DNA of 64,000 nucleotides from Sphaerolaimus hirsutus (Eukaryota; Nematoda; Chromadorea; Monhysterida; Sphaerolaimidae), in NCBI GenBank assembly GCA_964036195.1, contig OZ038452.1, positions 4,013,042-4,077,041 on the forward strand, in the 5' to 3' direction. Shown here piece by piece: positions 1 to 64,000 of this stretch (position 1 is the first letter of the stretch; every line of letters begins with the position of its first letter). Position numbers and translations under genes: made by a program. The notes below the pieces were generated by a model that ran no database searches, was not told the origin of the DNA, and saw only the letters and a program-made list of their open reading frames with translations.

Positions 1-749
1 GCGCATTTCCATACCACATGTGTGATATATTGTCGATTGGCTTGACGTATTTATTTATTGAAATTTAACACACATACCACTGCTGGCTCTACAAGTCATG
101 GGCATAGTAGTATAAAAAGAAAAAGAAAAAGCGATATAGTAAACAGTTGAGAACTATAGGTAATAGTACCAGTAAATTGATCAAAATGTAAGGCAATATA
201 CGAAATATTTAAAGGTACACAATTACATAACCTGAGCAATTATCTAGGATGATAATTGTAAAAAGAGTAACTCCTAAAATGGTACACCTAGTAGACATAA
301 CGATTGTGTATAAAACGTAGGCATAAAAGTACGAACTTGAGATACATTATATTATGCTTGTCGATAAAGCTAGAGAAGTACCAGGGCCCTGGATTTACCT
401 AATTTACTCCGAGCCATACATGAATCAGTGCAGAGTAGGGTCATCAATATTCACCTCTGTGATGACTTAGTGCATGTGGAAGTTAAAATCCCATGCTGTG
501 TCAAGCACCAAAGAGCAGTGTGAAGTTGCTGCACCCTGACTCGTACTGAACACCAATAAAAAGGTAGAAAAAGTGTGATGCTGCGAGTGTATGTGTACTT
601 GTCATAATTTTCATTTATGACATCGTATAATGAAACAAAGACACAATACATTATGTTTAGAGGCCAGTAATATAGGTATTTAATACCTTAATGTGGGTGG
701 ATATTAGTCTCCTTGACATGGCGCAACTACATTTGGCTAGTTGCACCAG
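1..749. other. AT-rich flank, no gene seen
   Basis: No open frame longer than about 65 codons has any recognisable content here. A small inverted repeat (GCAACTA ... TAGTTGC, about 723-748) lies just beyond the stop of the coding-like remnant at 750-1250 and could be a 3'-end hairpin of an old retroelement. That reading is an inference. Confidence 0.4.
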
Positions 750-1250
750 TCATAAGACTGGTTCCGCATTACCCATCATTCGACGGCAATTTTCTTCACA
801 GCAATCAGTTTGTAACTCCCGTAGGAGTTTTTCGCGCCAGTGGATTATAGCTACATCCTGACACCCGTACATATGGTGCGATAGAGTGGGCCAAAATTCA
901 TGACCATACTTTATGCACAATTTGCAACATGACCATTGTTTTCTCCCCATTCTACTTAACGTAAATTATAAAGCATTTTGAAACAACCCATGTCGTGTAA
1001 AAACCCATGGTAGTTCATCTGTACAAATTTCGTAAGTATTGAGGGGCACCGGGCATGAATCCCGGTAATGCTCAATCTGTGTACGCGACTGCTGCAATTT
1101 GCCTAAGGAGCTATCTCCCCACGCATTTTGCTTAGCAATCTGTTTAATACTTTTGAGAACTAACAGCGGGTCAATGTTAGCGTCACGTAAAAGAGCTGCA
1201 GCCTGCCCAGATAGGCTTTGACGTCTTGGCAGGTTTAAATTACGTATGTA
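750..1250 (-). pseudogene. Coding-like remnant, possible non-LTR retroelement C-terminus
   Basis: The minus strand is open in one frame from 1250 down to a stop at 750, apart from one in-frame TAA at 966-968. The upstream half reads as ordinary-looking protein (for example LNLPRQSLSGQAAALLRD). The downstream half has a C-x2-C ... H-x4-C arrangement (SCCKLCIKYGHEFW ... HHMYGC) followed by HWREKLLREL. A zinc-binding C-x2-C/H-C cluster followed by a basic helix is typical of the C-terminal tail of several non-LTR reverse transcriptases, but no RT domain is present here. An alternative is two exons of an unknown host gene with a tiny intron around the TAA. I do not recognise the family. Confidence 0.35.
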
Positions 1251-1607
1251 TTAAATGGTGTTAAAACTCAAATTTCTTGTTACCATACAATTCTACATAA
1301 TGAAATACACACACCATCCATGATATACACACCACCTCAAATGCATTGCACAATGTTGGCACTGATCCAAAAAAATGCTGTTAAAGATGTTAATTATCCA
1401 TCCATAGGCTGATTTTATTTTTGCAACTTTATTTGTAGCAACAGGAGTGATAAAAAGTTCTATTTTTGCTTTATCTTGATATTTGCCAGATTTTTGCCAG
1501 ACTCGACTTGACTTTTCAGTGTCTTGCCTGACTCGACTCACCGACTCGACCGGAAAAAATTTGGGGTTGCGACACGAACTCGAGTTTGAAAAAAATCGAG
1601 TTTCAAG
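1251..1607. other. Repeat-derived spacer with TGACTCGACTCGAC motifs
   Basis: The segment 1495-1600 carries repeated GACTCGACT-type motifs. The same wording in the same orientation returns at the end of the window (63941-64000), so this is part of a dispersed repeat. No gene is seen. Confidence 0.4.
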
Positions 1608-2977
1608 CATAGGGGATTTTGGGGTTAGCATTTTGGGGGGGGGGTTAACCTGCCGGCGCGTGCTAATAACTCGGGAACCGCTTGGCGAAAAATGTTGAAA
1701 TTTGGATATGATATAGTTCTAGGTTGGGGCTACGCACAATTTTGACGATTTTTTTCTACGACCCCCCAGACCGGAGATAGGGGGGGGTCTATAAAAACAC
1801 TGTCATTTGCGTTTTTTTGGGTGTCGCCGAGAACATGCAAACTTTGAACATCAATATCTCGGTCATTTGTGATCCGATTTCAGTCATTAAAATGTTAAAA
1901 TGATCACAAATGTTCGGATGGTTCATTTCTGAAGTCAAATCGGAGATACACATTCGTTTATATATCGATTTAGCCCGATTTCGAAATGCAAAATTTCCGC
2001 CAAAGTTTGCTTTTTGAACATGCCATCCTATTCTCGTAATTGAGAGAAACCTAATGATACAAAAATGAGATCGATATCTCTTTCCGATCAAAAGTTATGG
2101 CGCTTCAAACTTTTCCCTCCCATCCACATAATAAACCACATGCATGCAACTTCAAAACTCCATATCTCAGCCATTTCTCAGCCGATTTTCACTGATGAAC
2201 ACTTAAAATGATCAGAACAACATGTAGATATCATTTGTATCCACAGTTTATTTGTATGCATTTTCATTATGACAATGTAATTCAAGAGTTCGCATTATTT
2301 GCTTGTATGGGAAATCTGCTGCATAATACGGATAATCTGGTCCTAAAAATGAAATCTCCATGTTATTCTGATCATTTTAAGTGTTCATCAGTGAAAATCG
2401 GCTGAGAAATGGCCGAGATATGGAGTTTTGAAGTTGCATGCATGTGGTTATTTATGTGGATGGGAGGGAAAAGTTTGAAGCGCCATAACTTTTGATCGGA
2501 AAGAGATATCGATCTCATTTTTGTTTCATTGAGTTTCTCTCGATCAGGAAAATAGGATAGCATGTTCAAAAAGCAAACTTCTGCGGAAATTTTGCATTTC
2601 GAAATCGGGCTAAATCAATATATAAACAAATGTGTATCTCCGATTTGACCTCAGAAATGTCTCTCCGAACATTTGTGATCATTTTAACATTGTAATGACT
2701 AAAATCGGTTCACAAATGACCGAGCTATTGATGTTCAAAGTTTGCATGTTCTCGGCGACACCCAAAAAACCGCAAATGACAGTGTTTTTATAGACCCCCC
2801 CTATCTCCGGTCTGGGGGGTCGTAGAAAAAAATCGTCACAATTGTGCGTAGCCCCAACCTAGAACTATATCATATCCAAATTTCAACATTTTTCGCCAAG
2901 CGGTTCCCGAGTTATTAGCACGCGCCGGCAGGTTAACCCCCCCCCCCCTCAAAATGCTAACCCCAAAATCCCCTATG
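1608..2977. mobile_element. Foldback element FB1 copy a, long inverted arms
   Basis: Two inverted arms of about 600 bases (1608-2213 and 2368-2977) enclose a spacer of about 150 bases. The ends read CATAGGGGATTTTGGGG and its complement. The flanking 8-mers GTTTCAAG (1600-1607) and GTTTCGAG (2978-2985) match at 7 of 8 positions, as expected of an aged 8-bp target duplication. A diverged second copy lies at 35052-35909. No transposase is encoded, so this is a non-autonomous, probably hAT-mobilised foldback. Confidence 0.85.
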
Positions 2978-3139
2978 GTTTCGAGCCCTAGTCGTGAAGT
3001 GTCTTTGCGTCGACACTTCACGATGCCTAACCAAGCAGGCTATCACTTCTACATAGATACGAAACTCTACGTGAAGCCACTTTACGCTTCTTCACAAAGC
3101 ACTGGTTTGTTAAGAAGGTACATGTTTGTGATGTGTGTG

Positions 3140-3290
3140 CAGGGTTGGCAAAATCTTAGGAAAATAAAAAATAAAATGGAAAATTGAAGAATAAAATAAA
3201 ATAAAATCGAAAATTTCAAAATAAAAATAAAAATTGTATAAAAATTCGAGAAAAGAAAACGAAAATGGAATTGTGACTTAAATTATTTAA
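3140..3290. mobile_element. Truncated end of CAGGGTTGGC hAT-like family
   Basis: The segment starts CAGGGTTGGCAAAATCTTAG and continues as AAAATAAAATGG-type sequence. This matches the inverted end of the complete copies at 38816-39659 and 57663-58471. The opposite terminus was not found nearby, so this is a fragment. Confidence 0.55.
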
Positions 3291-4459
3291 AAAACTATAT
3301 CGTCTATCCTATAATAAGTCTCCCGGGAAGTTCTTTTTTCATCATAAGTTTTTGATGGGGAGTTTTTTGAGGGGGGTATCTTTTCATCAGAATTTTCAAT
3401 AGAATGTGTGATTGATTTACTGCACAAATGGGGTAAATTTGGTAACACAGGTAATTTGTAGGAATACAAAATTCACAAGCAGTGAAATCATTGTTAGTGC
3501 AAGATTGGAAGAAAATACAGATAAACACCTGCCCGATCAATCCTGGCCCCCCATTTTTGATTTTTTTAACGATTTTACTTTTGACTTCCTATCTCCAGTT
3601 CTAGGGCGCTCCAGAAGCTGAAACTTGGGGAGGTATTGACGGCTGGCGCAACCCCCCTCTACTTTGCATGACCCCCTACCAGAGTTGGAAAAACGTATTT
3701 ACGTTTACCCGAAATACCCAGTTATTCGGGTATTTATATTTACGTTTACGTTTACGTTTTCCAAAAATACCATTACGTTTTGTTGTTTTCCTGACCGAAA
3801 TACCCGGGTACTTGGGAAAACGTAAAAATTCCGATGTTTAGTAGTTCCTTTGTGGCCGCACCCTCGGACGGAACTGCATATTTCCATGAATTCTCTACCG
3901 ATTATGATGCTTGACCACCAATGATCAGAATGATGTGGCGATCGCTTTTATGCAGCGATTAGAATGATTACAAACAATAAATACCTCAAATATTTAATAC
4001 ATTCCAATAAATAGCCACTATTGTTTACTGACTTGTGTCAATGCCGCACATAAAAATGTAACTGTATTCAGTCATAAACTGAAAACAAATTATGAACAAA
4101 ATAGTGAAAGAAATGTATGATTAAAAATTCAACACAATTTGAGGTTCCGTCTTCAGATAGACATGACAGATGTCATAGTATATTTTATGGGACATTTTCC
4201 AAAATAGGCTAAACAAACATTTTAAGTTGCAATGCACTGAAACAGTGCTGTAGAACTTCCATTTACCCATGCTGGGTAAATGGAAGAAATTTAAAATTTT
4301 GAAAATTTGTAAATTTTGAAATTTGGCAAAAGGATCCATTTGAGATATTGAAACATTTGAGCAAGTTTTTTATCAGATTGAATTACAAAAAAAGTGTAAC
4401 TATTGCTCAATTTTGATGTTTATATCATCATTGCTTGTGTTAGATTATCATTTGTTATA

Positions 4460-4930
4460 CCGTAAATGCTCCAATAAGGCGACGGTCGGTTTATTGTTTT
4501 CAGCACATTTTTGGGGGTCACATTATTGGAGAGGTCGCTTTATTGGAGAGGGTCGTACTGTATTTTTCAAAAACTCAACAACTCAACTTTTCATTTAACG
4601 CGTATGAGCATGGCACCGTAAAGCAATAGGTAATCACATCAAAGCCACAAAATTCTTTAAATACTCAATATTCGGGTTCAATGAACTGCCCGCCAGCTCT
4701 TCTGAATTGTCCGCTGGCTCTGGCGAGCTGGCCGCCAATTTGTCCGTCAAATTAGCGGCGTCCGTAGATTGCCACATCGTTTTTCTTTATTTTAATTTTT
4801 CTTTGGGGGTCGGATTATTGGAGGGGGTCGGATTATTGGAGAGGGTCGCTTACACAACGTGCCAAAGGGGGTCGTACCATTGGAGAGGTCGCTTTATTGG
4901 AGGGGTGTCATCCTAATAGAGCATTTATGG
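4460..4930. mobile_element. TA-flanked palindromic element P5
   Basis: The ends are CCGTAAATGCTCCAATAAGG and CCTAATAGAGCATTTATGG, flanked by TA at 4458-4459 and 4931-4932. The subterminal sequences are repeated GGTCGCTTTATTGGAGAGG and GGGGGTCGGATTATTGGAG blocks. One end of the same family recurs at 23346-23440. It is non-coding and nested in the hAT-like element 3680-23218. Confidence 0.75.
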
Positions 4931-5022
4931 TAGTTGTCTGACTCGATGCAGTTCATTTTGGTGAGCGATTGACTCATATAAAGCTGAAAATACTGGTATT
5001 TTCCAAAGCAAAATGACAAATA

Positions 5023-6953
5023 TGTCATGAATCCGTGTATTCAGCTGTTTTTCGACTACACGATTCACGAGGTTTCTTTTACCGCACTTTTCCCTCTATT
5101 CCCACCTCACCGGCCGCTTGCCACTGCAGTGCACTGCACTGGGCCCGGAGGTCCAGATTATAAATGCGTGTTGTAAATTTTAAGGAAACGTGTCCGAAGA
5201 CGGTAGGTTTTTCAGAACGTGCGATGAACCACTCGGTGGCTCACGCTGTTCCGTTTCCCGCAGCACGCACGGCACTCACACTCAGCATAAGCAGCGCGGT
5301 AATTAGAGCAGTTGTTAATTAGCTAACTAAGGGAAATCAGTTAGTACTTAGTGCCAATACAAAAGGGGGTCCAAGTTGGGTTGAGAAGAGAGTTTATTTT
5401 TTAGGGCGATGGAAGAACAGTAGCGGCAGAGTAGAAGCAAATCAGCTTACGTCGCATGGACGAAGTTGCCGGAAAAAACAATTTCAGCTACTTATAAGGC
5501 AATCGAGACTACCATAATCGACTTGAATAAAAAGCTAAAAAAGACATAAAATTGCGAGGTTACAAAATCACTTTCAAATCACATAAGCTCTGATGTAAGC
5601 ACTTAGTAAAATCGTACGTAACACAGCTGCTTATGAAAAGAGTACAACTTAATATCAGCTAATAAAAGTAATTAAAAGCTTCATGCGACATGGGGCTTAA
5701 CCTATAATTTACAAGTTCACTTGATACGACAATTACTCACTTCCATAATTACCTACAAATTCCTACTTAATATAAGACAACTTAAAACAGAGAACAGTGC
5801 AGTGCAACGCATATTTACTAAAACGGAATGAACAAAGTATGTACAAAAGCAATTACGGTATCATGATCCAACACAGCAATTTAAGCTAATCAATAATTAG
5901 ACAGCCAACACAAGCTTACAACTAATGTTAATTAATTAAGATACAGAACGATTAATTAGGCGCGTGGGAATGAAAGGCACTGGCGTAACACGCTATGTAC
6001 AACAGTTTCTACATGTCACATGGAAACTTTGTTTGGGGGTTTTGTATTCATAAGTTACGGTAGCTAGAAAATGCTCGCAGGCGCGAAATGCTTATCACCT
6101 CCGACCCCGCGACCCACTATTGTGACTATCCGGTCAGCTAGCGCCCGTGAGAAAGGTTTCAGCCCGATGGCCACACCCTTCCGAGCGCGAGGAGATATTT
6201 ATGCTAGGGCGGCGGAAAAGTATTTTTTGGACTGCGACTTGTCACTTGGGGCATTGTCAGAAGCTGTTCCTACCACCCACCGATACTAGATGACGCACGA
6301 CAATCTAGTCAACATGGGGAGGAACGCGGAACAGTGCTTTTGTATTTTTTTGAGTGAAATTCATTGTTCCTGGCTTCCGGTCGCCACCTACCTATCAGCC
6401 GTCAGTCTCCGCCTCTGCCCAAAGATAAGTAAAGGGTAGAATGTGCTTTAGACCGCCCAGAGAGTCACAACAGTGTGCCGGCGAGCCCAAAGGCGGCCAC
6501 ACGCCGCGCCGCGGCATTTCAAAGTGAAAAATGTGAAATTCCCCTCTCACCTTATGCCATGTGGAATGCAGTTACACCTAAGTTAGACATAACCTAGCTA
6601 AATTGACTTAAATAGATTTGGCGCACGAAAACAGTAATTAAAATTGGGGGGTAAGGAAACAATTTTGTGCAGAGCACTACAACCACTAGAAAACATGGCG
6701 AACTCGGTCAGCCCATGTAGCGGCGTCGATCTTGCGATGCAGTGCTCTGACGGGGTACTGCGCAGCCCACTGCAGGGCTGTGTATGCCATGCAGTCCCCG
6801 TTGCCGTCGAAAAGCCGTCGCAATGTCTGAGAAAGTTTGCCCAAATTTAGTTCACAACATACATAGTAGTTTACGTTCCGTGAATTATTGTTGCATTTGT
6901 TTGTCTAAAATTTTGTGGGGTGGTGTTTTTCCCATCGTAAAAATGCTCTTACA
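5023..6953 (-). repeat. 3' LTR of the retrotransposon (1931 bp)
   Basis: On the + strand it runs from TGTCATGAATCC to GCTCTTACA, so in element orientation it starts TGTAAGAGC and ends CATGACA. It matches 21145-23061 almost base for base, with one 14-base segment around 6720-6740 absent from the right copy. A minus-strand AATAAA (5393-5398) is a candidate poly(A) signal and ATAAATAT near 6195-6203 a weak TATA-like candidate. Neither is tested. Short open frames inside are not credible genes. Confidence 0.93.
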
Positions 6954-7548
6954 ACCCACCAGCCATTGCGGTTTACCTCCTGGCTAAACTATTGAGGTGT
7001 GACCGGTGATTATTTTTACGATCGCATGCACAAAATTTTTCGTTAAATATAAAAGTTGTTCATCTTTTCGAAATTTTCAAAAGTGGTCATTTGTATGCAA
7101 AAATGGCTTGCATGTATTTCACAGTCGAAAATCAGATTCCGAAACGTGGCTGGCAATTACAAAAATGCAATAATAAGCTGAGAACGGTATGGGAGTTAAT
7201 CAACTGCCCTGCCTTTTGCAGTCGGGACTTTATAGTGGAATTGCCGATTGGGTTCTGGAGGTATTTCCATTTTCAAAATTATTTTACTTTTTTCAAATTT
7301 ACAAAAACTTTGTTTTTTATTCAGAAAAGTGCCAATTTTGGACGGTCAACTGGGGGCGGCGGTTACGTTCGTCAACTCGGGGGGACAAAACTCGGCCATT
7401 CGGTGCCGCAGCGAACGTCTTGGAAACTATTTGGTGTGTGATTTCGAGATACTTAGTTAATTGTTTTGTTTGTTTCACTGTTGGTTATAGTTTCCATTAC
7501 GTTATCAGTTTCCAAAAAACTTTCAAAACAAAAATGTCCTGGGTTTAC
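6954..7548 (-). other. 3' untranslated stretch and candidate polypurine tract
   Basis: This segment lies between the helicase stop codon and the 3' LTR. The bases next to the LTR read, on the element strand, AGGAGGTAAACCGCAATGGC and then TGGTGGGT. They are only moderately purine-rich, so the polypurine primer is assigned weakly. No credible reading frame is seen; the overlapping + strand frames are mirror images or low-content. Confidence 0.4.
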
Positions 7549-10500
7549 TCAAACTCCCTCGTCAGTGCCCTCCATCGGCACGTCTTCTTCGGTAGCAACC
7601 TCGGGCTGCATGTCGTCCTCTTTAGCCGGCGCTGGCGCAGCGACCGCCACGGGTTCGTCGGGCTCGATGTCGCCGTCGGGGGCTAGCAGCGCCTCCTCTT
7701 CCGGTGCGGAGAATGTGGCGTCGTCGCCATCGCCATCGGAGGTGCTGGCGATGTCCTCGACCTCGTCCGTGGGGTCGTACGGCAGCGGCTCGTCCGCCGG
7801 CTGGGGCGCGTTTTGTACGTCCACGGGCTCGTCCATATTGACGTCCGGCTGGGCGAGCTCAGTCTGGGCGGCTTCGTCGTCATCGTTGTACTGGTGCTCG
7901 GGGCAATGGGCCTGTGGCCTCCAGTCGGGCGACCAGGTCCATATCCTGGGTCCCCAGATTTTCTCTGCGTGATACTGGTAAAGACCAGCCGAAGCGAATT
8001 CATACGAAAAGAAAATGTGGAAAAAGTCAGACCACAACAAGGTCTCCACGTTGGCCACTACGACTCTGGCGCAACGCGAGCGGGAGGTGGCCACGTTTCC
8101 ACGTTCCAGCTGGGCCACGAAGCCGACTCGAGTGGTCTGCTGAGAATACTGGGTGGTCAACCTGTCGCGCGCGGGCGGCTCGCTGCTGCGCACGCACGAC
8201 ACGATGGTCACCTCAGCTTCTCTAGCTTGCGCTTTGTCGGCGGTGAGCACTCGAGTCGCCCAGAATTCTCGCCCGTAGTGCTTCAACGAAGGGTCGGTTG
8301 CCAATTTGTCGATCAGCGCGCGCTGCTGCGCCGCATAAAAAGTGACCACCAAAATGGCATCCGCCCGACTCAGGTCACTCCAGGGCACGCCGCCCTGGTT
8401 CGCCAATTCCACAAAATGTTTAACCAACTGCACTACGATGAGCTGCTCGGGTACGTTGACGGTCGACGTGCCCTCCTTGGTTTCCAGCCCGGTGTGGTTG
8501 ATGACCGTGGACAGCGGAATCGGGACGTGGTCGCCCGGCATGCGCGGCAAGTTGTCATCCCTGCACGGCGATTTCTGATGATAGGGGCGGAGCCGGCCTT
8601 CGTACGCCGCGTGCGAATTGGCGTTGATCAGCTGGGGGTGCCCGCGGAAAACCGTTTCCAGCCGCAGCAGGGGGCACATTTTGGACGCTGTGAGTCCATC
8701 AATCAAAGATGGAGAGGGATTAAGGAAGGGTTCAACCCATCGCTGGGTCTGAACTTTGCGGGTAAGTTGCTTGCTGTCTCCGAACAGCAAGACTAAGCCG
8801 TTGTGGGGGAGCGACACGGGGTTCAACGCTGTGACCATGGAAATGTTCATGGCGAGCGACGCCTCGTCCACTATCATGGCACAGTACCTGATGTGCTTGA
8901 TGCGCACATCATGTGTCGAATCGACAGTCACGTGGATCTGTCCTGGCTGCAACAAATCCAGAACGTACTTGTGCAGCTTGACGGTGCCCTTGGCGTACCT
9001 CCGGGCGGCCCGGCGCAGCACGCGGCCCCAGTCTGTGTCCTCGAGGTCCGGGTCGTTCACATCGACGCCCGTGCGACCCGCTACGACCTCGTCGTTGTCG
9101 TCGTCCCATTCTTCATCGTCGTCTTCGCCAGTGACGACTAGGTGCGGCACCTTCTCCATTAGCGCCTTCATCACCTGCTGGGGGGTTTGGTTGGGACCTG
9201 CGACGATGGAGTGCACGGTCTCGTACTCAGTTTTCACCGCCCAGTACTGGTCTACCAGCTCTATCCACTGGGCGTCGATCCGCGCGACCGAGAAAGGGGT
9301 GTCCTGCGCTATTTTGTGCAGCGCGGGCAGGTCGTCTACAGCGAGGTCGCTGTAGACCTCCTGGGTTTCCAACAGGGGGCTCAGCACCCTTACAGCGAAC
9401 GCCGCTCTCAATTTCAAATATTCGACGTACCCGGGCTCTTGCAGCATGTCCTTAACTTGTGCGGCGGGCAGTTCGGACCACTGCTTGCGGCCCAGCAGCA
9501 GGCGGCGCACGGCATCGTGCACGCCGTCGCGGCCGGTGCGCTGCATGTTTTGCACAGCGCGCCTAGCGCTCTCGTCCGTCGCCGAGTTGACGGTGCACGT
9601 GACGATGGTGGAGTGGTATTTGGCGTTGGAAGTGATGTCGGAGGAAAGGGTGGAATTACTGTCTGGGAATGGGCGACCATTAAACTGGTTGAAGTACAAC
9701 GAGCACATGTACGCCACCTGGTTCTGCACAGTGGTCTTGCCAGTGCCGAACGGGGAGTCGCACATGAGCAACAGCGGCCACGCCAGCTTCAAGGCGGCTA
9801 AAACGGCCGCCAGGGTTTTCGCCTGGCCGCCCAGCGGCTTGAACTCGCCGGGCTTACTCACCAGCAGCGCTTCGGACGTGCCCTGACGGATTTCGTCTTC
9901 TAGGGGCGCGGCCGTGGCGCGGATGTGCGACCACTGGGTGAACGTGTCGGACAACCGATCATCATACACAATGGCAATGGCGATCTGGTCACCCAGTTTT
10001 AGGACATTGCCCGAGCATATGTTGGACGGTCTCCAACCTTCGTTCAGGCGCTCGATAGCGCCTTGCAAAGAACGCATGGTTCGCACATAGTTGGGCGACT
10101 CATTGGTGGTGCGCACCATGTAGTCGCCGTTCTCGAGCTCGGACGGGAGCGCCGCCTGGCTCAACTTCAAGTCCAAATTGCCCATAATTACAGCCCGCTC
10201 CGGACTTACCTCTAAGGTGGCCACTCGCAGTTGCAACTTTGGCTGCGTCGGGTCGGGCCTGTCGTCGTCGGGCATCGCCCTGGTCAACGTCAGCACCGAC
10301 ATCGGTCCGGCGCCGACCAGCAGCTGGGGTAGAGCGTTGATTTGCACGTTCGCTCGTCTCTGCTGCTCGTCCGTCTGCTCTTGCTCATCGTTGACGGCGT
10401 CGGCCAGGTCCGGCCTGTTGATCGTGATGCACGCCTTGGTGCCTGCGTCGGTCGCTTCCCACTCAATTAGCGCGCGCACCGCCGTGGCGCGTGCCGCTCG

Positions 10501-11553
10501 GAAACGCAACAAAGACTCGTGGTACATGTATGCTGCGGCCAGCATCACGTACTTGGTGCGCAGGTGCGGCGGGTGCACCCGGTTCAATTCCACCTCGTGG
10601 GGGTCGTGGAAGTAAAAATCTTCCAGCGCCGATTTTTCGAGCAAGAAAACGCCATACGCATGTGCGTAATAGACGTTGTCAAACACGTCGTTGTTCAGGT
10701 CGTGAAACTCGACGTGTGCAATCCCCAACATACCTGCACTCGGGATCGGGTTGCCGGGCATGGTGTATTCGCGGTGCGCGAATGCCAAGCGCTCCGGGCC
10801 GCCATCGTTGCGCTCGCCCGCGCCCAACTCCGGCAGCTCCTTGTAGCGACGGGGCGTGAACGCCACTCGCAGCCGCAGCGAACGCCAGTTCGTTGAGTAG
10901 CGCTGGTAGCCGACCTCGTCGCGCTGCGCGTCGTACTCATGGTCGGCCGGGGCGCGTCCCTGTACGGTTACGACGACGGGCACTGCCACCAATAGGGGGC
11001 TAGCGCTTTTGTTCATGTCCAATTTGATGTCAAATAACTCCCAGTAGTCGGGTTTAGCAGTGCAACGCTGCACATACCTGGCCGTGAACTTCATACCATG
11101 TCTGACGAGCGGCAGGTGCAGCTCCGGGCCGTACTTCTCGTTGATGTTGGCGTACTGAGCCACCACGACCGACGTGCGGCGGTCGCGGGCGCCGCGCGCG
11201 ATGTTGGTCGAGTAAGTGAAGAACGGGTACACGTTGTCGGCGCCGTTCCATTCGTCGTTCTCGGCCAGCTCGGCCAGCGCGTCGTCGTGAAGTCGCACGT
11301 GGGCTTGGTAGTATTCCCGGTCTGCAGTGTCGTGTCTCCAATAGACACGGTCCACCCAGCCGGCGAACATCCGCTTCGCGTAGACGGGCGGCGGGGGCCG
11401 CTGGTTCTCACCCCACTGGTGATCCACCTTGGGGGGCGGTATGGTGGCGCCCGGTTCGCCACGTTGGGTGGTGGCTTTCGTGAAGCCCGAGCCCGCGGCG
11501 CTGGCGCGCCGGCCATTGTGCTGCCGTTTGGCGCCCATGCTCCTTCCGGCCAT
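7549..11553 (-). CDS. Upf1-like superfamily 1 helicase, ORF3 of the retrotransposon
   Basis: This 1334-residue protein carries a full SF1 helicase motif set. They are a Q-like GGQAK (574-578), Walker A SPFGTGKTT (600-608), motif Ia TIVTCTVNSATDESARRAV (649-667), motif II IVDEAS (894-899), and motif III LLFGDSKQL (922-930). After these come motif IV VFRGHPQLIN (968-977), motif V region TADKAQAREAEV (1104-1115), and motif VI GNVATSRSR (1152-1160) with its two arginines. The order and wording are those of the Upf1/SF1B branch (5'-3' helicases on RNA or DNA). Motif V has AQARE where the family usually has FQGRE. The first 570 residues match no domain I know. About 225 residues separate motifs Ia and II and include an acidic run (810-822). 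The tail after 1200 is acidic and proline/alanine-rich. The ORF starts at its own ATG 262 bases after pol, in a different frame, and is visibly more GC-rich than pol, which fits host-gene capture. All catalytic residues are intact. The substrate and role are unknown. Confidence 0.9.
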   Translation of the reverse strand: MAGRSMGAKRQHNGRRASAAGSGFTKATTQRGEPGATIPPPKVDHQWGENQRPPPPVYAKRMFAGWVDRVYWRHDTADREYYQAHVRLHDDALAELAENDEWNGADNVYPFFTYSTNIARGARDRRTSVVVAQYANINEKYGPELHLPLVRHGMKFTARYVQRCTAKPDYWELFDIKLDMNKSASPLLVAVPVVVTVQGRAPADHEYDAQRDEVGYQRYSTNWRSLRLRVAFTPRRYKELPELGAGERNDGGPERLAFAHREYTMPGNPIPSAGMLGIAHVEFHDLNNDVFDNVYYAHAYGVFLLEKSALEDFYFHDPHEVELNRVHPPHLRTKYVMLAAAYMYHESLLRFRAARATAVRALIEWEATDAGTKACITINRPDLADAVNDEQEQTDEQQRRANVQINALPQLLVGAGPMSVLTLTRAMPDDDRPDPTQPKLQLRVATLEVSPERAVIMGNLDLKLSQAALPSELENGDYMVRTTNESPNYVRTMRSLQGAIERLNEGWRPSNICSGNVLKLGDQIAIAIVYDDRLSDTFTQWSHIRATAAPLEDEIRQGTSEALLVSKPGEFKPLGGQAKTLAAVLAALKLAWPLLLMCDSPFGTGKTTVQNQVAYMCSLYFNQFNGRPFPDSNSTLSSDITSNAKYHSTIVTCTVNSATDESARRAVQNMQRTGRDGVHDAVRRLLLGRKQWSELPAAQVKDMLQEPGYVEYLKLRAAFAVRVLSPLLETQEVYSDLAVDDLPALHKIAQDTPFSVARIDAQWIELVDQYWAVKTEYETVHSIVAGPNQTPQQVMKALMEKVPHLVVTGEDDDEEWDDDNDEVVAGRTGVDVNDPDLEDTDWGRVLRRAARRYAKGTVKLHKYVLDLLQPGQIHVTVDSTHDVRIKHIRYCAMIVDEASLAMNISMVTALNPVSLPHNGLVLLFGDSKQLTRKVQTQRWVEPFLNPSPSLIDGLTASKMCPLLRLETVFRGHPQLINANSHAAYEGRLRPYHQKSPCRDDNLPRMPGDHVPIPLSTVINHTGLETKEGTSTVNVPEQLIVVQLVKHFVELANQGGVPWSDLSRADAILVVTFYAAQQRALIDKLATDPSLKHYGREFWATRVLTADKAQAREAEVTIVSCVRSSEPPARDRLTTQYSQQTTRVGFVAQLERGNVATSRSRCARVVVANVETLLWSDFFHIFFSYEFASAGLYQYHAEKIWGPRIWTWSPDWRPQAHCPEHQYNDDDEAAQTELAQPDVNMDEPVDVQNAPQPADEPLPYDPTDEVEDIASTSDGDGDDATFSAPEEEALLAPDGDIEPDEPVAVAAPAPAKEDDMQPEVATEEDVPMEGTDEGV

Positions 11554-11815
11554 ATTACGTTTTTAAGTTTTAAGGAAGAGTGCAATTAATCACAATCAAT
11601 CACCGGCACTGCAGTGGACTCTCGGAGCCCACTAGTGTACCAGCGAATTTACAACCGCACTCACACGCACATGAACACGCAGTCACACGCACTTGGGATC
11701 ACAAGTTCGTCAAACTTACGTGATGAGGGAATTATTCGAATTACGGGAACACAATTAATTAATTTGTTCAGTGGCTACGTCGATAGCCACTTAAGGGCTT
11801 TACCGCAATGAGAGT
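11554..11815 (-). other. Inter-ORF spacer between pol and helicase
   Basis: The spacer holds no ORF of note. On the element strand, a pyrimidine-poor TCCACTGCAG about 60 bases before the helicase ATG is a possible 3' splice site, so ORF3 could be read from a spliced RNA as retroviral env is. That is an inference only. The spacer begins with a compact stem-loop (11771-11790). Confidence 0.4.
11771..11790 (-). other. Perfect stem-loop just after the pol stop codon
   Basis: GTGGCTA CGTCGA TAGCCAC is a 7-bp perfect stem with a 6-base loop, starting about 26 bases beyond the pol stop codon. It could be an RNA structure affecting 3' processing, termination or ORF3 expression. No function is shown by sequence alone. 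Confidence 0.5.
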
Positions 11816-14599
11816 CTAAGTAGGGCCGAGATTCTGCGTGCAGGTGGGGATAATGTTTTCGAGCGTTGGTTTACAGCGATCCGCATGCACTACATAAATC
11901 TTATCATTAGTATCATTATAAATAGTTACAAGCGGATGAGCATAGCGAATGCATTCGTAGGGGCCTAAAAAGAAAGCAGCAAATTTTTTACAAGGGCCGG
12001 TCTGATCGGTCAAGCGCGGAGTGAAAATACGGACCGCTTGGCCCGGCTTCAAATTCAAATGGCGGGCGCGGCGATTGGCGTAGTATTGCTCTTTCAATTG
12101 AGCATTCCTAAGCGCGGTATGCGCCGCATTGCGCGCCGCCGAGAGACGCTGCGCGAGCTCGGTAGGTTCACCATGCTTATCTGTCGACTCGGGTAGCATT
12201 GCGCCAGGCGCGGGGGGCGTCAACATTCTTTCCCAGAGCGACGCGGCTGGGCGCCCAAACAAAAGTGCGTATGGCGTGGTGCCCATGGCCGGGTGTTTCG
12301 AGGTATTATACGCGTGCACCGCAGCGCCTAAGTGGTAATCCCAATCGGAATGAGTTTGGTTTACGTAATGGGACACGATTTCCATCAGAACACCGTTTCG
12401 GCGCTCCACCATTCCGTTGCCTTTTGGCATATACGCAAATGAGCGATGCTGAAGGGTATTGAAATACAATAACAATCTTTTGAATGCCCCTTCAACAAAG
12501 CTTGGCGCGTTATCGCTCAAAATGGCGCCGGGTACGCTAAATATGGGAAGAATGTGTAGTAAGAATGCAAATGCTACAGTATCCTGCCGGATATCGGGTA
12601 CCGGAACAGCGATACCAAATCGCGTGCACTGGTCAACGAAAACCAACACGTGTTTATGCCCGCGCCGCGTGCGTGGCAGCGGGCCAACGGCGTCGACTGC
12701 GATGACATCGCCGGGAGATCGCGCGATTTTCCGGCACGCCATCAAAGTCTGCATCGACTGCCTGAGTCCTTTTCGCGCACAACACAAAGGGCACGTGGCG
12801 ACCCAATGCGCGCTTTCGGGGCGCATATTTGGGAACCACGCAAATTCCTGTAATCTTTCAAAAGTTTTCATTATTCCCAAATGTCCCGCTGTAGGGTGAT
12901 TGTGTGCTAGTTCGAATACTAGCGGGCACAGTGAGGCTGGAATACACACAGGATCATACAACTTGATCCCCGGTACTATTGAAGCCTCAGCCCTTTTTCG
13001 CATGATTCCATATTGATCAATGAAAAACGGTGGCACACATTTTCCAGGTGCATCCTTACAAACTTCCATCAAATTCACTATATACGCTTCTTGCATTTGC
13101 AAGCGTTTCAATTCAATTATGGGGACAAACGGGGGCAAAACGTGATCAGTGTGAAAACCGTTGACGCGCACTTCGGTAGCCGCGGGGCCACCAGCCATTG
13201 TTTGTGGACCTACGGTAGTAAGCCCGGTAATTGGCTCCACCCCATTGTTCGCCGGCTGTCGCATGTCCATTGTCCCAGGGTTGTGGTCACGCGCCGCAGA
13301 CTCCGCCCTCGCACGCGCGCGTGTCCTCATTGGTTCCTTGATGGGCGCGCGTCTGGAAACAGTAGCTACCGTATCACACGGGTCGATTGCGGTCTGCGTC
13401 GCGACAGTTTTATTGCGTGATATTTTAATGAGTGCAAATTGCTCAAATGCTTCGTCAAGTTCTAATTTCTCATCGAAAGTTATTGGCGCATCGCGCCTTC
13501 GGGACAGAGCATCTGCGAGCTCATTGCATTTTCCTTTCAAATGCTTAAATGTAATTTGATACGGGGCAATGGCCAATGCGAACTTATGCAATGCGGCGTG
13601 TGGTGTAGCCTCCAAATTGGGGTTCTTCACCCAAGGGATACTTTTGGCATCAGTCCACACTTCAAAGGGGCGCCCCGCCAAGTAGCAATGCCAATTTCGG
13701 ACGCTCTCAAAAATTGCGTAAGCCTCTAGAGTGATGGCGGGCCATCTGCTCTGAACCTCAGTTAACTTCCGGCTGTAGAACGCGCACGCATGCAGTCCAG
13801 ATTTTTCGTCGGCTCGCTGCACCAGCACTCCAGCGACCGCAATTTGTGACGCGTCTGTAATTACGATGAACGTTTTATTTGGGTTCGGGTATTGCAAACA
13901 GGGGCTGTGTAATAATATTTCTTTTAATTGGAAGAAGGCTCTCAGAGCCTCAGGATTGTCGTTGAGATCTACCGGCGCATTTCCATCGTAGTTCTCGCGC
14001 GGACCGGTGCGTGTCAAATTCGATAGCGGCACTGCTATCTCGGCGCATCTGTGTATCATGCGTCTGAAAAATCCCACTGCACCCAAAAACCCTTTGACTT
14101 CCTTGACAGTTTTTGGGAGGGGCCATTCTGAGATAATATTGCGTTTGTCCATGGGAATGCAAATGCCCTTGCGGCCGATCATGAAGCCCAGAAATTTTAC
14201 CGCGGTAATGCGTGCGAAGAAACATTTACGGGGACTAATTTTGAAGTTGTTTTTGATCAATCGATCCAAAATTTGGCCAATGTCACTTAAATGGGTTTTC
14301 CAGTCCTGACTGTAAATTAGCAAGTCGTCAATGTACAATAGCACATTGCGATGAATCAGTCCCGCCATTGCAAGCTCAAAACACCTTTGTGCCAAACTCG
14401 GTGAGCATTTTAATCCCATAGGTAATCTCTTTAATTGGAATTGACCAAAAATATTACGGAACGAAGTGATGTGTCTGTCGTCGGGATGCAGTGCAATATT
14501 ATAGAAAGCCTGGTTAATATCGGCGCTGCTAAAAAAACTTGCAGTTGCTGAGTGCATCCACGGTGTCATCCAGCCTCGGCAATGGGAATTGCGGCGCAT
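11816..14599 (-). CDS. Pol, second part: RT palm to integrase
   Basis: This is a 927-residue frame; only residues from about 22 onward continue the RT domain, the first 21 being out-of-frame lead-in from the overlap with ORF1. RT: FGQFQLKRLPMGLK (51-64), YIDD (89-92), FLGFMIGRKG (136-145). RNase H: TDASQ with D249, WTDAKS with D317, and ELADALSRR with D363. Integrase: an HHCC zinc module (H566/H568/H573 region, C603 and C606) and a catalytic triad D636, D696 and E732 with D,D-35-E spacing. The tail FLGPYECIR (878-886) is a GPY/F-type module. There is no chromodomain. The domain order is classic Ty3/Gypsy. The arginine- and alanine-rich linker 415-445 between RNase H and integrase is poorly conserved in type. 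Translation must continue from ORF1, so the frame break near 14531 matters for activity. Confidence 0.93.
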   Translation of the reverse strand: MRRNSHCRGWMTPWMHSATASFFSSADINQAFYNIALHPDDRHITSFRNIFGQFQLKRLPMGLKCSPSLAQRCFELAMAGLIHRNVLLYIDDLLIYSQDWKTHLSDIGQILDRLIKNNFKISPRKCFFARITAVKFLGFMIGRKGICIPMDKRNIISEWPLPKTVKEVKGFLGAVGFFRRMIHRCAEIAVPLSNLTRTGPRENYDGNAPVDLNDNPEALRAFFQLKEILLHSPCLQYPNPNKTFIVITDASQIAVAGVLVQRADEKSGLHACAFYSRKLTEVQSRWPAITLEAYAIFESVRNWHCYLAGRPFEVWTDAKSIPWVKNPNLEATPHAALHKFALAIAPYQITFKHLKGKCNELADALSRRRDAPITFDEKLELDEAFEQFALIKISRNKTVATQTAIDPCDTVATVSRRAPIKEPMRTRARARAESAARDHNPGTMDMRQPANNGVEPITGLTTVGPQTMAGGPAATEVRVNGFHTDHVLPPFVPIIELKRLQMQEAYIVNLMEVCKDAPGKCVPPFFIDQYGIMRKRAEASIVPGIKLYDPVCIPASLCPLVFELAHNHPTAGHLGIMKTFERLQEFAWFPNMRPESAHWVATCPLCCARKGLRQSMQTLMACRKIARSPGDVIAVDAVGPLPRTRRGHKHVLVFVDQCTRFGIAVPVPDIRQDTVAFAFLLHILPIFSVPGAILSDNAPSFVEGAFKRLLLYFNTLQHRSFAYMPKGNGMVERRNGVLMEIVSHYVNQTHSDWDYHLGAAVHAYNTSKHPAMGTTPYALLFGRPAASLWERMLTPPAPGAMLPESTDKHGEPTELAQRLSAARNAAHTALRNAQLKEQYYANRRARHLNLKPGQAVRIFTPRLTDQTGPCKKFAAFFLGPYECIRYAHPLVTIYNDTNDKIYVVHADRCKPTLENIIPTCTQNLGPT

Positions 14600-17500
14600 G
14601 CAAAACCAAATTTAATCGCCTGTAATCAATGACCATGCGTTTAGAACCATCAGGTTTAGAAACGACTAGTGTGGGAGCGCAGTATGGGCTTGTACTTGTT
14701 TCAATTATGTCGTGTTCAATTAGACAGCGCAGGTGCTTTTCTAAGTATTGTTGGTCGTCCAGGCTCAACCGATACATGCGGCACGCAATCGGTTTTCGAT
14801 CGGTTAATTGTAGCCGATAATCAACCAATTCGCTGTACCCTATGTCGTACTTGTGTCTCGCAAAGGCGCCTTTGTGCTTCAAAAGTACGGCTGCAAGTTC
14901 CTTGCGCTCATTTTCCGACAATGTTTGGGGCACAGAAAATTCCATTTCGTGTCCATCTGGACATTTCACATGCAATGGCTCACCTAATTGGTCTTCAATT
15001 ACCTTTTCTGGAACGCTTGAAGAAACCGGCTCTGTCGCTTCATTGGCGCGGCACTGCCGTATCCATTCCTCAGGGGGGTCGCCGGCTTTGACTTTCAAAA
15101 CACAGTCGACGGGCTCAACCAAACCGATTTTTTGCTCCATCTGCAAGGTAACCGGTTGATCACGCACGTTTGCAACCCTCATTAGAAACACTTCGTCACT
15201 TGTTTCATATGCTGCAGATGCGGCAACTACCCCATCCTTCAGGTTTACGGATTCCAGCCCAGTGACAGTAAATGTGCGATAACTAACTGGAGCTGACAGG
15301 TGCACCGGCACCATTGCTTCATGCCTTGCCTTGATTTCGGTAGCCGCTGTGACTAATGCAAATACTGCACGAATCTGCACGTCCGGCTTGTGGTTATCAA
15401 ATGGAATGCTGACGCCTACTGAGGGGATTTTTAAGAGGCGCGCGGGCATATCAATTATCATGTGCCGCAGCACATCCGTGCCCAAAATTAAATTGTCAAC
15501 CAGGCCATCGATGGCTTGAAAAACGACACGAAATGTGTGTCCCCCAATGTCAATGGGCATTTCCAACTGACCAATTATCATTAGTTTGGAATCCGCAGCG
15601 CATCGCATGTGAGAAATGGGAGAAGTTTCTTCAACGGCGTCGTGTCCATGCCGATGCTCCTGGAACACATCCCTGCTGCACAGCGAGCGCATGGCGCCAG
15701 TGTCCAGCAAGCATCTGTGGTACATGATGCCGTCCATGCACACGGGCACCGCAGGACTGTAATAGACATGCACAGGCCCGTTCCGCCTCGCGACGACAGA
15801 CTTTATATTTTCCTGTTCATCTTTTGATAGCGTAATCATTCTAATTCTATCCACTGGTGGGCTCATGGAAATTTCCGCCATTTCTAATTGGTGATTATAT
15901 TCAATTGATGGGAACATCTGTACCGTTACCGTGTCATCTGATGCGTACTCGGACGCACCTGTTGTCGGATTCAACACGGTCAGTCGGCCGTCATAACTTT
16001 TCATAAAGCTACGCTTACCTGTGTCTCTGTGTCGGGTAATTAGCGGCCTTGACTTCCGTTGCAGTCGTCGGCGCGCACGTTCAATTAGCGTCGTAGCTGC
16101 CGGGGGCGCGGCGGCTAACAAAGCTGCTAATAAATACTGGCAGGTCACTATGGCGCACACCAGGTAAATCCATATCTGCAGCCATGACCTCAAGGCGTCA
16201 AAATCCCAAAATCCCACGCTTATCATTGACCTGGCCATTAATCGATGCGATTGTAAACTGCCATCAACTGCATGCGTCGGCATTCCATGCACGCGTCGCA
16301 CAATCGCGTATGAGTGCCACACGTCGTTCAGCGTGGTGGTCGGCAGCAGCTCAGACAAATTGTACATTGTCGTTGCGGCAAAGATCTGATGGTGTACGTC
16401 CGTCGGTCGTTCGAGCTGCCACCTGTGAGGGAAACTGTGGGTGTTGTAAACGGGGATATGTTCCAGGGCGCCTTTCTCAGGTAAGTACTTATACCACTGC
16501 CCATGCAATTTCAACACACGGTTGTGGCGATTCGTGCACGTTCCCATAACCGGCTGGAACAGAAGGGCATTTGTAATTGTATCCAAATGCAAGGTCACGT
16601 TCTGTCCATGTAATTTCATTCGTATTGGGACCGTGGCGTGGCACGCGCCTTTACCTGTTTCGGTGCCCAACTGATAAGTCTTTACCGCAAAGCACTTATG
16701 CACTAGAAATCCGTCTGGCGCCGCCTTGGCCAATATCTCATTGTCGCGCATGTACCAGCGCGCTGTGGTCGTCGGGTGCTCGGTCATAGCTAAGCGGAGA
16801 AGTTCCTGAAAATGTTGCACATGCCTACAAGTAGACACGGCCTGTGCACGCATTGTTTGCTCAGATGTCTCGTACACCGCTTGCATCGCTGCGGCCAAGT
16901 GACCGGTGTCCACTACGCCAAACCCGGGGCGTGCTGCGCGACGCTTTTCCCGCACATACCTAATTGGGGGGATTTCGAACGGTGCTACAACAATATCCTG
17001 GTCTGATTTCCATAATTTTTTACCACATGAAATGATTTCTTCTTTTACTCGAAATGACAATGCCAAAGTGTGATCACGCGCGAGCCAAATATCTTGTCTA
17101 ATTAGCCCAGCTATTTCTTGCCATTTCTCATAGGGGCATTCAGCCTTTGGATTTGGTTTCCAGACTAATTGGCTACCGTCGGGCAGGGTACAGGTGCCCT
17201 CCTTGTAATTACACTTTGACACCTCTCCTAGCGTACTTTGCATGACCTTGGCGCCGTAGCGCATGCGTACATCTCCCTTAAACAACCCACACTGCGGGGT
17301 CTTGGTAATTAACCAGCTGCAACAGTACAGCCCGTGCCCCGAATAACTTACGTTTGTCGGGTATTGAGTGTCCCATGCATTGCTCAGCTCGTCCACTGGC
17401 TGAAGTGCGCCGTCGTTGCACTTATGGTACTTCATCATGCTCTCACACTCCGAGGGATCTACCGCACGCGGCTGCGAGTCAAAATGTTCCAAAGTGACGT

Positions 17501-20500
17501 CACCCCAAAAGTTCTGGTATGTATGAGCAGACCGCGTGGCCGCTACACATCGATATGCGGTGGCACGATACTCTACCATATTGCGTTTGTAAATGGTGAG
17601 TTTCAGGGGAACCGGCTTAGTCAAAGACACAGCAGAATCGACTAACGCGGTGCAGTTAGGCAAGTCGGGGTAGGTGTACAAGTCGTAGTGATCGGTCAGG
17701 TCGCTGCACAGCAGTGGCGTGTCCGGCATCGTCGAGGCCGCCGCCAAAGGAATCAAGCTCAGGCACGCCATCACCGCGGCGATGGTGAACACTGTAAACA
17801 AGGCGCCAAAGACTTGATTATTATACGGTGGTTCAGAATAAGCTCGCTGGCGAGGTACTGCGGACGTTTTGTCTCTAAATTCGGCCATTTTGTCAACGCA
17901 TGTGCTCGAGAACGTACGCGGGGACAAAATCACAGGGGGCTCATTTAGGAATGGGTCCAATGGGGCGTCACGCAAAACCCTCCACTCGATTCTAGTAAGC
18001 GTATCATTGTGGTCGTCATGCGGGCGACAGTCTGGGAGCACCACACAATCTTCATCCTTCAGATCATGCATTGCAGTGCGCCGCAGGTAATCTAACCAAC
18101 TGGTACGAAATAGAATTGACGAGGCTTCGCGTTGATACGCCCAGTGGCTAATCCACTGTTCTCGATCTACCATGAGCGCGTGCATTTTGCACTGAAGGCT
18201 AGCTACAGGTTGCTCCTCCATCTCCTCCTCTTCAGGAGCTTCCGGTTCCAGCCCTTGCAATGACAATATTTGATCATGATGGAAGAGAATTCTAGCGTAA
18301 GACGGCGATGACTCGGTCACGGCCTTGTAAGTGCATTCACCCACCTGTGTCACTGTCGTCGGGTTCAGCAGCGGCACGCTGCTGCTCTGGCCTTGCTGCG
18401 ATTCCAACGGCCGTTGCGCCGGTTGTGGCTGCGGGTGCCATCCTATGGCCGCGGGCTGCTGGCTCTGGACGTACACAGGCTGCATCATCTGCGAGGAAGG
18501 CACGGTCATAGGTTGACTTAATTGCATCGGTACCCATCCTCCTGGATACCCAAAGTTTTGTGGATATTGTCCTCCCTGTCCACGGCCTCGCCCTCGGCCG
18601 CCACCTCTACCGCGCGCACGGAAGTCGCCTCCGCGGCCACGCTGATTGCTATCGTTGCCAGCAGATGGCTCGGGAGGGGGCTTATTTGGACATTGGTAGC
18701 GGAAGTGATCAGGAGATCCACATTCCCAACATCCATTTTCAAACCTTTTGGGCGGTAACTCACGCCTCGGGCGCGGCGCACCCATCATCTTAGCTTCCTG
18801 GGCGTCGAGTTTTTTCTGCCGCTCGTCGAGCGCCCGCTCCTTGGCCTTGAGCTTCGCATTCTCGGCACTCTCGGCCTCCATCGACTGGACCGAGGGGTGC
18901 AGGTTCATGGCCATGATGCGCTCCATGACCTGATTCGACGTCTCGGCGACGATCTCGCCGGCCGACTTCGCATGTTCCTTCTGAACGGTTTCAAGATTTT
19001 TGTAACTTTCTTGCATGCGCGCATTATCAACTAATTCCTTCCAACTTATATTGGCGTGCACCGCCAGGTTGTGCCTAATGTCCTTATCCAACCCCTGGTG
19101 AAACTTAGTGATGCACATGCCTTCCCTTTGGGCGGAGTGCAGCATTGGGTATGCGCGTTTTACCGCACGTTCCAACCTAGTTGCCCAATCCAGCACAGAT
19201 TCAGTGGGACTTTGAGTTGATTCGATAAACTCGCGCTGTGCATGATGCTGAGCGTTTGGATTTGCAAACAATTCTTCCAAACGATCCATCATGGCTTTGT
19301 AATCAAGTGCGCGCAGTTCCCGCCTTCTAGCTACGAAAATAGAATTGGCATTCTTTTGTAAAAAGATAGGCAGCAACTTTTGCCTAGAACGCATTGAAAC
19401 ACCTAGCGCATCACACAAAATGTCCCACTTACGTCTCCAGTCCTTGAAACTCTTGTCAGCCCTTCCGGTGAATGCATCGCACTGCGTAGCCAGGGCGGTC
19501 AGCGTAGCAGCCGTGCCGTGCGGCACCTGGTGCTGCGCCAGGTAGTCTGGATCCGTAGGATTAGGTGCGGGTGAAATCGATCCTGACGATCCTGGGGAGG
19601 AGGGGCCCGGCTGTCCCGCCAAATTGATTACGCTGGTAGCTGGTTGCGCCGTGGCGTTTGCAGGCGCAGGTGCCGCTCCACTGCCGCCCGCTGATCCGCT
19701 TACACTCGCCGGCGGGGGTACAGTCTGCGCGGTTGTGTTCCCAGGGGCTGTTCCCGCGCCTAAAGTAGCATTAGCTGCCGATGCTATAGGTGCGATTAAT
19801 CCCCTATTAGAACAAAACGCCAAAAATTGAGTGGTGGCCTGCTCCAGCGCGCTAGGGTTACCTACGCTGGTGTACATACTCAGGCCTAGTCTTATGGCCT
19901 GTAGCTTATTTTTATCTGCTGTGGAAGCATTGACTGAAATCGCCGCTGGTCCCGCGCGACTAAGTTCCCCAGACCACTGGTGCAATAGTTGTATCATGCC
20001 CGGGAAGGTCCAACCTTCTCTAGTGTACCCAGTGGTTTCCCTGCCCGGGTCCGCCGCGGTCGCCGCCGTCAGGATCTGGCCCGGCGTCACTTGGTTGGCT
20101 GCCGCCGCCGGGGTAGTCGTCACCGTTGTGAGCGTGGCCGGCGCGGTCGTCACACTCGAACCTGGGGGCGGAGTGCTAGTCATTCTACTTTGATTTATGG
20201 GAGACGGTCCTACGATTCTACGCCGTGCTCTATTCGAAGAGACACAGCTTTCAATCGAGCCTTGCGCAGATGCAAGCTCACGTGGTGTGGAAGAACTTCG
20301 CGGGGCACTTAATTGAAGCTCCCCCAATGAATTTTCCGCCTCTTCGAGCTCTTCGGCTAACGAGGGAAATTCAATATTTATATCTGGGATCGCTACTGGG
20401 GTGTCAATTAGATTTACGGAAGTCTCACCACTTCTACGCTGGTATGCAGACGAACTCACGGGCTCGTCTTCACCAGCGTACCCTGCTGAATCAGCCTGTG

Positions 20501-21038
20501 ACCCAGACCCTGTCGACACCGGGGAGCTACGGCCGCTTTTTCCCCACGGTCGTCGAAATAAACCCCACTTACTTGATTTCCGCTGCTCTCGCCCGGGCTC
20601 AGCACTTACTGGCCTGTCGGGTCGCAGGAGCGGACTATCTGGTGGGCGTTCTGTTTCTGTGCCTCCACTGGACGCTCGTCGAGCCGCCCCAGTCGGTAGC
20701 GCACCTGGCGCGCAAGCCGGCGTATCCCAACAGCTGCCGCCTGTTCCTGCACGTGCAATTCCAAATTGCAGCACTGGCCGGACGACGGGAGTGCTATCCT
20801 CTGTGCGTCTGGTCCAAGTCGCTGCTTCCTGTGCGCGCTCGGCTTCCGCTTCCGCTTCCTGCGCACCTGCTTCAGCTCTTACCTGTTCAACCTCAGCGTC
20901 CTGCGCGTCCGCAGTCTGCTGTGCCCTGCGCAAAGCCGCTTCTCGGCGCGTGCGCTTCTGTAGCTGTTCTGCAGCTCTCCACACTTCCTCAACTGACCCT
21001 GGGATCGACGCTGGCCCTCCTGACCGCAGCGTTTCCAC
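14529..21038 (-). CDS. Gag / Env-like / protease / RT N-terminus polyprotein
   Basis: This is a 2169-residue frame starting at an ATG about 100 bases after the 5' LTR. Residues 15-75 form a charged coiled-coil-like stretch. Residues 100-490 are Ser/Thr/Pro/Ala-rich. Residues 498-700 resemble the Retrotrans_gag capsid fold (FKDWRRKWDIL ... DWATRLERAVKRAYP). A CCHC zinc knuckle is C770-x2-C773-x4-H778-x4-C783, followed by an RGG box (798-822). Residues 1077-1650 are an Env-like membrane segment (separate entry). The aspartic protease has LLDTGA (D1779) and ILGTD (1851-1855). RT begins about 2015, includes MVIDYRRLN (2135-2143), and stops at residue 2169, inside the RT domain, at a T7 run on the coding strand. 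Gag, Env-like and Pol are therefore in one uninterrupted frame with no Gag-Pol shift, which is unusual. It overlaps the second pol frame by about 70 bases. Confidence 0.93.
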   Translation of the reverse strand: METLRSGGPASIPGSVEEVWRAAEQLQKRTRREAALRRAQQTADAQDAEVEQVRAEAGAQEAEAEAERAQEAATWTRRTEDSTPVVRPVLQFGIARAGTGGSCWDTPACAPGALPTGAARRASSGGTETERPPDSPLLRPDRPVSAEPGREQRKSSKWGLFRRPWGKSGRSSPVSTGSGSQADSAGYAGEDEPVSSSAYQRRSGETSVNLIDTPVAIPDINIEFPSLAEELEEAENSLGELQLSAPRSSSTPRELASAQGSIESCVSSNRARRRIVGPSPINQSRMTSTPPPGSSVTTAPATLTTVTTTPAAAANQVTPGQILTAATAADPGRETTGYTREGWTFPGMIQLLHQWSGELSRAGPAAISVNASTADKNKLQAIRLGLSMYTSVGNPSALEQATTQFLAFCSNRGLIAPIASAANATLGAGTAPGNTTAQTVPPPASVSGSAGGSGAAPAPANATAQPATSVINLAGQPGPSSPGSSGSISPAPNPTDPDYLAQHQVPHGTAATLTALATQCDAFTGRADKSFKDWRRKWDILCDALGVSMRSRQKLLPIFLQKNANSIFVARRRELRALDYKAMMDRLEELFANPNAQHHAQREFIESTQSPTESVLDWATRLERAVKRAYPMLHSAQREGMCITKFHQGLDKDIRHNLAVHANISWKELVDNARMQESYKNLETVQKEHAKSAGEIVAETSNQVMERIMAMNLHPSVQSMEAESAENAKLKAKERALDERQKKLDAQEAKMMGAPRPRRELPPKRFENGCWECGSPDHFRYQCPNKPPPEPSAGNDSNQRGRGGDFRARGRGGGRGRGRGQGGQYPQNFGYPGGWVPMQLSQPMTVPSSQMMQPVYVQSQQPAAIGWHPQPQPAQRPLESQQGQSSSVPLLNPTTVTQVGECTYKAVTESSPSYARILFHHDQILSLQGLEPEAPEEEEMEEQPVASLQCKMHALMVDREQWISHWAYQREASSILFRTSWLDYLRRTAMHDLKDEDCVVLPDCRPHDDHNDTLTRIEWRVLRDAPLDPFLNEPPVILSPRTFSSTCVDKMAEFRDKTSAVPRQRAYSEPPYNNQVFGALFTVFTIAAVMACLSLIPLAAASTMPDTPLLCSDLTDHYDLYTYPDLPNCTALVDSAVSLTKPVPLKLTIYKRNMVEYRATAYRCVAATRSAHTYQNFWGDVTLEHFDSQPRAVDPSECESMMKYHKCNDGALQPVDELSNAWDTQYPTNVSYSGHGLYCCSWLITKTPQCGLFKGDVRMRYGAKVMQSTLGEVSKCNYKEGTCTLPDGSQLVWKPNPKAECPYEKWQEIAGLIRQDIWLARDHTLALSFRVKEEIISCGKKLWKSDQDIVVAPFEIPPIRYVREKRRAARPGFGVVDTGHLAAAMQAVYETSEQTMRAQAVSTCRHVQHFQELLRLAMTEHPTTTARWYMRDNEILAKAAPDGFLVHKCFAVKTYQLGTETGKGACHATVPIRMKLHGQNVTLHLDTITNALLFQPVMGTCTNRHNRVLKLHGQWYKYLPEKGALEHIPVYNTHSFPHRWQLERPTDVHHQIFAATTMYNLSELLPTTTLNDVWHSYAIVRRVHGMPTHAVDGSLQSHRLMARSMISVGFWDFDALRSWLQIWIYLVCAIVTCQYLLAALLAAAPPAATTLIERARRRLQRKSRPLITRHRDTGKRSFMKSYDGRLTVLNPTTGASEYASDDTVTVQMFPSIEYNHQLEMAEISMSPPVDRIRMITLSKDEQENIKSVVARRNGPVHVYYSPAVPVCMDGIMYHRCLLDTGAMRSLCSRDVFQEHRHGHDAVEETSPISHMRCAADSKLMIIGQLEMPIDIGGHTFRVVFQAIDGLVDNLILGTDVLRHMIIDMPARLLKIPSVGVSIPFDNHKPDVQIRAVFALVTAATEIKARHEAMVPVHLSAPVSYRTFTVTGLESVNLKDGVVAASAAYETSDEVFLMRVANVRDQPVTLQMEQKIGLVEPVDCVLKVKAGDPPEEWIRQCRANEATEPVSSSVPEKVIEDQLGEPLHVKCPDGHEMEFSVPQTLSENERKELAAVLLKHKGAFARHKYDIGYSELVDYRLQLTDRKPIACRMYRLSLDDQQYLEKHLRCLIEHDIIETSTSPYCAPTLVVSKPDGSKRMVIDYRRLNLVLHAPQFPLPRLDDTVDALSNCKFF
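14531..14537 (-). other. Frame break at an A7/T7 run inside RT
   Basis: ORF1 stops directly after this homopolymer, and the same RT domain continues in another frame (ORF2) across it. The break lies between the RT fingers and palm, not at a domain border. It is therefore more likely a one-base indel in this copy or a sequencing error than a programmed shift, though a T7 slippery run is physically capable of slipping. Confidence 0.8.
15399..15761 (-). other. Retropepsin-like aspartic protease domain within ORF1
   Basis: About residues 1760-1880 of ORF1. RCLLDTGAMRSLCS carries the catalytic D1779-T-G-A, and NLILGTDVLRHM (1849-1860) is the second family signature. It would cleave the polyprotein. 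It lies after the Env-like segment and directly before RT. Confidence 0.85.
16089..17810 (-). other. Env-like membrane glycoprotein segment between Gag and protease
   Basis: Residues 1077-1650 of ORF1. A hydrophobic signal-like segment (1077-1101, FGALFTVFTIAAVMACLSLI) is followed by a cysteine-rich ectodomain of about 510 residues. Potential N-glycosylation sites are at N1128, N1229, N1480 and N1560. A furin-type REKR (1363-1366) sits mid-ectodomain. A second membrane segment (about 1619-1645, WLQIWIYLVCAIVTCQYLLA) is followed by a basic stop-transfer RARRRLQRKSR. This architecture is that of an enveloped-virus surface glycoprotein cleaved into two subunits. The GTC...W.P cysteine pattern is loosely reminiscent of class III-type glycoproteins of negative-strand viruses, but I cannot assign the family. 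The two membrane segments would put Gag and Pol both on the cytosolic side, which is topologically workable for a polyprotein. Internal initiation or splicing are alternatives. Confidence 0.65.
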
Positions 21039-21144
21039 CCGGCGCGACAGATTGTTTGTTACTTATCACTTAACGGCTTGGCGTTGATCAGGCGCCGCAC
21101 CGTTCACTGAAGTGAATCAAGCAAACCACTCGCTGCTACCAAGT
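21039..21144 (-). other. 5' leader of the retrotransposon with primer-binding site
   Basis: This is the short leader between the 5' LTR and the gag ATG. Three bases after the LTR, the element strand reads TGGTAGCAGCGAGTGGTTT (+ strand 21123-21141), starting with TGG as expected for pairing to a tRNA CCA end. The acceptor-stem wording resembles a leucine-type tRNA, but I cannot settle which one. Confidence 0.65.
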
Positions 21145-23061
21145 TGTCATGAATCCGTGTATTCAGCTGTTTTTCGACTACACGATTCACGAGGTTTCTT
21201 TTACCGCACTTTTCCCTCTATTCCCACCTCACCGGCCGCTTGCCACTGCAGTGCACTGCACTGGGCCCGGAGGTCCAGATTATAAATGCGTGTTGTAAAT
21301 TTTAAGGAAACGTGTCCGAAGACGGTAGGTTTTTCAGAACGTGCGATGAACCACTCGGTGGCTCACGCTGTTCCGTTTCCCGCAGCACGCACGGCACTCA
21401 CACTCAGCATAAGCAGCGCGGTAATTAGAGCAGTTGTTAATTAGCTAACTAAGGGAAATCAGTTAGTACTTAGTGCCAATACAAAAGGGGGTCCAAGTTG
21501 GGTTGAGAAGAGAGTTTATTTTTTAGGGCAATGGAAGAACAGTAGCGGCAGAGTAGAAGCAAATCAGCTTACGTCGCATCGACGAAGTTGCCGGAAAAAA
21601 CAATTTCAGCTACTTATAAGGCAATCGAGACTACCATAATCGACTTGAATAAAAAGCTAAAAAAGACATAAAATTGCGAGGTTACAAAATCACTTTCAAA
21701 TCACATAAGCTCTGATGTAAGCACTTAGTAAATTCGTACGTAACACAGCTGCTTATGAAAAGAGTACAACTTAATATCAGCTAATAAAAGTAATTAAAAG
21801 CTTCATGCGACATGGGGCTTAACCTATAATTTACAAGTTCACTTGATACGACAATTACTCACTTCCATAATTACCTACAAATTCCTACTTAATATAAGAC
21901 AACTTAAAACAGAGAACAGTGCAGTGCAACACATATTTACTAAAACGGAATGAACAAAGTATGTACAAAAGCAATTACGGTATCATGATCCAACACAGCA
22001 ATTTAAGCTAATCAATAATTAGACAGCCAACACAAGCTTACAACTAATGTTAATTAATTAAGATACAGAACGATTAATTAGGCGCGTGGGAATGAAAGGC
22101 ACTGGCGTAACACGCTATGTACAACAGTTTCTACATGTCACATGGAAACTTTGTTTGGGGGTTTTGTATTCATAAGTTACGGTAGCTAGAAAATGCTCGC
22201 AGGCGCGAAATGCTTATCACCTCCGACCCCGCGACCCACTATTGTGACTATCCGGTCAGCTAGCGCCCGTGAGAAAGGTTTCAGCCCGATGGCCACACCC
22301 TTCCGAGCGCGAGGAGATATTTATGCTAGGGCGGCGGAAAAGTATTTTTTGGACTGCGACTTGTCACTTGGGGCGTTGTCAGAAGCTGTTCCTACCACCC
22401 ACCGATACTAGATGACGCACGACAATCTAGTCAACATGGGGAGGAACGCGGAACAGTGCTTTTGTATTTTTTTGAGTGAAATTCATTGTTCCTGGCTTCC
22501 GGTCGCCACCTACCTATCAGCCGTCAGTCTCCGCCTCTGCCCAAAGATAAGTAAAGGGTAGAATGTGCTTTAGACCGCCCAGAGAGTCACAACAGTGTGC
22601 CGGCGAGCCCAAAGGCGGCCACACGCCGCGCCGCGGCATTTCAAAGTGAAAAATGTGAAATTCCCCTCTCACCTTATGCCATGTGGAATGCAGTTACACC
22701 TAAGTTAGACATAACCTAGCTAAATTGACTTAAATAGATTTGGCGCACGAAAACAGTAATTAAAATTGGGGGGTAAGGAAACAATTTTGTGCAGAGCACT
22801 ACAACCACTAGAAAACATGGCGAACTCGGTCAGCCCATGTAGCGATGCAGTGCTCTGACGGGGTACTGCGCAGCCCACTGCAGGGCTGTGTATGCCATGC
22901 AGTCCCCGTTGCCGTCGAAAAGCCGTCGCAATGTCTGAGAAAGTTTGCCCAAATTTAGTTCACAACATACATAGTAGTTTACGTTCCGTGAATTATTGTT
23001 GCATTTGTTTGTCTAAAATTTTGTGGGGTGGTGTTTTTCCCATCGTAAAAACGCTCTTACA
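21145..23061 (-). repeat. 5' LTR of the retrotransposon (1917 bp)
   Basis: This is the upstream LTR in element orientation and contains the promoter. It is nearly identical to 5023-6953, with about six substitutions and the absence of 14 bases near 22842. TSD AATA follows at 23062-23065. The near identity implies a recent insertion, since LTRs are identical at integration. Confidence 0.93.
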
Positions 23062-23218
23062 AATACTACACATAAAAATTTTTACGTTTACGTTTTTTTT
23101 ATGTATTCCTTGGTATTTTAAAAATACCTTACGTTTTGGTATTTATACTTTTGATTTGGAAAAGGTATTTACGTTTACGTTTACGTTTTCCAAAAATACC
23201 AATATTTGTACAACTCTG

Positions 23219-23939
23219 CCCCCTACAGGGTGGGTCGCCCTGAGCACAAACAATTTTTGCGGCTTTTTTAGTGCCCCACACAGGTCAAGCCCCCACTGAT
23301 TTCTTACACTGCGGGTGCCGTACCTCCAGCCGTGGGAGGGGTATACCGTAAATGCTCTATTAGGATGACCCCCCTCCAATAAAGCGACCTCTCCAATAGT
23401 ACGACCCTCTTTGGCACGTTGTGTAAGTATAAAGCGACCCTCCCCAACAAAAAAAACAAAAAATGGACATGAGGAAATGATGTCACAATTTTTGGACAAT
23501 GCTAATTCACTTACAAGGTGGCAACCACTTAGCCAGAGCCAGCAGGCAATTCACAAGAGTATACATATTGCTATATTGCAAGGGCAATATTTCTTTACAA
23601 TGCCATGCTCATAAACTTGGCAGACATTATGGGAATCAATATCTGGAAGGAACCACACCGTAAAATCAAAAATGGGGGGACGGGCTTGATCGGGCAGGTG
23701 TTTATTTATTTACATATTTAATTCATAAAACGTTTTTTTTGTGAATGTTAAATGTTGTAAAATGATTCTACCTATCAATGTGAGGTGGGAGTTATTCGAG
23801 AGGGGGGCGTCATTTTTTCTCACACTCACAAGAGGGGGAGACTTAGTCAAGAGGGGGAGTTATTTGAGGAGGGGGATGTATTCGAGCATATACGGTAATT
23901 AAAGACTGCAGCTTAACCCCCCCCCCCTAAAATTTCCAG
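23219..23939. other. Right-hand remnants of the nested stack, before UGT exon
   Basis: It contains the continuation of foldback E (23227-23345), one end of P5 starting CCGTAAATGCTCTATTAGG at 23346, the terminal part of E (to 23702), and G-tract element sequence ending GAGCATATACGG at 23895. A C-run and CCAG at 23936-23939 form the putative 3' splice site of the next exon. No gene is in this stretch. Confidence 0.55.
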
Positions 23940-23940
23940 A

Positions 23941-24141
23941 TCCCCGTCACATGTTCCAGGCTGTATGTCTTCCAGCATGGACAGGATGTCCTTCTTCGAA
24001 CGTCTCTCCAATTTTTTTATCGTCATCACGCTCGAACTTCTGTATTCGTCCAATATTTTGACCAACATGAGGCAATGTGCGATGTACAAGGAGTCGCCGA
24101 ATTATGACCACCCAGATTGCTGGAGCGATTTGGGAACGGGG
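23941..24141 (+). CDS. UDP-glycosyltransferase exon (N-terminal domain part)
   Basis: The reading starts after AATTTCCAG plus one base completing a codon, and gives PSHVPGCMSSSMDRMSFFER, then a hydrophobic helix-rich stretch and YDHPDCW. In UGTs the acceptor-binding N-terminal domain has a P-S-x-V-P-G ... M-S-F-x-E-R block followed by a long helix, and this fits well. A GTAATA donor follows GGG at 24141 in phase 0, matching the phase of the next exon. UGTs transfer sugar from a UDP-sugar to lipophilic small molecules in the ER lumen. Earlier exons (signal peptide, first about 170 residues) were not found. A shorter or longer 5' boundary is possible. Confidence 0.7.
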
Positions 24142-24579
24142 GTAATATTGCGTTCAAAGTGCCGTATATCGTCTAAAAAGACCCCTGGGGCATTATTTTA
24201 CGTCGAGTTTTTGAGAGGGGAGTTTTTCAAGGGGGGAGTTATTCAAGGGGGGGGGGCTTGACAGAATCCATCTCTCAATAATGTCCAAAACTCTACATGC
24301 ACAGACCCACCATTTCCAAAGTTCTCCAATGTAAGATCAGTTGAAGACATAAAGTTGGTCACACTGAAACCTCCCGATCCAGGACGATCTAATGGGAGAC
24401 GATCCGGAAACCATAAAAACTTTTGCACCAAGCCAAAAAACTCGGTAGACATTATGGGAGTCGATCGTATAAATTATATTTGGAATGAGTGTCACTATTA
24501 ACTAAAGATCGGGTAACATGTCAACTTGGCTCACGTCCAGTTGCGTATTATAAAACGCAGGATTTATTTTTGCATGACT

Positions 24580-24923
24580 GATAATGGCTGCGGAACGTAA
24601 TTAAGCGACGACAAATGATCGCTAATTGCGGCCCACACACTAGTTGACACATTAGCGATCATTTGCGGCCACTTAATTGCATTCCACAACCATAACTGGT
24701 GACGCGAAAATAAATGCTGCGTTTTTCACCCTCGTACGTATAACACGCAAGTGGATGCGGGCCAGTTTAACACATAGGTATCATCACATCGGGTGGGCGC
24801 GCCAGCGCCATCCCTCGCTGCCGAAGGAGGGCGCAAGCGACCCACCCATAATATGGTCAGACACACCAAAATGCGGAAATCGCAAAATTAAAATCGCAAT
24901 AACTTCGGAACGCGACAAGCTAC
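24580..24923. repeat. Family D repeat, left part (interrupted)
   Basis: From about 24780 the sequence GGTGGGCGCGCCAGCGCCAT followed by CCCTCGCTGCCGA and ATATGGTCAGACACACC matches 56850-56990 closely. This copy is cut at CAAGCTAC by the hAT-like element 24924-25968 and resumes at 27929. Upstream (24580-24680) is a short CACACACTAGTTGACACA repeat also seen at 34983 and 38165. Confidence 0.65.
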
Positions 24924-25968
24924 CAGAGTTGCGAAAGCGTATTTACGCTTACCCGAAATACCCGGGTAAATGGGTATTTACTTACGCTTTCGTAAAATAC
25001 CCGTACGCTTTATTACGCTTTCCCGGCGGAAATACCCGGGTACTAAAAGCGTAAATTTTTTTCACGCAACCCAGTTTTACGCTTTTGAAAAAGGAAGAAA
25101 GGAACATAAAGTGATTGAGAAAGCGTACAAAAAAACGTGTGCGCTAACGGAGTGAAAAAAGGCACATGTGCAAATTGTGACGTCTAGCAATATCGTGGCT
25201 TACGATAAGGAATTTTCGTCAGATAATGGATACCGTATTTCCTTGAAATACACCCAGGGTTTTTCTCAAAGTGCAAAATATAAGCTTCTAGGTATACACT
25301 TACATAAGTATGTACCTATTAACCTAGTTGATATAAGCCCTGTCCTAATATAACTCTGTATTCTTTTTAACGTGCACAGCAAAAAATGGATCCGTGAAGC
25401 GTGTGGAAGCGGGCTGGATGCGCGTGAAGCGGCGCGCTTCCACACCCTTCCACACGCTTCCACCAACATCACGAGATTCTGGGTGAAGTGTCTTCCACAC
25501 GCTTCCCCCGCGTATACATTTGCGTGGGAGCGCCATATTAAGAAGCGTGAAGTGCCTTCACACAGATTTTCGTGATGTGTGTGGAAGCGCTGGCAGCTTG
25601 GTGAAGCGTTCGGGAAGTGTTGGCGTGAAGGCACTTCCCGACGCTTCACCGCGCATCCACACACCAATTTTTTGCTGTGGTGTGTTTCGTATTGCACAGA
25701 TAGAAAACTGCAGTTTTTGGATATTATTAGACACATTTTGGGTAGGGGTATTTTGAGGGGGTGTTTTGAGTAAATACGGTAATCCGATAATCTGACGCTC
25801 AACGGCAAGAGCACCTTGTAAAACTTTTTTTACGCTTACGCTTTATTTTACGCTTTCCTAGGTATTTTAAAAATACCTTACGCTTTTAGTATCCATACCC
25901 ATAATTTGGAAAGTGTATTTACGCTTACGCTTACGCTTTCCAAAAATACCGGTATTTTAACAACTCTG
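24924..25968. mobile_element. hAT-like CAGAGTTG element, 1045 bp
   Basis: It starts CAGAGTTGCGAAAGCG and ends TTAACAACTCTG, with an exact 8-bp duplication CAAGCTAC at 24916-24923 and 25969-25976. Subterminal arrays of TACGCTTACGC alternate with paired AAATACCCGGGTA and AAAATACC blocks. The centre (25380-25680) is rich in GTGGAAGCG / CGCTTCCAC inverted pairs. No transposase is encoded. Confidence 0.9.
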
Positions 25969-25984
25969 CAAGCTACGGCAAAAC

Positions 25985-27928
25985 TAGGGTGTCAAAAAAA
26001 TTTTTTTACGGAAAACGGAAAACGGAAAGGTAAAATTTTTTCACTTTACGGAAAACGGAAAGGTAAAAAAAAAAATTTCTGCCGGAAAACGGAAAATGGA
26101 AAGGTAAAAAAATTTCACTCAGCGGAAAACGGAAAACGGAAAGGTAAAAAAAATTGTTGGCCGGAAAACGGAAAACGGAAAAATGAAATGCCGGAAAACG
26201 GAAAGCCAAATTTTCACGGAAATGGAAAAAAAGTTAAATTAGCATGGTAATAGACAAATTTGCAGAAGGAAAACCTGCATGCAGGTATGCCTGTTTGGCT
26301 TTGATTGTGGTAGCTGTACATTCTGCAACTATGGATCATGCCTGTAACTTCACTTGTAGTTCAAGCTTAACTGAACCAACAAAAAATCATCAAAAAGTAG
26401 CCATAGTGGCCATAGGAAAGGAAACACTACGACAATTTCACAGTCTAGAAGCAGTGGGAATCACTGATGCCCCCTATGCAATTGATGACGACATTGCAGA
26501 GGAGATGATAATAAATAGCATAAAATTCAACGACAACATCAAACAATAGTATATTGACTGGCCGTATAAAGAGAGTATCAGTGACCTGCCCACGGGAAAA
26601 GCAGAAGCCTTGGTGCGGTTTAAATCACTGATAAGAAGATTCAACAAAGATCCAAACTTATTCGAACAATACCGGAAAGTTTTGGATGACCAACTAGAAA
26701 AGGGAATAATTGAGATCTGTGACGACAAAACAGACAACAAGGGGATTCATTATCTGCCACACCAGCCAGTAATCACACCAGGCAAATCGACATCATGCAG
26801 AATCGTGTACGATGGGTCGGCAGGTAAGCCCAGTTTCAACGAGTGCCTTTTTAGAGGACCAATTACAACACCATTAGCACTGGGCTTACTACTGCGGTTC
26901 AGGGCAGGCAATCTAGCATTAATTGCCGATATTGAAAAGGTATTTTTGCAAATAGGATTGCATGACCAGACACAATTTTTCTGGCTGAAAGATGCCTCAA
27001 AACCAGTAACTGAAAATAACTTAATAGTACTTTGTTTTTTAATGCGTACTGTTTGGACTTGTCTGCAGCCCAGCAATTTTGGGAGCAGTCATAAAATACC
27101 ATTTAAATGTGACAATGAACAACATGAATGAATATGAAGAAAATGAAGGGGAACGAAACCAGTTGGCGATGATAATAAACAACATTTACGTCGATAACTT
27201 CATCATGAGTGTCACAAATGAAGTTGAAGCTTTAGAACTATATTACAAAGTCAAAGCTTTATTTAACCAATGTTCTATGAACATGAGGGAATGGCTGTCA
27301 AACTCCAGATCAGTCATGAATGAAATAGCAGAAAATGATAGGAGTCCAAAGGTGAATAAAATTGTCACAGTAATGGGCATGAAATAAAATCACCGAACGG
27401 ACATGCTGGCAATATCAACACCAAAATTGCAAATTGACAGCATCACAACACCAACCAGACAAAACTTGAATAAATTATTGGTGTCAGCATATGACCCAAT
27501 TGGGTTCACAGCACCTGTTTCACTGACCCTGAAATCCCAGTTGTCAATGCTGCTCCAAGAGACAAAAACAACACAATGGGATGAGCCAACTGAAGATAAA
27601 TACAGATTGGAAAAACAATGGAAAAATGCCAGAAAACTGAAAATTGAGCCAGACAATGGAAAAATGGCCTGGTAAAACGGAAACGGAAAGGTAAAAATTT
27701 TTCAGCCGGAAAACGGAAAAATGGGCCGGAAAAATGGAAACAGAAAGGTAAAAAATTTTCAGCTGCCGGAAAACGGAAAACGGAAAGGTAAAAATTTTTC
27801 AGCTGCCGGAAAACGGAAAACGGAAAGGTAAAAAATTTTCGGCTGCCGGAAAACGGAAAACGGAAAGGTAAAAAATTTTTCTGCGGAAAGGCGGAAACGG
27901 AAAACGGAAACGGAAATTTGACACCCTA
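25985..27928. mobile_element. hAT-like TAGGGTGTCAAA element carrying a BEL/Pao fragment
   Basis: It starts TAGGGTGTCAAA and ends TTTGACACCCTA, with an exact 8-bp duplication GGCAAAAC at 25977-25984 and 27929-27936. Its left duplication abuts the right duplication of the neighbouring hAT-like element with no base between. Both subterminal zones are arrays of GGAAAACGGAAAGGTAAAA in the same orientation (26010-26235 and 27672-27915). Between them lies the retroelement pol fragment, so a DNA transposon appears to have captured retrotransposon sequence. Confidence 0.85.
26244..27675 (+). pseudogene. Degenerate BEL/Pao pol fragment (RT region)
   Basis: The + strand frames give blocks typical of BEL/Pao polymerases. 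They are FHSLEAVGITD (after the protease), WPYKESISDLP, ALVRFKSLIRRFNKDPNLFE, RIVYDGSAGKPSFNECL, LLLRFRAGNLALIADIEKVF, IYVDNFIM (catalytic box variant), and AYDPIGFTAPVSL. It is broken by an in-frame TAG near 26547, frame changes around 27020-27080 and a stop near 27385. No integrase or gag follows, so it is a dead fragment. It lies in the same orientation as the UGT gene, inside a UGT intron. Confidence 0.85.
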
Positions 27929-27936
27929 GGCAAAAC

Positions 27937-28873
27937 CGATTATACCATTGAATAGCCCGTGTCGAAAAGTACCCCCATGCAAATTGTCAGATCAAATGGT
28001 CGTGTTGGGATGAAGTTATTACACATTTTCTTTTCTAGGCAGTGTTGTTGTTGTTAATGTTGTTGTTCTTCTTCTTGTTCTCCCGACAATCTTAAAACTG
28101 CAATAACTTTCCAGTAACACAACCAATCTTCACGAGTGATGGCTCATATGAAAGAGCATATGATGCCATTTATTATTTTCAAAAAAAATTTCACAGGCTC
28201 CGCCCACTTTGGGACCGTAGCTGTTTGAAATCTTCAAACCTCAATAAATTTAAAATTTAATTACAAACGCAGCAATACAAAAATGTTGATGTGCACCATG
28301 ACTAGAGCTTTCAAATGAGCTACTTTTTGGCAATTTTGGTTGAGATTTACAAAAGTTATTTAACTTTGCTTGTTTTGCGTAAAATGCACACATGTGCCTG
28401 AAGTACTGCTTGATGTGATATTGAGCATGTGACCTTGGAGTCAGTGATTACTTTCAGTCATAATATTGTAGTGGTTAATGTCAAGTCAAATGTCAAGTGA
28501 AATAAAAAGTCAAATGTCAAGTTGTCTGTCAGCTGATAAATGACAAGTGGTAATACAAAGTCAGAAATGGCAATTGAGGCACCTAGTTCCGAACTGAGCA
28601 TCTAGTTCTAGCATCTATTTTTCAAATTTGTTCAATTTTTTTCAAAAATTTTTTATTTTATGATTATTTTGATTATTAAAAAAAATTAAATTTTTTTAAA
28701 TTAAATCAAAAGTTATTTAAGTTTTTTCAAAGTTTTTTTTCTTCAATTTTTTTTTTAATTTTTTGAAAGTTTTTTTAAATATTCAAATTTTTGTAAAAAT
28801 TAAAAAGTAATTTAAAAAAGGAATAAATTATTTTTTAAAGTTAAAAAAATTTTGAGGCAATTGAGGCATCTAA
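27937..28873. repeat. Family D repeat, right part, then AT-rich tract
   Basis: 27937-28430 continues family D, including GAAAGAGCATATGATG and GGTTTGAAATCTTCAAA-like wording shared with 57000-57460. 28440-28600 has GTCAAGT/GTCAAATG short repeats. 28610-28860 is a T/A homopolymer-rich tract. No gene is seen. Confidence 0.6.
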
Positions 28874-30012
28874 ACACCTTCCTGGTGAAGTCCGGCCCCC
28901 CATTTTTGATTTCACTTGTGACATCCTATCTTCAGTTCTAGGGTGCGCTGGAATCTGAAACGTGGGGGAGATATGGGCAAAACCCCCCCTCTACTTCGCA
29001 TGAATTGGGGTTGTCGAGGCTACCCCTTATAGGGTGGGTCACCCTAAGTGCCAAAATTTTTTTGGTGTCCAACACAGGTCCGGCCCGCACTGATTTCTGA
29101 GCTGTGGGAGGGCTATATATCTAAAATTTTGGGGATGTGTTACCAACATCCCTCCCCTACTACACACTATTCAAAAATTTCAGATTATTGTGAAAAATTT
29201 CTTAAAATTTCACTTATTCTCTAAAAAAACACCACCCCCAATAAATGGATGACAAAAAAAATTCACATTTTTGGAACTTTTTTGTTATACACTTGAAGAG
29301 CTGGTTTAGGATACTTTAAAGGGAATGGTTTGATGTTTTAAGTTATGTAAACAACCATACCTCTAAAATGCCTGCATTGCAAAATTTACTTGGGGGGAAT
29401 TTTATGACATCATAATGACGTCATTGCAGGAACAAAAATTTACAAACTTTACACTTTGAAATTCCCCCAAGTAAATTTTGCAATGCAGGCATTTTAGAGG
29501 TATGGTTGTTTACATAACTTTAAACATCAAACCTTTAAAGTATCCTAAACCAGCTCTTCAAGTGTATAACAAAAAAGTTCCATAATGTGAATTTCCATTT
29601 TGTCATGGAAAGTCATCCATTTATTGGGGGGTGGTGTTTTTTTAGAGAATAAGTGAAATTTTAAGAAATTTTTCAAAATAATCTGACATTTTTGAATAGT
29701 GTATAGTAGGGGAGGTGTGTTGGTAACACATCCCCAAAATTTTAGATTTATACCCCTCCTACAGCTCAGAAATCAGTGGGGGCCATACCTGTGTGGAACA
29801 CCAAAATTTTTTTTGGCACTTAGGGCGACCCACCCTGTAAGGAATTGCCACGACCCCCCCAATTCATGCGAAGTAGAGGGGGGGGGGGGTTGTGCCCATA
29901 TCTTCCCCACGTTTCAGCTTCCGCCGCACCCTAGAACTGAAGATAGGATGTCAGAACTGAAGATAGGAAGTGAAATCAAAAATGGGGGGCCGGACTTGAT
30001 CGGGAAGGTGTT
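28874..30012. mobile_element. Foldback element E copy 2, intact, 1.14 kb
   Basis: It starts AACACCTTCCTGG and ends CGGGAAGGTGTT, flanked by TA at 28872-28873 and 30013-30014. The two arms of about 510 bases mirror each other; the centre near 29400-29470 holds GACATCATAATGACGTCAT. It is non-coding. The TA duplication and palindromy suggest mobilisation by a Tc1/mariner-type or similar TA-specific transposase. Confidence 0.85.
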
Positions 30013-30531
30013 TAGTTCCGAATTGAGGCAGCTAGTTCTAGCATCTATTTTTCAAATTTGTTCAATTTTTTTAAAAAAATTATCAAATTTTTATAAAAAA
30101 ATTTTTTAAATTTTTTTCAAAAAACATTTATATTTTTTTTAAATAAAAACAAATTTTTCAAGTTAAAAAAAAAATTATATATTTTTTAAATTTTTACATT
30201 TAAAAAAAATTAAAATAAATAATTAAAAAAAATTGAATAAATCATTTTAAAAAAACAGTTGATGAAAACCAAAAAATTTGATGAATGAAACATTTGATGA
30301 AAAAAATTGAAAAAAATGATTAAAAAATTAAATTGAAAAATTTTGAAAAATTATTTTGAAATAAATAATAAAACATATATAAAATGTTGCCATTTTGGAG
30401 TCAGTGGCACCACTTCATAAAAAATGGCGCCACTTTGGAGTCTGTGATGCCACTCCATAGAAATGGCGCCACGTTGGAGTCTATGGTGCCACTCCATAAA
30501 AATGGCGCCATATTGGAAATCACTATATATA
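30013..30531. other. AT-rich tract and 3-unit tandem repeat
   Basis: 30060-30370 is almost entirely A and T runs. 30386-30510 contains three imperfect units of about 42 bases, each with ATGGCGCCA and TTGGAGTCTATGG-like wording. No gene is seen. Confidence 0.55.
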
Positions 30532-30947
30532 CCGCAAATCCTCGAAAAAGACCCCCCTCGAATAACTCCCCCCTTGAATAACTCCCCCCTGTTTGCGAGG
30601 TGAGAAAAAAATAACTCCCCCCCTCGAATAACTCCCCCCTCTTGAATCACGCCCCCCTCTAGATGAAAGCGATACAATACAAAAATACAAAAGAGTATTA
30701 GCCTAGAGCAGCGAAAGCAGGTACATTATGTGTATGCAATGTATACACATCTTTTTATTGTTGATGGAAAGTTAAATACCTGAATCACACAAGTTTACAG
30801 ACTGCACCCATACAATGAATAACGAGGAAGTTTATGAGGAAAAAATAACACCCCCCTCGAATAACTCCCCCCCCCTTGAATAACTCCCCCCTCCAAAACG
30901 TCTGAGGAAAAAATAACTCCCCTGGGGTCTTATTCGAGGATTTAGGG
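30532..30947. mobile_element. TA-flanked palindromic G-tract element P4
   Basis: It starts CCGCAAATCCTCG and ends CGAGGATTTAGG, with TA on both sides. Subterminal arrays of TCGAATAACTCCCCCC are inverted at the other end. It is non-coding. A related copy lies at 59034-59483. A further half element ends at 31370. Confidence 0.75.
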
Positions 30948-31439
30948 TATAATTAAAACAGGCTACAAATTGGTATATAACCATGTAAATAGATGAAACT
31001 AGCAATTATATAGGTGAAAATTGGCAAAATGGAGCAAATCTTAGCGTTTTGAGCTAATTTTGAGATTTCACTGTTGTCTGTACAATACACGATTGTGAAT
31101 GTCACAATGTGACAGTGAAATTTCTGCTTGTGACATTCACAAGCGTACAAGCACTTACGCCACCTAAATATGATCTGTATGATGCAGAACACGTTGAAAC
31201 CTATGACTGAGACGTCTATGTAATTGTTTGATTTTTCTATGTATCAGTAATAGGAATTTCACAAAATTTCATGCAAAATAAAAGACCCCCCCCCTCGAAT
31301 AAGCCCCCCCCCCCTGAAAATTTGCTGGCGAAATAATAAAACCCCTGGGTTTTTTCGAGGTAATATGGTACATTTTAACAACTATGATTGTTTTTCGCGA
31401 TTGTTCCAATGAAAGTTGAAAAAAATCATGTGCTGGCAG

Positions 31440-31688
31440 TTTACCAACATATTCGAAATGTCACAGGTGAATGGAATCTTTATAAATGGTGAAAGTATGC
31501 TTGACTTCCCAAGGCCCTTGCTGCACACCCTGGCATTTCTAAGTTCGGAAAATGCATTTGATAAATCCAAAACATCTAAGTTGGACCAGAATTGGCTGGA
31601 TATATTAGAAGACAAATCTAAAAAGGGAACTATCCTATTTTCATTTGGTAGCATTCTCGACATGAGGACAATTCCCCTGGAAATCAAG
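31440..31688 (+). CDS. UDP-glycosyltransferase exon (domain junction)
   Basis: It follows TGCTGGCAG and reads MSQVNGIFINGESMLDFPRP, then LSSENAFD and GTILFSFGSILDMRTIPLEI, ending AAG before donor GTGCGA. INGESMLDFPRP corresponds to the UGT block just before the interdomain linker, and ILFSFGSILD to the first strand of the UDP-sugar-binding C-terminal domain. It is phase 0 on both sides. A later acceptor (TCACAG at about 31466) is possible. It joins directly in sense to the next exon. Confidence 0.88.
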
Positions 31689-31721
31689 GTGCGATTTTTT
31701 GACACATAATATTTTTCCTCT

Positions 31722-32670
31722 TAAGGGTCGATTACAGCTCAAGCCTGTCACTGAAAATTATAATGGAAATAGGGCACGGCTTTTTAAAAAGTTTTGTTAA
31801 AAAAACAACGTTTTATTTATAAAAAAAGCCTGAGCATCGAAACTGTTTTTTTTTTAACTTGGCCAAAATTTTCAGTACTAAGCACTAGGTATTTTGCAAT
31901 TTTTTTGTGCGCAAGCGCGCAATTTTACCTGCACTTCACTATTTGTTGTGGTTTTCATTGGTTTTGAAGCAGTTTTAGTGTAAAAGCTTCCATTTGTTTG
32001 TGCTATTATGTCATAATAAGCCATAATATGCTAGTGTAGTATAAAATATACAGCAAATGCGCCTCCACTTTACTTGTACAGTGTGAAACACCACTGCCAA
32101 TGTGTTAGCCTTCTATTGTAACCTTAATTAAACACTATTCCAGGGCCACCTTCACTTGAAGTCATGAATGTTCAACAAAAGCCCATATACCGTATTACCT
32201 CGAAATACCCCCATGGGGGTTTATTATTTCGCCAGCAAAATTTGAGGGGGGGTTAATTCGAGGGGGGGTTTATTCGAGGGGGGGGTTTATTATTTCGTCA
32301 GAAATTTTCGTAAGGATCGTAGTAAATAGTAGGCATTTGCATACCCAAAACAGGTAATAAATGTGTCCAAACAGGATATATTTCGACAAAAAAACGTAGA
32401 TAGCTACACAAACTAGTCTATGTGTAGCTGCAATGCAAATTAACAGTAACATACATCATGTACATTGCATACATGACGTATTTATTATGTACATGACGTA
32501 CATCATTCCAAAGGGGGGGTATTTCGAGGGGGGGGTTTATTATTTCCCCAGCCCATTTTGAGGGAGGGTTAATTCGAGGGGGGGTTAATTCAAGGGGGGG
32601 ATAATTCGAGGTAATACGGTATGTAATAAGTTGACATAAAACGGATATTTTTGACAGAAATCACCACTTA
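31722..32670. repeat. Family G repeat, interrupted by a P1 element
   Basis: The sequence from 31722 to 32189, resuming at 32622, matches the inverse strand of 63310-63775 through landmarks such as ACTAAGCACTAGGTATTTTG, TGCGCAAGCGCGCAATTTTA and AACACTATTCCAGGGCCA. The copy near the window end lacks the P1 insertion and serves as an empty-site paralogue. Confidence 0.7.
32190..32619. mobile_element. TA-flanked palindromic G-tract element P1, copy a
   Basis: It starts CCGTATTACCTCGAAATACC and ends CGAGGTAATACGG, with TA at 32188-32189 and 32620-32621. It has internal repeated TTCGAGGGGGGGTTTATT blocks and is non-coding. Confidence 0.85.
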
Positions 32671-33535
32671 CTGTATTACCTCCAATATAAGTCATCCCTC
32701 TAATATAAGGTGCCCTCTAATATAAGGTATAACTTTTGACTATTTTGAATGCAACGAAATAAATATAAGGTACCCTCTAATATACCGTATTACCTCGAAA
32801 TACCCCCATGGGGGTTTATTATTTCGCCAGCAAAATTTGAGGGGGGGTTAATTCGAGGGGGGGGTTTATTCGAGGGGGGGTTTTATTATTTCGCCAGAAA
32901 TTTTCGTGAAATTCATACTAAAGAATACGCGATTTCTTACACAAAAACGGTAATAAATGTGAGAAAATAGGTCATATTGGAGCTACAGATGTACATGTGT
33001 ACACAAATGAGCGTATAAGTGTAGCTGCGATGCAAATAAGTAGTAATAAATACATCATGTACATTGCATACATGATGAACATCATTCCGGAGGGGGGGTA
33101 TTTCGAGGGGGGGGTTTATTATTTCCCCAGCCCATTTTGAGGGGGGGTTAATTCGAGGGGGGGGTTAATTCAAGGGGGGGGATAATTCGAGGTAATACGG
33201 TAAGGCATATTTACCTCTAATAAAGCACAGCTGGCTGCATGCCAAAACACGCAAAAAAATAAAAACGGTTGCTAAACATGGCGAAAAATGATGAAAATGG
33301 TGCTGAAGGGCACTGCGATGACTCTTTGTCGACTTCCGCTGCTGAAAAGTGTGTCAGTTTACAACGGCACTATTCACTCAAAGAGAAACTTTGAATTGTT
33401 GACCAGACCAAAATCTGGTGAAAAAAATTGAAGGTACCCTCTAATATAGGGTACCCTCTAATACAAGGTATAACTTTTGGCTCTAAAAATCTGATGAAAA
33501 CAATATAAGGTATACCTTATATTAGAGGTAATACG
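32671..33535. mobile_element. TA-flanked palindrome with AATATAAGG repeats, split by P1
   Basis: It starts CTGTATTACCTCCAATATAA and ends TTAGAGGTAATACGG, flanked by TA. The subterminal repeats are CCCTCTAATATAAGGTA. It is interrupted by the P1 copy at 32785-33200, so the P1 copy is the younger insertion. Confidence 0.8.
32785..33200. mobile_element. TA-flanked palindromic G-tract element P1, copy b
   Basis: It has the same ends as copy a, with TA at 32783-32784 and 33201-33202. It sits inside the AATATAAGG palindrome. The internal 300 bases match copy a, including TACATCATGTACATTGCATA. Confidence 0.85.
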
Positions 33536-33629
33536 GTATAATGCTATCCCTACAACCATTATATGGCCATATATAACATCTTAAAGTACTGTCACCTGTC
33601 TGATTTACCTGTATGTAATGACTGATGAC

Positions 33630-34071
33630 CAAGGACGTATCCAGGGGGGTGGGGGGCTGCACCCCCCCCCCCTTCCCGGGGTGAGACCCGAAAAGTCCCG
33701 GAAAATGCAACTTTTCCTTTATATTTTTCGATCTTTCTTAAAAATTTTGCGCGCAAGCGCGCAATTTCTTTCCCATGCATTGTGTTTTCAATGGATCGGC
33801 GCCTGTAAACCAATATTCTTCGAAATGGACAGATTTTTGCAAATTTCGCTGTGTATGTATGCATATTTACATACATATCAAGCGGTTCCTGGCGCTGGCG
33901 CCAACGCCAATAGCGCCATGGCGTGGTGCTTTTGAATGGCGCTAGCGCCAAAACGCCTTTCCGTCCCTATATAGGGAAAATTTTAGGGGGGGGGGGCTGA
34001 GCCCCCCCCGTTCGCCGGCCCCCGTAAACAAGCGCCCCCCCCCCCCGCTAAAAATCCTGGATACGTCCCTG
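33630..34071. mobile_element. hAT-like element, CAAGGACGTATCCAGG ends, 442 bp
   Basis: It starts CAAGGACGTATCCAGG and ends CCTGGATACGTCCCTG. The flanking 8-mers CTGATGAC (33622-33629) and CTTATGAT (34072-34079) agree at 6 of 8 positions. The centre has GGCGCTGGCGCCAACGCC and TGCGCGCAAGCGCGCAA palindromes. No transposase is encoded. Confidence 0.75.
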
Positions 34072-34113
34072 CTTATGATGACCATATCTGGGAGCTTTTG
34101 AAGAAAGGGTTTA

Positions 34114-34447
34114 CCGTATTTGCTTGAATAATCCCCCCTGGGGGATTATTATTTCGTCAGACATTTTTGAGGGGGGATTATTCAAGGGGGGGGGGGGAAT
34201 TATTCAAGGGGAGGAATTATTATTTCGTCAGAATTCTCAAGCATGTTTCCATCAACTCATTCGACAAAACATGCTTTATTTACACAATAACATGCTATTC
34301 TTGTCCAAATTAGACATAAAAAATTGATCGTATGCTTTGAGGGGGGGATTATTCGAGGGGGGGAATTATTTTTTCCCCACTCATCTTACAGGGGGGGATT
34401 ATTCGAGGGGAGAATTATTCAAGGGGGAATTATTCAAGCAAATTCGG
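34114..34447. mobile_element. TA-flanked palindromic G-tract element P3, copy a
   Basis: It starts CCGTATTTGCTTGAATAATC and ends TTCAAGCAAATTCGG, with TA on both sides. Repeated GGGGGGATTATTCAAGG blocks are present. It is non-coding. Confidence 0.8.
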
Positions 34448-35051
34448 TAATTTTGAAATAAAACCTATTTTTGAAAAATTAATTTTTTTTAATTTTTTGA
34501 AAACCCCGTTGTTGAAAAAAAACTTTTTCGGCCATCCCTGAATGGAACATGTGAAATGGATAGGTAATTACAAAAATTTACCAGAAAATTTACAATTTAC
34601 AAAATTTACAATTTATCAGAGTTTCAATACTGTATCTACCTCCATTCTTCTGTAAATAATTTTCCATCATCAATTTTCCATCAACAAAATTTGTGGTTAC
34701 GGAGAAATTTATATTGCAGAAAAATTTTAAGGAAAATACTAACGGAAAATTACAAAAATATATATACCGCAAAATCAATTACTACATAAATAATAAGGAT
34801 AATTTAATGACATTTGAGAGATAATTAAGTTATGAGATAATTAATGTGGCTACTTTATTCTGAAGTTAAAACACTGTAATTCTTCTCTAGAAAATTTTGC
34901 AGTGAAAAAATAATAATTCTCCGTTTTGTCGTAATTTTCTGTCGAGCTGTAATCTCAGCTTTATTTTACCTAATGGCGGCCCACACACTAGTTGACACAT
35001 GTGTGTCAATAGCTCGGTGTCAACTCAGATTTGGGCTTCACGTGTCGCAGA

Positions 35052-35909
35052 CACAGGGGATTTTTGGGTTAGCATTTTAGGGAGGGGGGGTCCTACCTAC
35101 CCCTAGCACGTGTTTATATCTCGGGAACCGCTTGGTGAAAAATGTTGAAATTTGGATATATTATGGTTTCAGGTCGGGGCTCTCTCAGATTTCGACGAAA
35201 TTTTTCTACGTGCCCCAGACCGGAGATATGGAGGGTCTATAAAAACGTGGTTATTTGCGAAAATTTTGGCTGTCTCTGAGAACATGCAAACTTTGCACAT
35301 CAATAACTCGGCTATTTCTGGGCCGATTTGGATCGTTTAACAGTTAAAATGATCGGGACAACCTGCAGATTTCATATTTTTAGTGATTATAGTAATGTCT
35401 TATTCCCGTGTGCCGATTTGACCCGGCTTTTCAACACGAACAATAACTTTTTCTGAACATGCTATCATATACTTTAGACAACGAGCATTCTAATAAAACA
35501 AAAATGAGTTCAATATCTCTTTCCAATCAAAAGTTATAGCGCTTCATAGTTTTTCCTCCCATCTGCAAAAACAACCACATGATGAACAATGCATGATTAA
35601 ATAACTTAAAAATATGAAATCTGCAGGTTCAAATCGGCCCAGACATAGCCAAGTTATTGATGTGCAAAGATTGCATGTTCTCAGAGACAGCCAAAATTTT
35701 CGCAAATGACCACGCTTTTATAGACCCCCCATATCTCCGGTCTGGGGGCTCGTAGAAAAATTTCGTCGAAATCTGAGAGAGCCCCGACCTGAAACCATAA
35801 TATATCCAAACTTCAACATTTTTCACCAAGCGGTTCCCGAGATATAAACACGTGCTAGGGGTAGGTAGGACCCCCCCTCCCTAAAATGCTAACCCCGAAA
35901 TCCCCTGTG
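35052..35909. mobile_element. Foldback element FB1 copy b, 858 bp
   Basis: It starts CACAGGGGATTTTTGGG and ends TCCCCTGTG, with an exact 8-bp duplication GTCGCAGA at 35044-35051 and 35910-35917. Arms of about 300 bases carry the same TCTCGGGAACCGCTTGG and CAGACCGGAGATA wording as copy a. Both arms stay open in mirrored frames of about 60 codons, probably by chance from the palindrome. Confidence 0.85.
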
Positions 35910-35929
35910 GTCGCAGAGCGATCTCCAAA

Positions 35930-36520
35930 TGAAGGGTGTCCTTCTAAAAGTACGGATCTACAAATTTTTAAAATTTGAGTTAGGACCATTTTTGGCATCC
36001 CCATAAAAACGCGCTTCAAAAATATATAATATGTGGGGGTGCAAAATTCTATTTTTAGATATCAGGGAGTCAAAAAACAAAAAAAAATAGCAAAATACAG
36101 ATCCTGTAATTAAAAAAGTACCGATCTACAAGCTTTTTCAGCGTTTGTACCTTTAAAAGTTTGTACCTTTTCAGAGCACAAACTCGTTTTGTGCTTTTTG
36201 TACTGATCAAAGTACTGATCTACATGTATACAATTTTGTGCTTTTAAAGGTACTGATCTACATGCAATTACTAATTTGTTCCTTTTAAATGTACTGTACT
36301 ACAAAAAATACCATTCACTAAATTTGATATAGCTAGTGTTATGTGTATAAACAACGATTTTACCCATGCATGTGGATACCCAACAATATGCCCAAAATAC
36401 CCATACCCAAAATTCCCATACCCAATACTCATGTATGGGTATTGCATAATCAAAACTTTAAATTGCGATTATCTCAAAATAGATTTTTGTAGATTGGTAC
36501 TTTTAGAAGCACACCCTTCA
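35930..36520. mobile_element. Element H with GAAGGGTGT ends
   Basis: It starts TGAAGGGTGTCCTTCTAAAA and ends TTTTAGAAGCACACCCTTCA, so it has inverted termini of about 35 bases containing GTACGGATCTACA. The interior repeats AAGTACTGATCTACA. One end of the family recurs at 61350-61452. No gene is present. Confidence 0.7.
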
Positions 36521-38230
36521 AATGCACATGTGGCAATGGGCCTACACACACTAGTTTACCACGTCACTTTCATGTTAAAACTCAATTTAGTTTTCACATT
36601 GTGACAGCAATGAGATCAAAGAGGTCGCCCTTTATAATTTTTATGCTTTTCTCTTTTATAAGTCATTGTGGGAAAACTATGAAAAAAAATGTGCAAACAT
36701 ACCTAAATGAGTTTTCACTGTAAAGAGATGGCATTGATAGCAATAACTTTTTGTTGTATGTGATAGAGCAGGCAAAAAATAAAGAAAAAACAAATAAAAA
36801 TGTATTTCACATGAAATAATTTTTAAAATAATTTTTTTGTAATAGCTGTAATTTTTGCACACACATCAGCAAATATTTTTCAGAATGCAATGGAAAAAAT
36901 TGGGAATAATTGACATTAGCAGGATCGAGTAAATAATTTTTTGTATTTATTATGAATGATGAATAAAAAACCAGCCATTGCAGGTATACATGCACATCTG
37001 GGTTCAACTGAAAGACACAAATTTGCAGAATCACATAAAATTAACTGTATTGAGGTTGCAGTCTCAGTTGTTTTAAAAAAATATGAAAAGAAAGTGGCAC
37101 TGTATGCATCATGCAGGCAAAACATGAAAACTAAGCATTCAATTTTCTCTTTCAACTTGACACAGGTGAAAACTCACAAACGGCAAACCTGAAAACAGGC
37201 AAACAGCCCTCAGAATGCTTCATCCACTACAGGATTTGTTGTCTCATGACTCAGGCATCAAGTAAATCTTGCCAGCCAGCACTGATTTCAAGTTTAAAAA
37301 TTTTTACAAAAAAATTTATTGTGGGTCATATTGATACCCACAATTATTGACATGCAGTCACCAAGGTATTGTGCATCAGGTACAACAGTTCCAGCAAAAA
37401 AAATGGTGTATGAAAACTCAAATTTTATTTTAGTGAGTAAATTTTTTAAGCTTTTTTCACATGTTGTGAGACCCACCATTAAATAGAGCATAAAATTCTG
37501 CATAAAACCTGCAAATATGAACTTTATCTGACCATCCAGTCCTTTACAAAGGTACTTTTTCAAAGTTGGCAAAAATGTGAAAACTCAGGACACATGGCTA
37601 CATTTTGGCTACATTTTGGCGTCATTGTGGCAACATTGTGGCGACACTAGTGGATCTGGTGTCTCCATGGTGACAGTTTTCCACAGTTGCTTCCCATATG
37701 TGAAAACTGGCGACATTGGTGGATGCAACACAACATGGCAACACAACAGGGTAAACACAGTTACACATGGTGGTAAACTGAGTTTTCCCTTACTGCATGT
37801 CATTTATGATAACATCAAATTGGCATTTTTTTATTATTCAAAGTCCTGTTTTATTTCAGAAAACTATGTTATAGGATAGAGAGATGCTTTATACACAAAA
37901 ACATTAATAACAGGATGACAACACAATTAATAGCAGGATGACAAAAAATAAATAACTCAAACAATTTTCCTCTTTGTCACACACTATGTGAAGACAAAGT
38001 GTCACCATTTGCATTTTCACATTTGGAAAACAAAGTTGCATACTAGTGTGTTTTCACAAGTTTTCACATCAGTCACGCAGTAAACTAGTGTGTGTAGGCA
38101 CAATGTTAAAAAGTGCATTCTAAAATCGCTCAGTAACACGTGAAGCAGAAATCTGAGTTGACACAGACCAGTTGACACACATGTGTCAACTAGTGTGTGG
38201 GCGACCAACTGTTCCATTTTTTGCGCGCAG
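36521..38230. other. Unassigned intron sequence
   Basis: No gene is seen. 36540-36610 and 38070-38210 contain inverted ACACACTAGTTTAC-type repeats, and 37610-37660 has GGCTACATTTTGGCG short repeats. 34980-35040 and 38120-38205 mirror each other (CCCACACACTAGTTGACACA) and may be the ends of one larger element spanning this part of the intron. Confidence 0.4.
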
Positions 38231-38372
38231 CTGACAGTTTTGTCTGCGTTCGCAAAGTTTCCAGACTATTCAATTATTTGGAAATATGACGGTGGAGGGG
38301 GCGATTTTGAGGAGGCTAAAAAACATTCAAATGTTCATGTGGTCGATTGGATGCCGCAAATGCAGATTCTGA
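38231..38372 (+). CDS. UDP-glycosyltransferase exon (UDP-sugar-binding domain)
   Basis: It starts after TTTTTGCGCGCAG and reads LTVLSAFAKFPDYSIIWKYD, then EAKKHSNVHVVDWMPQMQIL, ending in one base (A) of a split codon before donor GTGAGT. AFAKFPDYSIIWKY and VVDWMPQ are the UGT strand-helix unit before the UDP-glycosyltransferase signature. The GGGG run (codons near 38291) is a small glycine loop. The next exon completes the split codon as Asn. Confidence 0.9.
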
Positions 38373-38446
38373 GTGAGTTTGATATCGCATGCTTTGTTGC
38401 TGCATAATTTCGCCCCTTCTATTTTTTGTCGCCATTTTTCAGTTAA

Positions 38447-38613
38447 AGTGATGAAAAAAGCGCCATAACTCTGTCGCCAAGGCGTTTTGCCGAACGCCAG
38501 CACCGAGCGGCACTGGCGCCAGAGCGAAATGGCGCTAAGCGCTAGAAGCGCCATAGCGATTATTGTTTTGGCGCTAGCGCCAGGCGCTAGCCCCATAGCG
38601 CTTTTCCATCACT
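38447..38613. repeat. GGCGCC-rich palindromic element
   Basis: It starts AGTGATGAAAAAAGCGCC and ends GCGCTTTTCCATCACT. The interior is a mosaic of GGCGCTAGCGCC-like steps. Related segments lie at 49310-49495, 54240-54432 and near 55570. It is non-coding. Confidence 0.65.
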
Positions 38614-38815
38614 ATTCAGATATTCTGCCAAGATTTTACGGATTGTCCCTTACAACCCTTTCACACCTTTTTCTGTGACGACTCCGACAACATGGAAAAG
38701 TTCAATAAGTCTAGTAAAAAGTTCCATATTCATTAGATAAAATGGCCAAGTATACATACCATCTAGGCATATATGCACGTCAAATTACAGACAAATCGTG
38801 CTTGTCGTTCAAGAG

Positions 38816-39659
38816 CATGGTTGGTTTTAGTAAAATTCTTTTTACTAAAATTGTATTTTATTTTTATTAAAATTGTATTTTATTTTTATTTTATTCATTT
38901 TTCAGTTTATTTTATTTTATTCTGAAATGTCATTAATAAAATAAAATGAAACCATTTTACAAAAATTTTACAAATATTTGACAAAAATTTTACAAAAAAT
39001 CGGAAATCTTGGATGCAAGGACATGTGCAATGTGCAACGGAAACAATGTGCACGCTAGGAAGCATGCGGATGAATACAAAAAAAAATTATGTAAACTTGT
39101 GACACGGGTTGCAAGGTAGGTATTTTGTATTTTGACCCTCAGGGGGAGCTAATTGCGCCGCCCAAGGGACGATAGCTAAAAATGGGTTGTTGTTTTTTTG
39201 GGTGGGGGGGGGGCTTGCGGGATTCAATAAATTTATAGGCTTTTTCAAGGTATGGAACAAAGAAAATAAGAAAAAAATCACAAATTAGTGATTTTTAAGG
39301 TGAAAATATTTTTAAAAATGTGAAAATTTGCAATTTTGAGCAACAATATTTTGCAATCACAACAATGAAAGATACAACAAGGCACTAGTTCTGAAAATTG
39401 GCAGCTAGAAACTTAAGCAACATGATAGAAAACTTTCTATAGAATTGAACAGACACTCAAGTTTTTGTAAAATTTTACTAAAATTGTACAAAAATTAGAA
39501 TTATTGTACAATTTTACTAAAATTTTACAAAAATTCGAATTTTAGTAAAATTGTATTTTTATTTTATTAATTTTCCATTTTATTTTATTTTATTTTATTC
39601 TCCAATTTTCCATTTTATTTTTATTTTATTTTTATTTTATTGAGATTTTGCCAACCCTG
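38816..39659. mobile_element. hAT-like element, CATGGTTGG/CCAACCCTG ends, 844 bp
   Basis: It starts CATGGTTGGTTTTAGTAAAA and ends GAGATTTTGCCAACCCTG, with an exact 8-bp duplication TTCAAGAG at 38808-38815 and 39660-39667. It is a near copy of 57663-58471. It is very T/A-rich at both ends and has no transposase. Confidence 0.9.
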
Positions 39660-39667
39660 TTCAAGAG

Positions 39668-41245
39668 TTATAGACTTTTGAAAAAAAGATGTCATTGTCA
39701 GCAGAGCAATTTCAAACTTCTATAACTCTTGAACAACAATTTGACATGCATATAGGCCTAGGTGGTATCTATACAGGGGTGGGCATTTTCAGCTGCCGCT
39801 GGAAAAACGCAATAGCTTGAGCTACAGTTGAGCTATCACAATGAAATTTTAACACAATAGAGTAGACTCCATAGGACACCTATTCTGAAGTTTGCAACCC
39901 AAACGGCCACATTTTGGATGAGTTGTGGAACACACAGTTTTTAGTGTAATTTTGCGACTTGGCGTCACCCATAGGATAAATCGAGGGTGGCATTTTAGGG
40001 GGGGGGGGGGTCACCGGTCTTTGGTGCTGTCCCATTCTGTTGTACTTTGGCCAATTTTGATGCCCTTTGCGTATGTTGGGCTTTGGGGTCAGGGCTACAA
40101 CCAAATTTTTTGCTTTCTCGAATAGTCCCCCAGTCCTGAGATAAGGGGGGTCAAGTCACAGAATTACACTAAAAACTGTGTGTTCCACAACTCACCCAAT
40201 CTTGGGTCATTTTCAAAAATACTGTATTTGCTTGAATAGTTCCCCCCTTGAATAATTCCCCCCTCATATAATCCCCCCTGTTAGACATGTGAGGTAAAAA
40301 TAATTCCCCCCCCTTGAATAATCCCCCCACATATGGACTAAAAACAGATCATAGGTAAATACATGTGTATGTTGTGTGTACACATTGTACGCAATGAATT
40401 AGCGCTGACGCTGATTCTGTTGAATATGAATTTTAGGCATTTGGTAAATGTGTTGTGTGCAATTTGAACAAAAATGTCATATTATCTGTATAATAAAGCA
40501 TATTTTGCTAAATGAATTTTGCAAAATGAAAAGAAACATGCTTGAAAATTCTGATGGAATAATAATTCCCCCCTTGAATAATCCCCCCTCGAATAATCCC
40601 CCCTCAAAAAAGTCTGACGAAATAATAATCCCCCAGGGGGATTATTCGAGCAAATACGGTATAATAAAATCTCTGGGAAGATCTCTTGCAGTTCAAACAA
40701 ATCTCATCTCAATCAGAAGAAAATATAATTAAATCTCTCTGGAAAATCATGGAAGAAATATAAATCAATTATATAAATATAATATAAATATAAGATTTTC
40801 TGAGATTCTCTGAGATTTTAGTAATATAAATCTCCCAGAGATTTTTTCAATGCTAGGTGTAGAAAAAAACTGCATGGATGTACCTGGGGTAACAGCTTTA
40901 AAGCTGTAAAATGCAAAGGTGTATTTTAAGTCCACCAGAAATTCGAAAATGCAATAATTATTGGGAAAAAAATTGAAGTGTCCAAAAAAATTTGAAAATT
41001 CAAAAACTATTGAAAAAGATTTGAAAATTTGAAAACTAATTGCAGAAAAAATTAAAATTCAAAAAATTATTTTACACTTAAAAACACTTTAAAAAACACT
41101 TAAAAATCAAAATACTGTTTTCCAGAAGGTTTGCCATTGTTAGTCGCATCACCTTCTATTTATCGTTTTGCTGTAACTCGGCTATGCATCGGGAAGCGTC
41201 AGCGCGTCATCAAATTCCGCTTCACAAAATTTAGGATGTCGTGAT
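39668..41245. other. Intron sequence with a P3 element, no gene
   Basis: 39840-40200 is a diverged inverted pair around 40000 (AACACACAGTTTTTAGTGTA and its inverse near 40170). 40222-40659 is a P3 palindrome. 40670-40850 is rich in AATATAAAT, and 40900-41130 is A/T-rich. No coding content is seen. Confidence 0.45.
40222..40659. mobile_element. TA-flanked palindromic G-tract element P3, copy b
   Basis: It starts CTGTATTTGCTTGAATAG and ends TCGAGCAAATACGG, flanked by TA. It has repeated TTGAATAATTCCCCCC blocks and is non-coding. Confidence 0.8.
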
Positions 41246-44200
41246 CAACGATGGGTAAGTTCTCAAATAAAAAACACTTTCTGTGTTTTGAGTTTTTCAA
41301 AAATGAATACCTGTGTTTTGAGTTTTTTTCATGAAAAAAACTTGAGTTTCTGTTTTATTTCAGTGTTTTTTGAAAAAACTCAAGTTTTCCTGTAAAAACT
41401 CAAGTTTTTTGGTAAAAACTCAAGTTTTTTAGTAAAAACTCAAGTTTTTTTTTGGTAAATACTCAAGTTTTCTAACAAAAAGTTGCATTTTACAGCATTT
41501 TGATGTGAAAACAGGGGTTTTCTTATCATATAAATATAGGTTTTGCTGTAGGTTTTGCTGATATAGATGTTCCACATATTGAGGATCTGCATATTTGTTC
41601 ATGTGTCAAAAAGTCCACAAAAATGTCCACTACAGTCCACAAAATCAAAAAATAAGCATGTCCACTCCACAGCATAAGCATCAACAAAATGTCAAAAAAA
41701 TGACAATTCACACTGTACAATAAAATACTTCAATGGATGTGCACTGTATGTTGTACTGTGTGATTAAACTGCAACTATATGTCAGATATTTTACTAACTA
41801 GGTAAACAACGGTGGGAATAAAACTCCCTTTGACTCCCAAAACACCAAACAGTGCTGCGCCAGCATGTGTTCACTGCACGTGGACTGGATGTGTTCCTAG
41901 GTTGTTGAAAAGTTGTTTTTAGGTACGGGGATGTGTGGAACACAAAGAACTGTTGTGCCAAGTGCCCGTAGGCACAAGGCTTACAGCTCATGCAAGCACA
42001 GCTAATGAACGGACAGGTGTTAGCCTAGTTGTTTAGCACACTGTTAGTTATTCAAAGGCTGGGCCAAAATGCATTTTGAAGAGCTTCATATCATTACGTC
42101 AGCAAAGTAAACTACAAAATCAGAAACACAATAGGTATAGCATTAGCAGAAATAACTGTAGAATTACATAACTGGAGGCCTCACAGTTCGAAAATAAATA
42201 TATAGAAAAGCACCAACTGGCTACTGAATCTAGGTAGAAACTGGCTTTTAAGCAGGTCACTAATAGATCACCTTACCATAAGACAATGAACATATGGACA
42301 AATTTTACATTATCTTACCATAATACAAATGAATAAAAAGGCTCACTTTTACATATAAAAGTAGGGAAAATACACACTATAAATAACTGCAATGTACATT
42401 ACAAAATTGCACAGTAAATATTTACAATAATGTTGCATGAAACAGCTAACATTTTATCACTTTTTCTATCACCAAAATTTAACATAAAACTGTCACTTTA
42501 AAGTTACAAGAACTATTTAACAGACTACATAAAACTAGAGTCAAGCATAAACTCAATTTACACATCAATTTACTATGGAAACTAACAAATAACACTGTAA
42601 AATACACTTTTACTGTTTCTACAGAATTTATTGAATATAAAGTTATTTCAGTTTATCTCAGAAACTATTGGTACCTATATGTTCTCTTGAAAGTTGCAAC
42701 TTGGTGCTTATAAATGGACCGTTGCACCAACCGCACAGACCCCAGTGTAAACAGAGCACCCAGGACAACTTGGGCACTCCCGTTGGAGTGAAATCAGTAG
42801 CCATCACAATAGTGATTGTCACCACGATGTAATGCAACACTCCTTGAGTGATTGCAACAAGTGACTCCCAGTCACCACAGTGTGCTCCATTTATACCTAG
42901 GTCTGTCGACAGGTAAAGCCCCTTCACTCACACCGGCCACCTCCCAAGAAAACAGGCACAAGTGTGAGAAAAACTGTCAATTTACAGCACACTTATCAAT
43001 AACACCTCAAAAAATACAATAGTTACTACAATACCTAATGAATTACACAGGAATATAATATGAACTAATATACATTTTAATGAATGGACAATTAACATAA
43101 TTACGGGGAAACATGTAATAAATCAGTACTGCAGCAAAGTTCCATTCCGGCGTACCGTCCTGGGGCTGCAGCCTTGTTGGTGGCGTGGCAGTGCACAGCG
43201 AACTTCACATTCGCTGTGACTTCCCTGTGCACTACGAGTCTTCATCCAGCCACTCACAGTCAACAATCCCTCACAGGCACCTGACACTGCAGCGCCACTC
43301 TCCCAACACTGCAGACTGCAATGCATGCACATTGCACTCACTATGCTCCGTATCTGCATGTAAAACCAAGCCATAAATGCCCAAAGATATTTACTACATG
43401 AAAAAATCCAATTTACATAACACTCTAAAATCATACAAAATGAGGATGTGATTATAATCGGGGGTTACGGTAGCAAACTACACCGGTCTTATCTATCTGC
43501 CCACTGGCACATTCAGTTATGTCTGCATTCCACTTCGCCCAGCTAGCTGAGGGATTGGGTGGGGAATTACACTGGTTCCTAATGACTGTGGGGGTATCTA
43601 CACATGTTTATTAACAACATTCTAGTTACATAACTTGATTTACTTACTATGAAACACAAGTTTACAGTGCATTTCTTTCCAGCTTACAAAATGACTTTTT
43701 ACTATACTTTTCTAGTGAAAACTGGTAATTGACTAAACTTAACACAGTAGTAAAAACGATTTTCCATCTATGCAGCTTTTCCAGCTGTCATTGACACCTG
43801 CTTGTTCATGTTTTATTTCACCTACACAGAGTGTAAAATCTGAGTTTCTGTCAAAGAAATATGGCTTTGACATTCAGTTGAATTTCCACTAAATAGTTGG
43901 GTGGCTGGAACTGAAAGTTCTAAAATAAAATCAGACTGGTATACACTTCATGTATACATGATGTATTTACTCAATTATGTACCTAAATACTGTGTTCAGA
44001 AAAAACGATTTTTTTAATTTACGAGTTGTCAGAAATTATTTCTATTTTACACAGGGGAATATTTTCGTTTTTTACATCATTTTTATCCTCACATATATCT
44101 GAACATGCACATCGTTGAAGCCTTCAACATATCTGAACTACTTACTCATCCCAAAACACCTCATATTAAATTTCAACAAAAAATCACGTTTAAGAGAAAA

Positions 44201-44695
44201 TGGGTTCATATGGAGATGCCTAGCGCCCAATATCCTGGGCACTGGCTTAAGGGACCCTCCACACTGTCAGTGGACACTGGCATGCTAAGTAAATACACCA
44301 CCTTGTCTCCAAAACCACACCAAAACTTGACAGCAGCAAAATCTTTTTTTTCATCAAATCATCACATTATTTTGCAAAAACCATGTCAGCTCATCAGAAA
44401 CATGTTTATTGAGAGCCTGATAAACTGACTCATGCAAATACATATAAAAATACTACAGACACATACATTATGTATGTTCATACTCACATTGTTCAGTTCA
44501 AATCATGTGCCTGAAAAAAACTCAAAAAACATTTACGTATTTTCTGTGTTTCCGTGTTTCCGTGTTCTCTGAAAAAAAACTCATTTGAGTTTCCGTGTTT
44601 TTCAAAATTGCTGAGTTTCCGTGTTTCCGTGTTAAACAAAAACACGGAAACTCACTGAGTTTCCGTATTTAATATGTGTGTTTTTGCCATCGTTG
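41246..44695. mobile_element. hAT-like 3.45-kb element, CAACGATGG ends
   Basis: It starts CAACGATGGGTAAG and ends TTTTTGCCATCGTTG, with an exact 8-bp duplication GTCGTGAT at 41238-41245 and 44696-44703. Subterminal arrays are AAAACTCAAGTTTTT-type at the left and TGAGTTTCCGTGTTT-type at the right. The 41,700-44,000 interior is ordinary-complexity sequence without a recognisable transposase; it may be captured DNA. The ends belong to the same style as 49537-50348 and 62098-63299 (TAACGATGG). Confidence 0.85.
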
Positions 44696-44767
44696 GTCGT
44701 GATGATAGGTGATGTGTGTGGAAGAAGTATGTGGACATGTCTTCGCAGAGGCCGCTTCACGCGCATC

Positions 44768-44917
44768 CAGAGGCAGTCCCAGACCCTGTAAAATGTCGAA
44801 TGCCCTGCAACATGGCAACCCAGTTGCTATCTTGGGGAGCATTTTACACAATTTTGACACTTTGCATGAAATTTGACATTTTACAGGGTATTTTACAGGG
44901 TCCAGGACTGGCACCTG
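44768..44917. mobile_element. Small palindromic CAGGTGCCAGTCC element
   Basis: It begins CAGAGGCAGTCCCAGACCCT and ends CCAGGACTGGCACCTG. The body consists of TTTTACA / TGTAAAA and ATTTTGACACTTTGCAT steps. Relatives lie at both ends of the following UGT intron. Confidence 0.7.
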
Positions 44918-44973
44918 TCCACCTCCCAATGCATCACACACCCATTTTTTGGCCGTGACCCCCCCCCCCTCAG

Positions 44974-45106
44974 ACCACCCGCGCACGAATCTATTCTTCA
45001 CGCATGGGGGCTACAACAGCTTACTGGAGTGCGTCAGTGCGGGCGTGCCCATGCTGCTCATGCCAATCATGTTTGACCAGTACAGCAACGCGCACAGAGC
45101 CGCCAG
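44974..45106 (+). CDS. UDP-glycosyltransferase exon (signature motif)
   Basis: The C-run acceptor CCCCCCCCCTCAG precedes it. Completed by one base of the previous exon it reads NHPRTNLFFTHGGYNSLLEC, then AGVPMLLMPIMFDQYSNAHR. THGGYNS ... GVP ... P ... DQ is the core of the UGT signature that binds UDP. The exon ends in a split Arg codon (AG) at 45106 before GTGGCAG, a weak but usable donor. The donor lies at the left terminus of a CAGGTG-type mini-element. Confidence 0.92.
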
Positions 45107-46257
45107 GTGGCAGTGCCGAGCCCTGGAAAGTGAAAGTATAGTGTCAAATGTCATGTAAAGTGTGAAATGTCATGTAAAAGGTCAATCAAAACAAAAAGAA
45201 AAGATTTTATTTCTGACCTTTGCAAGATAATTGGCACTATGGTTGGGAACCCGACCCGACCCAACCCGATCCGAACCCAATACCCGCACACTTTTTGGAA
45301 CCAAAACCGGATACCCGAACCCGACTCTGCTACCCGAACCCAAACCTGATACCCAAACACGCACTCAATACCCGAACCCGCACTCAATACCCGATAATAC
45401 CCGCAAAAATATCACACAGTTTAATCTTTCAAGCAGTTGTGAATACAACTTCCAGTTGTTTGGTGCAGTTGTAATTTAGACTATTCTAATTGGTTTGTTT
45501 CAATTAGTTCAGATATGATTTTATTTTGTACTGCATGTTTTCATTCACATTTGAAAATTTTTTTATTCAATTGAAGACAAAGGCTGCCTTTCCCTTGGCC
45601 AAAATGACTGCCAGATATCTGGGTGCACTTGATTCCAGTTTTCTCCCAAGAGTGTGTTCAGGTACACTGGTTCAGTGAGGTAAACAGTCTGACTGGGTGC
45701 ACTGCCAGGCACGGTGCCAGAGCAACTTAGAAAAAGTTGTTTGCTCAACTGCAGAATGTCCACACAGTTGAGTTTGCAACTATTTTGTAATCAGGCAATG
45801 AGAATTGCTATTCTAAGTGTGCCAACAGTTACACCTTATTGCAATCCTGTGAATTCCACTGGAATACTGCCACCATTAACTAAGATGTTTCAAGCACTAT
45901 TGAAAGCTTTTGGTGGGTTTAGTCAATTAAGCTCAAGGTTTAGTCATTTTATTTTCGTAAAGCTCAATTGCTACAATTGTAAATGATTACTAAGAATCAT
46001 TGAAATATATTTGTTGTAGGTTCACAGTGCAATGGCTCTGGCAGTTATTACCCAAGCAAGTTGAGGTAACACTGTGTGTAAGCCAATGTGAATCCACCAA
46101 AAATATGTTTCACTATTTTTAGAAGCCGCAGCCACGATGGTGTGATGGTATCCCAAAACAAATAAGGTTATGTTTTATATCACAATTCAATGGCATGCTT
46201 TTTTCTTGAGCAAGATGATTTTTTTTGGAATAACTGTCGCGTCTCCATGCGTATTCA

Positions 46258-46911
46258 CCGTATTTCCCCGAAATACCCCCCGGGGGGTGATTGTTTCATA
46301 GTGCTCCAGAGAGGGGGGGGGGGTGATTATTTCACCAGAAATTTTTTGAAATCCTAGTACAAAATCGTTGTTTGTGATGTGCGCTGGGGTAGAAAAATGC
46401 ATCAATAAATTACATGTATAGACTCCTGTAGACTAATATTAGTACGTAGATGGTATAAACACTGTTATAACGTGATTCCAACATTGTTTTAACGTGTGTT
46501 CTGCACTACGCAGAACACAAACTGCAGTATTTGTCATGTACGTTCTCTTTACACTCAATCTGGGGGGTAGACTAATATTAGTACGTAGATGGTAGCAACA
46601 CAGTTCTCAAGTGATTCTGACATTGTTTTAACGTGTGTTCTGCACTACGCAGAACACAAACGGCAGTATTTGTCATGTACGTTCTCTTTACACTCAATCT
46701 GGGGGGTATTTCGAGGGGGGTGATTGTTTAATAGTGGTCTCGAGAGGAGGGCGACAAATGAGGGGGAGGGGGGTATTTCGAGGGGGGTGATTGTTTAATA
46801 GTGGTCTCGAGAGGAGGGGGACAAATGAGGGGGAGGGGGGGTTTTTCGAGGGGGGGAGGTATTTCGAGGGGGGTATTTCGAGGGGGGGGGGGGTATTTCG
46901 AGGAAATATGG
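46258..46911. mobile_element. Palindromic G-tract element P2, copy a
   Basis: It starts CCGTATTTCCCCGAAATACC and ends TTTCGAGGAAATATGG before TA (the left flank is CA, perhaps mutated). It contains a direct duplication of about 150 bases (46435-46580 and 46565-46710) with ACTAATATTAGTACGTAGAT and TGTTCTGCACTACGCAGAAC. Confidence 0.75.
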
Positions 46912-46976
46912 TATACACCTTGTGATAGATGCTGTATTTTTGTTGTTCAATCCAATACCATTTTATTACCTGATAC

Positions 46977-47117
46977 CCAACAATTCTATTACCCGATACC
47001 CTACAATTCTATTACCTGATACCCAACAATTCTATTACTCGATACCCGACAATTCTATTACCTGATACCCAACAATTCTATTACCCGATACCCAACAATT
47101 CTATTACCCGATACCTG
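46977..47117. repeat. Tandem repeat, unit about 23-28 bases, six copies
   Basis: Consecutive units read as variants of CCAACAATTCTATTACCCGA then TAC. They lie in the right subterminal zone of the hAT-like element 45238-47270. Confidence 0.8.
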
Positions 47118-47380
47118 ACATTTTGATCTGAAAACCCGACCCGATACCCGCCTCAATACCCGAACCCGAACCCGATACCCACAAAATTTTTGGAACCGAT
47201 ACCTGATACCCGACTCGAAATTTTTTAGACCCGATACCTGAACCCGAAGATTTTGAAATTCCCAACCCTAATTGGCACTTTCATTACGTTTGTCATGACA
47301 ATTGACACTGTATCTTACATTTTACATGACAATTGACACCTAACGTTACACTTTACAGGGCTTGGGACTGCCCACAGGTG

Positions 47381-48740
47381 CTGACTTTGCTAAGTGGAGG
47401 GTGAGTGGCCGGTTAAGTGGCCGGCAAACTTTCTGGAAAATATTGTCTTTGTGGAAAAAGTTTTTTTTCTAAAATGGTATTACAAATTTTGAATTTCTTC
47501 CAACAGTTGTATTCAAATTTTAGAATTTAGTTGATGAATTTTCAAAGCTTTTTGATTACTTTTCATATTTTCGAATATTTTGCATAAGCTTTTTGAGTTT
47601 TTTCACCAAATAATTGCATTTTCAAACTTTTTGTACAGCTCAAGGCTTCGTTTTTTGAAGTTTATTGTACTCGGAGCAATGCACAGTGTGCGTTCTATCA
47701 CTGTTTTTATAAAGTAGGCGGACATTTCACCCTACAAAATCGGAGAGTTAGAATTCGCTCGCGAATAGAGCGAACAACGAAACTTGTGTCCCACACGGAC
47801 GCTAGAAATTGAAAAAGAAAATCATATTAAAAGAAAAATGGACGTTTTGCCGCGTCCGTGCGTGCCACGCCCTAGATATCTACATTTTCAACGTTGCTCG
47901 TTGAAAGCGAAAGAATTTGACCGTTCAAACTATCGTTTTACCGTTCAAACTACCGTTTTTGTTTTTATTTTATTTTTTCATTCGTTGGCTCTGTTCCAAC
48001 AGAAGATAACTTGGCAGCCGGCCAAAATGTCGAAATCCGCTAAAAATATGAATAAAATAGGCTCACAATAGCTATATAACCATGTATATAACCAAAAATC
48101 GTGATTTTGAATGTGGAAATTGGCAAAGCGAAGCAAATTTTAACGATTTTTGGCTAACTTTGAGTTTTCACTCTCATTTGAATTATACGCAACCGGTAAC
48201 TGGGATAAGGGCCAAGTTTTCATACGTGACCCGATCTATTCCAATGGTTAAAATATTGCGTCACAATACCTAATGCCGTCATGCACTCTCCACTGGAGAG
48301 ATTGACGCAAATGTTTGTAGGGCGATACGTCTGCCGACTTTACATACTTGTAGAGAAGAGTGAACTGTCAATTGTATCACGTTTACTACTACTTTAAAGG
48401 GTGGCATATTCCTACACTTTTCTTGTTAATTTTGAATATATTTTTGTGTTTTACAGATTTCCAAGCTAGTACGGCAGATTAACAATGGCAAACAAAAATT
48501 AAAAACGTTTTCAAATTTCAAATTTTACTGAACCTTAATTATTTTCTCACCCTAGAAAGAACACATCTAAATTAATTTTTGATAGAAAATTTTGAAAATT
48601 TGAAAACTTTTCAACAGGTTTAGAAAATTTGAAAATTGAAAAAAAAATTTCTGGAAGAAATTTGAAATTTGAAAGGTCGTTTTGGTAAAAAGCTTTAAAA
48701 TTTTACGTTTTCCAAAAATGCCGGTATTTTAACAACACTG
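47381..48740. other. Intron spacer with a repeat shared with 52083-53577
   Basis: 47700-48350 carries wording found inverted around 52230-53330 (for example GGCGATACGTCTGCCGACTT, CTCCACTGGAGAG). The copy here is uninterrupted at CACTCTCC (48285-48292). A frame of about 95 codons at 47784-48071 is part of this repeat and not credible as a gene. 48700-48740 is the end of an unpaired TTTAACAACACTG element. Confidence 0.5.
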
Positions 48741-48959
48741 CGCTGTGCCAGAGTTTTTAAAAGTACGGAATTTTTTTCGAAGTATACGTAAACGTAAAGT
48801 ATTTATTTTTTACTCACCCCCTGAGAAAAGAAAACGTAAAGTAAATTTTTTGTACTTTTACTCACGAGTAAACGTGAGTAAATGTACTTTTGCTCACAGA
48901 AAACGTAAACGTGAGTATTTTTGAGAACTGTTACCCCAATTTTTGCTCAAAATCACTTA

Positions 48960-49309
48960 CTGTATTTACTCGAATAATTCCCCCCACTTGAATAAGTCCC
49001 CCCTCGAATAATTCCCCCTGTTAGATGAGTAAGGAAAAAATAATTACCCCACTTGAATAATTCCCCCCCCCCATGACAGAAGGTAGATAATGCACATTCT
49101 TTTAACAAAACACAATCCATGAAGTCAAAGCATGCAAAAAGTCTGTGTGTACTTTGATTCATGGAATGGAAATGCAGTACATCGAAGTGCAAAGATGCAA
49201 TGTTATGTGCACTACCAATGGAAACAGGGCATACATGTGTATGTAATGTGATAAAAACATGCTTAAAAATTAAGATGAAATAATAACCCCCCCACCTGAA
49301 TAATTCCCT
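48960..49309. mobile_element. Palindromic G-tract element P3, one end truncated
   Basis: It starts CTGTATTTACTCGAATAATT after TA. The right side stops at CCTGAATAATTCCC without the expected terminal inverted repeat, where the GGCGCC-rich segment begins. Confidence 0.6.
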
Positions 49310-49495
49310 TTAATGGCGCCAAAGTGTGCCAGCGCCATGGCGCCATTGGCGCTTGGCGCCCTTTTCTGTGGCGCCATTATTTCGAATGGCGCCATGGCGC
49401 CCTTGGCGCCTGGCGCCATTTTATCTGGTGCCAATTTGGCGCCCGGCGCCATTGTTTTGGATGGCGCCGGAAATGGCGCCAAAATGCCAAGATGA
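49310..49495. repeat. GGCGCC-rich palindromic mosaic
   Basis: Dense GGCGCC and ATGGCGCCAT steps interleave with TTTCT/TTTTG spacers. Similar to 54240-54432. Open frames on both strands here reflect repeat periodicity, not genes. Confidence 0.7.
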
Positions 49496-49536
49496 TCAGT
49501 GATATTTCTCGACATAAAAGTGCCTTATCTGATGAA

Positions 49537-50348
49537 TAACGATGGCAAACCCCCCGAAAAAAAGTATTTAAATTTTTAAGTGTTTTTTCCTAAATGAATT
49601 TTCGAATTTTCGAATTTTTTCCCAAATGAATTTTCGAATTTTCGAATCTTTTTTGTCAATTTTCGAATCTTTTTCACAAAATGTTGAATTTTGAGCTTAA
49701 AACACAGTATTTGGACTGTTTTCATGTTTGGAACCCCTTTTAACGTAAATTTCACTGTGATTTTGCACCATTTCTGAACGCCTTCCAAAAAAAACGCTTG
49801 TGTATATACCGTATTTCTTCGATTTTATTGACTGTTCATTTACATGGCCATGCTCGATTACTTTGACGGGTTTGGAGGGCATCTGAAGAATACATTGACA
49901 GTCAATAAAATCGAAGAAATACGGTAACTGCCCCTCGGACTTTTTGATGGACCTGCGTCCCCGTTTCTGCGCCGCGGTTCTAATTGTTCACGGCACGGCT
50001 CAGTGCATTCCTCAATATATGTGTCGGGTCCGCTGCTGTTGCGGCGGACCCCATTTCAATGTTTTATGGGTTTTTTCTATTACATCAGTCTTTTTCAGAC
50101 CCACCACATATCAATTGTCGCTTTATTTTGCACGCTGAACTTAAGAGTGTGTTTTGTCGCCTTGAATTCCCTGGAAAATTCGAAAACTATTTTCGAATTT
50201 TTGAATTTTCGAATTTTCGAATATTTTGAAAAATAAATCGATTTTTAAGTGTTTTTTCCAGGGGTGGAATAAAAATTCGAAAATTATGAAAAAATTCAAA
50301 AATTCGAAAATGTTTTCGAATTTTCGAATCTTTTTTTTGCCATCGTTA
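49537..50348. mobile_element. hAT-like element, TAACGATGGCAAA ends, 812 bp
   Basis: It starts TAACGATGGCAAA and ends TTTGCCATCGTTA, with an exact 8-bp duplication CTGATGAA at 49529-49536 and 50349-50356. Subterminal arrays of TTTTCGAATTTTCGAA are present. It contains a 116-bp TA-flanked palindrome. No transposase is encoded. Confidence 0.9.
49809..49924. mobile_element. TA-flanked 116-bp element with 30-base inverted ends
   Basis: It starts CCGTATTTCTTCGATTTTAT and ends AAAATCGAAGAAATACGG, with TA on both sides. It is nested in the hAT-like element 49537-50348. It shares only the outer CCGTATTTC with the G-tract elements and lacks G runs. Confidence 0.8.
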
Positions 50349-50356
50349 CTGATGAA

Positions 50357-50828
50357 TGATGACATTTACCTTTCTAACTTTTTGTTAGCATTGCAATTTT
50401 GGGTTCATGTTGGCTGTTTTATACAACATAAACTGCTTTTTTACAATTGATTAACTGTCAATCACCTTTGTTACAGCCCTCAACATTGATTACCTATTTA
50501 CCGTACTGTATTTCATCGAAATACCCTCAGTCTCAATTGATTTATGATTTATTTCCCCAGCTCGCTCAAATTTTGGGTATTTTGAGGGGGGTTTATTCAA
50601 GGAAACCTAGTTATATTAGTAAGGGCGAGACACTACCTACATACCGTATTTCCTCGAAAGACGCCTGGGGAATTGCATTTTTGCAGAGCGCAAATTTAGA
50701 GGGGGGTTTCGAGGGACAGGGTATTTCAAGAGCGGGGGTTATTTTTCATAAGCTCACTCGAGGGGGGATCCTGTGAAAATTTTGTACTTGTATGCTGTAT
50801 TTGCTTGAATAATTGTCAGACTTAATAC
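50357..50828. other. Degenerate G-tract element sequence, no gene
   Basis: Partial termini of the CCGTATTTC(C/A)TCGAAA type are seen near 50503 and 50645, with GAGGGGGG blocks. No complete element boundaries and no gene are seen. Confidence 0.4.
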
Positions 50829-52050
50829 CAGAGTTGGTCAAATACTGGTATTATTGGAAAACGTAAACGTAAACGTTAAATACCTTTTCCAAAATGAAAG
50901 TATCAATACTAAAACGTAAGGTATTTTTAAAGTACCTGGGAAAATGTCAAATAAAACGGAAACGTAAAAAAATTATTACCGTATTTCATCTAATAGAAGG
51001 GCTATTTTTCACCAACTTTCTATTATGGAGACACCGTCTTTTGGAAGCTGCCCTTCTTTTTTTTTGCCAGTTGTTCAATCAATTTTTCACGTTCTGTCAA
51101 CGTTTTCCCAAGTGTTATGTCGCAAAAAGTTTATATTATGACGATTCATAGAGTTCTTTCAACATTTGATTTTCAAATAGCACAAAATCTATCAACGAAA
51201 GCCACTAAATAACAGCATCTGCTGACTTCTTTGGCATTGAAGCATTTGGCACAATTCGAGTTTGGGAAGTAATACATAATACTCAGCACTGCAGGTGGCG
51301 TCGAGCTATAGAATACCGTATTACCTCGAATTATCCCCCCCTTGAATTTACCCCCCCTCGAATTAACCCCCCCTCAAAATCGGCTGGGGAAATAATAAAC
51401 CCCCCCCCCCTCGAAATACCCCCCCCCCCCTTCGGAATGATGCACGTCATGTATATAATAAATACGCCATGTATGCAATGTACATGATGTATATTACTGT
51501 TTATTTGTATTGCAGCTACACATGGACATGTTTGTGTAGCTAATCTACGTTTTTATGTCCAAATATATCTTGTTTGGACACATTTATTACCTGTTTTGGG
51601 CATGCAAATGCCTACTATTTACTACGATCCTTACGAAAATTTCTGACGAAATAATAAGACCCCCCCTCGAATAAACCCCCCCTCAAATTAACCCCCCCTC
51701 AAATTTTGCTGGCGAAATAATAAACCCCCATGGGGGTATTTCAAGGTGATACGGTAGGTAAATTGAATATTTAATATACCTATTTTGAAAATACGGCTTC
51801 TGTGGAGGAAAAGTGTGCGCTGGCGCGCAAAATTTTTTAAGTCGTCGGAAATTTATGGCGGAAGTTGTATTTTGCCGAAAATTATTGGGTCTCACAACAT
51901 TTTTACGTTTTCTCTGGTACCCAGGTATTTCAGTCAGGAAAACGTAACAAAACGTAACGGTATTTTATGAAAACGTAAACGTTTATGTAAGTATAAATAC
52001 CCGAATAACAGGGTATTTTGGGTAAACATAAATACGTTTTTACAACTGCG
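50829..52050. mobile_element. hAT-like CAGAGTTG element, 1.22 kb
   Basis: It starts CAGAGTTGGTCAAATACTGG and ends CGTTTTTACAACTGCG, with an exact 8-bp duplication CTTAATAC at 50821-50828 and 52051-52058. It carries a nested P1 palindrome at 51316-51754. Subterminal ACGTAAACGTAAACG arrays are present. Confidence 0.88.
51316..51754. mobile_element. TA-flanked palindromic G-tract element P1, copy c (inverse)
   Basis: It starts CCGTATTACCTCGAATTATC and ends AAGGTGATACGG, flanked by TA. Its interior is the inverse of P1 copies a and b (TACATGATGT and GGACACATTTATTACC). Confidence 0.83.
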
Positions 52051-52082
52051 CTTAATACAGAGTCAGACAAAATAACATGCTA

Positions 52083-53577
52083 TCGTATTTACTCGAAAAA
52101 TCCCCCAGGGGAATTATTTTTTCGATAGACATTTTTTAGGGGGGATCTATTCGAGTGGGGGTATTATTGTTTCATCAAAATTTTCTAGCATGTTTCTTCC
52201 ACACTACATACACACGTATGTCCCGTTTCTATTGGTAAAGTCGGCAGACGTATCGCCCTACAAACATTTGCGTCAGTCTCTCCAGTGGAGAGTGCAGAGT
52301 TGTACAAATACCGGTATTTTTGGAAAACGTAAACGTAAACGTAAATACCTTTTCCAAATCAAAAGTATAAATACTAAAACGTAAGGTATTTTCAAAATAC
52401 CGGGGAAAATGTAAAATAAAACGTAAACGTAAAAATTAGATTAAGTGCTTCCACTATCAGAGAATACAAAAAACACAATGTTTTTTACAACATTGTGGAT
52501 GTTCATATAATCTCCATCGAACTTTTTCTGCTTACCTGTATTTTATATATATATTTAGAATGATGGGGTCGGGATATTGAATTGGGATTGGAGTTGACAT
52601 TTTGCGTCGTTGTCAACTAGTGGGTGTAGGGCCATAAGGTGCGAATTCCGTAACAGGAGAACTGAAAAAATTTATGAGTGAGAAGTAATGGCAAGTAATA
52701 ATTGAAAGAAAAGTAAATCTGTATGTGAAATGGCAAGTTAAAAGACAAATGGCCAGTCATGAGAAAACACTAAAAATGTCTTTGACTTTTTTTGCATTTC
52801 AGTTCTCACTCACAAAAATACTTTCCTTCAACTTTTTACTTTTCACTTACAAATTGAGGTTTGAGTTCTCCAATTGCGGAATTAGGACTCCTCAACATTA
52901 GAACATGTTGAACTCATCATAATACACTACATTTGTCAAACAATATGCTTCTGTGTAGCGTATTTTTACGTTTTCTCTGGTACCCGGGTAATTGTGCCAG
53001 GAAAACGTAACAAAGCGTAACGGTATTTTTGGAAAGCGTAAACGTAAACGTAAGTATAAATACCCGAATAACCGGGTATTTCGGGTAAACGTAAATACGT
53101 TTTCGCAACTCTGGGAGAGTGCATGTCGTCATTATTGTGACGCAATATTTTCGCTTCCAACGGACAACGTTGAAACGAAACGTTGAAACGGACACGGCGA
53201 ATAGCGTCCATTTATCTTTTAATATTTTTTTCTTTTTCAATTCCGAGCGTCCGGGTGGGACCCAAGCTTTGTGCTCGCTAACTCCAACTCTCCGATTTTG
53301 TAAGGTGAAATGTCCGCCGACTTTATTGCACATTCCATTGCATCTTTGCACTTCGGTGCGCTGCATTTGCATTCGATGAATCAAACCACACGCTGCTGTT
53401 TTGCTTGGTTTGACTTCATCAGTTGTTTTTGAAAACAAATGTGCTTTATCTACCTTATGTCGTAGGGGAGGGGGGGATTATTCGAGGGGGAATTGTTTTT
53501 TTCCTCACTCATCTAACAGGGGGGAATTTTTCGAGGGGGGAATTATTCAAGTGGGGGAATTATTCAAGTAAATACGG
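52083..53577. mobile_element. G-tract element P3 with long interior, split by a hAT-like element
   Basis: It starts TCGTATTTACTCG after TA and ends TTCAAGTAAATACGG before TA. The interior shares about 500 bases with 47800-48350. It is interrupted by the hAT-like element 52295-53113. Confidence 0.75.
52295..53113. mobile_element. hAT-like CAGAGTTG element, 819 bp, with paralogous empty site
   Basis: It starts CAGAGTTGTACAAATACCGG and ends TTTCGCAACTCTG, with an exact 8-bp duplication GGAGAGTG at 52287-52294 and 53114-53121. The empty target is visible inverted at 48285-48292 (CACTCTCC), present once, which confirms the duplication and the element borders. Confidence 0.93.
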
Positions 53578-53636
53578 TATTTGTATTTAAATTGGACACA
53601 ACAAATTGATATACCTATGCTTAAAGCATAGTTGTT

Positions 53637-54166
53637 TTACGTTTTACGTTGTATACGTATTTACATTTACTCAAAAAGTACGTATACTCGAGTACTGAGT
53701 AAATATTTACGTTTACATATACTTTGAAAAAAGTAGCTGTACTCGCTTTTACGTATACTTTTTGAGAGTACTCAAGTACAGAAAACGTATTTTAGATAGG
53801 CTTTGTTATAGGCTTTTCAAGGCGCGGACAGGAAAAAAGGCGAAAAAGGGGGAAAAAGTGAAATATCACAATTTTTTCTTCCAAAAGTAGCTTAAAATAG
53901 GCACATAACACACGGACTAGTGAATTTGAAGGTTAAAATGGTGAAAAAGTATGAAAATTACTTATATTGAGTGAAAATTGGGCCAAAATTTTCCAAAAAT
54001 ACTCAAAAATATGTTTTCTGGGGGAAAAGTATTTTACTCATGTTTACTCATGAGTAAAAGTAAATAAATTTTACTTTATGTTTTCTGTACTCAGGGGGTG
54101 AGTAAAAAATAAATACTTTACGTTTACGTACACTTTGAAAAAAGTTTGATACTTTTAACAACTCTG
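53637..54166. mobile_element. Element Z, uninterrupted inverted copy, 530 bp
   Basis: It starts CATAGTTGTTTTACG and ends ACTTTTAACAACTCTG. The flanks GCTTAAAG and GCCTTAAA are similar but not an exact duplication. It provides the reference for the two halves of Z at 48749-54684. Confidence 0.65.
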
Positions 54167-54239
54167 GCCTTAAATGGAAATTATTTAAGGGGGTGGATTT
54201 TATATATATATATATATAAGATATATATGCAGAAATAGT

Positions 54240-54432
54240 GAATTTTTTGTTGGCGCCATTTTGGCGCCTGGCACCATTGTTTCTGGCGCCCTTTGGCGCC
54301 CGGCGCCATTTTTTGAGATGGCGCCATGGCGCCATTGGCGCCTGGCACCATTTTCTGTGGCGCCCTTTGGCGTCCGGCGCCAATATTTTGAATGGCGCCA
54401 TGGCGCCATTTTCCCTGGTGCTTTTCCATCAC
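54240..54432. repeat. GGCGCC-rich palindromic mosaic
   Basis: Repeated TGGCGCCATTTTGGCGCC-like units end in GGTGCTTTTCCATCACTA, the same terminus as at 38613. A (TA)n run lies at 54202-54220. Confidence 0.7.
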
Positions 54433-54895
54433 TAATGTGCATGTAGACACATTTCTGACTTTTTTCCCCTATTTTTAGCATATTCTCTCCCTTTTTCCCT
54501 TCTATTCCTTCAAAAATTGATATAAAACACTTACCAAAAATACGTTTACTGTACTGGAATACTTTCAAAAAGTATACGTAGAAGCGATTACAGGAACTTT
54601 TTTCGTTGTAAACGTAAACGTATTTACTCTGTAGTTGAGTATACGTATTTATCGAGTAAAAGTAAATACGTTTTAACAACTATGCGCTGTGCATAGATCC
54701 CTGGCAAATTGACGCCATCATCGCTCGAAATATGCATTTTCAACTAACAATAGAAAAATATCGAAAGCATAATATGGTCATATGGAAAACATGAAATCTA
54801 GAAACAAGTTCACCTGTGACTTATAAGCTCAATTGTTCTTAGCTTTTTGCCACACGCCACTTCCCTTTTCACTCATCCACTAGCGAAATTGGCAC

Positions 54896-55105
54896 CAGGT
54901 GCCAGTCCCAGACCCTGTAAAATTCTGTGTAAAATGGCAAATGTCACGCAAAGTGTCAAAAGTCATGGAAAATGCCCTGCAAAATGTCTAATGTCATGTA
55001 AAATGCCATTTTACCATTTTGCAAGACATTTTCCATGACTTTTGACACTTTGCATGACATTTGACATGTTACAGGGCATTTTACAGGGTCTGGGACCGCC
55101 GCTAG
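54896..55105. mobile_element. CAGGTGCCAGTCCC mini-element ending at the UGT splice acceptor
   Basis: It starts CAGGTGCCAGTCCCAGACCC and ends GGGTCTGGGACCGCCGCTAG. The inverted form of the start aligns in register with the last 14 bases of the intron, so the acceptor AG is the final dinucleotide of the element. The body is a near palindrome of TGTCAAAAGTCATGG / CCATGACTTTTGACA. Confidence 0.7.
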
Positions 55106-55192
55106 ACTTGGACTGGGCTTAAGCGTGAATAAAAACAAATTGACAGTGGATGATTTGGTTGACAAGATGGCCCGATTGTTGGATGACCGGAA
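55106..55192 (+). CDS. UDP-glycosyltransferase exon (sugar-binding domain end)
   Basis: It completes the split Arg codon of the previous exon and reads LGLGLSVNKNKLTVDDLVDK then MARLLDDR, ending in two bases of a Lys codon before donor GTGAGT. G-L-G-L-S followed by a helix with a DDLxxxLxxLLxD pattern is the standard UGT segment after the signature. The 87-base exon preserves the frame on both sides. Confidence 0.9.
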
Positions 55193-55309
55193 GTGAGTTG
55201 AGGTGGTGGTCAATTAAAAACTTTGGTCAACGCAAACTCAACTCAACTCAAAGTTTGTTACAGAGTTATTGTCAATAAAATATTCTCCTCAAAAATCCCA
55301 AACCCTGCT

Positions 55310-55490
55310 CAGCTGGGGCCAGTTCCGCAAAATGTGAAGTGAGATGTGAAATGGCAAAGGCGAAGTGAAATGAGGGGTGAATTGAGAAGGAAATTGGCAA
55401 AAGCGAAGGGAAATTATGTTTAATTTTTATGTTTTTACTTCGCCTTTGCCATTTCACTTCTCACTTCTCATTTTGCGGAACTGGCACCTG
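55310..55490. mobile_element. Small palindromic CCAGTTCCGCAAAATG element
   Basis: It starts CAGCTGGGGCCAGTTCCGC and ends GCGGAACTGGCACCTG. The body is an inverted pair of GTGAAATGGCAAAGGCGAAG units. The outer CAGGTGCCAGT is shared with the CAGGTGCCAGTCCC family. Confidence 0.7.
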
Positions 55491-55956
55491 GTTACCTTTC
55501 CTGAGTATTTTTTTATAGTTTTTTTAAATTTTATTTATTTTTATGCTATTAGCCCTGGACTACAACTAGTGATGAAAAAAGCGCCAGGCTTTTGGTGCCA
55601 AGCGCCAAGCGTTTTTACTGGGTCTTTTGGGGATCAGTGACATTTGACCTGCCATTCGACTGGCCCTGTGCCTGTCGGCATGTAACCCATTCGGCATGTC
55701 GACAACGGATCAGGATTAGGGGTTTCCAGGTTTTGACCCGGGTTTGTGGGGGCTTCATATCATAGATAGCACTCCTCCGGACGGTTAGAGCTCGCAGGGC
55801 CTAATATATATATTTATGATATATCTGGCAAAATTGATAAAATAGAGCACAATTGAGCCATTTTGACCAAAAATAGGGGAAAAGTTGGTCAAAGTTTGCT
55901 CCGCCACATAGATACCTAGATAGCTGAGCGATTTGTGGTGGACTCAGGGGATAGTA

Positions 55957-56405
55957 CCGTATTTCCTCGAAATACCCCCCGGGGGGTGATTGTTTCATAG
56001 TGGTCCCGAGAGGGGGGGGGTCAAACGAGGGGGGGGGGTATTTCGAGGGGGGGGGTTATTATTTCACAAGAAAATTTTTGAAAACCAAGTACGAAATTGT
56101 CGTCTGAAACGTACGCAGACGTCGAAAAATGCAACAAAAACCGCCATTTATAAGGTTCTGTAGACTAATATTAGTATGTAGATGGTATGTACACTGTTCT
56201 AACGTGATTCCGACATTGTTTTTACGTGTGTTCTGCACTACGCAGAACACAAACTGCCATATTTGTGATGTACGTTCTCTTTACACTCAATTTGGGGGGG
56301 GGGTATTTCGAGGGGGGGGGTGATTGTTTCATAGTGGTCTCGAGAGGGGGGGGGTCAAACGAGGGGGGGGTATTTCGAGGGGGGGGGTATTTCGAGGAAA
56401 TACGG
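55957..56405. mobile_element. TA-flanked palindromic G-tract element P2, copy b
   Basis: It starts CCGTATTTCCTCGAAATACC and ends TTTCGAGGAAATACGG, with TA at 55955-55956 and 56406-56407. The interior has ACTAATATTAGTATGTAGAT and TGTTCTGCACTACGCAGAAC as in 46258-46911. Confidence 0.85.
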
Positions 56406-56580
56406 TAGTCTCGGGAAGGATATATAGCTGAGTAGCCCTCCCCGATTGCCATGAGACCCCCGCAATGGGTCTACATGCCAAGCGGTTAACATGCCAAGTG
56501 AGCTTACGTCCCTGCACTTTATGTGGACAAATTTTGTTCCATTTTATTATTTCACCTAGAAATGTTGAGATTTCTCTCAG

Positions 56581-56836
56581 ATACGCCGAAAACGCCAGGC
56601 GATTTTTTTACCTCATCAGCGACAAGATCTCGACGCCGGCAGCGATGCTGCAGTACAACCTGCGCAGATTTACCAAGCCGCACTTGAACAGGGTGCACGG
56701 CATGGACCGAGTCAGAAAGATGAGCTATGTGCAGTACTTTTGTCTAGATGTGATCTTTGTATGGAGCATGATGATAGTGCCAATTATGTATGCTTTGTTT
56801 AGCTTGTTATTTTCAATTATGACTGTGTTCAACTGA
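56581..56836 (+). CDS. UDP-glycosyltransferase last exon (tail and membrane anchor)
   Basis: It follows TTTCTCTCAG, completes the Lys codon, and reads YAENARRFFYLISDKISTPA, then MSYVQYFCLDVIFVWSMMIV and a hydrophobic run to FN and TGA at 56834-56836. The Y-x-E-N-A-x-R helix, the region preceding the membrane and the C-terminal transmembrane segment with very short tail are typical of animal UGTs, which are anchored in the ER membrane by this segment. With exons at 38231, 44974 and 55106 the coding length is 618 bases, 206 codons including stop, with all junctions in phase. An alternative acceptor CACCTAG (ends at 56559) is also in phase but would add seven residues not usual in the family. 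Confidence 0.93.
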
Positions 56837-57589
56837 TCACACAAATATTAAAATCGGGTGGGTGTGCCAGCGCCATCCCTCGCTGCCGAGGATGGCGCAA
56901 GCGACCCGCACCCACAATATGGTCAGAGACAGCAAAATGCGGAAATTCTAATATTAAAACTCAAATAACTACTGTATAAAAAAAAAGTTTACATCGTTAG
57001 AAAGCCCGTGTCAGATAGTACCATGTCTCTAATGTTCAGATTGATTGGTTGAGTTAGAAAAAAGTTATTCATGATTTTCTTTCTGAGGAGGTGGCATTCT
57101 TGTTGTAGTTGTTGTTGTTGTTGTTGTTGTTGTTATTGTTGTCCCGTGATACTTAAAAGTGCAATAACTTCTTTGCAACTCAACCGATTTGCATGGGTAA
57201 TGACTCATTTGAAAGAGCATATGATGTCATCTATTATTTTCAAAAATTTTGTTTACAAGCTCCGCCTACTTTAGTACTGTAGTGGTTTGAAATCTTCAAA
57301 CATGAATAAATTTAAAAAAATTGAATACAAACAAGGGAATAAATTTTTTTTTGATGTGTGTGGAAACAAGGGCTTTCAGATGAGCCAAATTTTATCAATT
57401 CTGGTCAAGATATAGAAAAGTTATTCAACTTTGCATGTTTTGTGTAAAAGGCCATGAGTGCTAAAAGCTTTATTTACTATTTGCAAGCACAAAAAAATGT
57501 ACTCTAATATCCCTTGCTCCATTTATTATCATTTCACAAGCACTATGCATTTAATACAATAGGTACGCTGAGCAAGTTTAGTGCAAAAT
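56837..57589. repeat. 3' flank of UGT: family D repeat copy
   Basis: Twenty-odd bases after the stop the sequence becomes family D (GGTGGGTGTGCCAGCGCCAT, then GAAAGAGCATATGATG and CAAGCTCCGCCTACTTT). It matches the interrupted copy at 24780-28430. A GTT microsatellite lies at 57098-57138. The UGT transcript 3' end must lie in or near this repeat. Confidence 0.7.
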
Positions 57590-58840
57590 CACCCCCTTAG
57601 TTTTTTACTCACCCCCTGAGTGCAGAAAACATAAAGTAAAATTTTTTAGTTTTACTCATGGGCATGGTTGGTTTTAGTAAAATTCTTTTTACTAAAATTG
57701 TTTTTTATTTTTGTTAAAATTGTAGATTATTGTTATTTTATTCATGTTTCAGTTTATTTTATTTTATTTTATTCTGAAATGTCATTAATAAAATAAAATG
57801 AAACCATTTTACAAAAATTTTACAAAAAATCAGAAATCTTGGATACAAGGACATAAAACAATGTGCACGCTAGAAGCATGCAGATGAATAGAAAAAAATG
57901 TATGTAAACTTGTGACACGGGTTGCGAGGTAGGTATTTTGTATTTTGACCCTCAGGGGGAGCTAATTGCTCCTTCCAAGGGAAGATAGCTAAAAATGGGT
58001 TGTTGTTTTTTGGGTGGGGGGCTTGCGGGGTTCAATATATTTATAGGCTTTTTCAAGGTATGGAATGAAGAAAATAAGAAAAAAAATCACAAACTAGTGA
58101 TTTTTAAGGTGAAAATATTTTAAAACATGTGAAAATTTGCAATTTTGGGCAACAACATTTCTCAATCACAACAATGAAAGATACAACAAGGCACTAGTAC
58201 TGCAAAATGGCAGCTAGAAACTTGAGCAACATGATAGAAAACTTTCTATAGAATTGAACAGACACTCGAGTTTTTGTAAAATTTTACTAAAATTGTACAA
58301 AAATTTGAATTATTGTACAATTTTACAAAAAATTTACAAAAATTCAAATTTTAGTAAAATTGTATTTTTATTTTATTAATTTTCCATTTTATTTTTTTAT
58401 TATTTTATTCTCCAATTTTCCATTTTATTTTTATTTTATTTTTATTTTTTTCTGAGATTTTGCCAACCCTGCTCATGGGTAAACATCAGAAAACTACTTT
58501 TTCCCCAGAAAACATGAAAGTGAGTATTTATTTAGGAATTTTGCCATAATTTTCACTCAAAATAACTAATTTTCATACCTTTTGTTTGATTTTAACCTTC
58601 AAAAACACTAGTTCATGGGTTATGTGCCTGTTTTCAGCTATTTTCGTCAATTTTTCCCATCTATGCCTTGAAAAAGCCAATAAAACAGCCTATCTGAATA
58701 TACTTTTTCTATACCCGATTACCTTCATAAAGTATATGCAAAACCAAGTACAGGTACTTTTTAAAAGTATAGATAAATGTAGTGAGTATATGTACTTTTT
58801 GAGTAAACATATGTACATTTTTACAACTATGGTGTCAAGA
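57590..58840. mobile_element. Element Z copy, split by a hAT-like element
   Basis: Z wording (TTTTACTCACCCCCTGAG at about 57605, GTACTTTTTGAGTAAACATA near 58790, end TTTTTACAACTATGG) is broken by the element 57663-58471. The left boundary of Z is unclear. Confidence 0.6.
57663..58471. mobile_element. hAT-like element, CATGGTTGG/CCAACCCTG ends, 809 bp
   Basis: It starts CATGGTTGGTTTTAGTAAAA and ends GAGATTTTGCCAACCCTG, with an exact 8-bp duplication CTCATGGG at 57655-57662 and 58472-58479. It is a close relative of 38816-39659, sharing nearly the whole length. Confidence 0.92.
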
Positions 58841-59033
58841 CCAGGCACATTTACAACAACTGCTGAGGGGTCTCAAACAGAGGGATTGGTAGCGGTTAAC
58901 CCCTATCTGGAGTGATTTTTGCAAAATTTTACCCAAAATTTTGTCCAAAATCACTTATTTTCATACCCCTTTATAGATTTTCACTTTCAAAGTCACTAGT
59001 TTTTTTGCCTATTTTCAGCTATTCTTTGTACTA
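58841..59033. other. Partial element Z sequence, no gene
   Basis: 58920-59030 repeats Z interior wording (CCAAAATCACTTATTTTCAT). No gene is seen. Confidence 0.4.
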
Positions 59034-59483
59034 CCATATATCCTTGAATAAGACCCCCCTGTTGGCCAGGTGAGGAAACAATAACGCCCCCCTTGAATAA
59101 CTCCCCCCTCTTGAATAAGTCCCCCCTCTGGGTGAAACGATTGGTATACAACACACGACAATGAAAACGAGACAAACAGAAAAAAAGCTATGTCTGGGCT
59201 GATTCATCAAATGCAAATGGGGTTGATGTGTGAAACGAAAAATACAAAAGAATGTTAGCCTACGGCCGGCATACGTTGTTTTTGTTCTTGTTGAACTGGT
59301 CATTTTCTGCATTAGATGTGTTGACGTAATGCATACAAACAATGAATAAAGTGAAAGTTTTCCTGGAAGTTCTGAGGAAAAAATAACTCCCCCCCTTGAA
59401 TTATACCCCCCCTTGAATAACTCCGCCCCAAAAACCTCTGACAAAATAATAACGCCCCTGGGGTCTTATTCAAGGATATACGG
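59034..59483. mobile_element. TA-flanked palindromic G-tract element P4, copy b
   Basis: It starts CCATATATCCTTGAATAAGA and ends TTCAAGGATATACGG, flanked by TA. It has TTGAATAACTCCCCCC arrays and is non-coding. Confidence 0.8.
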
Positions 59484-59499
59484 TATATGTGCTTACATA

Positions 59500-59547
59500 C
59501 CGTATTTCCTCGAAATACCCCCCGGGGGGTATTTCGAGGAAATACGG
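59500..59547. mobile_element. 48-base perfect palindrome made of P2 ends only
   Basis: The 24 bases from 59500 and the 24 ending at 59547 are exact reverse complements (outer CCGTATTTCCTCG, centre CCCCCCGGGGGG). TA flanks both sides (59498-59499 and 59548-59549). It is a minimal P2 element with no interior. Confidence 0.9.
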
Positions 59548-59549
59548 TA

Positions 59550-59740
59550 AGACTTACATTTTTAAGTATTTATGTAGATGGTGTAATACAGGTCCTAACG
59601 TAACACAGTCATCGTTTTAACGTCTGTTCTGCATCGTCCGGATCACAAACAGTAGCTTTTGTCATGTACGTTCTGTTTACAGTCAATTTGGGGAGGTATT
59701 TCGAGGGGGGGGGGCTAATAAATTCATAGTGTCCATTTCG
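59550..59740. repeat. P2 interior remnant
   Basis: TTTATGTAGATGGTGTAATA, then TTTTGTCATGTACGTTCTGT and GGTATTTCGAGGGGGGG correspond to the interior and one subterminal zone of P2 copies a and b. The termini are absent. Confidence 0.6.
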
Positions 59741-59904
59741 ACGCTGAATGCAAAATAAACATTAATTGGCTTGCCATATGCATTGAATGATGTTTCAAGT
59801 TGAGTTTCTGATTGCTATACAAATCTACAGAATGAAACACACACCATCTCAAACACGTTGTGCAATGTTGGCACATATCCTAAAATATGTAATGTATGTA
59901 CATA

Positions 59905-60184
59905 CCGTATTTGCTTGAATAATCCCCCTGGGGGATAATTATTTCGTCATACATTTTTGAGGGGGGAACTATTCGAGGGGGGGGGGATTATTCAAGGGGG
60001 AATTATTATTTTGTCAAAATTTTCAAGCATGTTTCTATCAACTCATTTCAAGAAATATGCTTTATAAACACAATAATGTGCCATTTTTGTTAAAATAAGG
60101 AACAACAAATTAATCAAATCTTTAATGGGGGGATTATTCGAGGGGGGGAATTATTCAAGGGGGGGACTATTCAAGCAAATACGG
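59905..60184. mobile_element. TA-flanked palindromic G-tract element P3, copy c
   Basis: It starts CCGTATTTGCTTGAATAATC and ends TTCAAGCAAATACGG, flanked by TA. It is non-coding. Confidence 0.83.
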
Positions 60185-60194
60185 TAGTTGAATA

Positions 60195-60541
60195 CTGTAT
60201 TTCCTCGAAATACCCCCCTTGAATTAACCCCCCCCCTCGAAACACCCCCCTCTGAAAAAATGTACATCATGTATTATATGTAACGTACATGATGGTTTGC
60301 ACCGCACCTACACATATACCCAGTGTGAGTAGCGATATGTACGTTAATATGCCCACATATATCCTTTTTCATCACATTTATTACCCCTTTTGGGCATGTT
60401 TTCACATAATCTTTACTACCAATTCCACAAAAATTTCTGACAAAATAATAGACCCCTTTGAATAAGCCCCCCCCCTCGAAATACCCCCTCAAAATTTCCA
60501 CTCTGAAAAAAAACCCTTGGGGGTATTTCGAGGAAATATGG
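60195..60541. mobile_element. TA-flanked palindromic G-tract element P2, short copy
   Basis: It starts CTGTATTTCCTCGAAATACC and ends TTTCGAGGAAATATGG, flanked by TA. Only nine bases separate it from the neighbouring P3 copy, so elements of this type insert next to each other. Confidence 0.8.
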
Positions 60542-62097
60542 TAAACTTTTTCGAATTGGTATGAATAAATCAATATGAATACACAATGTTTGGGCAGTAG
60601 ATATATGTCTTTTTCTAGGTGGTGTTGCATGGGGTGAGCGAGCCCCCACCATTCATAAGCCTCTGTAAACAAACACCCCCATTTAAAGATACTGGTAAAA
60701 TCTATGGTTGAAGCCGATTATCTTCATATGATAGGTGGCCATGTCTTCTTCATTAAAATACAAAAACTGTGTTCCTTACAAGGGAAATTGATTTCCATTC
60801 CTTGCCTTGGCTTTACATGTATTATAATTCGCTGGCTGGTTTAGGGATGTAATTGTTTCAATGATTTTCTTAAAATTTTTCACTTTATATAAAAACTGGA
60901 TCAATGGCCCTGCGCACACTAGTTTTGACACAAAATTTCTAAAACTCAGTAAAGAGCTTAAACCATGTTTGAGTTTTCCACAATGGGTTATTTTTTATCT
61001 ATGTCAACTGTAGTTGACTGCCACCTCACTGTAGAAAACTCAAGTGTGTTCTAAGCTGATTTGTGAGTTTTCGAAATTTCGTGTGCAAACTAGTGTGTGC
61101 AGGCACAATAAAACCATGCTTTTTCCATTGCCAGGCTGGTTTTTTGTAGCTTTTTTGGCAACACCAAGATTAGGGATGGCCGAAAAAGGTTTTTTTTCAA
61201 CGACAGGGTTTTTTTTATAAAAACTGTTTTTTTTCAAAAAAGGGTTTTATTTTTAACAAACCGTTTTTGTCAAAAGATCCAGATCTGGTCATTAGTTATG
61301 GAAAAGGCACCGGGAAATATGGCACCGCACCGCACCGGCACCCACATATTGTATATTTTTTTGAAGCACGTTTTTATGTGGATGCCAAAAATGGTCCTAA
61401 CTCAAATTTGAAAAATTTGTAGATCGGTACTTTTAGAAGCACACCCTTCATATTTTCATGAATTCTCCACTGATTTTGATGGTTTATGATTTCAAATGAT
61501 CAGAATGATCTGGCGATCACTTGATGAAGCATTTCAAATGATAAAAAATGAAAGCTTGAATATTTAATATGCTCCGATACACATAGTCACTGTTGTCTAC
61601 CGACTGGGATGGAAGTAGCTATACTTTGTCATAAACTGACAACAAATTATTAACATAATGATGAAACAAATGTGATATTTATGATTATGAAAGACAACAC
61701 AATTTTTGTTCCCTTTTCAGAAGTTGATGGCAGATTTCAAAGTATTTTTTCTTCAAAATTGACTAAAAACATTTGGGCATATAAATATGAATAAACACAT
61801 GCTGTGGATGAAATTTTACACTGTATGAAGAGTTGGCCAGTGCCTTTAACAGTGCCTTTTACTTTGGCCCTGTGCTAGCACCTTTGGTGCAAAAATGGCA
61901 CCACACAGCACGGCACTGGTGCTATTCTGAGGAAAACGGCACCAGCACCGGCAGGGCACCCTCAAAAAAGGCACCGCACCACACCAGCACCGGTGGTCAT
62001 GAGTCAACATATACAGGTAAATCAGACAGGTGACAGTACTTTGTCATGTTATATATAGCCATAGAATGGCTGTAGAATTATGGTATAGCATTATAAG
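60542..62097. other. Repeat-rich flank, no gene
   Basis: 60905-61110 is an inverted pair with CACACTAGTTTTGACAC / GCAAACTAGTGTGTGC. 61172 starts TAGGGATGGCCGAAAAAGG, a hAT-like end also seen inverted at 34522-34541. 61350-61452 is one end of element H. 61450-61740 resembles 3880-4170. 61270-62000 has GGCACCGCACC steps. No coding content is seen. Confidence 0.45.
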
Positions 62098-63299
62098 TAA
62101 CGATGGCAAACAGTTGAAAAAAAGTATTTAAATTTTTAAGTGTTTTTTCTGAAATGAATTTTCGAATTTTCGAATTTTTCTTCAAAATAATTTTCGAATT
62201 TCGAATTTAATTTTCGAATTTCGAATTTTCGAATCTTTTTTGGCAATTTTCGAATTTTTTTGGCTAGTTTTCGAATTTTTTCAAATAATTTTTGAATCTT
62301 TTTGGCAAAATATTGAATCTTAAGCTTAAAACACAAAATTTGGACTGTCTTCATGTTCTGCTCAGTTTTTATAACCTTATTTTTACCATAATTTAGCATT
62401 AAAAATGGTGGAAGGAGTTATGCAAACCAGTGTGCTGCTTCTTCATTTAATTCACACATTGGCACATTTTATTCACCAACACAGCGAAGGCGATAAAAAG
62501 AACAATTGAAAAATTGGCATCAAATAAAATATCGGCATAAAAAAATTGGTATCAAATACCGTAATTCCTTGAATTAACCCCCCTGCTGGTGCCCCCCCCC
62601 CCCCCCGGGTTTATTTTTTCACTTGGAGGGGGGGGGGGGGGGGGGTTAAACGTGGGTGGGTATTTCGAGGGGGGTTATTATTTTGCCAGAAATTTTTCAA
62701 AATCCCAGTACTTAATTCTTGTTTGTAAGTAACACAGATGTCAACAAAAACTGCCATTTATAAGACTCTATAGACTAACACACACACCTGTTGTAACACA
62801 ACACAGTCAGTGTTTTTGGCATGTGTTCTGTGTTTCCAAGATCACAAACCACATTCCGTTCTTTATACACCAAATTGGGGAGGGGGGTATTTCGAGGAGG
62901 GTTGATAAATTCATAATGTAAATTTTGAGGGGGTTTATTTCGAGGGGGGATATTTTGAGGAAATACGGTATAAAAACCGGATGTGTCGATGTCCGCCTCT
63001 TCCACCGCAGATGACATTTCAACGTTTTTTTGTTACGTTTCGCTTTTTCATACGCGCCGTGTATCAATTGTCGCTTTATATAGAACATTGAACTTAAGAG
63101 TGCGTTTTGTTGCCTTGAATTGACTGAAAAATTCGAAAACTATTTTCGAATTTTTGAATTTTCGAATTTTCGAATTTTTTGAAAAATAAGTCGATTTTTA
63201 AGTGTTTTTCTAGGGGTGAAATAAAAATTCGAAATTTCCGAAAAAATTCGAAAATTCGAAAATGTTTTCGAATTTTCGAATTTTTTTTTGCCATCGTTA
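62098..63299. mobile_element. hAT-like element, TAACGATGGCAAA ends, 1.2 kb
   Basis: It starts TAACGATGGCAAACAG and ends TTTTTGCCATCGTTA, with an exact 8-bp duplication ATTATAAG at 62090-62097 and 63300-63307. It carries a nested P2 palindrome. Subterminal TTTTCGAATTTTCGAA arrays match 49537-50348. Confidence 0.92.
62559..62968. mobile_element. Palindromic G-tract element P2, copy in hAT-like host
   Basis: It starts CCGTAATTCCTTGAATTAAC and ends TTTTGAGGAAATACGG, flanked by TA. It holds runs of up to 18 consecutive G and 15 consecutive C near 62595-62645. Confidence 0.8.
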
Positions 63300-64000
63300 A
63301 TTATAAGTGGTGATTTCTGTCAAAAATATCTGCTTTGTTGACTGATAATGTAAATCGGCTTTTGTCCAACGTTCATGACTAAGTGAAGTTGGCCATGGAA
63401 TAGTGTTTAAATTAGGTTACAATAGAAGGCTTATTCATTAGCAGTGATTTTTCATACTGTACAAGTATATGGAGGCACATCGACTGGATATTTTATACTA
63501 CACTAACATATCACAGCTTATTATGACACAAAAGCATGAACAAATGGAAGCTTTTACATTAAAAATGCCTCAAAACCAATGGAAACTACCAGAAATAGTA
63601 AAGTACAGGTGAAATTGTGCGCTTGCACTCAAAAAATGGTAAAATACTTAGTGATAAGTACTAAAAATTTGGCGAGGTTTTTTTAAAAACACATTCTTGA
63701 TGGTCTGGTTTTTATTTAAATAAAACGTTTTTTTATATAAAAAAAACGTTTGAAAAGAGCCCCCAGCCATCCCTACCTAATCAAGATAGTGAAAATGTGT
63801 GACAAAAAGTTATATCTTGATACGAAAATGAACCGTTGGCATTAGGCATCATGAAGTGTGTGTAAAAATATTGGTAGAGAACCCAGTATCTGATTTTTCT
63901 GCAAGCATCATTCCAAAAAGTAATGCATCTGATCGATTCAAGACTCGAGATTGTGGCCTGACTCGACTCGACTTTTCAGTAAATGCTTTGACTCGAGTTT
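63300..64000. repeat. Family G copy and window end
   Basis: 63310-63775 is the inverse of 31722-32170 plus 32622-32665 and lacks the P1 insertion. 63765-63777 ends CCAGCCATCCCTA, a hAT-like terminus. 63940-64000 is the GACTCGACTCGAC repeat also seen near 1500. No gene is present. Confidence 0.6.

Follow-up and report, generated by a model that had tools for sequence, protein, structure and literature searches.

Does the Upf1-like helicase encoded within an LTR retrotransposon of the nematode Sphaerolaimus hirsutus belong to that element and, if so, what does it do there? The window (the whole 64,000-nucleotide stretch of DNA that was analysed) contains an ORF of 1334 amino acids, ORF3, at positions 7549-11553 of the minus strand. 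The initial annotation described it as a complete Upf1-like SF1 helicase lying between the integrase and the 3' LTR, inside both LTRs and a TATT target site duplication, and as the third ORF of a Ty3/Gypsy element. This description is borne out in each of these parts, and both the identity of ORF3 and its ownership by the element appear very nearly certain.

Positions 5023-23061 of the window (minus strand) form an 18,039-bp Ty3/Gypsy-type element, measured from LTR to LTR. The 5' LTR (21145-23061, minus strand; 1917 bp, TGTAAGAG...ATTCATGACA) and the 3' LTR (5023-6953, minus strand; 1931 bp) differ at 6 of 1917 aligned sites and by 14 indel columns; to judge by its LTRs, the element was probably active recently. 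The TG..CA termini and the TATT duplication (minus strand; 23062-23065 on the 5' side, 5019-5022 on the 3' side) are those of Ty3/Gypsy elements, in which the duplication spans 4-6 bp, but are also common to other LTR elements. A presumed primer binding site (21124-21141, minus strand; TGGTAGCAGCGAGTGG...) begins 3 nt past the 5' LTR; scanning the window for Rfam families and for tRNAs returned no match. Classification as a Helitron was rejected: LTRs, RT and integrase are present, and a Pfam search of the element's proteins gives no Rep or PIF1-type helicase match at E<=0.1.

ORF1 (14529-21062, minus strand; 2177 amino acids from stop to stop, earliest in-frame ATG at 20183) encodes gag, a glycoprotein-like region, a protease and the first part of RT. 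A PNMA/Retrotrans_gag match lies upstream of the gag CCHC zinc knuckle (18690-18731, minus strand), all three Pfam matches being sub-threshold. In frame between gag and protease is a fusion-glycoprotein-like region (15759-17813, minus strand) that, searched alone, matches PF24664 (3.5e-8, 32.3 bits against a cut-off of 27) and contains two hydrophobic segments (amino acids 1076-1102 and 1619-1644) and a basic REKRR site (amino acid 1363). No protein-database homologue of this piece was found at E<=0.001 among 7349 candidates scored, in a search that reaches only relatives sharing short words. The helicase had been assumed to stand in the place of env; it does occupy the position of a third ORF, but an env-like region is present nonetheless, within ORF1. 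The retropepsin-like protease (15462-15719, minus strand; amino acids 1774-1859, LLDTGAM) scores 17.7 against a Pfam cut-off of 28.2. ORF2 (11816-14611, minus strand; 931 amino acids from stop to stop) contains the rest of RT, RNase H and integrase; RVT_1, RT_RNaseH and H2C2 exceed their Pfam cut-offs, and rve is sub-threshold (32.0 against 32.6) but in order. The protease-RT-RNase H-integrase order between LTRs is that of Ty3/Gypsy elements, with the protease and rve matches sub-threshold. A search with RT gave 44 matches at E<=1e-10 among 7999 scored, the best with 27% identity over 93%; in a tree of those 44 matches alone, built with no Copia, BEL or retrovirus reference, the element forms a long branch and falls in no starred set.

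The reading frame changes by +1 inside RT (14529-14540, minus strand; AAG TTT TTT TAG, then C). The change at TTT-TAG-C occurs in 30/30 pol loci, the window's own included, and TTT TAG C is retained in the one copy read from a second family in the genome (family 2). Transcriptional slippage on the T7 run was considered as its source and is disfavoured because this family-2 copy has only T5 at the site. No stimulatory structure is evident in the 109 nt folded downstream (z -0.98).

ORF3 lies between the end of ORF2 (11816) and the 3' LTR. It matches Pfam AAA_12 at E=3.6e-23. The profile search proposed with the initial annotation thus succeeds for AAA_12 (82.6 bits against a cut-off of 27) but not for AAA_11 alone (23.9 bits against 27); a TIGR00376 match (3.3e-11) is also below cut-off. 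The core motifs I-VI are present, under names that we presumptively assign with the help of alignments to Upf1: Q577, Walker A (598-608), DEAS (896-899), GDSKQ (925-929), FRGH (969-972), ADKAQAREAE (1105-1114) and NVATSR (1153-1158). Nearly all motif residues are invariant in the family-2 helicase, which is 45% identical over 1218 residues and has DEVS as motif II; the two arginines reported for motif VI exist in the window protein, but the second is a lysine in family 2. A profile built from both families and compared with the PDB reached 13 sequences, all of them helicases named Upf1/NAM7, SMUBP-2 (a weak match) or '5'-3' RNA helicase-like'. ORF3 thus resembles Upf1 and IGHMBP2-type SF1B helicases in its motor domain and motifs, and differs from them in its weak identity, in the spacing of motifs I and II (approximately 290 residues), and in its N-terminal part (about amino acids 1-560), which is conserved but matches no Pfam family. 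Residues 1-597 contain three cysteines, none conserved in family 2, so that the N-terminal Cys/His-rich zinc domain of a Upf1 orthologue is lacking. Viral_helicase1, the mark of virus-type SF1 helicases in retrotransposons, does not match the window protein at E<=0.1 and gives a sub-threshold match in family 2 (0.043, 14.1 against 21 bits). Residues 400-1200 have no protein-database homologue at E<=0.001 among 7990 candidates scored, again with only relatives sharing short words within reach, and the phage records and viral contigs hold no relative. A host NMD gene and a virus, the sources proposed in the initial annotation, are putative candidates for its origin. A chance ORF in a GC-rich stretch is ruled out by the motif matches and, as given below, by the pN/pS values and the full-length copies in two families. 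The same stretch contains antisense ORFs of 204-327 amino acids, taken as by-products of GC-rich coding.

The genome search suggested by the initial annotation recovered further copies in the same order. All 30 pol loci (the window's own among them) have helicase sequence downstream; 29 reach 0.7-1.25 kb into it, and the remaining one carries a deletion. Conversely, a listed pol lies 244-266 nt upstream of the helicase in 31 of 35 copies, 8/8 helicase loci (again counting the window's own) continue into an LTR, and each of the 15 LTR pairs found encloses a pol or helicase match. The helicase itself is open, full length and 98-100% identical in 35/35 copies scored of 619 candidates (window included); in family 2, 34 of 35 full-length copies scored, of 613 candidates, have no stop. 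These being the best-scoring copies, open frames are over-represented among them. Family 2, compared over helicase and RT, has its RT upstream of 128/150 scored AAA_12 sites and hence the order of the window element. ORF3 is therefore not a secondary insertion, the outcome named beforehand as refuting, given the colinearity in the 30 pol loci and in both families. Between families RT is identical at 107/126 and 121/141 residues, against 45% for the helicase, which thus diverges faster. The helicase is under purifying selection: its pN/pS is 0.079 in eight copies (0.059 in residues 561-1220), close to that of pol (0.059) and glycoprotein (0.083), and the protein is therefore kept by selection.

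Other retroelements share single features with this one. Burro, a group of giant Ty3/Gypsy elements of planarians, is compared here by described layout; it is likewise a large, high-copy Gypsy-type LTR element with extra domains and an env that resembles a fusion glycoprotein and lies in frame after gag and before pol (PMC6431247). However, Burro exceeds 30 kb with an ORF1 of 4873-5140 amino acids, compared with 18.0 kb and 2177 here; no BIR, BCL2, MATH, ankyrin or dUTPase match occurs here at E<=0.1, and the section on Burro in PMC6431247 describes no separate helicase ORF. Errantiviruses (gypsy of Drosophila) also have three ORFs between LTRs, but their third is env-like (PMC5803895). Bdelloid rotifer LTR elements with a non-env ORF3 likewise have an additional enzyme ORF where env would stand; in the account of PMC5408684 these ORFs are GDSL or DEDDy, and the word helicase occurs once, among the references. 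Full-motif SF1 helicases in retrotransposons are already published: virus-type helicases occur in TRAS/R1 and Jockey LINEs of insects and, in two insects, as fusions with pieces of Ty1/Copia (Morozov et al. 2017, PMC5563155; PMC6338049; PMC5803895). The initial statement that helicases are not typical of LTR elements was thus slightly too strong; as these sources describe them, however, the insect cases are virus-type and sit in LINEs or beside parts of Copia proteins, whereas here a Upf1-like helicase forms a separate ORF of a complete Ty3/Gypsy-type element. Among the matches listed in the open-licence full-text literature, a scope that leaves subscription papers and Repbase outside, none shows a Upf1-like helicase ORF in a Ty3/Gypsy element.

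We favour, with belief and doubt about evenly balanced, the reading that the lineage of this 18-kb element gained its third gene, a Upf1-like SF1 helicase, before the two families split and kept it under selection, its motor acting on the element's own RNA. To go by its sequence, the protein would be an ATP-driven RNA (or RNA/DNA) motor on a roughly 16-kb transcript; most likely it would clear structure and bound proteins from this RNA, which could then escape surveillance and enter translation, packaging and reverse transcription. The precise step served can be proposed only tentatively. Fast divergence counts against the favoured reading, as it would suit an accessory or host-interacting protein better than a core replication enzyme. 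More than 7.5 kb of the predicted unspliced RNA separate the ORF1 stop (14529) from the 3' LTR. Long 3' UTRs are the kind of target that Upf1 itself attacks. The helicase, devoid of the Upf1 Cys/His domain, might compete with host Upf1 on such RNA as a decoy that blocks NMD, a rather unlikely alternative with which the Upf1-like motor, the lack of conserved N-terminal cysteines and the predicted 3' distance agree. L1 RNPs are bound by UPF1, whose depletion raises L1 expression, but the same passage reports that depletion lowers L1 retrotransposition and that overexpression has no effect (PMC4982230). Conservation of Walker A and DE and strong selection across the whole motor are also more than a passive decoy needs.

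Suppression of RNA silencing or piRNA defence, by unwinding double-stranded element RNA or stripping small-RNA complexes, is unlikely too. Such a role has been proposed for the virus-type helicases of insect LINEs, and in leaves an SF1 helicase domain from a LINE acts as a weak suppressor of silencing (Lazareva 2015, as cited in PMC5563155 and PMC6338049); the helicase here belongs to another subfamily (AAA_12), but its divergence, faster than that of RT, would fit an arms race. A role on DNA, through strand displacement in second-strand synthesis or integration, is improbable. SF1B relatives work on both RNA and DNA, and the sub-threshold TIGR00376 and weak SMUBP-2 matches lean this way; against it, the top sequence matches are named RNA helicase or Upf1, names that do not decide the substrate. 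Least probable by far is that ORF3 is a secondary insertion, or a host gene carried as a passenger that plays no part for the element: transposons in general often carry captured host genes, but this one keeps its place in both families and its low pN/pS.

The favoured reading has a more far-reaching and still tentative form, in which a virus-like (gag-glycoprotein-pol) Ty3 lineage would depend on its own Upf1-like helicase for replication or anti-surveillance, ribosomes would make catalytic RT only by shifting +1 at UUU-UAG within the RT domain, and this would be, as far as the literature searched extends, the first case of a complete LTR element that encodes an RNA motor itself. Host RNA helicases such as UPF1 and MOV10 meet retroelements as partners or restrictors (PMC4982230). 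A lineage that retained a helicase while two families diverged lends itself as a natural experiment on how an RNA motor serves a retroelement RNA of great length, and on whether surveillance sets a limit to the size of retroelements. Two further testable points at which the element leaves the textbook gag/pol/env plan are the glycoprotein in frame within ORF1 and the frame change in RT, and an intact helicase gene beside the copying machinery may show how elements capture tools to manage very long RNA.

A single Ty3/Gypsy-type LTR retrotransposon of 18,039 bp spans positions 5023-23061 on the minus strand, with TATT on either flank of its LTR pair. The LTRs (1917 and 1931 bp) start with TG and end with CA; of 1917 sites aligned between them, 6 differ, and there are a further 14 indel columns. 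On the minus strand, ORF1 (2177 aa, stop to stop) encodes in order gag, a glycoprotein-like region, protease and the start of the reverse transcriptase (RT); ORF2 (931 aa) encodes the remaining RT, RNase H and integrase; and ORF3 (7549-11553; ATG at 11553) encodes a 1334-aa helicase. The Pfam matches that pass cut-off are those to RT, RNase H, H2C2 and AAA_12; those to gag, protease and the integrase core fall short of it. In the upstream part of ORF1 (20183-21062, minus strand), 293 open codons precede the first ATG. Long imperfect inverted repeats at 1605-2980 and 28870-30015 are MITE-like or foldback elements.

The initial annotation of ORF3 as an Upf1-like SF1 helicase was upheld by profile searches: in Pfam, the AAA_12 match has an E-value of 3.6e-23 (82.6 bits versus a cut-off of 27) and the AAA_11 match one of 4.2e-5 (23.9 bits, under the cut-off of 27). 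The NCBIfam match, TIGR00376 (IGHMBP2 family, 3.3e-11), is well short of cut-off, and PADLOC returned MkoA (2.2e-17), a Mokosh defence helicase. In the PDB, ORF3 as a single sequence matches Upf1 (1.6e-4), and a profile built from two element families matches a '5'-3' RNA helicase-like protein' (8ftm, 8.8e-7), Upf1 (3e-6) and SMUBP-2 (7e-3). Viral_helicase1 was not found in ORF3 by Pfam at E<=0.1. Conservation between the two families extends to residues 1-560, for which Pfam gives no match even at E<=10. Because residues 1-597 contain three cysteines, none conserved in the second family, no Upf1-type zinc domain is seen. Judged by sequence, ORF3 is a Upf1-like SF1 motor; Upf1 orthology is beyond what the matches support.

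Copies were searched for in the whole genome (348 Mb, 762 contigs), in which the window occupies C3:4013042-4077041; only the best candidates were scored (35 of 619 for the helicase, 49 of 2403 and 40 of 420 in the other copy searches), and copy counts are therefore lower bounds tilted to intact copies. All eight helicase loci, the window's copy being one, align to the window across 7.0 kb from pol to the LTR. Helicase sequence lies downstream of pol in 30 of 30 pol loci, again including the window; among these, L012 lacks about 0.53 kb spanning the start of the helicase, L024 is truncated by a contig end and L017 carries an insertion further upstream, in ORF1. For 31 of 35 helicase sites, one of the 49 listed pol sites lies upstream in the same orientation, at a distance of 244-266 nt; the other four have none from that list. 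The LTR search gave 15 pairs, spaced 15.6-28.4 kb apart, of which 12, at 16.09-16.14 kb, enclose both pol and helicase matches; the other three enclose pol only (15.6 kb), helicase only (17.9 kb) or both (28.4 kb). Thus, the helicase belongs to the element, as its initial description as a third ORF had claimed. Head-to-tail copies 16.1 kb apart occur at C9:24526325 and 24542455, as if one LTR were common to two elements.

A genome search with AAA_12 (best 150 of 454 candidates) recovered mostly a second, diverged family, with frames often of 1332 aa. Its helicase at locus L053 is 45% identical to ORF3 over 1218 residues, and in the RT about 3 kb upstream (L054), 107 of 126 residues preceding the frame change described below and 121 of 141 following it are identical to the window RT. 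At 128 of the 150 AAA_12 sites, a family-2 RT (best 150 of 1363 candidates) is present no more than 25 kb upstream in the same orientation, and the RT-AAA_12 distance is 5.6-5.9 kb at 119 of them (5.8 kb in the window); in this family the order was read from RT and helicase. Two of the 22 sites lacking a matched family-2 RT, on contigs C65 and C14, outscore every other site and are possible host genes. Family 2 also has head-to-tail copies 15.9 kb apart (C6:7580792 and 7596669), as if sharing an LTR.

Selection was assessed by pairwise Nei-Gojobori comparison of loci with a full-length frame, a requirement that all fetched loci passed (8 for the helicase, 30 for ORF2 and 10 for the glycoprotein, the window being one of each). 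The copies compared are the best-scoring ones, which lowers pN. The helicase has pS 0.048 and pN 0.0038 (ratio 0.079); the ratio is 0.059 for residues 561-1220 and 0.098 for residues 1-560. The ORF2 and glycoprotein ratios are 0.059 and 0.083. Between families, pN is 0.40 for the helicase and 0.10 for RT, with pS (0.70-0.90) close to saturation. The helicase evolves faster than RT between families, yet its frame and motifs are kept.

ORF1 stops inside RT at AAG TTT TTT TAG (14529-14540, minus strand), and the RT coding sequence continues in +1 (...KFF/SSADINQ...). All 30 pol loci, the window's among them, have the T7-AG run (28 by one pattern, two by another). L054, the sole family-2 copy read, has the same frame change at AAG TAT TTT TAG; since TAT replaces the first TTT, TTT TAG C is the conserved unit. 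This conservation fits a presumed +1 ribosomal shift in which a stop codon occupies the A site, as in antizyme (review PMC5009743), better than it fits polymerase slippage; the part of that review covered has no mention of UUU-UAG. No stable downstream structure was found in the 109 nt folded.

The fusion-glycoprotein-like region (15759-17813, minus strand) lies in frame with gag on one side and protease on the other. PF24664 (Monjiviricetes fusion glycoprotein) matches at 5.5e-7 with the whole ORF1 and 3.5e-8 with this piece alone. Hydrophobic segments (aa 1076-1102 and 1619-1644) flank the match, with a basic REKRR site between them, and the region has 19 cysteines. Burro, a group of giant planarian Ty3/Gypsy elements, shares the in-frame glycoprotein between gag and protease, a layout called the first of its kind in the part covered of a 2019 review (PMC6431247). 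Genome sites of PF24664 (68 scored of 1557 candidates, including C1:17083501, C1:28191791, C9:26956070 and C251:27319) often fall within open reading frames that span about 2900 or 5000-5850 aa, the longest 6806 aa, and are candidates for other giant elements carrying an in-frame glycoprotein, perhaps of Burro type.

As far as the covered parts of PMC5563155, PMC6338049 and PMC5803895 go, virus-type SF1 helicases occur in insect LINEs and fused with Copia pieces; the roles proposed there, RNA quality control, silencing suppression and aid to cDNA synthesis, resemble those considered for ORF3. Bdelloid LTR elements carry other enzymes as ORF3 (PMC5408684, in part), and the covered part of a mosquito LTR survey (PMC3286476) uses 'helicase' for neighbouring genes alone. 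Retrotransposons with a virus-type SF1 helicase and LTR elements with another enzyme ORF3 are thus known; in the open-licence full-text literature, the parts covered gave no precedent for a complete Upf1-like helicase ORF in a Ty3/Gypsy element.

ORF3 is a complete motor gene under selection, and the two LTRs of its element are very similar. In both families the ORF3 ATG, which in the window lies about 260 nt downstream of the ORF2 end, is preceded by A at -3 and followed by G at +4, and ORF3 is probably translated from its own start codon. Sequence cannot separate RNA remodelling from counter-defence as its role. The protein would presumably act on the element's own transcript: an RNA of 16 kb whose stop codon lies more than 7.5 kb ahead of the 3' LTR may be susceptible to Upf1-driven decay and difficult to copy, and a motor that unwinds or strips such RNA would help the element. 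A role in counter-defence would likewise fit the faster divergence of ORF3.
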